Shown one piece after another: positions 1 to 64,000 of a DNA stretch of 64,000 nt (positions are counted from its first letter, which is position 1; each line of letters begins with the position of its first letter). The notes under the pieces were generated by a model. The model was not told the DNA's origin. It did no database searches and saw only the letters and a list, made by a program, of their open reading frames with translations. Source of the stretch: Impatiens glandulifera. Its lineage: Eukaryota > Streptophyta > Magnoliopsida > Ericales > Balsaminaceae. Made by a program: the position numbers and the translations under genes. The stretch is from the NCBI RefSeq assembly GCF_907164915.1, contig NC_061863.1, positions 12,044,376 to 12,108,375 on the forward strand, given 5' to 3'.

Positions 1-1270
1 ATCTTTATCCCTTCTGTATTTGTGCTTTGGTAGAATGAAGCGTCTGTGACCCATGTAACATTATTTGGAACCATTAACTAATCGAAGAGATATAGTGTCG
101 TTGTTACGACAAGGAAAAACAAATTTTCCTTTCGTACTTCAGCCTGACAAATTCGCGTACGCTGGAAAGTCGTTAATGGTCCATAACAATGTTGCTCGCA
201 TGTTAAAGTATTGCGAGTTGTGTGCATCAAATATTCTCACACCAGTTTGCCACGGTTCAGTCAACTCGTCGATCAATGGCTGGAGAAATATGTCAATTGC
301 ATGTCCTAGACTATTTGGACCTGGAATTAACATAGATAGAATAAAATTGCTAGAATCCATGGAAGTAGTGGGTGACACATTATAAGGAACAAGCATAACC
401 GGCCATTAACTGTATGACTTTTTCCCATTAGCAAAGGGTTGAAACCCATCGCTTGATAAACTCAGTCTCACGCTTCGAGAGTCCGACGCGAAATCTTTAT
501 AATTTTCATCAAATGTTTTCTAAGTTAATGAATCAGTCTGATATCTCAACATATCACTATCAACTCTTCCTTCATTATGTCATCTCATTATTGGAGCAAT
601 TTTTGAGGACATGTATAGTTTTTGTAGTCTTGGTATTAGGGGACATATCTTAACACCTTAGTGGGCATGAATTTCCCATTTTACTTCTTTCGAACAGCCC
701 CACTTGTTTGGTCGACTTTCCATCTAGAAAGGACACAAACTCAACTAGACTCTACATTTTTGTCGTCCTTCTAAAATAACATACAATTGTTCTTACATGC
801 GTCTATATTCTCATCCTGAAGCCTCATATCTGTAATGAATTTTATACATTCGTAATAGTATTTAGAAATTGAGCGTCCATCAGTAATATGTCATGTTTAA
901 ATAGATGCAACAACATATTGAATGAAGTATTTGTCCATTGACCGACATTCTTTATGTGAATTATTTTCAGTAGTGCTGATGATTTCGTTATTCGAGTACC
1001 TTCATACAATGGCCATTTAGAATCATCAAGCAATTTATAAAATCTCTACGCATCTTCGACTGGTTCATGGTTGTTCGGGCAATCATTAATGTTGGAGAAC
1101 ACATCGTTTATAAAATCGTGCATATAACGTTCTTCATTGACCTATTCATTGACTGTATTATTCATCTTTATTCTAGGATCGTTGAATTACGGCATGGTAC
1201 CCTCTGATTGACCATCATCATCATCATCCAAGTCATCGGCATCATCATCATCATCATCATCATCATTAAC
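1..1270 (-). pseudogene. CACTA (En/Spm) TNP2 transposase, N-terminal part, decayed
   Basis: Read on the minus strand this is the front part of a TNP2-type transposase, the enzyme that cuts and moves CACTA DNA transposons. In order I see an acidic Asp-run (1200-1265), a segment ending ..EPVEDA then FYKLLDDSKWPLYEG (about 1020-1060), the helix-rich part at 842-1033, a short SKEVKWEIHAH piece (about 660-700), DFASDSRSVRLSLSSDG (about 430-500), WPVMLVPYN (about 375-400) and LIPGPNSLGHAIDIFLQPL (about 280-340), followed by the ALLWTINDFPAY block near 150-180. These are the family's diagnostic blocks in the right order. Several in-frame stops (for example before WPVML and before RFYKLL) and frame changes make it a pseudogene in this copy, although introns could explain some breaks. 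The gene continues beyond the left edge. A second copy lies at the right end of the window. Confidence 0.85.
1209..1267. repeat. (ATC)n microsatellite
   Basis: Two runs of ATC/CAT trinucleotides are separated by about 20 bp. On the minus strand in the TNP2 frame they encode a run of aspartates, so this is probably a coding microsatellite near the transposase N-terminus. Confidence 0.8.
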
Positions 1271-1274
1271 CACG

Positions 1275-2160
1275 TTAGTAGTAAGTCTCCATAAATCTAA
1301 CCGAATATCCATTAATCTAACTAAAATATAACCTAAATCAAACACAATATAAACCAATTTTTAACATTAATCAAACCTAATTAAACATAAATCAAACCAA
1401 ATATCCATAAATATAACCAAATATCTATTAATCTAACCAAAATATAACCTAAATCAAACTGAATATAAACCAATTTTTAACATTAATCAAACATGATAAA
1501 CATCAATGAAACCAAATATCCATAAACTAACCGAATATCCATTAATCTAACCAAAATATAACCTAAATCAAACACAATATAAACAAATTTTTAACATTAA
1601 TCAAATCTAATTAAACATAAATCAAACCAAATATCCATAAATATAACCAAATATCTATTAATCTAACCAAAATATAACCTAAATCAAATTGAATATAAAC
1701 CAATTTTTAACATTAATCAAACCTAATCAAACATCAATCAAACCAAATATCCATAAATCTAACCGAATATCCATTAATCTAACCAAAATATAACCTAAAT
1801 AAAACTCAATATAAACCAATTTTTAACATTAATCAAACCTAATTAAACATAAATCAAACCAAATATCCATAAATCTAACCAAATATCCATTAATCTAACA
1901 AAATTATAACCTGAATCAAACTCAATATAAACCAATTTTTAACATTAATCAAACCTAATCAAACATCAAGCAAACCAAATATCCAAAATCTTACCAAATA
2001 TCCATTAATTTAACCAAAATATAACCTAAATCAAACTCAATATAAACCAATTTTTAACATTAATCAAACCTAATCAAACATCAATCAAACCAAATATCCA
2101 TAAATCTAACCAAATATCCATTAATCTAACCAAATCAACCTAAATATATAACATAATCTA
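1275..2160. repeat. Tandem array, unit about 116 bp, about 8 copies
   Basis: A unit containing CCATTAATCTAACC, then AAATATAACCTAAATCAAAC, then AATATAAACCAATTTTTAAC recurs about every 116 bp. Anchors are near 1308, 1425, 1540, 1655, 1770, 1887, 2000 and 2115. Units differ by a few substitutions and alternate slightly (CATAAATCTAACC versus CATAAATATAACC), which suggests a two-unit higher-order period. The array sits just upstream of the TNP2 reading frame, inside the CACTA element. Shorter related ATCTAACCAAAA text recurs at 4780-5150. Confidence 0.85.
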
Positions 2161-2281
2161 ACATTAATCAACCTAAATATATAACATATAACATAATCTA
2201 ACATTAATCCACCTACTCAAACATAATTAACCTAAATATATAAAATCAAACTCAAACATAAATTAATATGACCTTGAAATG

Positions 2282-2515
2282 TAGGCGGAGGGCGGAGGGG
2301 CAATGACGGTGGTAGGAGGAGGCTTCAAGCGTCGTCGGCGTCTTCAATCCGGATGGGCGACGGCAGGAGGTTGCTTCAAGCAACGACAGCGTCTTAAATG
2401 TGAATGTGCGTCTTCTTCAATAGGCGACGTTGTCATCGGATGGGCGTCGTCTTCAATAGGCGGCGACGTCTTCAGCAAGCGGGCGGGGAGAGAGAGAAAG
2501 GGATAAGAAAGTATG
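2282..2515. other. GC-rich island inside the CACTA element
   Basis: This is a sudden GC-rich stretch in otherwise AT-rich DNA, with a repeated GCGTCTTCAA-like motif (near 2336, 2390, 2427, 2450) and a purine tail of GAGAGAGAGAAAGG. I recognise no protein in either strand. It may be the leader or promoter region of the minus-strand transposase transcript. A smaller similar block (GCGGCGAGAGGGCGGAG plus a GA-run) lies at 5178-5220. Confidence 0.45.
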
Positions 2516-2534
2516 CAGAAAGAATTAGGGAAGA

Positions 2535-4190
2535 AATAAGTTTTTTTAATTAAACAGGTTAATTCTAAGAGTTATATGAAAACTCTCTGTTTTGATCAAT
2601 TACTTAATTTTGAGAGTTTTCATATAACTCTCGGTTTTCATCAAAATAACTTAATTCCGAGAGATTTAGATATATATCTCGATTTTGATCATTTTATATT
2701 CCGAGAGATATGTTTAAATCTCTCAGTTTTGACATATGACACAAATAATTTTAAATAGAGTAAACTGAGAGATTTGTGTATAACTCTCGGTTTTGAATAT
2801 TATTACCGAAAGTTAATGGTATATCTTTCGGTATTACCACTTTATAAATTGTTAAATTAATTGGTTTTTCACTTTCTAATAACATTGAACAACATTAATT
2901 TAACACATTTGATATCCTTAAAACATTACACAATCTCAATACATCATTACAATCAAACTTTACACACAACCTTATTATCATCGAACACAAACATACATAT
3001 ACACTTCTTTATATAATCAAACACAATCCTTATTTTTAAAAAAATAATACACACTTGATTACCTTAGTTAGGATTTTACATTAGAAAGTGAAAAACCAAG
3101 TAAATTTGATATAGTAAAACCAAAAGCTTTGTAAACATCTTTCGGTATAAAGGCATAATACCGAAAGTTAATGGTATATCTTTCGGTATCACACTTCATA
3201 AATTGTTAAATTAATTGGTTTTTCACTTTATAATATCTTGAACAACATTAATTTAACACATTTTATATCCTTCAAACATTACACAATCCCAATACATCAT
3301 TACAATCAAACTTTATACACAACCTTATTATCATCAAACACAAACATACATATACACTTCTTAATATAATTAAACACAATCATATAAATTTATAACATTA
3401 AACACAATCTTTATTATTAAAAAATAACACACACTTGATGTTCTTAAGAGATTAGACAAACAAAATAGCGAAAAATCAAATAAAAGATTGAATGAATACC
3501 GAAAGCAAAATCAATTAACTTTCGGTACCTACATTAAAACCGAGAGATTTTCAATTATCTTTCGGTACTGACCTTTAACATAATATTTTTTGGGAAAAGT
3601 CAAAACAGAAGGTTTCCAATAAACCTTTGTAATTACCATTTCCCAACACTTAGAATTATTTTTAGTTTTTTGGGGAACAGTTAAAACCGAAGGTTTATTG
3701 AAAACCTTCGCAATTACCCTTTCCCAACACTTAAAATTATTTTTATGGAATAGTCAAAAGCGAAGGTTTTCCAGTAAACCTTCGCAATTACCCCTCCCAA
3801 CACTTATTATTATTTACAGTTTTTTTGAAAGAGTCAAGACTGAAGGTTTTCCAATAAACCTTCGCAATTACCCCCTCCCAACACTTAGAATTATTTACAG
3901 TTTTTTTGGGAAGAGTCAAAACTGAAGATTTTTCAATAAACCTTCACAATTACCCTTTTCCAACACTTAGAATTATTTTTTTTTTTTGGGAAGAGACAAA
4001 ACCGAAGGTTTATTGAAAAACTTTTTCAATTACCCTTCCCAACACTTAGAATTATTTTTAGTTTTTTGTAAGATTCAAAACCGAAGGTTTATTGAAAAAC
4101 CTTCGCAATTACCCCTTTCAACACTTAAAATTTTTGTAGTTTTTTTGGGAAGAGTCTAAACCGGAAATTTTCAATAAATTTCTCAAATAA
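2535..4190. repeat. Hairpin-forming CACTA subterminal-type repeats, first block
   Basis: Short units repeat many times, and each is itself a small inverted repeat. At 2565-2770 the unit is of the type CCGAGAG...CTCTCGG. From 3600 to 4180 it is ACCGAAGGTTT followed by AAACCTTCGCAATTACCC, spaced by CCCAACACTTAGAATTATTTT, with a period near 75-80 bp. Such clusters near CACTA ends are binding sites for the element's TNPA-type protein in known systems; that role here is inferred. A tandem duplication is nested at 2818-3520. Confidence 0.75.
2818..3520. repeat. Tandem duplication, unit about 355 bp, two copies
   Basis: The sequence starting GGTATATCTTTCGGTAT at 2818 is repeated starting at 3173. 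Both copies continue through TTGTTAAATTAATTGGTTTTTCACTTT, the ACATTACACAATC segment and CAAACATACATATACACTTCTT. The copies differ by scattered substitutions and short indels. Confidence 0.85.
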
Positions 4191-4384
4191 GGCAAACTAA
4201 TACATATACAATAACATTCATAAACCAAAAGATAATTATAATTCCAAAATTCTAAACCAAAGTCAATCATCCAAACAACATGTTATCAGTCGAAACAAAA
4301 CGTACCCAATTATCCAAAAACATGTTATTAGTCGAACCAAAACATTTGCAATTATTCAAAAACATTAATGTGCTAAGTATTTGG

Positions 4385-4735
4385 GGGAGGAGGAGGGTTG
4401 ATTCTACCTCATGAAGATTACAATTTGTTGTTCATATTTCCCTAATCTTTGCGTCATTTGCACCCTCTCCGCTTTGATTTCACTAAGAATTTGCGCTCCT
4501 TCCATATCCCTCAATTGAATTTGCTCTAATGCCAATGCCAGGTGTCTCGCATTCTCCTAATGTTTAACATTAGTAGTAGCCATCGGGTCTGCCACGACAG
4601 ACATTGTGTCGAATCTGGAAGTCTCTCCTCGGATCGTAAGGTCATTTGATTGTTTTAGTAGGTTCTAGAATGACGGGTGTAGTCTCTTTGGTGTTTTCCG
4701 CATACGCAACCATCCAGTCATCCTGAATGCATATC
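4385..4735 (-). pseudogene. Possible coiled-coil tail of a CACTA-associated transposase gene
   Basis: On the minus strand one frame reads through a helix-rich, Gln/Glu/Met-rich stretch (LALALEQIQLRDMEGAQIL, then EIKAERVQMTQRLGKYEQQI), with one upstream stop, and ends shortly after in a Pro/Ser tail. This resembles the C-terminal coil of Ptta/En/Spm (Transposase_24) proteins, but no core-domain motif is visible, so the assignment rests on composition and context. It lies on the same strand as the TNP2 remnant. Confidence 0.35.
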
Positions 4736-5269
4736 ATTAATAAATTGGGCTTCAATTTCCATATTATTCATATATATAACATATATGAATCTAACCAAAA
4801 TGAAATCCTAATTAATACAACGACCTAAGACATATTTGAATCTAAACCAAAATTCAAACAAAAACAACCATAAACACATATGAATCTAACCAAAATTCAA
4901 ACAAAAATCAACCCTAAACACATATGAATCTAACCAAAACTCAAACATAAATCGAACACATACTAACCAAAATTAAACCAAATCTAACATATACTACCCA
5001 AAATCAAACAAAATCAACTCTAAATCTAACATTTACTAACCAAAATTATAACAACAAAAATCCTTAATCTAACATATACTAACCAAAATTATAACAAAAT
5101 CAACCTAAATCATCTTAATCTAACACATATATATATATATAAATCTAACATATAATAACCTTAAGTCTAAGAATCTGCAGCGGCGAGAGGGCGGAGAACA
5201 GAGAGAGAGAGAGAGGTGTCTGAAATAATCGGGAAAAGAAAAGGGTATCTGATTTTATTAGTAAGGTTT

Positions 5270-5934
5270 TACCGAGAGTTTTAGAAGAACTCTCGGTAAT
5301 TACCTTTTGGGAAGAGTAAAAACCGAAGGTTTTCCAATAAACCTTCGCAATTACCTTTAGAATTATTTTCGGCTTTTTTGGGGAAGGGTCAAAATCGAAG
5401 GTTTCCAATAAACCTTCGCAATTACCCCTTCCCAACACTTAAAATTATTTTAGTTTTTTTTTTGGAAAAAGTCAAAACCGAAGGTTTTCCAATAAATCTT
5501 CACAATTACCCCTTCCCAACACTTAGAATTATTTTCGGTTTTTTTGGGAATGGGTCAAAACCGAAGGTTTATTAAAACACCTTCGCAATTAACCCATTCC
5601 TAACACTTAGAATTATTTTCAGTTTTTTTGAAAAGAGTCAAAATTGAAGGTTTATTAGAAAACCTTTGCAATTACCAATTTGGGGAAAGTTAAAACCGAG
5701 GGTTCTTTGAATAACCTTCGCAATTACCCCATTACCAACACTTAGAATTATTTTCTATTTTTGAGGGGAGTCAAAACCGAAGGTTATAACAAAAACTTTC
5801 GGTAAAAATTTGTATCACCAAAAGTTTTACACACCTCTTAGAATCTATTTTTAATAACGAAATATTTCTTTTCTCTCGGAACCATTACCGAGAGTTTTCT
5901 AAAACTCTCAATAAACTCTATCGGTAAAGGTCAG
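5270..5934. repeat. CACTA subterminal repeats, terminal block
   Basis: At least six imperfect copies of ACCGAAGGTTT...AAACCTTCGCAATTACCCC are spaced about 75-80 bp apart and linked by CCCAACACTTAGAATTATTTT. They change near the end to ACCGAGAGTTTT...AAACTCTC. Each unit can fold into a hairpin. The block runs up to the terminal motif. Confidence 0.8.
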
Positions 5935-5946
5935 TTTTTACTAGTG
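5935..5946 (-). mobile_element. CACTA terminal motif (element end)
   Basis: On the minus strand the element begins CACTAGTAAAAA, the CACTA signature, followed directly by the subterminal repeats. The identical 12-mer ends the second CACTA element at 14799-14810. The bases just outside are ACT (5947-5949), a candidate 3-bp target duplication. The other end of this element is not in the window. Confidence 0.85.
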
Positions 5947-5949
5947 ACT

Positions 5950-8030
5950 TAATATCAATTATCATACTAATTATATTTTTTCCAAGAAAAAAAACTTTAA
6001 ACAAAAAAAAATTTAATGGTTTAAACTTTTTACAATGTATTATAAGATATTCCAATAGATTACAAAAATATAAATATATATATATATTACAAATAAAAAA
6101 TTATCTATCAAAAAACAATTTAAAATATAAATTTTCAAATATTATATATATTAATAGTGGATGAAACACATTTATGTTAATTATAAAATTTAATTAATAT
6201 AACATGGTATACATTTAATTAAAATAATTCATATTTAAATTTTTAATAATTTATTAATATAAAACTATTTTTTTAAGTTTTTATATTTTCATTTTAATTA
6301 ATTTTTTATAAATTTATTTTTAATATATAATATTTAAAACCAATTATATAAAAACTACTATATTATTATAATTTATTGTAATTATTAATAAAAAATAATT
6401 ATCTTATTAAAATTATTATTAATAATATTTTATTTTAAATAATTTCTTAATATTATTTAATAATTAAAATAATTTCTTGTAATAAATAAGATAATTATTA
6501 TTTTAATTATAAGAATATATATATATATTATTTAATTATAATTATGGGAAAGAAAGTAAACATTGATAGAGAGGAGTAAATTGATCGATCCTCTCCCAAT
6601 TTACAGAGGAATTAATCGAGATAATTGAAGATTCCTTAATTATACACAATATATTTCTTTCTCATTTACAACCACGATACCCAAGCATGTCCTTAGACAT
6701 TGATTGAATGAATATTAAGATAAACACTACATTCTAAGTATATAATAATTTAAATATCTCAATACAAAAAATCTAATTAACTAAACAAAATATTTGATTT
6801 TTTAGTACTCAATATTTGATTTGATTTGAAAATATTTGAAACTAATATGTGAAACGATTTATAAAGACTATTATACATCTATATATTAATTAATAATTTT
6901 AATATATTAAATTATAAAATTTGATATATTAAATAAAAAATAATTAAAATAAAAAATAATAATTTTTTAATTTGTATAATAAATTATTAATATATTAGTT
7001 TAATATATATATATATATATATAAGAGATGTAGTTCATATATAAACTTTTTCTAAAAATGTTTGTAGAGAAGTTTAATATTCATTCTTTCTTCATTTTTG
7101 ATAACTTTTATTTAGTATGGAAGGTTTCTTATTTTTTTCTTTCTACCACTCAGATTTAAACTTTTGTTTAGTATGGAAGGTTTATTATTTTTCTTTTCAC
7201 TTTGGTGTTTTATTTTATTAATTGTGACATCTTATTTTGTTGGATAAAATTTTTTATTCAGAATTTTTGTGATCCGAACAATTCTTTCAATATTCAGTGG
7301 ATTGTTGGTTGGTCATATCCTCTGATTGTATTAGTTAGTTATCGGATTTAAAGATTTTTTTTCTTCATTTTTTCAATAAAGAGTCACCAAATAAAAATTT
7401 TAGTCGGATGCCCTATTACAAGTCTACACCCATTATTTCTACGGGTTTCTCATTTTTTTGACCATATATAGATTAGGTGGTCAGTTATCACTTGGTATAA
7501 CATTTTTTCGGCGTTGCTTACCAACTCTCGATCAAGGACAAAATTCAATGTCGCTCATGATATTTTGTAAATATTCTCCCGACACCGTTTAATTGATTTG
7601 TTCGACTTGCTCTACTTCATCACTCGTCATTACAGATTCCCTAAAAAAAATTACAAGATTCGATCTTCATTATTACAATTTTAATTATTACAAATATGTT
7701 ATATTATTTAACACCTAAATTTTTATTTAATTGTTTTGATTATGTTGACATTAAATCAAATATACTAAGTATTTTATATATTAAATTAAGTGAGAGGTCA
7801 AGTTATACCAATATCTCAATAATTTTTTTATATTGGTTTGTTTTTGAAATAATAAGTTAATTTAAATAAAGTAATGTATTTTATTTTTTGATGCAATAAA
7901 TAATTTAAAAAAAAAGTATGATGAAATGGTTGAGTATTTTTAATGATAAAAAAAAACAAAATCGAGGTCCCTTAATATAGATTTATAAAATATTATAAAG
8001 GATTCCAGGGCATTATTAAATGAATAAAAA
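5950..8030. other. AT-rich intergenic DNA
   Basis: I see no coding signal on either strand. The stretch is dominated by A/T runs and short AT microsatellites (for example near 7003-7022). Confidence 0.6.
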
Positions 8031-8034
8031 TGGC

Positions 8035-8044
8035 CTATAAAAAG
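8035..8044 (+). promoter_or_regulatory. TATA box of the defensin-like gene
   Basis: CTATAAAAAG lies about 40 bp upstream of the ATG at 8083, preceded by TTATTAAATGAATAAAAATGG. The same block (GGCCTATAAA with the AT-rich flank) is conserved ahead of both decayed relatives near 16799 and, inverted, near 17360. This supports it as the core promoter. Confidence 0.65.
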
Positions 8045-8082
8045 AAGAATAACAAGATAAGCGTTAAATAATTAGAACGACA

Positions 8083-8500
8083 ATGAAGATGAAAACTTTG
8101 GTCTTCTTCTTCCTGATTATCGGTTTTTCTTATGGTGCTTCTGGTTAGGCACAATTAAAAATTTCTCTGTGATTTAAATTGATTAGCTATGTATATTAAT
8201 TGAACTAATTAAATTACAGAGTTGATCGGGGTTAAGTCATCTGATAATGATATCGGTCTTATGTGGCAGAGCAGAACATTCCAGGGGATATGTCTAAGCC
8301 ACAGTAACTGCAATCAGGCGTGTGTCCTCGAGGGTTACTCTGGCGGCTTTTGCAGAGGCAACTTCCACCAACGCCGCTGCTACTGCACACTCTCCGGCAG
8401 ATCTCGTCTTCCTATTCGTCCTCCTCCTCCTTTTCGTCGTCCTCCTGCTCCTTATATTCCTTCTAATCCTATTCCTATTCCTGTTCCTAGCGGTAATTGA
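8083..8500 (+). CDS. Defensin-like secreted peptide with proline-rich tail (two exons)
   Basis: I join exon 8083-8143 to exon 8220-8500 through a 76-bp GT-AG intron (donor GGTTAG, acceptor TTACAG), giving 113 residues. One intron just after the signal peptide is the usual plant defensin gene structure. Residues 1-20 are a hydrophobic signal peptide. Residues 36-77 follow the defensin pattern: FQGIC, five residues, C, three residues, C, then the gamma-core GGFC with CYC closing it. Six cysteines are present (45, 51, 55, 65, 74, 76). The canonical first Cys is Trp36 and the last Cys is absent after CYCT, so the pair that normally makes the end-to-end disulfide is missing. Residues 81-113 are Arg/Pro-rich, like defensin-proline-rich fusions known in some asterids. 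Members of the family act outside the cell against fungi or as pollen proteins; the role here is unknown. Confidence 0.8.
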
Positions 8501-9642
8501 GAAACTGCGAATGGATCGATACTCTTTCAATAATTATCTTCATTCCTATTAATAATATTTTTTTAAGATATTAATGATGTTGGTGTTCTTATTAACTTGT
8601 GTCCTTGTTTCATCAACTTTAATTAATTTCTAGTCTTTTTAATATCCGTTTCCTTTATTTAAGTGTTTGTATGTAAGCACATAGGCCATGTCCTAAAAAC
8701 ATTATGTAATTACATCAAGAGAAGAATCAAATATAAAATTCAATTTAAGATATTAGATTCAACTCCACATAAGTAAGATTTGCACATATAAGTACATACT
8801 AGTACTAATATAAGTAAGATGACACATAAGCATAAAATAACTTGATCGACAATAAAATGAATCAAGATCCTCCTCAATTTAATTTTGTAACACTTTTTAC
8901 AAGAAATCTAGTTTAGATTATGTACCAAATAAATTAGGATTATATTAATAGGTTGATTTATTACTTTTGAACTGGTTGAAGACAATTAGATCAAATTATT
9001 AGGGCTTGTTTGATGTTGATTATTTAGGTACTTTCACTATTATTTTTTAATATTATTTAATGAAAAAGTAAGTTATTTAAATTTTTAATTGATTATAATG
9101 CTCTTTTAAATTTAAATTTTATAAAAATATTAAAAAAAATATTTTTTAATTTAATTGATAAATGAAGTGATGTTATTGTTCAAAATATATAAAATATTCT
9201 ATATAACTTTTGAGTTAAAATTACGGAAACACAAAATTAAGATAAAACAAACTCTTAATATATTTAATTCTTTGTGAGTTTTAATGAAAAATATTAATAT
9301 ATGTTTAATTAAATATTATATTATTTAGAGTGTCATCTAGACACAAGATATATAATGACAACAAAAACAAATGTTTCTAAAATGTTTTTTTCTTAAATAA
9401 ATCTTAAAATCGGAGACAGAAAATTAAATTACACAAAGTTTTTAGGATAATATTTGAATTGAATTAGTTTGACAATATTTGAAAATAATATCTGAAACAA
9501 AACATTGATAGTATATTAAATATATTAGTTAATAATTGGAATTATATTTAAATTATATAATTTGATATATTAAATATTAAATAAAAAATTAAAATATACA
9601 CTAATATTTTTTAATTTATATATTAAATTATAATTTATTAAC

Positions 9643-9685
<43 letters not shown>

Positions 9686-10595
9686 TCATTTTATTTTATA
9701 ATTAGTTTATATATGATTAATTTTTATATATTTAAAATTAATTTTCTAATTTTTAAAAATCTGATCAAATTTTTAAATGTAATTTTTTAATTTATTTAAT
9801 GATTTTAAATATACTCTTTTGTTTAATAAGTATTTTTTATATTTATTTATTTTAATTAAAATTTAAAATTACATATTAATAAAAAAATTATAAAACATAA
9901 TATATTATTATATTTTATTTTAAAACATAATATATTATTATAATTTATTTTAAAACATATTATTTTTTTAATTTAAATCATTTATTAATATTTAAAATTA
10001 AGTTAATAAAAATTAATATATTTAAATATCTAACAATATATAATTGTAATTATTAAATATTATTACCATATATATATATTTTGAGAGTATATACTAAATG
10101 AAAATAAAAATAATAATAAGATGAATAATTAAACGTAAGTATGAACTTTTTTTATTTAGGATATAGTCAAAAAAGTTTTGCAAATTTAAATGTAAGAGGT
10201 TTATAGACTAAGTTAATCAATGAGTTAATATTACCAAATTAATTCTTGAAAATACTAAAATTTAGCCTAAAAACGATCAAATAATTAAAAAGTTTGATAA
10301 AAACACTTTTTTTTCTTATGATTATCCAAAAATCAATTCACCAATTAAAAAAAATATATTATAATTGGATGGGAATAAATAAAAAAATACTAAAAAATTT
10401 CATATTAAATTTTAAACTTTAATTTTTCCCTGAATTTATACTATTTTTTTTATTTTTTATTTTTGGGGAAAAACTTTCATAAAAAATTCCCAAAAATAGG
10501 AAAAAAAAACCACGAGTTTAAGAGATCATTCTAGAGAGGCATAGAATTATTTTGAAGTCGTAAGATTCTGAGTAAAAGCTAAAAATCTAAAAACG
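8501..10595. other. AT-rich intergenic DNA
   Basis: Nothing recognisable is coded here. A (TA)n run lies at about 9647-9686, and simple A/T-rich text fills the rest. Confidence 0.6.
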
Positions 10596-10599
10596 TAAA

Positions 10600-11048
10600 T
10601 GAATTATCTGATTACAATGCTTTCAATTGTAGTGAGTTTAAAAAACGGTAAATTCCAATTCCTAAAAATATTCCAGTTTTGCTCCGTGTTTGGAATTCTT
10701 GTCCACGTTCCCGCGAGGGCGCTGCAATCCGATACAATATCTTTCCATAACTCTTCAACGCTCCTACAGGTTCTGTCAAATACCCTTGCATTCCGTTCTT
10801 GCCAAATGTTATACACCACTGCTCCAAAGCCGCACTTGAACACGCTTGTTGTAAATCTATTTCCATTGGCTTTGAGTAGTGCTTCATTTTTTATTTCATT
10901 CCATTCGCTCGGAAAACTGATCAGCTCCATGCTTTTATAGAATCTGTCTCAAAGCTCTAAAACAATATAGCAGCTCCCGAATAGGTGATCTATGGTTTCT
11001 TCATTTCCTTTACATAGAAGATAGTTCGTGTCCGAAATGCTCATATAC
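10600..11048 (-). pseudogene. LINE reverse transcriptase, C-terminal zf-RVT remnant
   Basis: On the minus strand the translation starts CKGNEETIDHLFGSC (about 10960-11020), passes one stop, and continues through EWNEIKNEALLKANGNRF and AVVYNIWQERNARVF (about 10760-10830). The C-G...ETIDHLFxxC motif followed by A.VY.IWxERNxRxF is typical of the zf-RVT end of plant non-LTR retrotransposons. Only this last domain is present, as expected for a truncated copy. There is no visible 3' A-tail. Confidence 0.75.
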
Positions 11049-11049
11049 T

Positions 11050-11570
11050 TGCTCATATAGTATAAAACAGAATTTATACTATTTTATAATACATATAAAA
11101 TAAAACTATTGGGTATACCTAGCAAATATCTGTTTTTTAATTTAAATGTAAATAAAAGATATAATCAAAATAAAAACAACGATAGAAAGAAGAAAAAAAG
11201 CTATATTGTCGAATAAAAGAATTGTTTTAAATTAATAAATTAAAAAAAGAAAGAACGAAAATCTACATACCGAAGAGATCTTAGAGGCAAAGCATTTTTG
11301 GTAGCATAGAGGAATCGAAAAATCATGTTTCCTCGATTAAGTAGAGAGATAAATCATAATCATTGAAGTTGAAGTCACTTGAAATCTTATCAATCAACAT
11401 TTTAAATTTATTAATCCAATTTTTAATTGGTATATTATGTAAATATATGTTAGGACATATAAAGACCTCGTCTAACTAAATAAATGCTGGTTGGAGTGAA
11501 CATTTTATATAAGCTAAAGGTAAAATAAAAATTTACCTAACAACATGATTTTTTTTTAATAATTTGTTTC

Positions 11571-11639
<69 letters not shown>

Positions 11640-12055
11640 GTAATTTGTAATTACTTTTATTTTATTAATTATTTTAAAGTTAATTTATAAACCTATTTAA
11701 CAAACTCAATAAATATTCAATCCTTATATTTGTAAATTTTTAATGAAGTATAACCCAAATCTTATAATTTAATTTAAATTTATAAAAAAAATAATATAAT
11801 TCATAATCACACCTAATTTAAAAAGAATTCATAAAATAAGGTTAAAATAATCTTTTATTCATTTAAATTCTCACAATTAATATATTATATTTTTTTAATA
11901 TTAAAATTATTTTACTTTTTTATGAAGACAAATAATTTAGTAATGAATATGACATCCTAATTTTAACGAGTAATTCGTAAGAAAAAAAGTATTGTGGCTT
12001 TTAATACAAAATAAAATTTGTTTATCCCAGGTATTTTTTTTTTTTTTGATAAAAT
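11050..12055. other. AT-rich spacer with a long (AT)n microsatellite
   Basis: There is no coding signal. A perfect (AT)n run of about 60 bp lies at about 11575-11634. Confidence 0.7.
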
Positions 12056-12059
12056 TATC

Positions 12060-12396
12060 TTCCAAAAATTATGAAAATATTGGTTGGCAATAATGACCTG
12101 GAAAATATGGACTACTATGGAGTGTTGACAAAAATTATTGAAATGCAATATCATAATGGAAGACGGATGATACTTTTTAAGTGCAAGTGGTTTGACGTGC
12201 ATTCTGGATAAAGTGGAATTAAAGTTCATAAATATGGTTTTGTTAGCATAAATTGTAACCGATTATTGACAACTCAAAAGACAGATCCTTTTATATTAGT
12301 CACTCAAGCAAAACAAGTATTTTTTATAAGAGATAATGTCTCTAAACCAGGTTGGCAAATTGCGATTAAGACAAATCCTCGATATTCATATACTTG
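12060..12396 (+). pseudogene. CACTA TNP2 transposase, C-terminal DUF4216 domain
   Basis: The plus-strand translation gives DYYGVLTKIIEM, then MILFKCKWFDVHSG, one stop, GIKVHKYGF, DPFILVTQAKQVFFI and WQIAIKTNPRYSY. These blocks are characteristic of DUF4216, the C-terminal domain of plant TNP2-type proteins. A single in-frame stop interrupts it, and the upstream catalytic part is not visible. It lies just ahead of a Transposase_24-type gene on the same strand, the normal order in plant CACTA elements. Confidence 0.8.
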
Positions 12397-12511
12397 ATAT
12401 CATCAAATGGGTATTGTTTATTGTACTAATAATATGTTTAGAGTTTATTCTAGTCATAATGTTGTTATTATTTGCTATGCTAATAATATTGTTTGTTTTA
12501 TTTTAGAAATC

Positions 12512-14235
12512 ATGACTGGGCAAGATAAGAACAACCTTCCTCCAGGTAGCTTAAATGTCAAACTAGCAGAAATACGAAAGAAAAGAGATGCATCTAGAAG
12601 TATATTTTCACAAGATGTCACAAATACACATGATGTCACACCTCACTCGAATGACATAATTGCAAATGAATCCACATCTACCCAAGATGTCATACTTGCA
12701 AATGATATGCCACATTCACTACTGGACGCTAAATCAACGACAGATCAAGGTACCAAAAGAAGGAGATGAAGTAATAAAAATTTTGCGTTGTCAAAAATGA
12801 CAGAAAATGGAGATAAGGCCACTATCGTCATCAATTTGGTGGATAAAAAACCATTTTGTGAAAATAGGAAGAATTGGGCTCATCACTTGGGGTCTATTGT
12901 GCGCGATAATTTTGTAGTCAAACATCGCATGCTGAAATGGAACTTGTTAGTTCCATCTGAATTAGATAATTTGTGGAAACATGTGACAGTGAGTTAAATT
13001 TTTTTTTAAAATATTTCTAAATAATATCTTCTTATCAAAACATTTTAAATTTTTCACGATAAGTTCGATGCTACTAATATTCAAGATTATCGCGATGCCA
13101 CGTTATGACACATGCAACATTTTTGGAATAGGTGAAGAGCCGATATTAATAGACATTGTATCGATGTGCACAAATGTGACATGAATAAAGTTAAAACTAG
13201 CAAGACAAAGGAAATGACCCAAGAGGATTGGGAGTGGTTACTTCACCACTACTTTCTCACCGATAAATATAAGGTAATTACTAATTTAAGATAAATATTT
13301 TTATGTGATAAATAATTTTAAATTGTTTTTATAAGTGTAGAAAACAAGCTCTACCAATAAAACTAATAGAAAGAAACACAAATATGCTCACCGCACCGGA
13401 AGCAAGTCATTTTCTCAAGTGGAGCGGGAAATGGTATGTGTGTAACTAGCTTAATTACTTTATAATTTTTTTTAAATAAACATATACTGAATGTGTTTCA
13501 TTGAATATATTTAGGAAATACGGGATCGGAAATGTCCATATTACAAGGACGTCTTTATTGAGACTCATTCAAGGAAGGACAAATCTATTGATCCCGATGT
13601 ACAATCACAGTCGGTAAGTATTTCTAATTTTTTATTCATTTTTATGATATTTTGTTTATGTTATAATTAAATTAATATAAATAGGATAAGATGCGTGAAG
13701 TTAGACAAGAAAATCATTCCATCTCTGATTTGGATATGGTGGAACAAGTGTTTGACCCTCAAAATCATGGAACTGTCATTGGGATGGGAACATGAGTGTC
13801 GACTTCACAATTTAGAGGTGATCAATCAAAGAGAGCTCTTCGACAAGAGAACGTTTCTTTAAGAGCCGTAGTAGAGAAATTAACAAATAATCTTGAGCAA
13901 GTACAAAGTTATTTGGAAGAAATTAAAAAAAAAGTTAATAGAGGAAAGGGAGACTAATGAAGCAAAACGATTAGCAGAAAGGGAAGCTATTGATGCTAGA
14001 ATATTAGCTGAGCGTGTTGAAACAGAAAAAATAATGCAAGCTATGATGGCATGATACTTAGGAATTCAATCTTCGTCGATGCCACCCCATGCACAAGTAC
14101 CACCTACTACGTCGCCTTTTAAAATAGGTTTAAAAATATTTTGATTAATTGTTTATGTTAATATGATTTTTTTTATTAATTTTAGTCTCATTAAATACAG
14201 CTAATGAAGAAGAAGATGAAGAAGATAAAGATTAA
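12512..14235 (+). pseudogene. Ptta/En/Spm Transposase_24-type protein of a CACTA element (multi-exon)
   Basis: The start MTGQDKNN is at 12512. Exon 1 runs to about 12990 with one in-frame TGA at 12767 (KRRR, stop, SNKNF), then ENGDKATIVINL and HHLGSIVRDNF. Further exon pieces are bounded by plausible splice sites: about 13055-13273 (with internal stops), 13341-13434 (KKHKYAHRTGSKSF), 13516-13612 (CPYYKDVFIETHSRKD), 13685-14130 (a coiled coil) and 14185-14235 (an acidic EEDEEDKD end). The RTGSKSF and FIETHSRKDxS blocks are the signature of Transposase_24, the TNPA-like accessory protein that binds subterminal repeats. The stops make this copy non-functional. Confidence 0.8.
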
Positions 14236-14336
14236 CAAGTCTTTCCACTTCTCTTGTGAAACGTTTAATTTGTTTTGTGTTATATATAATATAGTTTAAT
14301 TTGAATATAATAGGTTTTAATTTAAAATATCAGGTT

Positions 14337-14700
14337 TCTAGATTAAAAACGTTTTTTAGTATAATCAATAACGTCCGTATGAAAACGGATTTTATTGATC
14401 AATAACGTTCGTAGAAAAATGGACTTTATTGATTAAAAACGTTAGTAGGAAAACAGACTTTATTGATCAATAATGTTTGTAGGAAAATGGACTTTATTGA
14501 TCAATAACGTTAGTAGGAAAACAGACTTTATTGATCAATAACATCAGTAGGAAAACAGACTGTATTGATCAATAACGTCTGAAGAAAATTCGGCCTTTAT
14601 TGTTTAATAACGACGACAGAAAAATTGGCCTTTATTGAGTAATAACGTCCGAATGAAATTTGGACGTTATTGATTATTTTTCAATAACGACGCATGTTCT
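14337..14700. repeat. CACTA subterminal repeats of the second element, unit about 40 bp
   Basis: The unit TTGATCAATAACGTTAGTAGGAAAACAGACTTTA recurs about eight times with drift (GTTCGTAG, GTCCGTAT and GTTTGTAG variants). Units end in inverted pairs such as AATAACGTCC...GGACGTTATT near 14643-14670. The motif differs completely from the ACCGAAGG units of the first CACTA element. Confidence 0.8.
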
Positions 14701-14798
14701 ATCATCCGTGAACGTCCGTAATTTAACCGGACAGTACTGATTAATACCGACCGAAATAATATAAATTACGGACGAATATCCGGGCGTTAAAAGATCAT

Positions 14799-14810
14799 TT
14801 TTTACTAGTG
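14799..14810 (+). mobile_element. CACTA terminal motif, right end of the second element
   Basis: TTTTTACTAGTG is the reverse complement of CACTAGTAAAAA and closes the element immediately after the subterminal repeats. It is identical to the end at 5935-5946. GGT follows as a possible 3-bp target duplication. The opposite end was not found upstream, so the element is probably truncated or broken by AT-rich insertions. Confidence 0.8.
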
Positions 14811-14811
14811 G

Positions 14812-15700
14812 GTGTTGAATTTAAAATATAAAGTGTTATTAGCCTAGTTGGTTAAAGGGTTATACTTGTTTTATTAGGTTGTAAGTTTGAACCATACCTA
14901 TAGCATTTTTAATTTTATTTTTAACCGTTTTAAGTTTATGGGCGGGTCAACCTACAATCCGACCCAAGTATCCATTTACTCTCACATATATATCCAAATT
15001 AACCACAATTCTCGACCCGGCAATCCGGACACTTTAAAAATTAAGCATTATTATTATATATATAAATTAGTTATTTAAAAAGTTGAACTTATATTCTTAA
15101 AATGTCCCGCGTTCATAAAATTTGGTGTTTAATTTAAAATATAAAGTGTTATTATCCTAGTTGGTTAAAAGTTGTACTTGTTTTGTTAGGTTCCATGTTC
15201 AAACCATACCTATAGAAATTTTAATTTTATTTTTAAACGTTTTAAGTTTATGGGTGGGTCAACCCACAATCCGATCCAAGTATCCATTTACTCTCACATA
15301 TATATCCAAATTAACCACAACTCTCGACCCGGCAATCCGGATACTTTAAAAATTAAGCATCATTATATATGTATATATAAAGAGAGATTAACTAGTTAAA
15401 AAGTTGAATTTATATTTTTAAAATGTCCCGCGTTTATCAAATTTGGTGTTGAATTTAAAATATAAAGTGTTATTAGCCTAGTTGGTTAAAAGGTTTTACT
15501 TGTTTTATTAGGTTGCAAGTTTGAACCATACCTATAACATTTTTTATTTTATTTTTAACCGTTTTAAGTTTATGGACGGGTCAACCCACAATCCGACCCA
15601 AATATCAATTTACTCTCACATATATATATACAAATTAACCACAACTCTCGATTCGCCAATCCGGACACTTTAAAAATTAAGCATCAATATATATATATAT
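14812..15700 (+). repeat. Three tandem SINE-like units (tRNA-derived), about 315 bp each
   Basis: Units start near 14812, 15123 and 15447 with GTGTTGAATTTAAAATATAAAGTG. Each carries a pol III-like box A (TAGCCTAGTTGG, 14840-14851 in copy 1) and box B (GTTTGAACC, 14885-14893; GTTCAAACC in copy 2) with about 33 bp between them. A common body follows (GGGTCAACCCACAATCCGACCC, then the CTCTCGACCCGGCAATCCGG segment) and ends in a TA-rich tail. The spacer with AAAATGTCCCGCGTT is repeated too, so this is a true tandem array rather than independent insertions. Confidence 0.7.
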
Positions 15701-15704
15701 ATAT

Positions 15705-16330
15705 TTATATATATATTGATCATCAAGAAATTTTAGATCAATTAATTAATTGATTCAAATTATACATTTGGATTAAATTTCACCCTTTAATTCACGTTTG
15801 AATTTCATGTGAATTTGATTTGATTTTATTACCCACATTCTAATTTCCATTCATTAATAGAATTTACAGAACTAGTTTAAAAATTTCGACAAGCATATAA
15901 TAACTTGTTTATAAACATATAATTATTTTATTTTAAAATAAAACTACATTTCTTTGTTTAATATAAATTATAACTTGTAACATTAGTACAAAATTTTAAA
16001 GTTAATTTCGGTCTTAAAAGAGTTTAAGACCAACTAATAATCAATAAAAAAATTAAAACGAATTAAGATACTTAAATTATTTTAGCCATCATTGTGATGT
16101 CAAAAATCATTGACAATTTTAATTGTACTAATCGACCTCTTATCATTTGGCAAACCGCATTCCAATCACAATTTCATATGTCTCTTATCCCTAGGAAAAC
16201 AAACCACCAATCTCAATTGACATTTAATTTCGTGACCTCATACTTTGGTCAATCAAATGTTTAATTCATATTTTGTAACCACTTTCATTTGTTATCGACA
16301 TATTATCCATTGAAAAACCACATGACAATC
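15705..16330. other. AT-rich spacer
   Basis: I recognise no gene or repeat here apart from short TA runs near 15687-15715. Confidence 0.5.
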
Positions 16331-16334
16331 AAAC

Positions 16335-16545
16335 TTGGTTAAAGAATTGCACCTACTTTGTTATGTTACAAGTTCAAAACATACCTATAACATTTTTAAT
16401 TTTAATTTTGACCGTTTAAAATTTATGGACAGATCAACCCACGATCCAACTAAAATATCCAATTACTCTCACATATATATATCCAAATTAAATGTAACTC
16501 TCCACCCGAGAAACAAAGAAAATTCAAATTAAATATTATTTTATA
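16335..16545 (+). repeat. Diverged fourth SINE-like unit
   Basis: ACTTGGTTAAAGAATTGCACC, then a box-B-like GTTCAAAAC, ATACCTATAACATTTTTAATTTT, GATCAACCCACGATCCAAC and TACTCTCACATATATATATCC match the array at 14812-15700 with more substitutions. It is an older, separate copy that ends in a TA-rich tail. Confidence 0.65.
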
Positions 16546-16798
16546 TATATATATATATTAAATTAATTGATATGTTAAGTAAGTTATAACACAATTTTTT
16601 AATCTTTATTTTTTTATGTTGGCTTATTCTATAAAAAAATAATAAGTTACTTTAAAAGAAATAAAATAAAATAATATAATATAATTTAATTTTGATTTTA
16701 AGAATTTTTAATGATAAATAAAAATATTTGAGGTCCTCAATAAAGATTTATAAAATATTATATACCATTTTATGGCTTTATTAAATAAATGAAAATGA

Positions 16799-17035
16799 CC
16801 TATAATCATCTTCTACTTCCTCCTGATTATCGATTTTGCTTCTGGTAATGCACGTTATAAACCTATTAAGAATCAATATTAATTGAACTAATTGAGTTAT
16901 AGAGTTGAGCACGTTGCAAAGACTCCACTTTGCACGTCATAGAGCCATGGATTCCATGGGATATATTGGAAGACCACAACTGTCTCAATGAGTGTTTCAC
17001 CGGTGACGATTGCACATGTTATTAACCTCTCTATG
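16799..17035 (+). pseudogene. Decayed defensin-like gene, plus-strand copy
   Basis: The upstream block (CTCAATAAAGATTTATAAAATATTATA...GACCTATAA) and the exon-1 text (CTTCCTCCTGATTATCGATTTTGCTTCTGG) match the gene at 8083. A second-exon remnant from about 16903 keeps GAGTTGAGCA, AGCCATGGATTCCATGGG, the Cys-containing TGTCTCAATGAGTGTTTC and GATTGCACATGTTATTAA. The start codon is lost and there are frame breaks. It faces an inverted copy directly downstream. Confidence 0.65.
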
Positions 17036-17375
17036 ATAGAAAACCAGCTCAATCGTCGTATGTGAAACACTCGCGCTGAGACACATGGCTGTTGTTATGG
17101 TCACTTAGACATAACCCATGGAATCCATGGCTCTATGACATGACAAGCAAAGCCTAGCCTCTACAAATGATTTAACCATGCTCAACTATGTAATTCAATT
17201 AGTTAAATTAATTTAAATTCATCCACTTAATAAATTTTTATCATAAAGGTTTATAATTTCCCCTTGCTAGAAACAATATCGATAATCAAGAGGATGACGA
17301 AAACCAAATTTCTCATCTCCATTGTCGTCTAATTATCTAACTTCTCTTCCTCCTTCTTTATAGGCCATTTTCATT
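17036..17375 (-). pseudogene. Decayed defensin-like gene, minus-strand copy
   Basis: On the minus strand an ATG at 17322 starts a signal-peptide-like MEMRNLVFVILLIIDIVSS. An intron-like gap follows, then exon 2 from about 17190 with EARLCLSCH. After a frameshift, SHGFHGLCLSDHNN matches the defensin core. The TATA block CCTATAAAG near 17360 and the AT-rich upstream text match the intact gene. The core is frameshifted and ends early. It is tail-to-tail with the copy at 16799-17035, forming an inverted repeat. Confidence 0.65.
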
Positions 17376-17479
17376 CATTTAATAATGTCACAAAATCCTA
17401 TATAATATTTTATAAATCTATATTGAGAACCTCAATTATATTTTTTAATTATTAAAAATACTTTTAAACAAATTACCTA

Positions 17480-18095
17480 ATATTTTTATTTAAAGTAACT
17501 TATTTTTTCATAAAATAAAACATAAAAAATAAAGATTAATAAAGTGTTTGATAAATTAAATTATCACTTAATATAATATATGAGTTATTTTAATATAAGT
17601 ATATTTGATAACGCATATTTATAATCATTTATTTTTATATACTTAATTTTAAATATATTAAAAATAAAAGGCTTAAATATTCAGTTTATTTTAAAAGTGA
17701 AAAATAGCTAAATAAGACACCTTAAAAAAATTACACATAATTAAATGCCCATTGGATTTTACTTTCTTCGTTGGATTATTTTTAGACAATACATTGTTAT
17801 CACGTCGTTAGATAATCTCAACACTCACGAGTTCATCAAGCTAAAAATTATATCATCAATAATTTAGAAACTCATTTTCAACCTCAAGTTGTCTAAGTTT
17901 TTTTCTCTTGAGTTTAAGGTGGAATGTTGTAATATAGAATACTATAATTAAAAATATTATCACAATATTATATTAGTTTTCTTATTAATTTAATATAGTG
18001 TCTATACATTAAACATAACACATCTAATTAAATTATCATACAATAAAATTTTTTATATATATATTTTAACAATATTAATACCTCTCCTATTGTAA
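17480..18095. other. AT-rich spacer
   Basis: No feature was recognised. Confidence 0.5.
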
Positions 18096-18099
18096 GCAA

Positions 18100-18780
18100 A
18101 TGATTCGTCTAGACAACAAATGACCACCAGTATGACTTATAGTTTCATTTCCAACATTTTTTAACCAAGTAAGAACCACTTCATAACACAAAGATAAAGA
18201 GTCTGTCATCAAATTATATAAACAATTTTTTAGTTAGACCAAAAATTTTCAAACCTGTCAAATCCTTTGTTATAGTGCATTTATCAACTACATTTTTATA
18301 GTCTGAGAATTGAATTAAGCTAAACTTCGATATTTCCATAATGTCATCAACATGTCGATCGCATCTTTGTCCCTTACGTGAAAAAAAAAATTAAATTATT
18401 TTCAACAATTTTATAGTTCAAACGGGCTAAGACAACTAGAAAATTTTCTAGCATGTATAAGCGTCCTATACCTAAATCTCTTAACATATTGGTGGTGTAT
18501 GCTATAGTGAATGGTTGCACCCATTAAAAATAAACAAAAATGTGGTCACATTTAAATAAATAACAAAAATTTAACAAATAACATGTTAGCAAGAAATATC
18601 ATCAAAACCCAACAAACATTACTTACATCTTGATCCACAAGCACAAAATCTATACTTAATAACTCATTTTTCTACTTAGTATTAATCACATTCCAGAGTG
18701 TCATTGTTTGACAATTTCTATCAAAAGTTAGGTTTGAAATTCTATTGGAATCATCTATTATTGAATAGTGCTCTAAATAA
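18100..18780 (-). pseudogene. OB-fold (RPA/DUF223-like) protein remnant
   Basis: On the minus strand one exon-like piece reads LTFDRNCQTMTLWNVIN then LLSIDFVLVDQD, ending at a GTAAGT donor (about 18625). A second piece reads GATIHYSIHHQYVKRFR then, after a frame change, IGRLYMLENFLVVLARLNY and FFSRKGQRCD. The pattern lvlvDq.G..I, G.ly.l.NF.V....Y+ is that of the OB fold in RPA70-like and Helitron-associated DUF223 proteins. Stops and frameshifts are present. Whether the source was a Helitron or a host RPA-like gene cannot be told. Confidence 0.4.
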
Positions 18781-19047
18781 TAATAAAAAATATTGTTGTA
18801 ACTACGGACGAAAATTCAGGGATTCGAGTTAGGGTGGGGTTGAAAAATTTTTGAGCTGAGCGTAAAACAATAACGAGAAAATTATGGATAAAATGAGGGT
18901 AAATGAATGTAAGTTTTGTATTTTTAAATTAGATAAAAATAATAATGTATTAAATTAAAACAAATTTAAAAATTAGGAAGTAGTATCACATTTGTACCAT
19001 AAAAAATAATTCTAGATGGAGTTCAGCCTACCCGAACCAATTCTGCA

Positions 19048-19641
19048 TAGGGATAATAGTTAGTCTTGTATACTCGATACCCGTGGGTATCCAATGGTCG
19101 GACTCGAGTATTTTAAATTGGGTTTGAAGTCGGAGATGAGGAGTAAAAATGATTATCCGATTAGGTTTGAGGATGGAAAGTGCGCACAACCCAAACCCAA
19201 TACCCGAAATATTAATATTAATATATATATATATATATATTAAAGTTTATAATGATTTTTAAAATTTTACATAAATAAATATATTATTTATGTTAAAACT
19301 TTCTCCCCTGTCTCTCAACTTTTTGTTAACTTTTTCCATCTTCTCTCTAACTTTTGTTAACTTTTTCTAAAATATCTAATTTTTGTTAAATTCCGATATG
19401 TAATAACTTGTTATATATATTTTTAAAATTTTACTACATAATTATGAAATGCAATTAAGTAATATTTTTATTTCTTTTTTAATATTTAGTATATTTAAAA
19501 ATAATAAGTATAAACTTATATTTTCGAATAATAGGTTACCCGTCGAGGATAGAGATACCCGTCGGTTCAGGTCGGGTAATAATATAAAAATCGAGTTTAA
19601 GGATATATAATTGTCTATCCGACGAGTATGGTTGTCATCCC
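19048..19641. mobile_element. Possible hAT-like MITE or solo remnant
   Basis: The left end TAGGGATAATAGTTAG...ATACTCG and the inverted right end TAGGGATGACAACCATACTCG (read on the minus strand) form an imperfect terminal inverted repeat. TACCCG/CGGGTA motifs sit inside both ends. Plant hAT-type elements often start TAGGGATGRCAA. I found no convincing 8-bp target duplication, so the boundaries are tentative. Confidence 0.35.
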
Positions 19642-19644
19642 TAG

Positions 19645-22600
19645 TTCCACCCCTAGTCATAATGTTATGAATAATTAAATTTACATGGTCAAAAAGTCTC
19701 TTTTGGAAAATTGTTTTTATTTTTGTGAGATCTCTAAAATCTTAATATTTTTTTTTATGTTTGTTTGTTTTGAAAAAATTACTTTATGTGTTTTTAATGT
19801 TGTTCCTCAAATAGTTAATTTTTTTTATGTGTTCATGTACGTTCATTAATTAATTAATTTTTTTTTTAATATTTTCTCTCTTTTACATTTTTTTTTCAAC
19901 AAGATGTCACGTGATTCTCTATCTCGATTTATTCTCTAAATTCCAAAAAAAAATTTCACAATATATTTATTTATTATTTATAGGTAAAATACATGCTCAT
20001 TCTCTTTTAATTTGTTGGTGTAAGATTTAAACTTAAAACTCCAATCAAGACATAAATTTGAGTTAAATTATCAAATCACTAGAAAAAAACCCTAATTTAC
20101 TAAATAATTAACTAGTTAAAATATAATATTTTTTCTCTTATATTTTAAATGATGGAAAATGTAACTCACAATACATATAATAATTTTTCTTTCAATTTTT
20201 ATTATTAAAAAATTTTCTAATAATTTATTTCTTTAAATTTTTATTATTATAAATTTTATTTTTATAAATTATTTTACATGTCAATATAAGTATTAAAATT
20301 ATTTCTCTAGCTCAATAATTTATTCTCTCATATTTACTAAAAAAAATTAAAATTTATTATCAATAATAAAAATTACTCAAATTAAAATAAATAATAATTA
20401 ATTGTATTATATTTAATTAAGAACATTTAATCGGATTAATTTACTAATTTATGTTAATAAATTGAAAATTTAATTAATGAGTACCAATTAAATAAATTAA
20501 AAAAAACAACCATATAAATATTGTTCAAAAGTGTATCAAAACATTTATTTTCACAATATCAAACAATATAATATAATTGGTCGTCCTTAATCATCGCTCA
20601 ATAATAATTTTCCTACCTCATTCAATCAATAATAGTTTTCACAAATTATTCAATTAGTTATTTCATTGTTATATTAGAAGATGAGAAAAATAATTAATTA
20701 AATTAAATTATAATAATAATTTTTATTATATATATATTTTATCAAATATAATATACATATATTATTATTTCATTGATTCATTCTTAATGTTATTATTCTG
20801 AAAATATAATATATATATTTTTAAACATATACATTTATATAATTTGTTATTTTATTTATTTATTCTCCCTATTATTGTTTTAAAATTTTATAAATAAATA
20901 AATTAACGAACAAAATATATAAATATATATATACAAATTAATAGATAATAAAAAAAATATTAATGAAAAGAAGAAAGAAATTGTAGTTAGTGATAATAGA
21001 GATAAATTATTAATAGTGATAAAAGAATTTTTTTTAATTATACTTGGTGAGTAAATTTTATCATTATTTCACATCATTGCATTAACTACATTTTTTTCTT
21101 TACAAATATTTTCTCTCCCAAATATTAACATGTTAAAACTCCATTACAACGTTATAAAAAAATAATCTTATTGATAAATTTGTATATGAATGATTGAGAA
21201 GATCGGTGATTTGTTTATTATATTCTATAGAAAATAGCATTTTCAGTTTTTGTTGTATTTGAGTTTCTCGTCTCTTCCTCTTTCTAATTGAATTGGGCCT
21301 TGCTTTATATTTGAATTGTGCCTTTTTTTTATTTGAATTATTTTAATAATTTTAACTAAATTAAATATTATTTTATTTATTTTTTTAATTAATTAAATCA
21401 CTTAATTTATTAATTAAAATACTAAAATATATTTTATTTTAAATTATTATTTTTTATTTTATTTATATATATTAATATTTTTTAAATTTTTTTTAACATA
21501 AATAATTATTAATTTCTCAAAATTATTAAAATCATTTAAGTTTCTCCTGTATAAATTATTAAAAAAATAAAAAAACTCAATCATATATTAAAATCAAAGA
21601 TTGACGCAAATAATAACAATCACTAAAATTAAAAATGATGAAGAAGGTAATAAGTCAACAAGTTATTGCTTGGATTCTGACAAATATGAACTCAAATCTA
21701 ATATATATTATATAAAATATATTAGATTTTAAATAGTTATCTATTTAAGAGATGAATTGGTTTCCTAGTTTAAACTCTATATGGAAAGTACAGACGAATA
21801 TTTAACATTGATCTTGCGGAAGTATTTCTCCTTATATTTTCGTGGATTTATTTTTTTTATTATTTTTTGTCTTAATATTAATCATTATTTAAACTTAATA
21901 TTAATAGAGTTAAAAAAATGTTTTTCAAATTAGAATATATATTGTTTTTAAAGTATTTTGAATTTTCAACTTTGTTTATTCTATATAAATAAGAAGCTTA
22001 CAAAATGAGGTAATTTTTATAGAAAGATAAATTTAAAAATTTAATTTAGGAATAAATATAATATAAAGATAAATGAGTTGTAAGAATACATGAATAAGAT
22101 ATATAAAGATAAAATAAAATTTTTATTTTATTTGTTTTATCTTTTATATAATATCTTTTATTTTAATTTATAATATGTATTTGAATTATTTAATTTAATT
22201 TTTTTAATTTTAATTATACATATTATATTTATAAAATTAAATAAAGATAAATATGGTAATATATGTTAATATATATTTTTTAATATTTATATAATGTATC
22301 TTATTTTAATATATAATATTTAAATTTTGTTTTAATTATTTAATAAAGTATTATTAATTTTATTAATTATTTTAAAACTAGTTTAAAAACAAAATTAACA
22401 AACTCATTGTATATATTCAATCTATCCTATATAGAGTCTAAGAAATCACAACAAACATTAACTCTTTATAAAAGTGAGCCTAATAAATATAAATACATTT
22501 ATGAGTATCTTTTGAGCTTTAATTGGTAGCTAAGTGGGTTGTTTAGAAATATTTTCTCAAAAAAAAAAAAAAAAAAAACCGATACTTGGGTGTGGGTGTG

Positions 22601-22730
22601 TTGTTATAAATATGATCCAAGATCACACCTAATTTTTTTTATTTAATTTTTCATAATTCATATATTATATTTTTATTGTTAAAACTGTATTAATAGAATT
22701 GTTTTTATTTTGTCAATATTAATACTTTAA
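19645..22730. other. AT-rich intergenic DNA
   Basis: Long A/T-rich stretch with no coding signal. A poly-A run lies at about 22559-22578. Confidence 0.6.
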
Positions 22731-22732
22731 GG

Positions 22733-22860
22733 CCATGTTTGTTAACAAGTACTAACATGTAGATATAGTATAATAATATTAACAGTAAATTAGATTAGTT
22801 GTTTGGCTAAAATATTTTATATAGACAGTATTAATTGTTATATTATTTATACATCAAACT
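22733..22860. repeat. Dispersed repeat related to 61950-62080
   Basis: The text TGTAGATATAGTA...ACAGTAAATTAGATTAGTTGTTTGGCTAAAATATT recurs with drift at 61950-62080. It is probably one end of an uncharacterised MITE. I could not define termini. Confidence 0.4.
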
Positions 22861-23164
22861 AGGTACAAATTAATTTGTACCTAATCAAACCAGTTACAAA
22901 GAAGAAGGATAAAAACAATATTTCCATATTTACCCTTAAACTTTTATTTTCAAAAACTTCATCCACCTCTAGAAACCTCATCCACCTTTTTCATTTCTTC
23001 TCATAAGAGAATTGCCATAACGTCCATTTAATCAACAAGACAACATAAAACAAACAAGCCGTTGAAAATTATTTGACTGGGTATTACGGTGGATTTCTGA
23101 ATACTTCTTTAATCTAAATTGTCACAATAAATATTCTCAAAAAGCATGACATTACCCAACTTTT

Positions 23165-24129
23165 TGTTGAAATTAAACTAATTCCATTAATTAAATGGAA
23201 ATGATATTTAGGCTAATGAAATTCACACCAAATTCAAATGTGAATTAAGTGTGAAATTAATCTAAATAAAATTCACATGAAATTCAAATGTGAATTAAAG
23301 TGAAATTAATCCAAATGAAATTCACATGAAATTCATGTGAATTAAAGTGAAATTAATCCAAATGAAATTAACATGAAATTCAAATGTGAATTAAAGTGAA
23401 ATTAATCCAAATGAAATTCACATGAAATTCAAATGTAAATTAAGGTGAAATTTCATCCAAATGAAATTCACATCAAATTCATTGTGAATTAAATTTGTTA
23501 ATTGTTACAATTAACATAAATGTCTTGAATGAGGCAATTAACAAATTATGTTAATTGCCATTGTAACTACAAAATATTTATTGTAGGATGTAACTTGCAA
23601 AGATGATGAAAGGGCAAGCAACGATAACCGTTGGGTGAATGGATGATGGATTAGTGACCGTTGGATTAAAGAATTGATTATGAGTTTAATTTTCAAATAT
23701 AAATATCCCTTCACATTGTATTCCTCTCCACACATTATCTCATCACTTCTCTCTCTAGAATTCTAAAGTCTTTCTTGTTCTTGTGAGTGTTCTTGTGTGT
23801 GTTCTTCGAGTTTCTTGACTCGACCATTTTTGTGCAAAACCCGGTGATTGTGATTCAGGTACTTTTGTTTAGTTCGCTGTTGTAGTGGTTTTTCTGTGCT
23901 AAATCATTGCAGGTTCCGTTGTACCCTGGGAAGCAGCCACCGACGAAACTCTCCAGCACAAACGGGAGACGGTGAAACTGTTTTAAGGGAACTGTGATTC
24001 CACAGGCCTCGGAGCAAACGAGAAGATTTTTCTTCATTTCTTAAATAATCTGTTGTATTTGTTTTATTATCATTGTATTATTTTCATATATCATTTACGT
24101 GTAATTTTTATGAGATAAGATTACCAACA
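23165..24129 (+). repeat. 5' LTR of the outer copia element
   Basis: TGTTGAAATTAAAC...GATTACCAACA. It contains an array of imperfect ~49-bp repeats (GAAATTCAAATGTGAATTAAAGTGAAATTAATCC) at about 23215-23490 and a TATA-like AATATAAATATCCC near 23694. It is nearly identical to 59994-60959. Directly after it (24130 onwards) I do not find the usual initiator-Met primer site TGGTATCAGAGC, so a different primer must be used. Confidence 0.92.
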
Positions 24130-24197
24130 ATCTTAAAACACTTAGCAACTATTACTTATCTCAGATTATTACACGTTTCTGGTTTTGTGATTCAGAA

Positions 24198-25170
24198 ATG
24201 ACTACCGAAACACCTGCTTCTAACATGAGGATGTCAGTTCCAGTTAACCATCTGGATAAGTCAGAAAAGTTTGATGGCTCAAACTTTAAGAGATGGCAAC
24301 AAAAGATGTTCTTCTACCTCACGACCCTAAGTCTTGCGCGATTCCTCACGGAGGATCCTCCCACTCCCAAAATCGATGAGCCAAACGTGGCTTCATCGTC
24401 GGATGCAAACGTGCATCCGAAAGTTGATGTGCAAGCGGCTTCGGCCATTGATGTTTGGCACCATTCAGATTTTCTATGCAGAAATTACGTGCTGAATGGT
24501 TTATCAGATTCATTGTACAATGTGTACAGTGAAAAGAATACGGCTAAAGAACTATGGCAATCTCTTGAACGTAAGTACAAAACAGAAGATGCGGGTGCAA
24601 AAAAGTTTATGGTCGGTCGATTTTTGGACTACAAAATGCTAGATTCAAGACTAGTCATTAAACAAGTTCAAGAGATCCAAGTTATTTTGCACGAAATTCA
24701 TGCCGAGGGCATGAATTTGGGAGAAACTTTCCAAGTGGCTGCTATTATTGAGAAGTTGCCACCGTCTTGGAACGATTTCAAGAACTACCTTAAGCACAAG
24801 CGAAAGGAGATGAACGTAGAAGAATTGGTAATTCGTCTACGCATTGAAGAGGAAAATAAAAGTGCCTCAAAGAAATACTTTAGTCAACATGTGGCTAAAG
24901 CAAATGTGGTTGAACATGGTAAAGACAAGAAGAAACACAATTCTTTTGTCAAAAACCGGAGCCTTAATCCTAAAGGAGGAATCTCAAAGAAGTTCACGGG
25001 CAAGTGTTTCAATTGCAATGGCATGGTCCATAGATCTTCCGATTGCAAGAAGCCGAGAAGTGTTCGAGAGGCTAACTTGACTCAAGGATTATCGGAAATG
25101 GATCTATGTGCGATGATATCTGAGGTTAACTTGTTGGGATCTAATCCACGAGAGTGGTGGGTTGATACAG
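24198..25170 (+). CDS. Outer copia gag and start of protease (5' half of the split gag-pol frame)
   Basis: Open for 324 codons from the first ATG after the LTR. It contains a copia gag domain (FDGSNFKRWQQKM near residues 29-41, LWQSLERKY near 115-124), then a basic stretch and a CCHC zinc knuckle CFNCNGMVHRSSDC (about residues 270-283). It runs into the protease with WWVDT, where the frame is cut: the nested element begins right after the target copy TACAG (25166-25170). The frame resumes at 56523 with the rest of the protease motif. Gag packages the RNA into virus-like particles. No stop or frameshift lies before the insertion. Confidence 0.9.
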
Positions 25171-25172
25171 AT
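25166..25172. other. Target-site duplication and extra AT at the left edge of element A
   Basis: TACAG (25166-25170) is repeated at 56522-56526 on the right side of the insertion. Two extra bases, AT (25171-25172), lie between the left copy and the TG of the LTR. The same AT precedes the LTR at the polypurine-tract junction in this family. Confidence 0.85.
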
Positions 25173-26378
25173 TGATAGAAAAATTAAGTAAAGTTAATTT
25201 TCAGAACTGGCCAGACAAACTAAACAGTTGTTAACTTTCATGTGCAGGTACGGATCAAAGCGTATGAACCGGTTGGGGCATCGTAAACCGGTTGCTAAAA
25301 TACTTCAAAGAAACCTGTTCCAAGTGATCAAGCTAAAGATCAGAGGAACCGGTTCTCACTCTCTCAAGCGACCGGTCAGCAAAGACAAAAGCTCACATAC
25401 CAGTCGGAACATTCTCCACAAGAAACAAAACCGGAAAATTCACAAGAGTGACGTAGCATGACGAAAGAAACGTGTCTTGAAAGAATAAAAGAAGATCGCA
25501 TCCGATCGGAAGCATGCGAGGAAAGCAATGATGCTTTATTGATCTGAAGTTGACAATCTGAAGTGCATGTCCAACACGTGTCCAAATCTGAAAACCGATT
25601 ATGTCATCTTTCACTCAAAGTTGCCTGCATGACCGCCAAGTGTTGAGGAAGATGAAGCGTGCAAGCAACCTCTCTGCACCGGCGTGATAATGATCAACCA
25701 ATCCAGAAGAGAGAGAAGAAAAGTGACCGTTATCTCTTCTCAGCTATAAAAGGAAGATGAAACGTCTTCATTTAATGCAAGTTACAGATTACGAAAAACA
25801 AATCATAAAAGCATTAAGTTAGAGAGATAAACTCCTATATTCAAAACCGGTGTGTCTAAAACCGGAAGCTTTCTGTATCGTGTTGTGTTGAGTTATTGTA
25901 TTACATCAAAGTGTGAGTTGGTGTAACCGGCGAGTAGCGAGTTGGGCTCGACCGACAGTGTTGTTGTAACTATAAAAGTTAGTGGAGATTCTTCTCATAA
26001 CCTGAGAAGAAGGGGTGACGTAGGAGAGTTTGCTCCGAACATCCATAAAAAACCTTGTCTCGTGTTCTTTCTTTCGCTTTCATCACTTACCTACTTAATC
26101 TAACCTCAAACCAATCGTACTCCATAAACCGGTCCATTTATATCAATAAACCGACTCCTTCTAAAAACATCATCTAAAGTCGCATACGTTGCTTCAACCT
26201 GAAATAGACATTTCCGCCCTTGAATCCGATTCAAGAGTCTATGATAGCTTGTGTAGTGCTGAGAGCAGTTTTAGTCTCTAACCGGACTATCACCAAAAGT
26301 GTTGTGTGTGTTGTAAGCGGCCACCCTTCCTGAAACCGGAAACACCCCGGTCCTCCAAGGGCGTCCCCGATCCTAACA
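25173..26378 (+). repeat. 5' LTR of element A (subfamily I)
   Basis: Begins TGATAGAAAAATTAAG and ends GATCCTAACA. TATA box CTATAAAAGG at about 25744-25753. It is rich in AACCGG/CCGGTT palindromes. It is related to, but clearly distinct from, the 1260-bp subfamily II LTRs. Confidence 0.92.
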
Positions 26379-26380
26379 AG

Positions 26381-26392
26381 TGCTATCAGAGC
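26381..26392 (+). other. Primer-binding site of element A
   Basis: TGCTATCAGAGC matches the initiator-Met tRNA primer site TGGTATCAGAGC except at the third base. It lies 2 bp after the LTR. Confidence 0.8.
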
Positions 26393-26423
26393 GAGGTTCT
26401 TAGCACTCAAGCAACTAAAGAAG

Positions 26424-28286
26424 ATGGGAAGCATGACCCACAGCGACAAACCACCAATGCTAAACAGCGAAGCGTTTAGCAGTTGGAAGAAACAGATGTA
26501 TCTACATCTGATTACGCTAGATGATGAGATGAGTCGAGTCCTGAAAGAGGGACCGATCAAGATCAACAAGGAGGCAGACCAATGGACAAATGAAGATCGA
26601 AGACGAAGTAACCTGGACAACCATTGCATGAGGCACATCTACAAGGCTATAGATGATAACACCTTGAATAAAATATCAGACTGTGATAGTGCAAAGGAAG
26701 CCTGGGAAACGATCATTCAGATCCATGAGGGAAACGAAAGAACTAAGGAGAACAAAATCTTGGTGACTACACAGAAATATGAAAACATCAGGATGAAACC
26801 GGGGGAAAACATGAAGGAATTCAGCAACCGGTTCACCAGTGTAGTCAACGAGCTCTAAACACTCGGAAAGAAGTATGACAACCGAGAAGTAATCATCAAA
26901 GCCTTAAGATCTCTGTCAAGCACTTGGGACATCAAGACCATGGTGATGAGGGAATCAAGCACCCTCGGGCAGATGAAGTTGCATGATGTGTTCGGGGATC
27001 TAAAAGTCTACGAATTCGAGATCAAGTCTCGAATCGAAGATGAAGCATCCACATCAACCGCAACCAGAGCTTTGGTTACATCGGTGGAACCGACGGTCCA
27101 AGTATCAACCGTTCCGGCTCCAGTCAAAAGCACCGATCAAATCACTGAAGATGTGATGGCGATGCTAGCTCAGAAATTTGGGAAATTCATGAAGAAGAGT
27201 CAGCCACCATCTAACAATGACTTTAATTATAATTATGTAGATAAATCAAATAAAAGATGTTATAACTGTGACGGTTTTGGACATTTCAGGTCGGAATGTA
27301 GAAAACCAAGGAGAGACGATAGAAAATCGGAAGGAAACTATCAGGGAAACAACTATCAGGGGAACAACTATCAAGGCAACCGGTACCAGGGAAACAACTA
27401 CCAGGGAAACAACTACCGATGAAACGACAACCAACGAAACGACTACCGGAGAAACGATGATCAGCATGCAGACGAAGGAAAGGAGATTCAGAAGGCACTC
27501 ATTGCATCCGACGGTGGTAGCGAGTGGGCATACTCTGATAATGAAGACGGTGAAGAGAAAGTGACATGTTTCATGGCAAACGACGAAGAGGTATTTGATT
27601 TCTCTTCTAACGAGTTTACCAAAGAAGATTTGGTTTCTGCACTCAACGAAATGATCGCTGAGTTCAGAAACATATCTGCGTACATACCGATTCCGGTAGA
27701 ATCTAAAACCGAACAATCAAATAAAGTATATGATAAAACCTGTAAAACCGAAATGTATGAACCGGATGAACTATTCTCCGATAATGAGAAGACAGTTCAA
27801 CCGGTAACTGAAACCGACGAACGAGCAATGTATGTCACGGCTGCGTGGGAGAGATCACCTCAAGCTGTAAAACAAATGTGTATTTATAAAAGACACCCTA
27901 AGTGTAGGTTTGGTATCGGTTACGAACCAAACAAACAAAACGAATCAAAACAACCTAACGGAATGACACTCACGAAAGACAACTTTCCATTCATAAGATT
28001 TTTAAAGAGTTCGAAAACCGAAAATGACTTAAAACCGGAAGAAACACTTAAGTATGTAAGCCCTACTGAATCGGAAAAATGGCTTTATCCTAAAAGAAGA
28101 AAAGTCAACCGGAAACCGAATAAACCAAATAAAACTCGACATCAAAGAAACTCATCACAACCTAAGGCATTCTTGAGCAACAGTCAAGAAGTTAAGCCAA
28201 ATATTATAAAAACAGATACCGGGAAAGTGATCCGACTTATTCAAGTCTGGATCCCAAAGGAACTAATCAACCATGGACCCAACTGA
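26424..28286 (+). pseudogene. Gag of element A
   Basis: Homologous along its whole length to the intact gag at 40500-42359. It has a copia gag domain, a CCHC knuckle CYNCDGFGHFRSEC near 27255-27300, repeated NYQGN units, then an acidic Ser-rich region and a basic tail. It is disabled by a nonsense codon at about 26856 (NEL, stop, TLG) and another at about 27420 (NNYR, stop). The final TGA at 28284 coincides with the gag stop in element B and overlaps the pol ATG at 28273. Confidence 0.9.
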
Positions 28287-31200
28287 ATGTGGGTACCAAA
28301 AAGGTGTAAATAATTGTTTATTGCAGGTTAGGAGGAGCAACCGGCTAAAGAATTCAGAATGGTACCTAGACAGTGGATGCTCAAGGCACATGACCGGAAA
28401 CAAAGATCTACTAACCGACATCAAGTATGAAACCGGAGCAATCATCACATTCGGGGACAACTCGAAAGGTAAAACCGTGGGCAAGGGTAAGATTGTACAT
28501 GGTAATCTATTCATAAGTAATGTATTATTGGTAGAAGAACTACGCTTTAACCTGTTAAGTATAAGTCAAATGTGTGATGTGGGCTACAAAGTTGAATTTC
28601 ATAAAAACTCATGTTTAGTTAAAACCAGGATAATGACATTCTCTTAACCGGTAACCGGATGGGAAATATTTACAGAGTTAATTGGAAAACCGACTCTGAA
28701 AAACTTGTGTGTATGATAGCCGGAAATGATCCAAACTGGCTTTGGCATAAACGGTTAAATCACTTGAATTTCAAAACAATCAACTTCATATGTTCCAAGG
28801 AACTAGTTCACGGTTTTCCAAACGTTAAGTTCTCAAAAGATAAAGTATGTGCTGCATGTCAAATGGACAAACAAGTAAAATCATCTTTCAAAAGTAAAGG
28901 AAACTATCAATCTGAACGATGCTTAGAACTCTTGCATATGGATCTGTTTGGTCCGGTTAAAGTAACTAGTTTAGGAGGCATGCATTATACTATGGTAGTT
29001 ATTGATGATTATTCTAAATTTACTTGGGTTACTTTTCTAGCTTCTAAAAGCCAAGCAACTCCAAACCTGATTAAACTGATCTTGAGAATACAAAATGAAA
29101 AATCTATTCGAGTGAACAAAATCAGAAGTGATAGGGGAACTGAATTTATAAACAGTAATTTAACTACTTTTCTTGATGATTCCGGTATTAGACACGAGTT
29201 GTCTAGTGCCAGAACTCCTCAACAAAATGGTCTGGCTGAGAGAAGAAACCGAACTCTCAAGGAAGCCGCAAGGTCAATGATAGCTGATTCGGGTATTGCC
29301 CAAAAGTTCTGGGCTGAAGCTATTAATACCGCATGCTTTACACAAAACCGATCTTTAGTAACTAAACGATGTTCTAAAACTCCTTTTGAAATTTACTTTG
29401 ATTAAATTCCAAGCGTACGGTATTTTCGAATCTTCGGTAGCAAATGTTTTGTTCACAATAACGGCAAGAACTACTTGACCGCTTTTGATGCTAAATCTGA
29501 TGAGAGAATAATGTTGGGATATTCAGCTGTGAGTAAAGCCTACAGAATATACAATACTAGGACTTTAACAGTTGAAGAAACCGCACACGTTGTTTTCGAT
29601 GAATCGGTTGAACGAAACACTGCTTTACCCTTCGATCTTCACAACAGAATGGAAAATTTCAATATCTATTCTGATGATGAAGACGAGGTTCCAGTTTTTA
29701 GACGATTTGTCAAGGACCAAGCGGTTGATGCTGAAACTCAGCCTGATCAAGCTGCCTTACCGCAGAAAGTTGACTCTTCAGTGTCTACTGAAGAAATCGG
29801 TCGGTCTGACTCTGTTCAACCTACCGATCAGTCTAACCTTGATTAGTCAACCGAAAGCTTGATAGACACGTCTCGGATTAACCTCAGAAGGAACAAAAAT
29901 CATCCTCTTGAACTAGTAATAGGTAACATATCCTCACCTATCCGAACTAGGCAACAGAATTTGGATCACTATGAAAACTCAGCTTTCATATCACAAATTG
30001 AGCCGAAAAAGGTGGATGAAGCATTGTCAGATCCCGATTGGATTCTAGCAATGCAAGAGGAATTAAACGAGTTTGAGAGAAATAAAGTCTGGTACCTAGT
30101 CCCTAGACCGAAAACAAACCGGTTATAGGAACACGATGGGTATTCAGAAATAAACTAAATGAAGACGGTTTAGTTACGAGGAACAAAGCCCGGTTAGTGG
30201 CTCAAGGCTATAAACAGGAAGAAGGCGTTGATTTTGAAGAATCATTTGCCCCTGTAGCTAGACTTGAGGCCATTAGAATATTTCTAGCATACGCAGCCTT
30301 CAAAAATTTCAAAGTTTTTCAAATGGATGTTAAAAGCGCTTTTCTAAACGGTAAAGTAAATGAGGAGGTATATGTTAATCAACCTCCAGGTTTCAAAAAT
30401 CTAGAACACGAAAATCACGTTTACCGGCTGAACAAAGCCCTTTACGGTTTGAAACAGGCTCCAAGAGCTTGGTATGACACATTGACACAATTCTTATTTG
30501 ATTGTAAATTCACAATAGGTTCAGTAGACAAAACACTTTTCAAATTTGAAAGAAAGGAACAAATATTACTTGTTCAGATTTATGTCGATGATATTATATT
30601 CGGATCAACCGATCCAAAGTTATGTGATAAGTTTTCAAAAATGATGACTTATAGATTTCAAATGAGTATGATGGGAGAATTGAGTTTCTTTCTAGGACTT
30701 CAGGTTAAGTAGCATGAAGCCGGAACCTTCATAAGCCAACCGAAGTATACAGCCGAACTGTTGAAGAAGTTTGGAATGGATACATGCGCTGAAGCGGCTA
30801 CGCCAATGAGTCCTTCTGTAAAACTGGACAAAGATGATGATGGTCAAGTCGTTGACATCACAGCTTATCGAGGAATGATTGGATCACTGCTATATCTAAC
30901 AGCCAGCCGACCTGATATTTTGTTTACGGTTGGATTATGCGGAAGATTCCAAGCAAATCCAAAGCAATCACATTACACTGCAGCCAAAAGAATCCTAAAA
31001 TATCTGAAGGGAACTCAAGAAGTGGGACTTTGGTACCCAAAGGACTCAAGTTTCAATCTTATAAGCTACTCAGATGCCGATTACGCAGGATGTAAGATCG
31101 ATAGAAAGAGCACAAGTGGAACATGTCAGTTCTTAGGTGACCGGTTAGTCACTTGGAGCAGCAAGAAGCAAACATCTGTTGCAACATCAACCGCAGAGGC

Positions 31201-31540
31201 AGAGTACATAGCGGCCGGAAGCTGCTGTGCACAACTCCTCTGGATCCAACAGCAACTAAGGGACTTCGGGATAGAAACCAAGGAGTCACCAATCTTCTGT
31301 GACAACACCAGTGCTATAGCGATTACATACAATCCGGTGTTGCACTCAAGAACAAAGCATATCGATATAAGACACCATTTCATCCGGGAGCACGTTCAGC
31401 TGGAGAAATACATCCGGCTGGAATATGTCTCGACCGAGCAACAAGTAGCAGATATTTTCACGAAACCGCTACAGGAAGCTAAGTTCTCTCACTTTCGAAA
31501 TATTTTGGGACTTACTAATCTTAATCAACTAATATCATGA
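28273..31540 (+). pseudogene. Pol of element A (protease, integrase, RT, RNase H), broken
   Basis: The same order as in element B: WYLDSGCSRHMTG protease motif, HHCC and DDE integrase (VIDDYSKFTW, RSDRGTEF, TPQQNGLAERRNR), RT with [12 protein letters not shown] near 30580, and RNase H with [17 protein letters not shown] near 31075. Breaks relative to element B are a frameshift near 28635, nonsense codons at about 29403, 29844 and 30710, and a frameshift near 30115. It cannot make an active polyprotein. Confidence 0.92.
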
Positions 31541-32148
31541 TTATGCATGCATGTAAGAAACCGGGATATGTGTTCAGGGAGAAGCTCTTACTTCTCAAAC
31601 CATATTCAAATAGGCCATTGATAAATCAAAAATGCTAACCGGAAGGAAGTCTCCGGTTATACCCGATTACTTCATAACCTCAAATCACATGTATACTTAC
31701 TATACGGCTGAAATAACCAGGTTGAAGTGGATGAGATAAATCAAAAGTTGAACAAATGTTGACGTAAGTCAACATTTCTTCACAATCGGAAAAACATCCT
31801 ACTAAAACCGGTCATGGAAAATCGCTTAGTACAAATGCATTATGGTCTGATGGAATGAACTTCTCCGGTTAACCTGGGATGACTAACTGAGTTCTCATGC
31901 ATATTTTGAAAAATGAAGCCTGTAATAAATAAAAACAGTCTACCACAATCGAGATGACGACATGTGTCCATCATCAAGAGAGGAAGACTCACATCTTGTC
32001 AATAGATATTTGTCATCATTAATATCTTGGTAATTATTAGATTTTGCCTTGAAAATAGACATTAGTTACTTCTACAAGTTAAAGCCTATTAAATGACTGA
32101 TGACATCATCAAGCATGCTTAAAACTATTAATCTAGCCGAACCCCTGG

Positions 32149-32159
32149 CTATATAAACC
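32149..32159 (+). promoter_or_regulatory. TATA box ahead of ORF X1, element A
   Basis: CTATATAAACC lies 78 bp before the X1 ATG and is conserved exactly at 46227-46237 in element B. A CTCTCTCTC-rich leader follows. Confidence 0.65.
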
Positions 32160-32236
32160 ACCCTTAAACCTTCAAAAATCCTCACAAGATTACTATTCAC
32201 AAATATCAGTCTTGAGCTTAACTCTCTCTCAAGAAC

Positions 32237-33052
32237 ATGAACTCCAACTCTCTAGCAAAGAAGATTCTATTGGCAGATTTTAACTCAATCTACCAATATG
32301 AAGATCACGAAGTTAAAGAAATGTTCTTAGCCGTCGAAAGAAGCGGGCTAAGAAGCTTCCTTGAAAATAGATTCATTCTCGACTACCTAGTAGTCGAGGA
32401 ATTCTTCCAAACCGCTAAGGAAGTGCATCGAGACATAATCGTTGCACAAGTCTACGGTCAGAAATTTCTGTTCAGCGAGACGGATTTCGCTGTATACTGC
32501 GGTTTGCCCACTGAAGGGGTGACCAACTTATCCTACTCTCCGGTGACCATGGAAGAGATGTGTCGCCGGTTCTCAGGATCTGACATCCCGGTTAAACCTT
32601 GGGGTGCTAAAAGCCAATTATCTCATAAGTACCAGCTTCTCTGTGAGATTCTGGGAAAGTCCATTTTGGGTAGAGAGAAAAGCTACTATTACACCCAAAG
32701 GCTTTTCGAGATGATGATTGCTGTAACGGTTGGGACACCGGTTAACTGGTCCTGGATCATCTTCAGCAACCTGAAGAAGATGCTCCTCTCCAACAAAACC
32801 GGCTACGCTCCTCAGCTGAGCGGTTTTTGTGCCAGTCTGGACATCCACTCCGGACCGTTCGTAACCCTCCATCCAAGGCATGTACTCACTAAAGAGAGAG
32901 TACAAGAGATGGTCGACCGGTGGGAAGCAGTCAAGGCAAAAGAAATCAAGCGGCCGAATCATCTAACGTCTAGCCTGTCCTTTCCTTCTGTCTTATTTCA
33001 TTTCTTTTACAAAACCGGTAATTTTGTTGTACTACCGGTTTTGGTACCATAA
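32237..33052 (+). CDS. ORF X1, element A: extra retrotransposon protein, unknown function
   Basis: 271 residues. The conserved domain covers residues 1-235: LLADFNSIYQYEDHE, RSGLRSFLENRF, VVEEFF, IIVAQVYGQKFLFSETDFA, YCGLPTEG, then FEMMIAVTVGTPVNWSWII and YAPQLSGFCASL. The same landmarks (DF..I, SGL..FL, V.EFF, V.GQ/GK...E..FA, GLPTEG, MxxAI, NW) occur in X2 and X3, so the three look paralogous. There is no signal peptide or membrane segment. Compared with element B a small deletion near 32950 shifts the frame, so the last ~20 residues are probably not original. GLPTEG followed by an acidic/aromatic stretch recalls plant mobile-domain and 'putative plant transposon protein' families; that link is inference. 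Confidence 0.7.
   Translation: MNSNSLAKKILLADFNSIYQYEDHEVKEMFLAVERSGLRSFLENRFILDYLVVEEFFQTAKEVHRDIIVAQVYGQKFLFSETDFAVYCGLPTEGVTNLSYSPVTMEEMCRRFSGSDIPVKPWGAKSQLSHKYQLLCEILGKSILGREKSYYYTQRLFEMMIAVTVGTPVNWSWIIFSNLKKMLLSNKTGYAPQLSGFCASLDIHSGPFVTLHPRHVLTKERVQEMVDRWEAVKAKEIKRPNHLTSSLSFPSVLFHFFYKTGNFVVLPVLVP
33011..33042 (+). terminator. 3' stem-loop after X1, element A
   Basis: AAAACCGGTA (33011-33020) pairs perfectly with TACCGGTTTT (33033-33042) around the 12-nt loop ATTTTGTTGTAC. ATTAATGAA follows. The same loop sits in the hairpin after X2 of element B on a different stem. Confidence 0.65.
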
Positions 33053-33281
33053 TTAATGAAGCATATTTCCTTCCACTTTAAATCTAAAATCTAAAATCAT
33101 AAATGATCAAACATTTAATGTGCCGTATCAAATCGAATCAAATCACTCTTGGAAACAGAAATATTCATTCTCAATGAGCATGCTTGACTTAATTCGACAA
33201 GACATGTCTTTATTCCCTTGACCAGACATAAACGGCTAGATTTTTCAAATATCTTCATTAAATGCATCCAACCGTTTCAAG

Positions 33282-33293
33282 CTATAAAAGGGG
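33282..33293 (+). promoter_or_regulatory. TATA box ahead of ORF X2, element A
   Basis: CTATAAAAGGGG, about 100 bp before the X2 ATG. It is conserved at 47395-47407 in element B (CTATAAAAAGGGG). Confidence 0.65.
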
Positions 33294-33383
33294 ACTCACT
33301 CCTCCATTTACAAAATACGCTTCCTACATTCCTTCTCTCTAAAACTTAAGAGTTCAGAAAATCTTTTCAAAACCTTTCTCACA

Positions 33384-34145
33384 ATGTCTGCCGAACTCAG
33401 AAACACCCTTATCGTCGATTTTGAGGACGTAAAGGACTGCAGATATCTTGAATGGGTCTTCCAACCGATCATAGAATCGGGGTTCCAAGGCTTTCTCAAA
33501 GGCTCAGACACTATCCTTGTGGAGGAGGTGTGTGAGTTCTTTAACAATGGTCATATTCTAGATGATGGCAGCATCCGCACCATCATTGACGGCCAATTCC
33601 TTCGGATTACCGAAGAGCAATTTGCCAACTTCTTTCACCTTCCAACCGAAGGCTTTTCAGACTTCCCGACGCCATTTCTTCCGGCTAAGGAAGACTTCCT
33701 CCAGATCTTCTCTTCCTCCAACGCTCCGATCAAGGACTTTGGAAAGAAAGAGAAACTTGCTTCTCACTACCAAGTCCTGCATGACTTGGTCCAAAGGTCT
33801 ATCATGGGCCGAATGCCAAACCAGAACTACAACCGGGAGGCTTTCGACATCATGATAGCCATCATCCGCAACTCCTCCATCAACTGGGCAACCTACCTCT
33901 TCAACAATCTGAAGACGCTAATAACCGCGTCAAGAGGAAGGACCAGTTTCGCCCCTCAAATCACCCGGCTTCTGATGTCTCAGCGCCGCAACCTTGGACC
34001 CGGTGTTCCGGTCGGACCGTCCAACACAATCACCATATCCATGTTGGAAAGATGGATATCGAGGATTGAGGAACGGAAACCTGAAAACACCGTGAACAAG
34101 TGGTACGAAAGAATGGTGGAAGGGGAATGGTTTAAAGACAACTAA
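33384..34145 (+). CDS. ORF X2, element A: extra retrotransposon protein, unknown function
   Basis: 253 residues and intact. LIVDFEDVKDCRYLEW, ESGFQGFLKGSD, VEEVCEFF, IIDGQFLRITEEQFANFF, HLPTEGFSDFPTP, then FDIMIAIIRNSSINWATYL and FAPQITRLLMSQRRN. It is collinear with X1 and X3 at the DF, SGxxxFL, EFF, GQ...E..FA, LPTEG and NW positions. No signal peptide or membrane helix. It keeps its reading frame although gag, pol and X3 of the same element are broken. The function is unknown. Confidence 0.72.
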   Translation: MSAELRNTLIVDFEDVKDCRYLEWVFQPIIESGFQGFLKGSDTILVEEVCEFFNNGHILDDGSIRTIIDGQFLRITEEQFANFFHLPTEGFSDFPTPFLPAKEDFLQIFSSSNAPIKDFGKKEKLASHYQVLHDLVQRSIMGRMPNQNYNREAFDIMIAIIRNSSINWATYLFNNLKTLITASRGRTSFAPQITRLLMSQRRNLGPGVPVGPSNTITISMLERWISRIEERKPENTVNKWYERMVEGEWFKDN

Positions 34146-34163
34146 CTTATCGGTTTTTCTTTC

Positions 34164-34198
34164 CGGTTTTTGGTCATTTTGCTATACGACCAAAACCG
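34164..34198 (+). terminator. 3' stem-loop after X2, element A
   Basis: CGGTTTTTGGTC (34164-34175) pairs with GACCAAAACCG (34188-34198), with one bulged T, around the loop ATTTTGCTATAC. It sits 19 bp after the X2 stop codon. Confidence 0.65.
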
Positions 34199-34414
34199 AT
34201 TGATGTTATCTATTTGTCATTTATGAAATGTCTAATTTTAGAAGTCTCCGGTTTTCATTCATATCTTTCCTTCCGGTTCTTTAAAATTTTAAACACAAAA
34301 CCTTAATGTTAAACGAAACTTCCGGTTAACGAGTCTTCAAGTAAAACCGGAATCTCAAGCAAAATGAAAAGTTTGAAAAATTTACCGCCCATTGATTCTC
34401 CTCTTTTACCGCCG

Positions 34415-34510
34415 AAAGTTACTGCAGTAACTTTTGGAGGGAAAAGTTGGCGCCAAAACATTAAGCGACGGTTCATCTTCTCAACCGTTCGGAACCGCCA
34501 TCTATATAAG
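34415..34510 (+). promoter_or_regulatory. X3 upstream region, element A: palindrome, E2F-like site, TATA
   Basis: A perfect 20-bp palindrome AAAGTTACTGCAGTAACTTT (34415-34434) is followed 12 bp later by TTGGCGCCAA (34447-34456), which fits the E2F consensus. The TATA box TCTATATAAG follows at 34501-34510. The same three blocks with similar spacing occur upstream of X3 in element B at 48567-48666. Confidence 0.6.
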
Positions 34511-34624
34511 TTCTAACCATCCCATTCAACACATGTGCTTTCTCTCTCTAAAATCTCCAGATCTTCAAAAGCTTTCTACTCTCCGATCATCATCGTTCTT
34601 CATCTCTTCTTCTCAAAATCTATC

Positions 34625-37600
34625 ATGGATCTAAGCAAATCTCCTTTCCAATGGATGTTGTAAGTTGATTTCGCGGATATTGATGAACACGCCGATGATA
34701 AAAACAAGGTTGTTCTTCAATCTTTAAGAGATTCTGGGTTAGAAGAATTTCTATCTGGTCCGTTCACCATTTATCCGGCGGCGGTGACGGAGTTTCTTGC
34801 GACGGCGACACTCACAAAAAGGAAGATCTCCGCCACAGTCAACGGGAAGAACATTCTGATCACCGAAGAGCTATTTGCTGAAGCTCTCGGTTTACCCAAC
34901 ACAGGTCTAGATCTCAAAACTGACCTAACCGCTGCAGAATCAAACGCTGTCCGGTTGGTGATATCATCTTCAGACCAGGATCTGGTGATTCACTCCAGCC
35001 AGAAGAATAAGCTAAAACCGGAGTTCAAGTGGTTGATGAACGTCATCGCCCGCTCACTTCAGGGAAGAGGAGGTAACTTCGACAACCTGACAAAACTTAA
35101 ACTCAAAATGCTGATGGCCATTGTCCGCGGTGACAAGGTGGATTGGGGATACGTTATTTTCGAAGAATTCTACCAGATGGTGATTAAGAAGGATGGTCGG
35201 GTTCAGGCCTTCGCAATGCAGATTGTGAAAATCCTTAAGTTCCTTAATGTAGAACTTGGTGAAGGAGAACCGCTCTCACTCATCAATATTCTCGACTCCG
35301 AGTCGATGATTGAGAGGCCGGAGAAAGCGGCCAAACCAAAATCCTCAAGAACAAAATCGTCCAAAGGGACCAGCTCTTCCGCTCCGGCTGAAGAAGTTCC
35401 CAAACAAAAGAAACCGAAAAGAAAGGCGGTTGAAACCGAAACCGCACAAGAACCGAAGGGGAGGAAGAAGTCATCTGCAAGGAAGAGTTCCAACATACCG
35501 GCGGACTCTGAGAAAACTCTTTCCTCGGACAATCCACCAGAAAGAACCGGGGACATCTTCCAACCCATCCCCATCAACACCGTTCGTCCCATTCTTGTTC
35601 CATCTAACTGACCAAGGCAAACCGAACCCTCGGGGAGCTAGAAAACCAAATCAGCTTCAAGGGAGGAAGCAGAGGTTAGTTTACACTCTGAAACCTCCAA
35701 ATCCCCAAGCAAACGAATTGAAGAGGTAATAGCCGATGTCGGCTTGAATACCTCAGAGGCTATTGAGGACGTAGTCCAAGACATAGCAAGAGAAACCGCA
35801 GACGATGTGTCGAGTCGTCATAAGTCAGTTGGTCAGGTTGAGATACCTGATCAAAGTGAAGTTCAACCGGTCGAAGAAACGGCCACAACCGCAAACATCA
35901 TTACACCTCCGGCTTAGGAAGGTAATTTTGAAGAACAGGAACCATCCGGTTTCGCGGGAGACAAGTCAGCTCCAGATAACCAATCGGCTCAAGATGGGCC
36001 ATCTGATTCAGCACTCATACCTGAAGGATCTATTCAGGTCAACAAAGGAAAAGGGGTCCTAGTTGAAGACTCAGTGGTGACAGGTAGAGGTACTCTGCAA
36101 ACCGGTCCTCAAACAGAAGTCATAAGGGCATTTATAGCAGAATCCTTAGAATGTGTTCTATCTCTATTATAAAGATAAATAACATAAAAGTTGTAAAAAA
36201 AATGCTTTATCAAATTCCCTATCCTTATAATTTTTTAAGGATGATGAACAGTGAATCCTTATATTTTGAGATTACTGTAGCATCCTTAAATAATAAAATA
36301 ATATATTTTCTCTTTCATGGCTAACAATAAATATTTAAATATATATGAATAAGTAATTAAGTGGTTGAGGTGGCTGAAAAATTGGTTGTTTTAATTAATA
36401 TTTAAATGATATATGGATAAAGATAAGGAAGCTGATGTAGAATAATTTATATTTTGATTCTCTAAAATATGGATATTATTATTTTATATTATTTTTAGGG
36501 ATACAAAATAGGGAAGCTGGTACAAATGCCCTAACCGGGGACGAGGTCTCTTTTACCGCAGAACAAGAAGATGAAATGTTCAAGGAACTTCTCAGGGACA
36601 TGAACAAGGGTGCCGCTGATGCAATAGCACCATACATCATGTGGGTAAAACTCCGTTGTGAAACAAAGAAATCCGATATGGCTCCAGGATTGAGCGGAAA
36701 CAAGCATTGGGACAGACTCATCAAGATGGAAGAAATGGCCCTCAAGCTAGCTCACAACGATCTCATCCAACCCGCATTCAGCAAAACCACGGTAATCCTT
36801 GAACATGCTCGGTTACAAGAAGTGGAGAATGCATTGAAAGAAGCTGAAGGGGCGACGCTGACTCCTATTGAAATGAGAATGATTGAAAGGTTCCATGCGG
36901 TGCGAGAAAGGCTCACACAAAACCTCGACCATCTTGATGCACAATGGAGAAAAGGGTGCCGAAGCCAACTCAATAACCCCGATCTACATCAAATCAAGCC
37001 ATTCTATGTGGTCGGGGAGTCATCCATAACAGCGGAGAACCTGGAACAAGATTCCTCTCAAACAGCTAAGGCTCCGGAGATCGATCAAATGAAGCAGGCG
37101 GTGGTTGATACAATTGATTCATGTCTTGGAAGTTACAAACCGCAACCGATGAGAGGATTGCAGCTGCTGAAGCTAATCTATCGAACACCATCCGGGGATC
37201 TATACAAACCGAAATCGCCAAAACCGTTCACACATCTATCAAGTCCATGATAGATGAAGCTGTGCAGACCTCCGTCAAATCCTTAATCGCAGAGTCAATC
37301 CAAACCGCAACCGCTCCACTGATAGACATGCTGCAGGCAATGGCTCTTCAAATTGGGGAGTTGTCAAAACTCCAAGTCAGCAAGACTCAAGCGCAAATCG
37401 AGTCTGATGCTGAAACCGCCAAGAGGCTGCAAGAAGAAGAAAGGAAAAGGGAACGGGTGCAGAAGGAGATTGAGGATAAAGATCATGAACTTGCCCAAAA
37501 GTGCAACGAGGAGGAACAGACAGGCATTCAGGAACCCACACCGGCTCAACCGTCCCACTCCATGAACACAAGAAACAAGAAGAAACGGAGCGCGGTTGCG

Positions 37601-37985
37601 AAGGTAATCAAGCAGGCAGAACAAAGAAGCCAAAGAACACTTGTACCGGTCGAGCTAAACGTGCAAATTGCTGCTGATGAAGAGGAAGATGATGAAGAAG
37701 AGGATATTGAAGAACTTAACCGGCGAAAGAAGAGGACGATTGAAGGTTCAACCGCAACTACAAGTTCAAGACCAATTATTGCTCCACCGACTCATCCGCC
37801 AAAACCAGTCTGTTCCGGTTTTGGATTTGGCAAAAGGACTCCGGGTTTCTCAAGCGTATGGACCGGCATTATGATTGACGTTGAAAGACGCGAAAGGGAG
37901 TGGAGGCAAGGGAAGAGGAAGAAAGAAGACGGCTTGAAAAGGAACTGGAAAAAGACCTTAACAAGGGGGGACCATCCAAACCTTA
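34625..37985 (+). pseudogene. ORF X3, element A: long paralogue with coiled-coil tail, broken
   Basis: Starts ATGGATCTAAGC but has TAA at codon 13, where element B has CAG. The X-domain then continues in frame (VNGKNILITEELFAEALGLPNTG near 34840-34910, VDWGYVIFEEF near 35140), followed by a Lys/Ser/Pro-rich linker, a frameshift near 35610 and the 406-bp MITE at 36126. A conserved helical region follows (YIMWVKLRCETKKSDM near 36640) and a second frameshift near 37140. The end is a strong coiled coil (EEERKRERVQKEIEDKDHELAQ near 37435-37500), an acidic patch and a tail ending GGPSKP at 37985. It is the largest of the three extra ORFs, roughly 1,000 codons without the MITE. Confidence 0.75.
36126..36531. 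mobile_element. Harbinger/Tourist-like MITE inside X3
   Basis: The 406-bp insert has imperfect terminal inverted repeats (GGGCATTTATAGCAGAATCC against GGGCATTTGTACCAGCTTCC on the other strand). It is flanked by TAA on both sides (36123-36125 and 36532-36534), the target type of PIF/Harbinger elements. It is AT-rich inside and non-coding. X3 of element B has no insertion at this place. Confidence 0.85.
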
Positions 37986-38125
37986 GTCTTTTTCTTTCTT
38001 TCATTCAAAACAATTTTATGTTTATCTATGCTTCAGAACTTGGTTATTTTATCATATTTCTCTATGTTAGTTTCCACATACCTTTTTAAAAAAAAAAATC
38101 AAACACACATTTTTGAAACAATTTT

Positions 38126-38392
38126 TAATAATCAAATCGCTAAAGTTAATTTTCAAACCGGCAACACATTACAAGTTTTGAATATTTATTCTAAATAATC
38201 AAAAAGGGAGAAATTGATAGAAAAATTAAGAAAGTTAATTTTCAAACCGGCCACACATTACGAGTTTTGAATATTTATTCTAAATAATCAAAAAGGGAGA
38301 AATTGATAGAAAAATTAAGAAAGTTAATTTTCAAACCGGTCACACATTACAAGTTTTGAATATTTATTCTAAATAATCAAAAAGGGAGAAAT
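38126..38392 (+). repeat. Three tandem polypurine/LTR-edge repeats, unit 89 bp
   Basis: AAAAAGGGAGAAATTGATAGAAAAATTAAG occurs at 38202, 38291 and 38380 (approximate starts), so the TG of the LTR edge appears at 38215, 38304 and 38393. Each unit holds the polypurine tract plus the first ~25 bp of the LTR. Only the last is the true LTR start. Multiple polypurine tracts are a known Sirevirus trait; inclusion of the LTR edge in each unit is what I see here. Confidence 0.85.
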
Positions 38393-39198
38393 TGATAGAA
38401 AAATTAAGTAAAGTTAATTTTCGGAACCGACCAGACAAACTAAACAGCTGTTAACTTTCATGTGTAAGTACAGATCAAAGCGTATGAACCGGTTGGGGCA
38501 TCGTAAACCGGTTGCTAAAATACTTCAAAGAAACCTGTCCAAGTGATCAAGCTAAAGATCAGAGGAACCGGTTCTCACTCTCTTAAGCGACCGATCAACA
38601 AAGACAAAAGCTCACATACCAGACGGAACATTCTGCACAAGAAACAAAACCGGAAAATTCAAAAGAGTGACGTAGCATGACGAAAGAAACGTGTCTTGAA
38701 AGAATAAAAGAAGATCGGATCCGATCGGAAGCATGCGAGGAAAGCAATGATGATTTATTGATCTGAAGTTGACAATCTAAAGTGCATGTCCAACACGTGT
38801 CCAAATCTGAAAACCGATTATGTCATCTTTCACTCAGAGTTGCCTGCATGACCGCCAAGTGTTGAGGAAGATGAAGCGTGCAAGCAACCTCTCTGCACCG
38901 GCGTGATAATGATCAACCAATCCAGAAGAGAGAGAAGAAAAGTGACCGTTATCTCTTCTCAGCTATAAAAGGAAGATGAAACGTCTTCATTTAATGCAAG
39001 TTACAGATTACGAAAAACAAATCATAAAAGCATTAAGTTAGAGAGATAAACTCCTATATTCAAAACCGGTGTGTCTAAAACCGGAAGCTTTCTGTATCGT
39101 GTTGTGTTGAGTTATTGTATTACATCAAAGTGTGAGTTGGTGTAACCGACGAGTAGCGAGTTGGGCTCGACCGACAGTGTTGTTGTAACTATAAAAGT
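38393..39198 (+). repeat. 3' LTR of element A, left part (806 bp)
   Basis: Matches 25173 onwards and stops after AAAGT (39194-39198), where the level 2 array starts. The remaining 399 bp are at 56123-56521. Confidence 0.92.
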
Positions 39199-40458
39199 TG
39201 ATAGAAAAATTAAGTAGATTAATTTTTGGAACCGGCCAGACAAACTAAACAGAAGTTAAACTTCATGTGCAGGTACTAAACAAACCGGAACCGGAAATCT
39301 GGTGTCAAGAACTGGTTACTACAACTTCAAAGAAACCGGCTTCAAGTGATCAAGCCGAAGGATCACAGGAACCGGCATCTCTATCTCAAGCAACCGGTTA
39401 ACGAAGAACAAAAGATCACACTCCAGCCGGATCGTAATGTACAAGACACAGAAACCGGAAAGTACAGATCAAGAGTCAGAAGTTTCAAATCTCAAGAGTG
39501 ACGTACCATGACGGAAGAAACGTGTATCGAAAGAATAAAAGAAGATCGGATCCGATCAGAAGCATGGGAGGAAAGCAATGATGCCTTGGTGATCCGATGC
39601 TGACGACCGGAAGCGGATGTTCAACACGTGTATCAATCTGAAATCCGGCTATGTCATCATCTGCTCAGAGTCACCTGCATGAATGTCAGGTGTTGAGGAA
39701 GATGAAACGTGCAAGCAACCCTTCTGCAAATAGGCGTGATGATGATCAACCAATCCAGAAGAGAGAGAAGAAAGTAGCCGTTAGCTATTTTCAGCTATAA
39801 AAGGAAGTCGAAACGTCCTCATTCAATGCAGTTCGGTACTTGCAGTTGTAAGCATCATAAAGTCAAAAAGTCATAAAGCATTAAATTCTAGAGAGATAAA
39901 GTCTTATATTCTAAAATCGGTTTGCCTAAAACCGGAAGTCATTTGTGTGATATTGTGTTGAGTTGTTGTATTACATCAAAGTGTGAGTTTGGTGTAACCG
40001 GCGAGTAGCGAAGTTGGGCTCGACCGGAAGTATAAATTGTAACTCTAAAGAGTTAGTGGAGATCCTTCTCATAACCTGAGAAGAAGGGGTGACGTAGGAG
40101 GGTTTGCTCCGAACATCCATAAACAAATTCTCTTGTCGTGTGTTCTTTCATCTCGCTTTCATTTCCCGCTGTCTTACCGTAAACCGCAAACCAATCATAC
40201 TCCCAAAACCGATCACTCACTCTCGTTAAACATCCTCCTTCTTAAACATCATCTAAAGTCGCAAACGTTGCTTCAACCTGAAACAGACACTTCCGCCCTT
40301 GAACACCGGTTCAAGAGTCTGTGACAGGTTGTGTAGTGCTGAGAAAGGTTTTAGTCTTTAACCGGACTATCACCAAGTTGTGTGTTGTTGTAAGAGGCCA
40401 CCCTTACTAGAAACCGGAAAAACACCCCGGTCCTCCAAGGGCGTCCCCGATCCTAACA
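39199..40458 (+). repeat. First subfamily II LTR
   Basis: TGATAGAAAAATTAAGTAG...GATCCTAACA, 1260 bp. TATA box CTATAAAAGG at about 39795-39804. The primer-binding site TGGTATCAGAGC follows at 40461-40472. Confidence 0.93.
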
Positions 40459-40460
40459 AG

Positions 40461-40472
40461 TGGTATCAGAGC
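40461..40472 (+). other. Primer-binding site of element B
   Basis: TGGTATCAGAGC, the standard initiator-Met tRNA primer site of plant copia elements, lies 2 bp after the LTR. Confidence 0.9.
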
Positions 40473-40499
40473 GAGGTTCTTAGCACTCAAGCAACCAAA

Positions 40500-42359
40500 A
40501 TGGTGGGAAGCATGACTCACAGCGACAAGCCGCCAATGCTAAACAGCGAAGCATTTAGCAGTTGGAAGAAGCAGATGTATCTACATCTGATAACATTGGA
40601 TGATGAGATGAGTCGAGTCCTGAAAGAAGGACCGATCAAGATTAACAAGGAGGAAAGCCAGTGGACAAGTGAAGATCGGAGAAGAAGCAACCTGGACAAC
40701 CATTGCATGAGGCACATCTATAAAGCCATAGATAACAACACTTTGAACAAAATATCAGAGTGCGAAAATGCAAAGGAAGCCTGGGAAACGATTATCCAGA
40801 TCCACGAGGGAAACGAAAGAACCAAGGAGAATAAAATCTTGGTGGCTACACAGAAGTATGAAAACATAAGGATGAAACCGGGAGAAAATATGAAAGAATT
40901 TAGCAACCGGTTCACCAGCGTAGTAAGCGAGTTTCAGACACTCGGAAAGAAGTATGACAACCGAGAAGTGATTATTAAAGCTCTAAGATCACTACCAAGC
41001 ACGTGGGATATCAAGACCATGGTGATGAGGGAGTCCAGCACCCTTGGGCAGATGAAGTTGCATGATGTGTTTGAGGACCTGAAAGCCTACGAATTCGAGA
41101 TCAATTCTCGGATTGAAGATGAAACATCTACATCAACCGCAACAAGAGCTTTAGTCACATCGGTGGAACCGGCGGCTCCAGTATCAACCGCACCGGCTCC
41201 AGTCAAAAACACCGATCAAATTACCGACGATGTGATGGCGATGCTAGCCCAGAAATTCGGGAAATTCATGAAGAAGAGCCAGCCACCATCTAATAATGAT
41301 TTTAATTATAATTATGTAGATAAATCAAACAAAAGATGCTATAACTGTGATGGTTTTGGACATTTCAGGTCAGAGTGTAGAAAACCAAGAAGAGATGATA
41401 GAAAACCGGAAGGAAATTATCAAGGGAATAATTATCAAGGCAGCCGGTATCAGGGTAATAACTATCAAGGAAACAACTATCGGGGAAAAAACAATAACCA
41501 ACGAAACGACTACCGAAGAAATGATGATCAACATGCTAATGAAGGAAAGGAGATCCAAAAGGCTCTCATTGCATCAGACGGTGGAAGCGAATGGGCATAT
41601 TCCGACAATGAAGATGGTGAAGAGAAAGTAACATGCTTCATGGCAAACGACGAAGAGGTATTTGATTTTTCTTCTGATGAATTTACTAAAGAAGATCTAG
41701 TTTCTGCACTCAACCAAATGGTTGCTGAGTTCAGAAATATATCTGCGTATATGCCAACACCTGTAGAAACTAAAAACGAACAAATAAATGATGAAAATGA
41801 TAAAATATATGAGATCAAAACACATGAACCGGATGAACTATTCTCGGATGATGAGGAGACAGTTCAACCGGGAATGGAAACTGATGAACGAGCGATGTAC
41901 GTTACGGCTGCGTGGGAGAGGTCACGTCAAGCAGTGAAACAAATGTGTAACTATAAACGACATCCGAAATGTAGATATGGTATCGACTATGATCCAAGTA
42001 AACAAAATGAAACGAAACAATCTAACGGGATGAAACTAACGAAAAATAATCTTCCATTTATTAAATTTGTCAAAAGCTCACAAACCGAAAATGACCTAAA
42101 ACCGGAAGAAACGCTTAAGTATGTAGGTCCTAACAAATCTGAAAAATGGCTTCATCCTGAGAGAAGGAAAGCCAACCGGAAACCAAACAAAAATAAAAAT
42201 AATAAAAACCGACATCAAAGAAGTCCATCACCACACAAGGCATTCTTGAGCAACGGCCAAGAAGTTAAGCCAAATATTATCAAAACCGCAACCGGGAAAG
42301 TGATCCGACTAATTCAAGTCTGGATCCCAAAGGGACTAATCAACCATGGACCCAACTAA
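40500..42359 (+). CDS. Gag of element B (Sirevirus-type), intact
   Basis: 619 residues from ATGGTGGGAAGC, the first ATG after the primer site. The frame is open further upstream into the LTR but those codons are not gag. The gag domain contains FSSWKKQMYLHL near residue 20 and AWETIIQIHEGNERTKENK near 95-115. A CCHC knuckle CYNCDGFGHFRSEC lies near residues 280-293, then NYQGN repeats (about 303-330), an Asn/Arg-rich stretch, an acidic Ser-rich region and a basic tail. Such a long gag C-terminal extension is usual in Sireviruses. The stop TAA at 42357 overlaps the pol ATG at 42346 in the +1 frame. Confidence 0.9.
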   Translation: MVGSMTHSDKPPMLNSEAFSSWKKQMYLHLITLDDEMSRVLKEGPIKINKEESQWTSEDRRRSNLDNHCMRHIYKAIDNNTLNKISECENAKEAWETIIQIHEGNERTKENKILVATQKYENIRMKPGENMKEFSNRFTSVVSEFQTLGKKYDNREVIIKALRSLPSTWDIKTMVMRESSTLGQMKLHDVFEDLKAYEFEINSRIEDETSTSTATRALVTSVEPAAPVSTAPAPVKNTDQITDDVMAMLAQKFGKFMKKSQPPSNNDFNYNYVDKSNKRCYNCDGFGHFRSECRKPRRDDRKPEGNYQGNNYQGSRYQGNNYQGNNYRGKNNNQRNDYRRNDDQHANEGKEIQKALIASDGGSEWAYSDNEDGEEKVTCFMANDEEVFDFSSDEFTKEDLVSALNQMVAEFRNISAYMPTPVETKNEQINDENDKIYEIKTHEPDELFSDDEETVQPGMETDERAMYVTAAWERSRQAVKQMCNYKRHPKCRYGIDYDPSKQNETKQSNGMKLTKNNLPFIKFVKSSQTENDLKPEETLKYVGPNKSEKWLHPERRKANRKPNKNKNNKNRHQRSPSPHKAFLSNGQEVKPNIIKTATGKVIRLIQVWIPKGLINHGPN

Positions 42360-45300
42360 ATGTGGGTACCAAAAAGTTGTAAATAATTGTTTGCTGCAGG
42401 TTAGGAGGAGCAATCGGTTGAGGAATTCTGAATGGTACTTGGACAGCGGATGCTCAAGACACATGACCGGAAACAAGGAGCTACTAACCGACATCAAGTA
42501 CGAAACCGGAGCACTCATCACATTCGGGGATAACTCAAAAGGTAAAACCGTGGGCAAGGGTAAGATTGTCCATGGTGAACTATCCATAAATAATGTGTTA
42601 TTAGTAGAAAAACTAAGTTTTAATCTATTAAGCATAAGCCAAATGTGTGATGTGGGCTATAAGGTTGAATTTCATAAAAACTCATGTTTAGTCAAAAATC
42701 AAAATGATGACACTTTGTTAACCGGTAACCGGATAGGAAACATTTACAAAGTAAACTGGAAAACTGATTTCGAAAAACCTGTGTGTATGATAGCCGGAAA
42801 TGATCCAAACTGGCTTTGGCATAAACGGTTAAATCACTTGAATTTCAAAACGATTAACTTTATTTGTTCAAAGGAATTGGTTCATGGCTTTCCAAATGTT
42901 AAATTTTCAAAAGATAAAGTATGTGCTGCATGTCAAATGGGAAAACAAGTGAAATCATCTTTTAAAAGTAAAGGAAATTATCAATCTGAAAGATGTTTAG
43001 AACTGTTACACATGGACTTGTTCGGTCCGGTTAGAATAACGAGTTTAGGAGGCATGCATTATACTATGGTAGTTATTGATGATTACTCCAAATTTACTTG
43101 GGTTACTTTCCTAGCTTCTAAGAATCAAGCCACTTCAAACCTGATTAAACTGATTTTGAGGATACAAAACGAAAAATCTATTCGAGTAAACAAAATTAGA
43201 AGTGATAGAGGAACTGAGTTTATTAACAGTAATTTAACTACTTTTCTTGACGATTCCGGTATTAGGCACGAGTTGTCTAGTGCCAGAACTCCTCAACAAA
43301 ACGGCCTGGCTGAGAGAAGAAACCGAACTCTCAAGGAAGCCGCAAGGTCAATGATAGCCGATTCGGGTATCGCTCAAAAGTTTTGGGCTGAAGCTATCAA
43401 CACCGCTTGTTATACACAAAATCGATCTCTAGTGACTAAACGGTTCTCAAAAACTCCTTTTGAAATTTATTTTGATAAAATTCCAAATGTACGGTATTTT
43501 CGAATTTTTGGTAGTAAATGCTTTGTTCATAATAACGGCAAGAAATATTTAACCGCGTTTGATGCTAAATCCGATGAGGGAATAATGTTGGGATATTCAG
43601 CTGTGAGTAAAGCATACCGAGTATACAATACTAGGACTTTAACAGTTGAAGAAACCGCACATGTTGTTTTCGATGAATCGGTTGAGCGAAACACTGCATT
43701 ACCCTTCGACCTTCACAACAGAATGGAAAACTTCAATATCTATTCTGATGATGAAGACGAGGTTCCGGTTTTTAGGCGCTTTGTCAAGGACCAAGCGGTT
43801 GATGTTGAAATTCAATCTGATCAAGCTGCTTTACCGCAGAAAGTTGACGCTTCAGTTTCTACTGAAGAAATCGGTCGGTCTGACTCTGTTCAACCTACCC
43901 ATCAGTCTAACCATGATCAGCCAGCCGAAAGCTTGGTAGACACGTCTCGGATTAACCTCAGAAGGAACAAAAATCATCCTCTTGAACTAGTAATAGGTAA
44001 CATATCCTCACCCGTCCGAACTAGGCAACAAAATTTGGATCACTATGGAAACTCTGCTTTCATATCACAAATTGAGCCGAAAAAGGTGGATGAAGCATTG
44101 TCAGATCCAGATTGGATCTTGGCAATGCAAGAGGAATTAAACGAGTTTGAGAGAAATAAAGTCTAGTACCTAGTTCCTAGACCGAAAAATAAACCGGTTA
44201 TAGGCACGCGATGGGTATTCAGAAATAAACTCAATGAAGACGGTTTAGTTACGAGGAACAAAGCCCGGTTAGTGGCTCAAGGCTATAAGCAGGAAGAAGG
44301 CATTGATTTTGAAGAATCATTCGCCCCTGTGGCTAGGCTTGAAGCCATTAGAATATTTTTAGCATATGCAGCTTTCAAAAAGTTTAAAGTTTATCAAATG
44401 GATGTAAAAAGCGCTTTTCTAAATGGTAAAGTAAATGAAGAGGTGTATGTTAATCAACCTCCAGGTTTTAAAAATCCAGAACATGAAAATCACGTTTACC
44501 GGCTGAATAAGGCCCTTTACGGTTTGAAACAAGCTCCAAGAGCTTGGTATGATACTTTGACTCAATTTCTATTTGATCACAAATTTACAATCGGTTCAGT
44601 AGACAAAACCTTATTTAAATTTGAAAGAAAGGAACAAATTTTACTTGTTCAAATTTATGTTGATGATATCATATTCGGGTCAACCGATCCAAAGCTATGC
44701 GACAAATTTTCGAAAATGATGACTGATAGATTTCAAATGAGTATGATGGGGGAAATGAGTTTCTTTCTAGGACTTCAGGTTAAGCAGATGGAAGCCGGAA
44801 TATTTATAAGCCAACCGAAGTATACAGCCGAACTGCTGAAGAGATTTGGGATGGATACTTATGCCGAAGCGGCTACGCCAATGAGTCCTTCCGTGAAGCT
44901 GGACAAAGATGATGATGGTCAAGCCGTTGACATCACAGCATATCGAGGAATGATCGGATCGTTGCTGTATCTCACGGCAAGCCGACCTGATATCCTGTTT
45001 GCGGTTGGAGTGTGCGGAAGGTTTCAAGCAAATCCAAAGCAATCTCATTATACGGCGGCTAAGAGAATCTTGAAATATCTGAAGGGAACTCAAGAAGTGG
45101 GACTCTGGTATCCAAAAGATTCGAGCTTCAATCTAATAAGTTACTCAGATGCCGATTACGCGGGATGCAAAATCGACCGAAAGAGTACAAGTGGAACCTG
45201 TCAGTTTCTGGGTGACCGGCTAGTTACCTGGAGCAGCAAGAAACAAACGTCCGTTGCAACGTCAACCGCAGAGGCGGAGTACTTAGCGGCTGGAAGCTGC

Positions 45301-45609
45301 TGTGCACAACTCCTCTGGATTCAACAGCAACTCAGGGACTTCGGAATAGAAGCAAAGGAGTCTCCAATCTTCTGTGACAACACCAGCGCCATAGCGATCA
45401 CGTACAATCCAGTGTTGCACTCAAGAACGAAGCATATCGACATTCGACATCATTTCATCCGGGAGCATGTTCAGGAGAAACACATCCGGCTGGAATATGT
45501 GTCGACCGAGCAACAAGTAGCGGACATCTTCACGAAACCGCTACAGGAAGCTAAGTTTTCACATTTTCGAAATATTTTGGGCCTTACTAATTTAAATCAA
45601 TTGATATAA
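42346..45609 (+). pseudogene. Pol of element B, one amber codon from intact
   Basis: 1087 codons with a single in-frame TAG at 44164, where element A has TGG. Protease motif LDSGCSRHMTG near residue 31; integrase HHCC near 160-195 and catalytic D, D, E (MDLFGPV, RSDRGTEF near 285, GLAERRNR near 322); RT with [12 protein letters not shown] near 770; RNase H with [17 protein letters not shown] near 935 and [11 protein letters not shown]. The amber codon separates protease-integrase from RT-RNase H. It could be a disabling mutation or rarely read through; element A does not share it, so I take it as a mutation. Confidence 0.92.
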
Positions 45610-46226
45610 TCATGATGCATGCCTGTATACAAAACCGGGATATGTGTTCAGGGAGAAGCTAAGGCTTCTCAAACCATATTCAAATAGGCCATTAATGAAA
45701 TCAAACATACTAACCGGGAGGAAGTCTCCAGTTATACCCGATTATCTCATTATCTTCAAATCAAATGTATGTTTACTTAACGGTTGAAGTAACCAGGTTG
45801 AAGTGGATAAAACAAATCCAAAGTTGAACAACTGTTGATATTAATCAACTTTTCTTCATAAACGTAAATATCCTACTAAAACCGGTCATGGAAAACCGCT
45901 CAATACATATGCACTCTGGTCTGATGAAATGAACTTTTCCGGTTAACATGAAATGACTGACCGAGTTTTCGTGCATGCTTTGATAAATGAAGCCTGTGAT
46001 TAACTAAAAACAAGTCTACCTCAATCGAGATGACGACATGTGTCCATCATCAAGAGAGGGAGGCTTACATCTTGTCAATAGATACTTTTCATCATTGCTA
46101 TCTTAGTAATTATTAGATTTACCTTGGAAATAACCATTAGTTACTTCAACAAGTTAAGTCTATTTAATAGGCAATGACATCATCAGGCATGCTTAACTTC
46201 ATTTAATACCAAGCCGAATCCACGGG

Positions 46227-46237
46227 CTATATAAACC
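46227..46237 (+). promoter_or_regulatory. TATA box ahead of ORF X1, element B
   Basis: CTATATAAACC, 90 bp before the ATG and identical to the element A site at 32149-32159. Confidence 0.65.
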
Positions 46238-46326
46238 ATGCTTAATCCTTTGCAAAAACATCACAAGCTCACTATTCACAAGCCTAACTCTTGAGATAAA
46301 ATCATCTTTCTCTCTCACAAACAAAC

Positions 46327-47089
46327 ATGAACTCCAACCCTCTAGCCAAGAAGATCCTACTGGCAGACTTTGAATCAATCTATCAGTATGAGGATCATGA
46401 AGTCAGGGAAATGTTCTTAGCCATTGAAAGGAGTGGGCTAAGAAGTTTCCTTGAGAACAGGTTCATCATCGACTACCTTGTAGTCGAAGAACTGTTCGAA
46501 ATCGTGAAAGAAGTGCACCGAGATATACTCGTTGCACAGGTTTACGGCCAAAAATTCCTTTTCAGCGAGACGGATTTCGCTGTCTACTGCGGTTTACCCA
46601 ATGAAGGGGTAACCGATCTAACCTATTCTCCGGTGACAATGGAAGAAATGTGTCGCCGGTTCTCTGGATCTGACATTCCGGTTAAACCCTGGGGTGCTAA
46701 GAGTCAACTTTCTCATAAGTACCAGATTCTCTGCGAGATTCTGGGAAAATCTGTCTTGTGCAGAGAGAAAAGTTACTATTACACTCAAAGGATCTTCGAG
46801 ATGATGATCGCTGTAACGGTTGGGACACCGGTTAACTGGTCCTGGATCATCTTCAGCAACCTGAAGAAGATGATTCTCTCCAACGATAACCGGATACGCT
46901 CCTCAGCTGAGCGGTTTCTGCGCAAGTCTGGAGATTCACACCGGAGCTTTCGTCACTCTGCATCCAAGGCACGTGCTCACCAAAGAACGAGTACAGGAGA
47001 TGATCGACCGTTGGGAAGCGGTTAAAGCTAGAAGAATTCAAGCTGCTGAGGCTTCAAATGCTCAAGCGGCTGAGTCGACAAATGTCTAA
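46327..47089 (+). pseudogene. ORF X1, element B: extra retrotransposon protein, one frameshift
   Basis: Collinear with the element A copy (LLADFESIYQYEDHE, RSGLRSFLENRF, VYGQKFLFSETDFA, YCGLPNEG, VTVGTPVNWSWII). About 190 residues are in frame. Near 46885 the text ACGATAACCGG replaces ACAAAACCGG and shifts the frame. In the corrected frame homology continues to the TAA at 47087, giving a natural C-terminus rich in Ala, Glu and Gln that the element A copy has lost. It is therefore the better guide to full length (about 253 residues). Confidence 0.75.
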
Positions 47090-47122
47090 AACCTGTCCTT
47101 TGTCTTTTTCTTTTCCTCTTAC

Positions 47123-47154
47123 AAAACCGGTACTTTTGTTGTAATACCGGTTTC
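47123..47154 (+). terminator. 3' stem-loop after X1, element B
   Basis: AAAACCGGTA (47123-47132) pairs with TACCGGTTTC (47145-47154) around the loop CTTTTGTTGTAA. ATTAATGAA follows downstream, as in element A. Confidence 0.65.
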
Positions 47155-47394
47155 TGTACTTCCATTAATGAAACAGATTTCCTTTCTTTCCAAATCAAAA
47201 TCTACAAACATTCAATGCGTCGTATCAAAATGAATCATTCTACTCTTGGAAACATAAACTCTTAAAGAGCATGCCTGACTTGATTTGACAAGACTTGCTT
47301 TTATTCTCTTGGAAAAATCACAAAATAATTAATGCCTAAGCATAAACGGCTAGATTTTCAAATCCTTGCAATAAATGTTGTCATTCATTCCAAG

Positions 47395-47407
47395 CTATAA
47401 AAAGGGG
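47395..47407 (+). promoter_or_regulatory. TATA box ahead of ORF X2, element B
   Basis: CTATAAAAAGGGG, about 100 bp before the X2 ATG, matching element A. Confidence 0.65.
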
Positions 47408-47505
47408 TTCAACCTTCTTCCTTCAAATCACGCCTTCAAGCATTCCTCTCTCTAAGAATTCAAAAGCTTAAGAACTCTCCTAAGCCTTCTTCACTCTTCA
47501 TCATC

Positions 47506-48264
47506 ATGTCTGCTGAAATTAGAAACACCCTGATCATCGACTTTGAAGACATCAAACATAGCTACGACCACGAATGCATTTATCAACATGTCATAGCTTC
47601 TGGCCTGCAAGGCTTCCTAAAGGGTTCGGACCTCATCCTCGTGGATGAGGTGTGCGAATTCTTTAACAACGGTCACGTTCTGGATGATGGCAGCATTCGC
47701 ACCATCATCGACGGTCAGTTCCTCCAGTTTTCTGAGGAAGAATTCGCCACATTCTTTCACCTTCCAACGGAAGGTTTCTCTGATTTTCCGACGCCGCATC
47801 TACCGGCTAAGGAAACATTTTTCAAGATCTTCTCCTCCTCCTACGCTCCTGTTAAGGACTTCGGGAAGAAAGAAGATCTCGCTCCTCACTACCAAGTCTT
47901 TCACGACTTGGTTCAAAGGTCTATCATAGGCCGAATGCCCAACCAGAACTACAGCCGGGAGGCATTTGATATTATGATAGCCATCATCCGCGAAACCGAC
48001 ATCAACTGGTCGTCCTATCTATTTAATAAGCTGAAGCAGCTTCTGACCGGTAAGAGGGGAAAGATCAGCTACGCCCCTCAGATCACTCGATTCCTCATGT
48101 CCAAACGTCGCAACCTTGGAAAAGGTGTTCCGGTTGGTTCCTTCAACACCATCACTATAGAAATGGTCTATAAATGGGTGTCAAGGATTGAGGAACGGTC
48201 TCCCCAAAACACCATGGAAAAGTGGTATCAAAGGAGGCTGGAAGGAGGATGGTTCACTGAATAA
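47506..48264 (+). CDS. ORF X2, element B: extra retrotransposon protein, unknown function
   Basis: 252 residues and intact; same length and landmarks as the element A copy (LIIDFEDIKHSYDHE, ASGLQGFLKGSD, IIDGQFLQFSEEEFATFF, HLPTEGFSDFPTP, IRETDINWSSYL, YAPQITRFLMSKRRN). The differences from element A fall in both conserved and variable positions, but the frame is kept. No signal peptide, membrane segment or known catalytic motif is visible. Confidence 0.75.
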   Translation: MSAEIRNTLIIDFEDIKHSYDHECIYQHVIASGLQGFLKGSDLILVDEVCEFFNNGHVLDDGSIRTIIDGQFLQFSEEEFATFFHLPTEGFSDFPTPHLPAKETFFKIFSSSYAPVKDFGKKEDLAPHYQVFHDLVQRSIIGRMPNQNYSREAFDIMIAIIRETDINWSSYLFNKLKQLLTGKRGKISYAPQITRFLMSKRRNLGKGVPVGSFNTITIEMVYKWVSRIEERSPQNTMEKWYQRRLEGGWFTE

Positions 48265-48290
48265 ACCTTTCATTTTATTCTCTTTTCCGT

Positions 48291-48318
48291 TTCTGGTCAT
48301 TTTGTTGTACGACCAGAA
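48291..48318 (+). terminator. 3' stem-loop after X2, element B
   Basis: TTCTGGTC (48291-48298) pairs with GACCAGAA (48311-48318) around ATTTTGTTGTAC. The loop is the same as after X1 in element A, on an unrelated stem. Confidence 0.65.
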
Positions 48319-48566
48319 CCGCTCCTATGTCTTTCTTCTCATGCATTAATGAAATATTTTAGTTTTCGGCCTTTTTCTTCATTATCTCATTCCGGTTTCT
48401 CAAACTCAAACTCATACTCAAAGTTAACTTAACAATCTCCGGTTAACAAGCTGTCAATAGAAACCGGAACTTCAGGCAAAAATGAAAAATTTGAAAAACC
48501 TTAACCGCCCATGGTTTTACCTCTCAAAATGAATTACCGCCCATTGAATTTCCGCTTTTACCGCCG

Positions 48567-48666
48567 AAAGTTACGGCAGTAACTTTTGGAGGGAAAGTTG
48601 GCGCCAAAAAAACACCAAAGTGACGGTTCATCTTCAAAACTGCTTGGAACCGCCAGCTATATAAAC
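48567..48666 (+). promoter_or_regulatory. X3 upstream region, element B: inverted repeat, E2F-like site, TATA
   Basis: AAAGTTACGGCAGTAACTTT (48567-48586), TTGGCGCCAA (48598-48607) and GCTATATAAA (48657-48666) are ordered and spaced as in element A. The inverted-repeat arms are unchanged; only the centre differs. Confidence 0.6.
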
Positions 48667-48784
48667 TCGAATCAACTCATTCAACACATGTGCTTTCTCT
48701 CTCTACAAATTTTCCAGAACTTCAAAAGATCTTCTCTCTCTCTCCGATCATCATCAATCTTCATCTTCTTCTCTCAAAACTACA

Positions 48785-50863
48785 ATGGATCTAGGCAAAG
48801 CCCCGTTTCAATGGATGTTGCAGGTAGACTTTGCAGACATCGATGAGCACGCTGATGACAAAAACAAGGCCGTTCTTCAACTTCTTCGAGAATCTGGGTT
48901 GGAGAAGTTTCTCTCTGGTCCGTTCACCATCTATCCGGCGGCGGTGACGGAGTTCTTAGCAACGGCGACACTGTTGAAAAGAAAAGTATCAGCTACCGTC
49001 AACGGGAAGGCGGTTCTTATAACTGAAGAAATTTTTGCGGAGGCCCTCGGTCTGCCTAACACAGGTTCGGACCTAAAATTCGACCTAACCGACGCAAAAT
49101 CAAATGCTGCCCGGTTGGTTGTATCCCTTTCAGGTCAGGATCTGGTGCTCCACTCCAGCCGGAAGATAAAGCTAACACCGGAATACAGATGGTTGGTGAC
49201 TGTAATTTCCAAATCGCTCCAAGGAAGGGGAGGTAACTTTGATAACCTCACAAAACTTAAGCTGAGAATGCTGTTAGCCATTGTCCGCAACGATAAGGTG
49301 GACTGGGGATACGTTTTGTATGAAGAGTTCTGTCAAATGATAATCAAGAAAGACGGCCGGGTGCAGGCGTATGCTATGCAAATTGTTAAGATTCTTGAGT
49401 TCCTTAATGTGGAACTAGGTGAAGGCGTACCGCTTCCAATCTCTAACATCCTTAACTCTGAATCAGTAGCAGAAAAACCGGAGAAGGCGATAAAGCCTAA
49501 AACCTCAAAAACCAAGTCATCTAAGGGAGCCAGTTCATCGGTTCCAGTTGAAGAAGAAGAAACAAGACAAAGAAAACCGTCCAGAAAAGCGGTTGAGGCA
49601 GAAGCTCAACCAGAACCGAAAAGGAGGAAGAAGGTATTAGCAAAGAAAAATGCAAAGAAACCGGCGGAGTCCGAGAAAACGCTTTCCTCGGACAATCCAC
49701 CGGAAAGAACCGCAGATGTCTTCCAGCCCATCCCAATCAACACCGTTGTCCCAACTCCCATCCCATCCGATTCTCCAAAGCAAACCGAATCTTCGGGGAG
49801 CGAGGAGAACAAGTCAAACTCTAAGGAGGAAGCAGAGAGAAATGTTGACTCTGCAACCTCCAAGTCACAAAGCAAGCAAGCCGATGAAGTATTAGCCGAA
49901 GTGGGCTTGAATACTTCAGAAGCCATTCAGAATGTGGTCCAAGAGATCATAAGAGAAACCGAAGAAGACGACGTTTCTAGTCGTCGGAAGCCAGAAAATC
50001 AGGTTGAAATACCTGATCAAACAGAAATTCAACCGGTCGATGAGACGACCAAATCAACAGAAAATGCACCTCCGGCTCAGGAGGAAAACATTGAAGAACG
50101 GGAACCTTCCGGTTCCGCAGGAGGCAAGACAGCCCCAGAAGGCCCTTCTCAGGCAGATAAAGGCAAGGGCATTCTGATTGAAGAACCAACTGAAACCGGA
50201 ACGGGCACATTGCAGATCGACCCTCAGACTGAAGCCTCAACCGAAGACGAATATCAATACACCTTAGAGCAAGAAAATGAACTATTTGATGAATTTATTC
50301 AAGATATGAATAAATGTGCAAGTGAAGCACTGGCTCCGTATATCCGGTGGGTGAAGCTCCGAAGCGAGACCAAACTATCCGACATGCTTCCAGGTTTCAG
50401 TGGAAACAGGCAGTGGGACGCACTCATCCAGCTAGAAGAAAGGGCACTCGAGTTAGCGAACACCCAATTAATCCAACCTGCGTTTTCCAAAGCTCCGGTA
50501 ATTCTTGAAAATGTGCGGTTACAGGCAGTTGAGAATGCCTTTCAAGAAATCCAAGGAAAGACCCTAGAACCGATTGAAATGAAAATGGCAGAACGATTCC
50601 TTGAGGTACGAGAACGGCTTGTGCGAAGCTTCGAACGCCTTGACAAGAAATGGTGGGATACTTGCCAACGACAATTCAACAATCCTGAGTTATTCCAAAG
50701 TAAGCCTTTCTTTTTAAGTGGGGAAACATCCGGCGCCTCTGAAAATCTGGAACACGAAACCGCTCAACCGGTAAAAGCCCTGGACATAGATCAGATCAAA
50801 CAAGCAGTGGTAGAAACAGTTGACTCATGTCTTGGGAACATCTACATCTACTTGGGCAGATGA
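48785..50863 (+). CDS. ORF X3, element B: X-domain plus long linker, chimeric 3' end
   Basis: 692 residues. The X-domain occupies about residues 1-230 (VDFADIDEH, ESGLEKFLSGPF, VTEFLATATLL, VNGKAVLITEEIFAEALGLP, RMLLAIVRNDKVDWGYVL). A Lys/Ser/Pro/Glu-rich, probably disordered linker follows (about 235-490), then a helical domain (YIRWVKLRSETKLSDMLPG near 515-535, WWDTCQRQFNNPELFQ near 615-635). It is open up to about 50860, where the sequence switches into a gag fragment and the frame ends. The coiled-coil middle seen in element A is therefore missing; only the last ~90 codons of X3 reappear at 51310-51580. Confidence 0.78.
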   Translation: MDLGKAPFQWMLQVDFADIDEHADDKNKAVLQLLRESGLEKFLSGPFTIYPAAVTEFLATATLLKRKVSATVNGKAVLITEEIFAEALGLPNTGSDLKFDLTDAKSNAARLVVSLSGQDLVLHSSRKIKLTPEYRWLVTVISKSLQGRGGNFDNLTKLKLRMLLAIVRNDKVDWGYVLYEEFCQMIIKKDGRVQAYAMQIVKILEFLNVELGEGVPLPISNILNSESVAEKPEKAIKPKTSKTKSSKGASSSVPVEEEETRQRKPSRKAVEAEAQPEPKRRKKVLAKKNAKKPAESEKTLSSDNPPERTADVFQPIPINTVVPTPIPSDSPKQTESSGSEENKSNSKEEAERNVDSATSKSQSKQADEVLAEVGLNTSEAIQNVVQEIIRETEEDDVSSRRKPENQVEIPDQTEIQPVDETTKSTENAPPAQEENIEEREPSGSAGGKTAPEGPSQADKGKGILIEEPTETGTGTLQIDPQTEASTEDEYQYTLEQENELFDEFIQDMNKCASEALAPYIRWVKLRSETKLSDMLPGFSGNRQWDALIQLEERALELANTQLIQPAFSKAPVILENVRLQAVENAFQEIQGKTLEPIEMKMAERFLEVRERLVRSFERLDKKWWDTCQRQFNNPELFQSKPFFLSGETSGASENLEHETAQPVKALDIDQIKQAVVETVDSCLGNIYIYLGR

Positions 50864-51309
50864 GGGAGTCCAGCACCCTTGGGCAGATGAAGTTGCATGA
50901 TGTGTTTGAGGACCTGAAAGCCTACGAATTCGAGATCAATTCTCGGATTGAAGATGAAACATCTACATCAACCGCAACAAGAGCTTTAGTCACATCGGTG
51001 GAACCGGCGGCTCCAGTATCAACCGCACCGGCTCCAGTCAAAAACACCGATCAAATTACCGACGATGTGATGGCGATGCTAGCCCAGAAATTCGGGAAAT
51101 TCATGAAGAAGAGCCAGCCACCATCTAATAATGATTTTAATTATAATTATGTAGATAAATCAAACAAAAGATGCTATAACTGTGATGGTTTTGGACATTT
51201 CAGGTCAGAGTGTAGAAAACCAAGAAGAGATGATAGAAAACCGGAAGGAAATTATCAAGGGAATAATTATCAAGGCAGCCGGTATCAGGGTAATAACTAT
51301 CAAGGAACT
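50856..51309 (+). pseudogene. Misplaced gag fragment inside X3 of element B
   Basis: From ATGAGGGAGTCCAGC onwards the sequence is gag (RESSTLGQMKLHDVFEDL, the CCHC knuckle CYNCDGFGHFRSEC and the NYQG repeats), almost identical to 41026-41470 and 53772-54220. It ends at ATCAAGGAAC, where X3 text resumes. Confidence 0.9.
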
Positions 51310-51580
51310 CAACAGACGGAAAAGAAGGACAACCGGAGAATCCACCGCAACTCCAAGCTGCAGACCCTTGACTGTCCCACCCCGTCCACCTCCAAAACCA
51401 ATTTGCGCTAACTTCAACCTTAAGAAAAAGGTCCCTTGTCATTCAAGTGTGTGGGCCGGTGTGGTGATAGATGCTGACAGACGCGCTAGAGAGCACAGAG
51501 CGCGAATAGAAGAAGCAAGAAGACGTCTGGACAAAGAGCTGGAAAAGGAGCAAGACAAGGGGGGATCATCCAAGCCTTAA
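51310..51580 (+). pseudogene. C-terminal end of X3, element B (after the gag fragment)
   Basis: In its own frame it reads ELNRRKRRTTGEST..., then FNLKKKVPCHSSVWAGVVID and a charged helix (RARIEEARRRLDKELEKEQ), ending GGSSKP with TAA. It matches the end of X3 in element A (37710-37985). It is out of frame with the preceding gag fragment. Confidence 0.82.
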
Positions 51581-51764
51581 ACTCTATTTCCTTAATTACT
51601 TTGAACAATTATGTTTGTGCTGTGTTTTCAGAACTTGGTTACCTTTGCTATCTTTTATGTTTTTCAAACATACTTTCTATGTTTTTCAAAACATACAATT
51701 TTACCTATTTCTATTTAAAACATACACTTATCAAAAATCAAACTCATGTCTCTCAAACACGTTT

Positions 51765-51945
51765 CTCTTAAATTAAGTAAGTTAATTTTCTTAAAACCGG
51801 CCATACATTACAATTTTTGAATATTTATTCTAAATAATCAAAAAGGGAGAAATTGATAGAAAAATTAAGTAGGTTAATTTTCTTAAAACCGGCCATACAT
51901 CACAATTTTTGAATATTTATTCTAAATAATCAAAAAGGGAGAAAT
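51765..51945 (+). repeat. Polypurine/LTR-edge repeats before the second subfamily II LTR
   Basis: A copy of AAAAAGGGAGAAATTGATAG with its LTR edge at 51854 precedes the true LTR start at 51946 by 92 bp. A third, degenerate unit begins near 51770. The same structure occurs before 54858. Confidence 0.82.
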
Positions 51946-53205
51946 TGATAGAAAAATTAAGTAGATTAATTTTTGGAACCGGCCAGACAAACTAAACAGA
52001 AGTTAAACTTCATGTGCAGGTACTAAACAAACCGGAACCGGAAATCTGGTGTCAAGAACTGGTTACTACAACTTCAAAGAAACCGGCTTCAAGTGATCAA
52101 GCCGAAGGATCACAGGAACCGGCATCTCTATCTCAAGCAACCGGTTAACGAAGAACAAAAGATCACACTCCAGCCGGATCGTAATGTACAAGACACAGAA
52201 ACCGGAAAGTACAGATCAAGAGTCAGAAGTTTCAAATCTCAAGAGTGACGTACCATGACGGAAGAAACGTGTATCGAAAGAATAAAAGAAGATCGGATCC
52301 GATCAGAAGCATGGGAGGAAAGCAATGATGCCTTGGTGATCCGATGCTGACGACCGGAAGCGGATGTTCAACACGTGTATCAATCTGAAATCCGGCTATG
52401 TCATCATCTGCTCAGAGTCACCTGCATGAATGCCAGGTGTTGAGGAAGATGAAACGTGCAAGCAACCCTTCTGCAAATAGGCGTGATGATGATCAACCAA
52501 TCCAGAAGAGAGAGAAGAAAGTAGCCGTTAGCTATTTTCAGCTATAAAAGGAAGTCGAAACGTCCTCATTCAATGCAGTTCGGTACTTGCAGTTGTAAGC
52601 ATCATAAAGTCAAAAAGTCATAAAGCATTAAATTCTAGAGAGATAAAGTCTTATATTCTAAAATCGGTTTGCCTAAAACCGGAAGTCATTTGTGTGATAT
52701 TGTGTTGAGTTGTTGTATTACATCAAAGTGTGAGTTTGGTGTAACCGGCGAGTAGCGAAGTTGGGCTCGACCGGAAGTATAAATTGTAACTCTAAAGAGT
52801 TAGTGGAGATCCTTCTCATAACCTGAGAAGAAGGGGTGACGTAGGAGGGTTTGCTCCGAACATCCATAAACAAATTCTCTTGTCGTGTGTTCTTTCATCT
52901 CGCTTTCATTTCCCGCTGTCTTACCGTAAACCGCAAACCAATCATACTCCCAAAACCGATCACTCACTCTCGTTAAACATCCTCCTTCTTAAACATCATC
53001 TAAAGTCGCAAACGTTGCTTCAACCTGAAACAGACACTTCCGCCCTTGAACACCGGTTCAAGAGTCTGTGACAGGTTGTGTAGTGCTGAGAAAGGTTTTA
53101 GTCTTTAACCGGACTATCACCAAGTTGTGTGTTGTTGTAAGAGGCCACCCTTACTAGAAACCGGAAAAACACCCCGGTCCTCCAAGGGCGTCCCCGATCC
53201 TAACA
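51946..53205 (+). repeat. Second subfamily II LTR (shared by B and C)
   Basis: 1260 bp, apparently differing from the first LTR at only a very few positions. It serves as the 3' LTR of element B and the 5' LTR of the gag-only element C. Confidence 0.93.
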
Positions 53206-53207
53206 AG

Positions 53208-53219
53208 TGGTATCAGAGC
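53208..53219 (+). other. Primer-binding site of element C
   Basis: TGGTATCAGAGC, two bases after the LTR. Confidence 0.9.
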
Positions 53220-53246
53220 GAGGTTCTTAGCACTCAAGCAACCAAA

Positions 53247-54323
53247 ATGGTGGGAAGCATGACTCACAGCGACAAGCCGCCAATGCTAAACAGCGAAGCA
53301 TTTAGCAGTTGGAAGAAGCAGATGTATCTACATCTGATAACATTGGATGATGAGATGAGTCGAGTCCTGAAAGAAGGACCGATCAAGATTAACAAGGAGG
53401 AAAGCCAGTGGACAAGTGAAGATCGGAGAAGAAGCAACCTGGACAACCATTGCATGAGGCACATCTATAAAGCCATAGATAACAACACTTTGAACAAAAT
53501 ATCAGAGTGCGAAAATGCAAAGGAAGCCTGGGAAACGATTATCCAGATCCACGAGGGAAACGAAAGAACCAAGGAGAATAAAATCTTGGTGGCTACACAG
53601 AAGTATGAAAACATAAGGATGAAACCGGGAGAAAATATGAAAGAATTTAGCAACCGGTTCACCAGCGTAGTAAGCGAGCTTCAGACACTCGGAAAGAAGT
53701 ATGACAACCGAGAAGTGATTATTAAAGCTCTAAGATCACTACCAAGCACGTGGGATATCAAGACCATGGTGATGAGGGAGTCCAGCACCCTTGGGCAGAT
53801 GAAGTTGCATGATGTGTTTGAGGACCTGAAAGCCTACGAATTCGAGATCAATTCTCGGATTGAAGATGAAACATCTACATCAACCGCAACAAGAGCTTTA
53901 GTCACATCGGTGGAACCGGCGGCTCCAGTATCAACCGCACCGGCTCCAGTCAAAAACACCGATCAAATTACCGACGATGTGATGGCGATGCTAGCCCAGA
54001 AATTCGGGAAATTCATGAAGAAGAGCCAGCCACCATCTAATAATGATTTTAATTATAATTATATAGATAAATCAAACAAAAGATGCTATAACTGTGATGG
54101 TTTTGGACATTTCAGGTCAGAGTGTAGAAAACCAAGAAGAGATGATAGAAAACCGGAAGGAAATTATCAAGGGAATAATTATCAAGGCAGCCGGTATCAG
54201 GGTAATAACTATCAAGGAACTCAACAGACGGAAAAGAAGGACAACCGGAGAATCCACCGCAACTCCAAGCTGCAGACCCTTGACTGTCCCACCCCGTCCA
54301 CCTCCAAAACCAATTTGCGCTAA
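53247..54323 (+). CDS. Gag of the gag-only derivative C (truncated gag fused to X3 tail out of frame)
   Basis: 358 residues. It is identical or nearly so to element B gag through the CCHC knuckle and NYQG repeats. The frame then crosses a deletion junction at about 54222 into X3 sequence read in the wrong frame (TQQTEKKDNRRIHRN...), ending at TAA 54323. All of pol, X1, X2 and most of X3 are gone. Elements that keep only gag between LTRs are known in plants (TR-GAG type) and depend on an autonomous relative for reverse transcription; element B or a sister is the natural helper. Confidence 0.85.
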   Translation: MVGSMTHSDKPPMLNSEAFSSWKKQMYLHLITLDDEMSRVLKEGPIKINKEESQWTSEDRRRSNLDNHCMRHIYKAIDNNTLNKISECENAKEAWETIIQIHEGNERTKENKILVATQKYENIRMKPGENMKEFSNRFTSVVSELQTLGKKYDNREVIIKALRSLPSTWDIKTMVMRESSTLGQMKLHDVFEDLKAYEFEINSRIEDETSTSTATRALVTSVEPAAPVSTAPAPVKNTDQITDDVMAMLAQKFGKFMKKSQPPSNNDFNYNYIDKSNKRCYNCDGFGHFRSECRKPRRDDRKPEGNYQGNNYQGSRYQGNNYQGTQQTEKKDNRRIHRNSKLQTLDCPTPSTSKTNLR

Positions 54324-54492
54324 CTTCAACCTTAAGAAAAAGGTCCCTTGTCATTCAAGTGTGTGGGCCGGTGTGGTGATAGATGCTGACAGACGCGCTA
54401 GAGAGCACAGAGCGCGAATAGAAGAAGCAAGAAGACGTCTGGACAAAGAGCTGGAAAAGGAGCAAGACAAGGGGGGATCATCCAAGCCTTAA
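54225..54492 (+). pseudogene. C-terminal end of X3 in element C
   Basis: Identical to the tail at 51313-51580, including the junction with gag. It has no start of its own. Confidence 0.8.
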
Positions 54493-54676
54493 ACTCTATT
54501 TCCTTAATTACTTTGAACAATTATGTTTGTGCTGTGTTTTCAGAACTTGGTTACCTTTGCTATCTTTTATGTTTTTCAAACATACTTTCTATGTTTTTCA
54601 AAACATACAATTTTACCTATTTCTATTTAAAACATACACTTATCAAAAATCAAACTCATGTCTCTCAAACACGTTT

Positions 54677-54857
54677 CTCTTAAATTAAGTAAGTTAATTT
54701 TCTTAAAACCGGCCATACATTACAATTTTTGAATATTTATTCTAAATAATCAAAAAGGGAGAAATTGATAGAAAAATTAAGTAGGTTAATTTTCTTAAAA
54801 CCGGCCATACATCACAATTTTTGAATATTTATTCTAAATAATCAAAAAGGGAGAAAT
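54677..54857 (+). repeat. Polypurine/LTR-edge repeats before the third subfamily II LTR
   Basis: A direct counterpart of 51765-51945, offset by 2912 bp. An LTR-edge copy lies at 54766 and the true LTR starts at 54858. Confidence 0.82.
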
Positions 54858-56117
54858 TGATAGAAAAATTAAGTAGATTAATTTTTGGAACCGGCCAGAC
54901 AAACTAAACAGAAGTTAAACTTCATGTGCAGGTACTAAACAAACCGGAACCGGAAATCTGGTGTCAAGAACTGGTTACTACAACTTCAAAGAAACCGGCT
55001 TCAAGTGATCAAGCCGAAGGATCACAGGAACCGGCATCTCTATCTCAAGCAACCGGTTAACGAAGAACAAAAGATCACACTCCAGCCGGATCGTAATGTA
55101 CAAGACACAGAAACCGGAAAGTACAGATCAAGAGTCAGAAGTTTCAAATCTCAAGAGTGACGTACCATGACGGAAGAAACGTGTATCGAAAGAATAAAAG
55201 AAGATCGGATCCGATCAGAAGCATGGGAGGAAAGCAATGATGCCTTGGTGATCCGATGCTGACGACCGGAAGCTGATGTTCAACACGTGTATCAATCTGA
55301 AATCCGGCTATGTCATCATCTGCTCAGAGTCACCTGCATGAATGCCAGGTGTTGAGGAAGATGAAACGTGCAAGCAACCCTTCTGCAAATAGGCGTGATG
55401 ATGATCAACCAATCCAGAAGAGAGAGAAGAAAGTAGCCGTTAGCTATTTTCAACTATAAAAGGAAGTCGAAACGTCCTCATTCAATGCAGTTCGGTACTT
55501 GCAGTTGTAAGCATCATAAAGTCAAAAAGTCATAAAGCATTAAATTCTAGAGAGATAAAGTCTTATATTCTAAAATCGGTTTGCCTAAAACCGGAAGTCA
55601 TTTGTGTGATATTGTGTTGAGTTGTTATATTACATCAAAATGTGTGTTTGGTGTAACCGGCGAGTAGCGAAGTTGGGCTCGACCGGAAGTATAAATTGTA
55701 ACTCTAAAGAGTTAGTGGAGATCCTTCTCATAACCTGAGAAGAAGGGGTGACGTAGGAGGGTTTGCTCCGAACATCCATAAACAAATTCTCTTGTCGTGT
55801 GTTCTTTCATCTCGCTTTCATTTCCCGCTGTCTTACCGTAAACCGCAAACTAATCATACTCCCAAAACCGATCACTCACTCTCGTTAAACATCCTCCTTC
55901 TTAAACATCATCTAAAGTCGCAAACGTTGCTTCAACCTGAAACAGACACTTCCGCCCTTGAACACCGGTTCAAGAGTCTGTGACAGGTTGTGTAGTGCTG
56001 AGAAAGGTTTTAGTCTTTAACCGGACTATCACCAAGTTGTGTGTTGTTGTAAGAGGCCACCCTTACTAGAAACCGGAAAAACACCCCGGTCCTCCAAGGG
56101 CGTCCCCGATCCTAACA
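54858..56117 (+). repeat. Third subfamily II LTR
   Basis: 1260 bp. It has a few private changes (for example GAAGCTGATG at 55272, TTCAACTATAAAAGG at 55449 and GTTATATTACATCAAAATGTGTG near 55624), so it is the most diverged of the three. Confidence 0.93.
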
Positions 56118-56521
56118 AAAGTTAGTGGAGATCCTTCTCATAACCTGAGAAGAAGGGGTGACGTAGGAGAGTTTGCTCCGAACATTCATAAAAAACCTTG
56201 TCTCGTGTTCTTTCTTTCGCTTTCATCACTTACCTACTTAATCTAACCTCAAACCAATCGTACTCCATAAACCGGTCCATTTATATCAATAAACCGACTC
56301 CTTCTAAAAATATCATCTAAAGTCGCATACGTTGCTTCAACCTGAAACAGACATTTCCGCCCTTGAATCCGATTCAAGAGTCTGTGACAGCTTGTGTAGT
56401 GCTGAGAGCGGTTTTAGTCTCTAACCGGACTATCACCAAAAGTGTTGTGTGTGTTATAAGCGGCCACCCTTCCTGAAACCGGAAACACCCCGGTCCTCCA
56501 AGGGCGTCCCCGATCCTAACA
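56118..56521 (+). repeat. Target duplication AAAGT and right part of element A's 3' LTR
   Basis: AAAGT (56118-56122) is the second copy of the level 2 target duplication. 56123-56521 continues the subfamily I LTR from TAGTGGAGATCC to GATCCTAACA. TACAG (56522-56526) then closes the element A insertion. Confidence 0.92.
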
Positions 56522-59492
56522 TACAGGAGCTACAAGACATGTTTGCTCCAACAAAGAAGTATTTTCAAGCCTCGAAGAAGTGAAGAATGGTGAAAAGTTA
56601 TTCTTAGGGAATTCTGCCACTTCTTACATACAAGGTGAAGGAAAAGTGGTGTTAAGGTTGTCTTCAGGAAAAGATTTAACTTTAACTAATGTGTTGTATG
56701 CTCCAGAGATTCGGAAAAATTTGATATCCGGATCTCTTCTAAGTAAGCGTGGTTTTAGAATTGTGATTGAGTCGGATAAAATTATTTTATCCAAAGGTGG
56801 AATGTTTGTAGGTAGAGGTTATGCTACTGATGGGCTTTTTAAGCTAAATGTAATGGCAGTTAAGCCAAGTATGAATGAAAAGAATAAGTCTTCTATTTAT
56901 TTGTTGGAGCCTTCCATTTTATGGCATGGTAGACTAGGTCATATTAATTATGATTCGATGCATCGATTAATAAAACTGAATAGTATACCTACATTAGAAA
57001 TTAATAAGAAACACAAGTGTGAAATTTGTGTTGAAGCGAAATTGACGAGATCATCCTTTCGAAACGTTGAAAGAAGTAATAGACCGCTTGATTTAATTCA
57101 TACAGATGTGTGTGATTTAAAAGGAACACCAACACGTGGTGGAGGAAAATATTTCATTACTTTTATTGATGATAACACAAAATATTGTTATGTGTATATT
57201 CTTAAAAGTAAAGATGAAGCCATAGAGAAATTCACTCTCTATAAAAATGAGGTTGAAAACCAACTTGGTAAAAAGATCAAGGTGTTAAGAAGTGATAGAG
57301 GAGGTGAATATGAATCACCTTTTGCCGAGCTATGTGCTCAACATGGTATAATCCATGAGACGATAGCACATTATTCTCCTCAGCAAAATGGTACGGCTGA
57401 GAGGAAAAATAGAGCATTAAAAGAAATGATGAATTCACTTCTATTAAGTTCTGGTCTACCACAGAACATGTGGGGAGAAGCTACTTTGACAGTTAATTAC
57501 CTTTTAAATAAGGTTCCACGAAAGAAGCTAGATAAGATTCCATATGAATTATGGCATGAAAGAAAACCATCATATGAATACTTACGAATGTGGGGGTGTC
57601 TAGCTAAGGTAGCCGTACCATTACCTAAAAAGGTGAAAGTTGGACCAAAAACTGTTGATTGTTTATTTATTGGATATGCACATAACATTAGTGCTTATCG
57701 TTTTCTTGTGTTTAAATCGGACATTCCGGATATTCATAAGAATACGATAATGGAATCGAGAAATGCATCGTTCTTTGAACATGTACTTCCATATAAGTCT
57801 AATGAAGAACAATGTTCTCCAAAAAGATTTCTTGAACTAGATGAACAAGAAAAGGAGAATGAAGTTGAGGTTGAACTTAGACGAAGTAAACGAGCTAGAA
57901 CCGAAAAATCATTTGGTCCAGATTTTATTACTTTCATGATGGAAAGTGAACCTCAAACGTATAATGAGGCAATTAACTCATCTGAAGGGTCTCAATGGAA
58001 AGAGGCAATTAATAGTGAGATAGAATCTATCTTGCAAAACCATACATGGGAACTAGTGGATCTGCCTCCGGGAAATAAACCACTAGGTTGCCGATGGATT
58101 TTCAAAAGGAAAATGAAAACTGATGGATCAATTGATAAATATAAGGCAAGACTGATGGTAAAAGGATATCGCCGACGAGAAGGTCTTGATTATTTTGATA
58201 CATATTCTCCAGTTACGAGAATAACTTCTATTCGATTGATTCTTGCGATTGCTTCTTTGCGCAATCTAGAAGTTCATCAAATGGACGTAAAAACAACTTT
58301 CTTAAATGGAGACTTGGAAGAAGAAATTTACATAGATCAACCTCAAGGGTTTTCTTCTCAAGGGCAAGAAAATAAAGTTTGTAAATTAGTTAAGTCATTG
58401 TATGGCTTAAAACAAGCTCCAAAACAATGGCATGAGAAATTTGATCAAGCTATGATCTCAAGTGGATTTAAGATCAATGAATGTGATAAATGTATTTATA
58501 TTAAAGACATAAAAAATAGTTACGTCATTTTATGTCTTTATGTAGATGACATACTTATCATTGGAAGTGATGATAAAATGGTTAAATCCACTAAAGATAT
58601 GTTAAATTCAAAATTTGACATGAAAGATATGGGATTGGCTGATGTGATTCTTGGAATCAAAGTGATTAGAACATCTGAAGGGATAGTTCTAAGTCAATCA
58701 CATTATGTGGATAAAATCCTCGAAAAATTTAACAATGATGATTCTGCATTGGCTAAGACTCCGATAGATACGAGTCAACATCTATCTAAAAATCGCGGAG
58801 AGAGTGTTTCTCAATTAGAATATTCTCGAATAATTGGGAGTCTAATGTACTTAATGAGTTGTACAAGACCAGATATAGCCTATGCAGTAAGCAAACTAAG
58901 TAGATACACGAGTAATCCGGGTAATAATCATTGGAAAGCCATTGTACGATTACTTAGGTATTTAAGAAATACTCGTGATTATGGTCTGCACTACACAAGA
59001 CATCCTGCTGTTATCGAAGGGTACACTAATGCTAATTGGATTTCAGATATAAAAGACTCTAAGTCAACAAGTGGATATGTATTTACACTTGGAGGTGCAG
59101 CTATATCTTGGAAATCTTCTAAACAAACTGTTATTGCTAGATCCACGTTGGAATCTGAATTTATAGCTCTTGACAAATGTGGTGAAGAAGCTGAATGGCT
59201 ACGTCTATTCTTAGAAGATATTCCAATATGGTCTAAGCCCGTACCAGCAATTTCTATTCATTGTGATAGTCAATCTGCGATTGGACGAGCTAAGAGTCAT
59301 ATGTATAATGGTAAGTCTAGACATTTACGTCGTAGACATAATACCATTAGACAATTACTCTCTACTGGAATTATCTCAATTGATTACGTAAAATCAAAAG
59401 ATAATATTGCGGATCCGCTAACCAAATGGTTAAATAGAGAGTTGGTGTTAAAGTCCTCACAAGGAATGGGACTTAAGCCTACAATAAGTTAG
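56522..59492 (+). CDS. Outer copia pol (3' half of the split gag-pol frame)
   Basis: The frame resumes inside the protease motif (GATRHVC) and stays open for about 990 codons. Integrase: [10 protein letters not shown] and CEICVEAKL (HHCC) near 56920-57050, then [24 protein letters not shown] (57290) and [11 protein letters not shown] (57380). [22 protein letters not shown] and [13 protein letters not shown] (58540). RNase [14 protein letters not shown] and [13 protein letters not shown]. The usual first catalytic Asp of RNase H is Asn here (TNANW near 59027, where DAN/DAD is expected). There are no stops. Cut off from its gag by 31 kb it cannot be expressed as a polyprotein. Confidence 0.92.
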
Positions 59493-59993
59493 TATGAAGG
59501 GAAACCCAACCTATGATGACTGGAGATCCCAAGAACTAGGTTGAATGGGACAACCTAATTGTACTAAACTTGGTAGATTGCTATGGGTAAAAATCCTACG
59601 ATAAAATAGCATTTCAGGAAAGGATAAGAACACAGGCTTTTAATGATTCTTTATGAATAAAGAGATCACCTATGTGAGAGAGAAGTGAGGCCGCTTCGAA
59701 AGAATTGCACGACTCAATTCTAGACCCTCTCACTGAACCAAGCGAGTGTTCATGGCCAAAATGAACACAATCATGAGAACTGACATGTATCAAGAAGAAT
59801 TTTATGTGAAAGTGTGTAATCATTTACACAAAAGGCAGAATAGTTCAAGGACATCGAGTCTACTAATCGGCTAGTAAAGTTATATACTTTCATAAGGGAA
59901 AGTTCAAAGGGTTACACCTACCTATCCTATGTAAAATTCAACTGTTGAACCTTTCACCGGGTTAATCTTTTAATTTCCATTAATGTGGGGGAT
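59493..59993 (+). other. Outer copia 3' untranslated region and polypurine tract
   Basis: Non-coding. It ends in GTGGGGGAT (59985-59993), a polypurine tract immediately before the 3' LTR. Confidence 0.8.
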
Positions 59994-60959
59994 TGTTGGA
60001 ATTAAACTAATTCCATTAATTAAATGAAAATGATATTTAGGCTAATGAAATTCACACCAAATTCAAATGTGAATTAAGTGTGAAATTAATCTAAATGAAA
60101 TTCACATGAAATTCAAATGTGAATTAAAGTGAAATTAATCCAAATGAAATTCACATGAAATTCAAATGTGAATTAAAGTGAAATTAATCCAAATGAAATT
60201 CACATGAAATTCAAATGTGAATTAAAGTGAAATTAATCCAAATGAAATTCACATGAAATTCAAATGTAAATTAAGGTGAAATTTCATCCAAATGAAATTC
60301 ACATCAAATTCATTGTGAATTAAATTTGTTAATTGTTACAATAACATAAATGTCTTGAATGAGGCAATTAACAAATTATGTTAATTGCCATTGTAACTAC
60401 AAAATATTTATTGTAGGATGTAACTTGCAAAGATGATGAAAAGGCAAGCAACGATAACCGTTGGATGAATGGATGATGGATTAGTGACCGTTGGATTAAA
60501 GAATTGATTATGAGTTTAATTTTCAACTATAAATATCCCTTCACATTGTATTCCTCTCCACACATTATCTCATCACTTCTCTCTCTAGAATTCTAAAGTC
60601 TTTCTTGTTCTTGTGAGTGTTCTTGTGAGTGTTCTTCGAGTTTCTTGACTCGACCATTTTTGTACAAAACCCGGTGATTGTGATTCAGGTACTTTTGTTT
60701 AGTTCGCTGTTGTAGTGGTTTTTCTGTGCTAAATCATTGCAGGTTCCGTTGTACCCTGGGAAGCAGTCACCGACGAAACTCTCCAGCACAAACGGGAGAC
60801 GGTGAAACTGTTTTAAGGGAACTGTGATTCCACAGGCCTCGGAGCAAACGAGAAGATTTTTCTTCATTTCTTAAATAATCTGTTGTATTTGTTTTATTAT
60901 CATTGTATTATTTTCATATATCATTTACGTGTAATTTTTATGAGATAAGATTACCAACA
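59994..60959 (+). repeat. 3' LTR of the outer copia element
   Basis: TGTTGGAATTAAAC...GATTACCAACA. It carries the same ~49-bp internal repeats (about 60040-60325) and the TATA-like CTATAAATATCCC near 60526. It differs from the 5' LTR by scattered point changes and short indels within the repeat array. Confidence 0.92.
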
Positions 60960-60964
60960 CTTCT

Positions 60965-62640
60965 CTCCTAACTGGACTGGTTTATGAAATGATTTTGAAG
61001 ATCCATTCACCAAGATACCAAACCTATTAGACAAACCACATTGTCATGTAACTCGTTATATGGTAGATGCATTAACTGATAGGTCAAGAAAGGATGAAAC
61101 ATCTTAATTCCCCTGTTACATACTCTTGTTTCTGAGGAAGAACTTTCTCCTTTGTTAGCATGACTTGCAACAATCTTCCCTGAAAGACTGAATTGTCCAA
61201 TATCTCTAAAGCCCCGCGCATGAGAAGAATAGGGAGAAAAAATAATTACTTATTTAAGCAAAAGACCAACATCTAATAATGCCGAATTAAAATACCAAGA
61301 TGGAAATATATAAGTATTTTGTGAGAAAGAGATCATCACTAAAGCAATAAATTTAGATAATGGCAAACCCAACTAGATTTTGTTTTAGAAGGTCAACGTT
61401 TCAATAATAAAAAAGATTGTGAGTTGCATTAAGTGAAAAGTACAAACAAGCAATGATACAGAGAAAAGGGGAGACAAATCCTCAAATTCAAAGCACAGTT
61501 AGTGGCAACAAATAGAAACCAAACATCAAGCAAAATGTAATAAGATGCATGCAAGCTTCAAGTCTTCAAGATGATCAATGCCTTGACAAAGAAATCTTCT
61601 TATTTTTAGAAGTCACCAAGCTTCCAGATGAGGAAGTTGTTACGAAGGTTAATGTTAATTCATATTGTCACTATTAATATAGAGAAATAAAAAAATTTAA
61701 GTAAATATTAATTTAAAAATTAAATTAAATATAAATAAATATTAAGGGCAAAAATGTATTTTACATTTTATACAACATTTTTATACTACCAACAAAACAC
61801 AAAATTAAAAAATCTATATAATTTATATCCTCTTATATTTTCAACCAAATAGAAATAACATATATAACTTATACCTCTTAATACCCCTTTATAATGTATA
61901 ACTCCTACAACTAATACCTATATAACAAACGCTACCTAGAGGTTAGGAGGTATATGAATGTAGATATAGTAACCATACATATTTACAGTAAATTAGAATT
62001 GTTGTTTGGTTGAATATTATTTATATCTATATGATTATTTAGGCATGTATAATATAGTAAATGATTTTACTAGTTATAGCATGTATAAGCTTTAGTATTT
62101 TATCTTTTAGTTTTATAAAATTATTAAAATTTTAATTTATTTATTATATTTAAAATATAATAATAATAATAATAATATAAAATTATAATTAAATACTTAT
62201 TTATATTTAACTACGTTTAATTTTCTAATTTAAATAAGAATAAATATGTAATTATATATTTTTATTTGATTTTTTAATTTTTATATATTTTATTTATCTA
62301 TGTAAACAAAAACTTATATTTTTTAAGTATAAAAAAATTAAATGTGAAAATTTATAAATAATTAAATATAATAATTATTTTAAAAAACTTATATAATTTA
62401 TAACTCGTAATTTTCTTATAGATCAAATATTAAATAGCAACATACTCTTTAATTCTAATTAATAAAACGTACAATAACAATAAAATATTGAATTTTACAT
62501 GTAAAAAAGTTCTGTTTCAGTATAATTTTTTAAAATGTATGAATGAGCTGTCACTCAATCGCTATAATCCAAGTTGTATATTTTTCCGTTAGATAAGACT
62601 TCCAATGATGAAAATATTAAAAGGCTCGAGATTTCAGTTT
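60965..62640. other. AT-rich flank, no gene recognised
   Basis: 60965-61640 is less AT-rich but I find no sustained reading frame or known motif. 61640-62640 is very AT-rich. A segment near 61950-62080 repeats text from 22733-22860. Confidence 0.5.
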
Positions 62641-62649
62641 GTGCATGTT

Positions 62650-64000
62650 ATTGGTCTTCCTCCTCCATATACCTGGCACATAAATCAATACTCTCATTTA
62701 CTAGATAGCTCTCGCTTATTGAGGCTTTTGGGTGATTTTTATTCTGCAAATATTTTTACATTGTACCCATGTAATGTTCTATGAGATACATTCATCGATA
62801 TTGGACATGTCCTCCAAGCAAAGCCTCAAATGACAAGTGAACCGGGAGATACATCATTATGTCGAAGATTGATGGTGGAAAAATCATTTCAAATTTGCAA
62901 AGTGTCGTTATAATAACCATGTACAATTGTTCGAGATTCGCTGCATAAAACTCTTTGGTGCACAACAACCGAAAGAATCAGGACAAATTTACTATAGCGT
63001 CATACACATTATCTTGAAGTAATTCACGGGTTGCTAAAAGAATAAGATATTCCAATAAAATGTGACAATAATGACTCTTTAATTTCGTAATCTTTTTCTC
63101 TTCCAAATTTACACAACCTCCATTATTTGAGAAAAAAACATCAGACAACTTAAGATCTTTCAAGAAATTACAAACACATTTTTTATGATTAGAGGTCAAA
63201 CTGAAATGCGCTTCTAGATAATGAACTACTCCTTCATCATTTATAGGATGTAACCATTATTTTAAGCCTAAGAGTTGTTAGTCTTTACGGACTTTAGGAC
63301 CATCTTTAGTCTTCTCTTTCATATTCATTATTGTTCCCAACAAGTTATCACAAATATTTTTCTCAATATGCATCACATCCAAATTATGTCTCAATAATGA
63401 TTTCCAATAAGGCAAATAGAAGAAAATGCTAAGTTTATTCAAATTGTCTCCCCGTGTTTCATGATATATCTTGGTTTTCTTGCTATGATCCGTAGTAAGA
63501 ACTGTGCTTTCTAGGTCTTGTGCTTACTCGTAAATTTCTTGCCCCATTAACAATTTAGAGGGCTCTCTATAATCTGTTCGACCATTAAACGACTCTTTAT
63601 CCCTTCTGTATTTGTGCTTTGGTAGAATGAAGCGTCTGTGACCCATGTAACATTATTTGGAACCATTAACTAATCTAAGAGATATAGTGTCGTTGTTACG
63701 ACAAGAAAAAACAAATTTTCCTTTCGTACTTCAGCCTGACAAATTCGCGTACGCTGGAAAGTCGTTAATGGTCCATAACAATGTTGCTCGCATGTTAAAG
63801 TATTGCGAGGTGTGTGCATCAAACATTCTCACACCAGTTTGCCACGGTTCAGTCAACTCATCGATCAATGGCTGGAGAAATATGTCAATTGCATGTCCTA
63901 GACTATTTGGACCTGGAATTAACATAGATAGAATAAAATTGCTAGAATCCATGGAATTAGTGACTGACACATTATAAGGAACAAGCATAACCGGCCATTA
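62650..64000 (-). pseudogene. CACTA TNP2 transposase, C-terminal half, second copy
   Basis: Minus strand, from the right edge inwards: LIPGPNSLGHAIDIFLQPL and ALLWTINDFPAY (63731-63988), YMGHRRFILPKHKYRRDKE (about 63580-63650), LKSHYCHILLEYLILLATREL (about 63020-63090), FDIMMYLPVHLSFEALLGGHVQYR (about 62790-62870) and SISESYLVNESIDLCARYM (about 62660-62730), then a stop. This is the TNP2 catalytic part followed by DUF4218. Frameshifts and stops separate the blocks. The first 0.4 kb of the window is the same family, about 97-98% alike over the overlap. The terminal motif of this copy was not found to the left. Confidence 0.85.

Follow-up and report, generated by a model that had tools for sequence, protein, structure and literature searches.

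Background

VANC proteins counter the silencing of VANDAL transposons. The members VANC21 and VANC6 have distinct short target motifs, which have accumulated in tandem repeats within the elements that encode them (PMC5735166). Sireviruses, which account for about 21% of the maize genome (PMC3599292), carry an extra gene that was named envelope-like with no function demonstrated (PMC2829016) and that was described as a single gene whose product has a transmembrane and a coiled-coil part (PMC3414828). An extra ORF is present in 74% of SIRE elements, and these ORFs form 19 groups that share little similarity, their function having been questioned (PMC6317226). Further features of Sireviruses are several identical polypurine tracts ahead of the 3' LTR and RM boxes with CGG-CCG cores, which are located in the LTR and before the ENV gene and vary between elements; passages of the same study state that a common or single binding factor of these boxes was not found, and propose an internal promoter for the ENV gene without its identification (PMC2829016). 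In sunflower, the 3' extra ORF of an Athila element (gypsy) carries the domain PF20167 (PMC11728184), and within SIRE elements CG methylation is reported to be strongly reduced between the LTRs (PMC12844716). In the open-licence literature searched, no report was found of a copia element in which paralogous extra genes are triplicated, and none that assigns a VANC-like fold to the extra genes of Sireviruses.

Results

Element organization of the window

The analysed DNA of Impatiens glandulifera (Himalayan balsam), a stretch of 64,000 nucleotides referred to as the window, holds copia retrotransposons that are nested in one another. Element A sits inside element C, the LTRs of which occupy positions 23164-24129 and 59993-60959 (10 differences in 965) and the gag and pol genes of which are located at 24198-25175 and 56580-59492. 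Element A is bordered by TACAG on both sides. Its 5' LTR (25171-26379, forward strand, as are all features of A and B given below) contains 13 AACCGG sites and two TATAWAW motifs, and its 3' LTR is split into 38391-39199 and 56117-56521 by the insertion of element B (39194-56118), which has three LTRs. Since the LTRs of A differ at 26 of 1206 positions and the three LTRs of B at 1, 6 and 7 of 1260, element A is the older one. The left part of the window and an LTR of element C also contain tandem repeat arrays (1288-2145, 3586-5801, 14811-15705 and 23215-23493).

Both A and B contain three extra sense ORFs between pol and the 3' LTR, as a first-pass annotation of this DNA had noticed; they are termed X1, X2 and X3. 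In element A, the intergenic DNA between pol and X1 (31541-32236; five AACCGG sites, TATA box at 32150) is followed by X1 (32237-33052; 271 amino acids), a second intergenic region (33053-33383; TATA box at 33283, zero AACCGG sites), X2 (33384-34145; 253 amino acids) and a third intergenic region (34146-34624; TATA box at 34503, five AACCGG sites in 34146-34615). The X3 gene of A (34625-38089, with an approximate start) has a broken frame with open pieces at 34784-35611, 36576-37250 and 37121-38089, the last of which probably extends beyond the gene end. Three 89-bp repeat units (38131-38420) lie at the edge of the 3' LTR, and every unit contains a polypurine run and a single AACCGG site.

In element B, the first LTR (39194-40458; 13 AACCGG sites) is followed by the gag-pol ORFs (40380-45609), in which integrase and reverse transcriptase domains were detected; the two pol ORFs yielded rve and then RVT_2, which is the copia order with the integrase ahead of the reverse transcriptase. 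Downstream are the pol-X1 intergenic DNA (45610-46326; TATA box at 46228, four AACCGG sites), X1 (46327-47025; 232 amino acids), X2 (47506-48264; 252 amino acids, upstream TATA box at 47396), X3 (48785-50863; 692 amino acids, upstream TATA box at 48658) and two 92-bp repeat units with one AACCGG site each (51770-51973) ahead of the second LTR. The X3 gene is truncated at about position 50859, where it fuses into a gag fragment that is identical to 41024-41472 over 449 bases, and this stretch of B is therefore partly chimeric. Element B is a three-LTR composite, in which a longer part (gag, pol, X1, X2 and the cut X3 with the gag piece) is followed by a short derivative consisting of LTR, gag, X3 tail and LTR. 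The polypurine tract AAAAAGGGAGAAA is repeated in the 89- and 92-bp units of A and B. On the basis of element structure and reverse transcriptase features, A and B were tentatively assigned to the SIRE-type copia elements.

Paralogy and domain content of X1, X2 and X3

Pairwise BLASTP comparisons revealed 33% identity over 226 columns between X1 and X2 (E 2e-32), 27% between X1 and X3 (E 1e-19) and 28% between X2 and X3 (E 4e-20), and 15 columns were invariant in a six-row alignment. At the level of protein sequence, this similarity is far beyond chance and shows X1, X2 and X3 to be paralogues; the first-pass annotation had aligned them by eye and had named a lack of significant similarity as the outcome that would speak against it. 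The genes X1 (15.8 bits), X2 and X3 of A and X2 and X3 of B matched the Pfam family PF20167 (Transposase_32) with 14.5-34.6 bits, below the cut-off of 45 bits, and X1 of B was not matched in this Pfam search. Relatives from the same clades exceeded the cut-off (50.1 bits at locus L013 and 48.7 bits at L022), and a match was obtained for 20 of 23 X members at E up to 10, the range in which DUF1985 matched none of the 23. By profile similarity, the domain common to X1-X3 is probably PF20167. NCBIfam yielded just weak rows far below the cut-off, PADLOC gave no match, and a single-sequence search with X2 returned zero matches at E <= 0.001 among 188 candidates; alignment-based searches succeeded.

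X3 additionally bears an acidic, hydrophilic linker (pI 4.73, GRAVY -1.26), a long C-terminal part and, as seen in L041, a basic stretch resembling an NLS near residue 266. In agreement with the earlier view of the X proteins as non-membrane proteins, a simple hydropathy scan detected no membrane segment, the top 19-residue Kyte-Doolittle mean being 1.27 in X1 of A.

Gene order in other copies and age of the triplication

When the genome was searched with X2, 150 places out of 18,615 first-look candidates were scored and all of them matched; 20 of these, loci of family I, were fetched with 7.6 kb of context, and as these were picked from the best X2 hits, the sample is biased toward intact X2. 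The first-pass annotation had suggested looking for the same order in copia elements of related genomes; the order pol-X1-X2-X3 is conserved in this genome, being present at 20 of 20 related loci and at three of three divergent loci. X3 was open from start to end (942-953 residues) in 10 of the 20 family I loci. A second search with PF20167 scored 150 places, 30 of which were turned into loci (L009-L038). Their X-domain genes mostly shared 33-45% identity with X3 of the window, with L016 (29%) and the intermediate L032 (67%) as outliers. An X2-like gene was located upstream in 25 of these 30 loci and a gene labelled X1 in two more (L017 and L029); neither was seen upstream in the remaining three (L022, L030 and L031). 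The upstream DNA fetched for three divergent loci contained, in each case, pol with 78-87% identity over the longer pieces, followed by X1 with 34-38% identity.

In a tree of both families with 37 rows, including four with a stop written as X, the X3, X2 and X1 genes each formed one clade across both families (100/100, 99/98 and 96/93, respectively); an earlier tree had left out 59 of 92 pieces that were shorter than 170 amino acids or contained stops. This grouping dates the triplication to before the family split. Together with the E-values and the common Pfam family, these trees bear out the initial idea that one ancestral gene triplicated and then diverged. At L022, an X1-like gene (1396-1965) scored above the PF20167 cut-off and an X2-like gene was not seen upstream; this gene may belong to a third family.

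Homologues of the X domain were also detected in Dorcoceras hygrometricum (382 proteins at E <= 0.001), and 29 of the best 120 of these carry a PF20167 note. Twelve proteins had more than one match, mostly overlapping pieces. Two trees, one with 25 non-redundant rows taken from the 119 of the best 120 proteins with a domain of at least 150 amino acids and one with 14 domain rows, placed the sampled proteins in a single clade separate from X1, X2 and X3. Some X-domain proteins are named 'dystroglycan-like' (Dorcoceras) or 'protein DEK-like' (Impatiens hits), and these are probably mislabelled transposon proteins.

Selection on the X genes

Comparison of A with B gave dN/dS values of 0.073 for X1, 0.146 for X2, 0.094 for the X3 N-domain and 0.285 for the X3 linker, along with 0.085 for gag and 0.033 and 0.019 for pol; the X3 C-domains share 60% identity (dN 0.27, dS 1.82). 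Frame-shifted controls (X1, X2, X3 N-domain and pol) resulted in values of 1.5-4.6. Among the 20 copies, the mean dN over the mean dS amounted to 0.079 for X1, 0.085 for X2 and 0.083 for the X3 N-domain, with stops in two, one and one of the 20 copies, respectively. As judged by these ratios, purifying selection about as strong as that on gag is shown for X1, X2 and X3. Selection before the death of the element had previously been hinted at by the preserved X2 frames, and the ratios are not close to the value of 1 that had been named as contrary evidence.

Predicted promoters of the X genes

The intergenic DNA of A and B contains three TATAWAW motifs each, one per X gene and 87-127 nt before the ATG; elsewhere the motif occurs two and zero times in gag-pol of A and B, once in the X genes of each and twice in the LTRs of each. 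Within positions -170 to -60, it is present at X1 in 21 of 22 and at X2 and X3 in 22 of 22 family I members including A and B, with a chance per gene of 0.02-0.10 by first-order resampling. As random anchors carry TATAWAW in 4.6% of cases in gag-pol of A and in 33% in the first 23 kb of the window, its mere presence is weak evidence, and what counts is the placing of one motif per gene. TATAWAW also precedes X3 in 21 of the 23 loci among L009-L038 with a recognizable ATG (seven lack one) and X1 in L059 and L061. It is missing before X2 of the divergent family II in 17 of the 18 rows listed, L015 having the shorter TATAWA, and is replaced there by CTATTTAA in 16 of these 18 rows in a count by eye; family II rows labelled X1 or X2 that cross-hit another X gene were excluded from the TATA counts. 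These data support a predicted TATA promoter of its own for each X gene. The sequence GCATGC is likewise enriched in the intergenic DNA, with three copies versus 0.14 expected in A (31541-34624) and four versus 0.20 in B (45610-48784).

Distribution of the AACCGG motif

In an open count, AACCGG ranked top among all observed 6-mers in each part of A and B. Both elements are enriched in this motif, with 68 copies versus 4.45 expected in A and 57 versus 3.88 in B (maximum of 200 resamples 11 each). The joint counts for A and B were 26 versus 0.9 expected in the LTRs, 19 versus 0.6 in intergenic DNA, 35 versus 3.0 in gag-pol and 28 versus 3.3 in the X genes. The density reaches 10-11 per kb in the LTRs, as against 0.13 per kb in the first 23 kb of the window and 0-0.7 per kb in parts of element C and the right flank; pol of element C has no AACCGG. 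Every repeat unit ahead of the 3' LTR carries one site (three of three in A, two of two in B), and across the 20 copies intergenic DNA has 6.2 sites per kb and X-coding slices have 4.0 per kb. The motif is mostly asymmetric, the palindromic AACCGGTT occurring five times in A and three times in B.

Between A and B, 14 of 17 AACCGG sites are intact in gag-pol versus a fraction of 0.51 for other CpG 6-mers (p 0.0075), as are four of five sites before X1 and three of five before X3; conservation of the sites in the LTRs (four of 13, with 13 per LTR) is no better than that of other 6-mers (0.36-0.39). The motif content of the divergent family is shifted relative to family I, with 1.98 versus 5.53 AACCGG and 1.89 versus 0.47 ACCGAT per kb.

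Predicted fold of the X proteins

Models of X2 of B (pLDDT 79.5) and of the N-domain of X3 of B (pLDDT 75.4) resembled VANC21 (PDB 9lnj) in predicted fold, at about 8% identity. The Foldseek rows ranked below VANC21 had a probability of at most 0.21 among the rows listed and were set aside; this anti-silencing protein was the sole fold relative found. Profile searches of solved structures returned weak unrelated rows without the VANC21 chain, and a viral structure library gave nothing at E <= 0.001. The models support a putative VANC-like fold of the X proteins, which are not classed as VANC members. This predicted shape hints at the function of an 'envelope-like' gene.

Discussion

We tentatively propose, as a plausible reading short of a likely one, that X1-X3 act in the nucleus in the manner of VANC, binding AACCGG clusters and countering the silencing of their own family. 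The three genes would represent an old tandem triplication of one PF20167 accessory gene in a SIRE-type copia element, each transcribed from its own putative TATA promoter. The proteins would be soluble, probably nuclear, and would bind DNA sequence-specifically through a VANC21-like fold; X3, having gained the linker and the long C-terminal part, could recruit partners. The most likely targets would be the AACCGG clusters in the LTRs, in the X promoters and in the repeats before the 3' LTR. Binding to the DNA of their own element would counter silencing of the family, as VANC does for VANDAL transposons, and targets or steps may be divided among the three paralogues. The nuclear site, the DNA binding, the choice of AACCGG and the anti-silencing role are what we infer from this evidence. 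A hint from elsewhere is the strong fall in CG methylation reported between the LTRs of sunflower SIRE elements (PMC12844716).

The same fold, promoter and motif evidence would fit nuclear DNA-binding factors that act as ordinary transcription activators or in nuclear import or integration-site choice instead of anti-silencing, particularly as fold similarity shows no function and AACCGG occurs upstream of the TATA box in the LTRs; the sole relative found by fold has an anti-silencing role, nothing else separates the two readings, and we consider such roles somewhat unlikely. A reading in which a host factor uses the AACCGG clusters and the X proteins have another role appears less likely again: Sirevirus RM boxes have been likened to sites of stress-related host factors (PMC2829016), AACCGG also fills gag-pol and X binding to it is putative, but the motif preference shifts along with X divergence in the two families compared. 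It is improbable that X1-X3 are envelope-like, movement, chaperone or particle-assembly proteins, roles suggested before for Sirevirus ENV-like genes (PMC7264820), to which the position after pol in a SIRE-type element and the long C-terminal part of X3 would be suited, but which the hydropathy scan without a membrane segment and the fold match to a DNA-bound protein oppose. Functionless passengers such as captured host sequence, conceivable in view of the dissimilar and functionally questioned SIRE extra ORFs (PMC6317226), are very improbable, since dN/dS values of about 0.08 among copies versus 1.5-4.6 in the frame-shifted control contradict this reading for the time before insertion, and the gene order is kept across deep divergence.

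An extension of the proposed anti-silencing role to Sirevirus 'envelope-like' genes in general, with VANC-fold proteins acting on CCGG-type clusters in LTRs and promoters and with Impatiens possessing a three-protein, three-promoter system, is conceivable but doubtful. If the extra gene and the RM boxes form one VANC-like system, a single testable answer would cover two open questions, and retrotransposons would join the VANDAL DNA transposons, for which sequence-specific anti-silencing has been described. In that case, the triplication would offer a natural series for the joint change of such proteins and their DNA motifs.

Comparison with known systems

The Impatiens elements resemble Sireviruses in the copia gene order, the repeated polypurine tracts and the sense extra ORF between pol and the 3' LTR, but the Sirevirus envelope-like gene has been described as single and with a transmembrane part, whereas Impatiens has three paralogues without a membrane segment. 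RM boxes, as described in PMC2829016, and AACCGG are alike in their short CCG/CGG core, the many LTR copies, the occurrence before the extra gene and a nearby TATA box; the RM boxes are palindromes of 10-20 bases, whereas AACCGG is mostly asymmetric and is also present in coding DNA. The PF20167 domain of Athila is a single domain in a gypsy element, while X1-X3 of the window score below the cut-off of this family and their genomic relatives above it. The 'dystroglycan-like' proteins of Dorcoceras hygrometricum contain a homologous domain, and the sampled ones form their own clade outside X1-X3. VANC21 of Arabidopsis VANDAL21 belongs to a MULE DNA transposon with one such protein per element and has a target motif different from AACCGG, in contrast to the three paralogues encoded by a copia retrotransposon; the VANC-type likeness of the X elements lies in the many copies of a short motif that they hold in non-coding DNA and tandem repeats.
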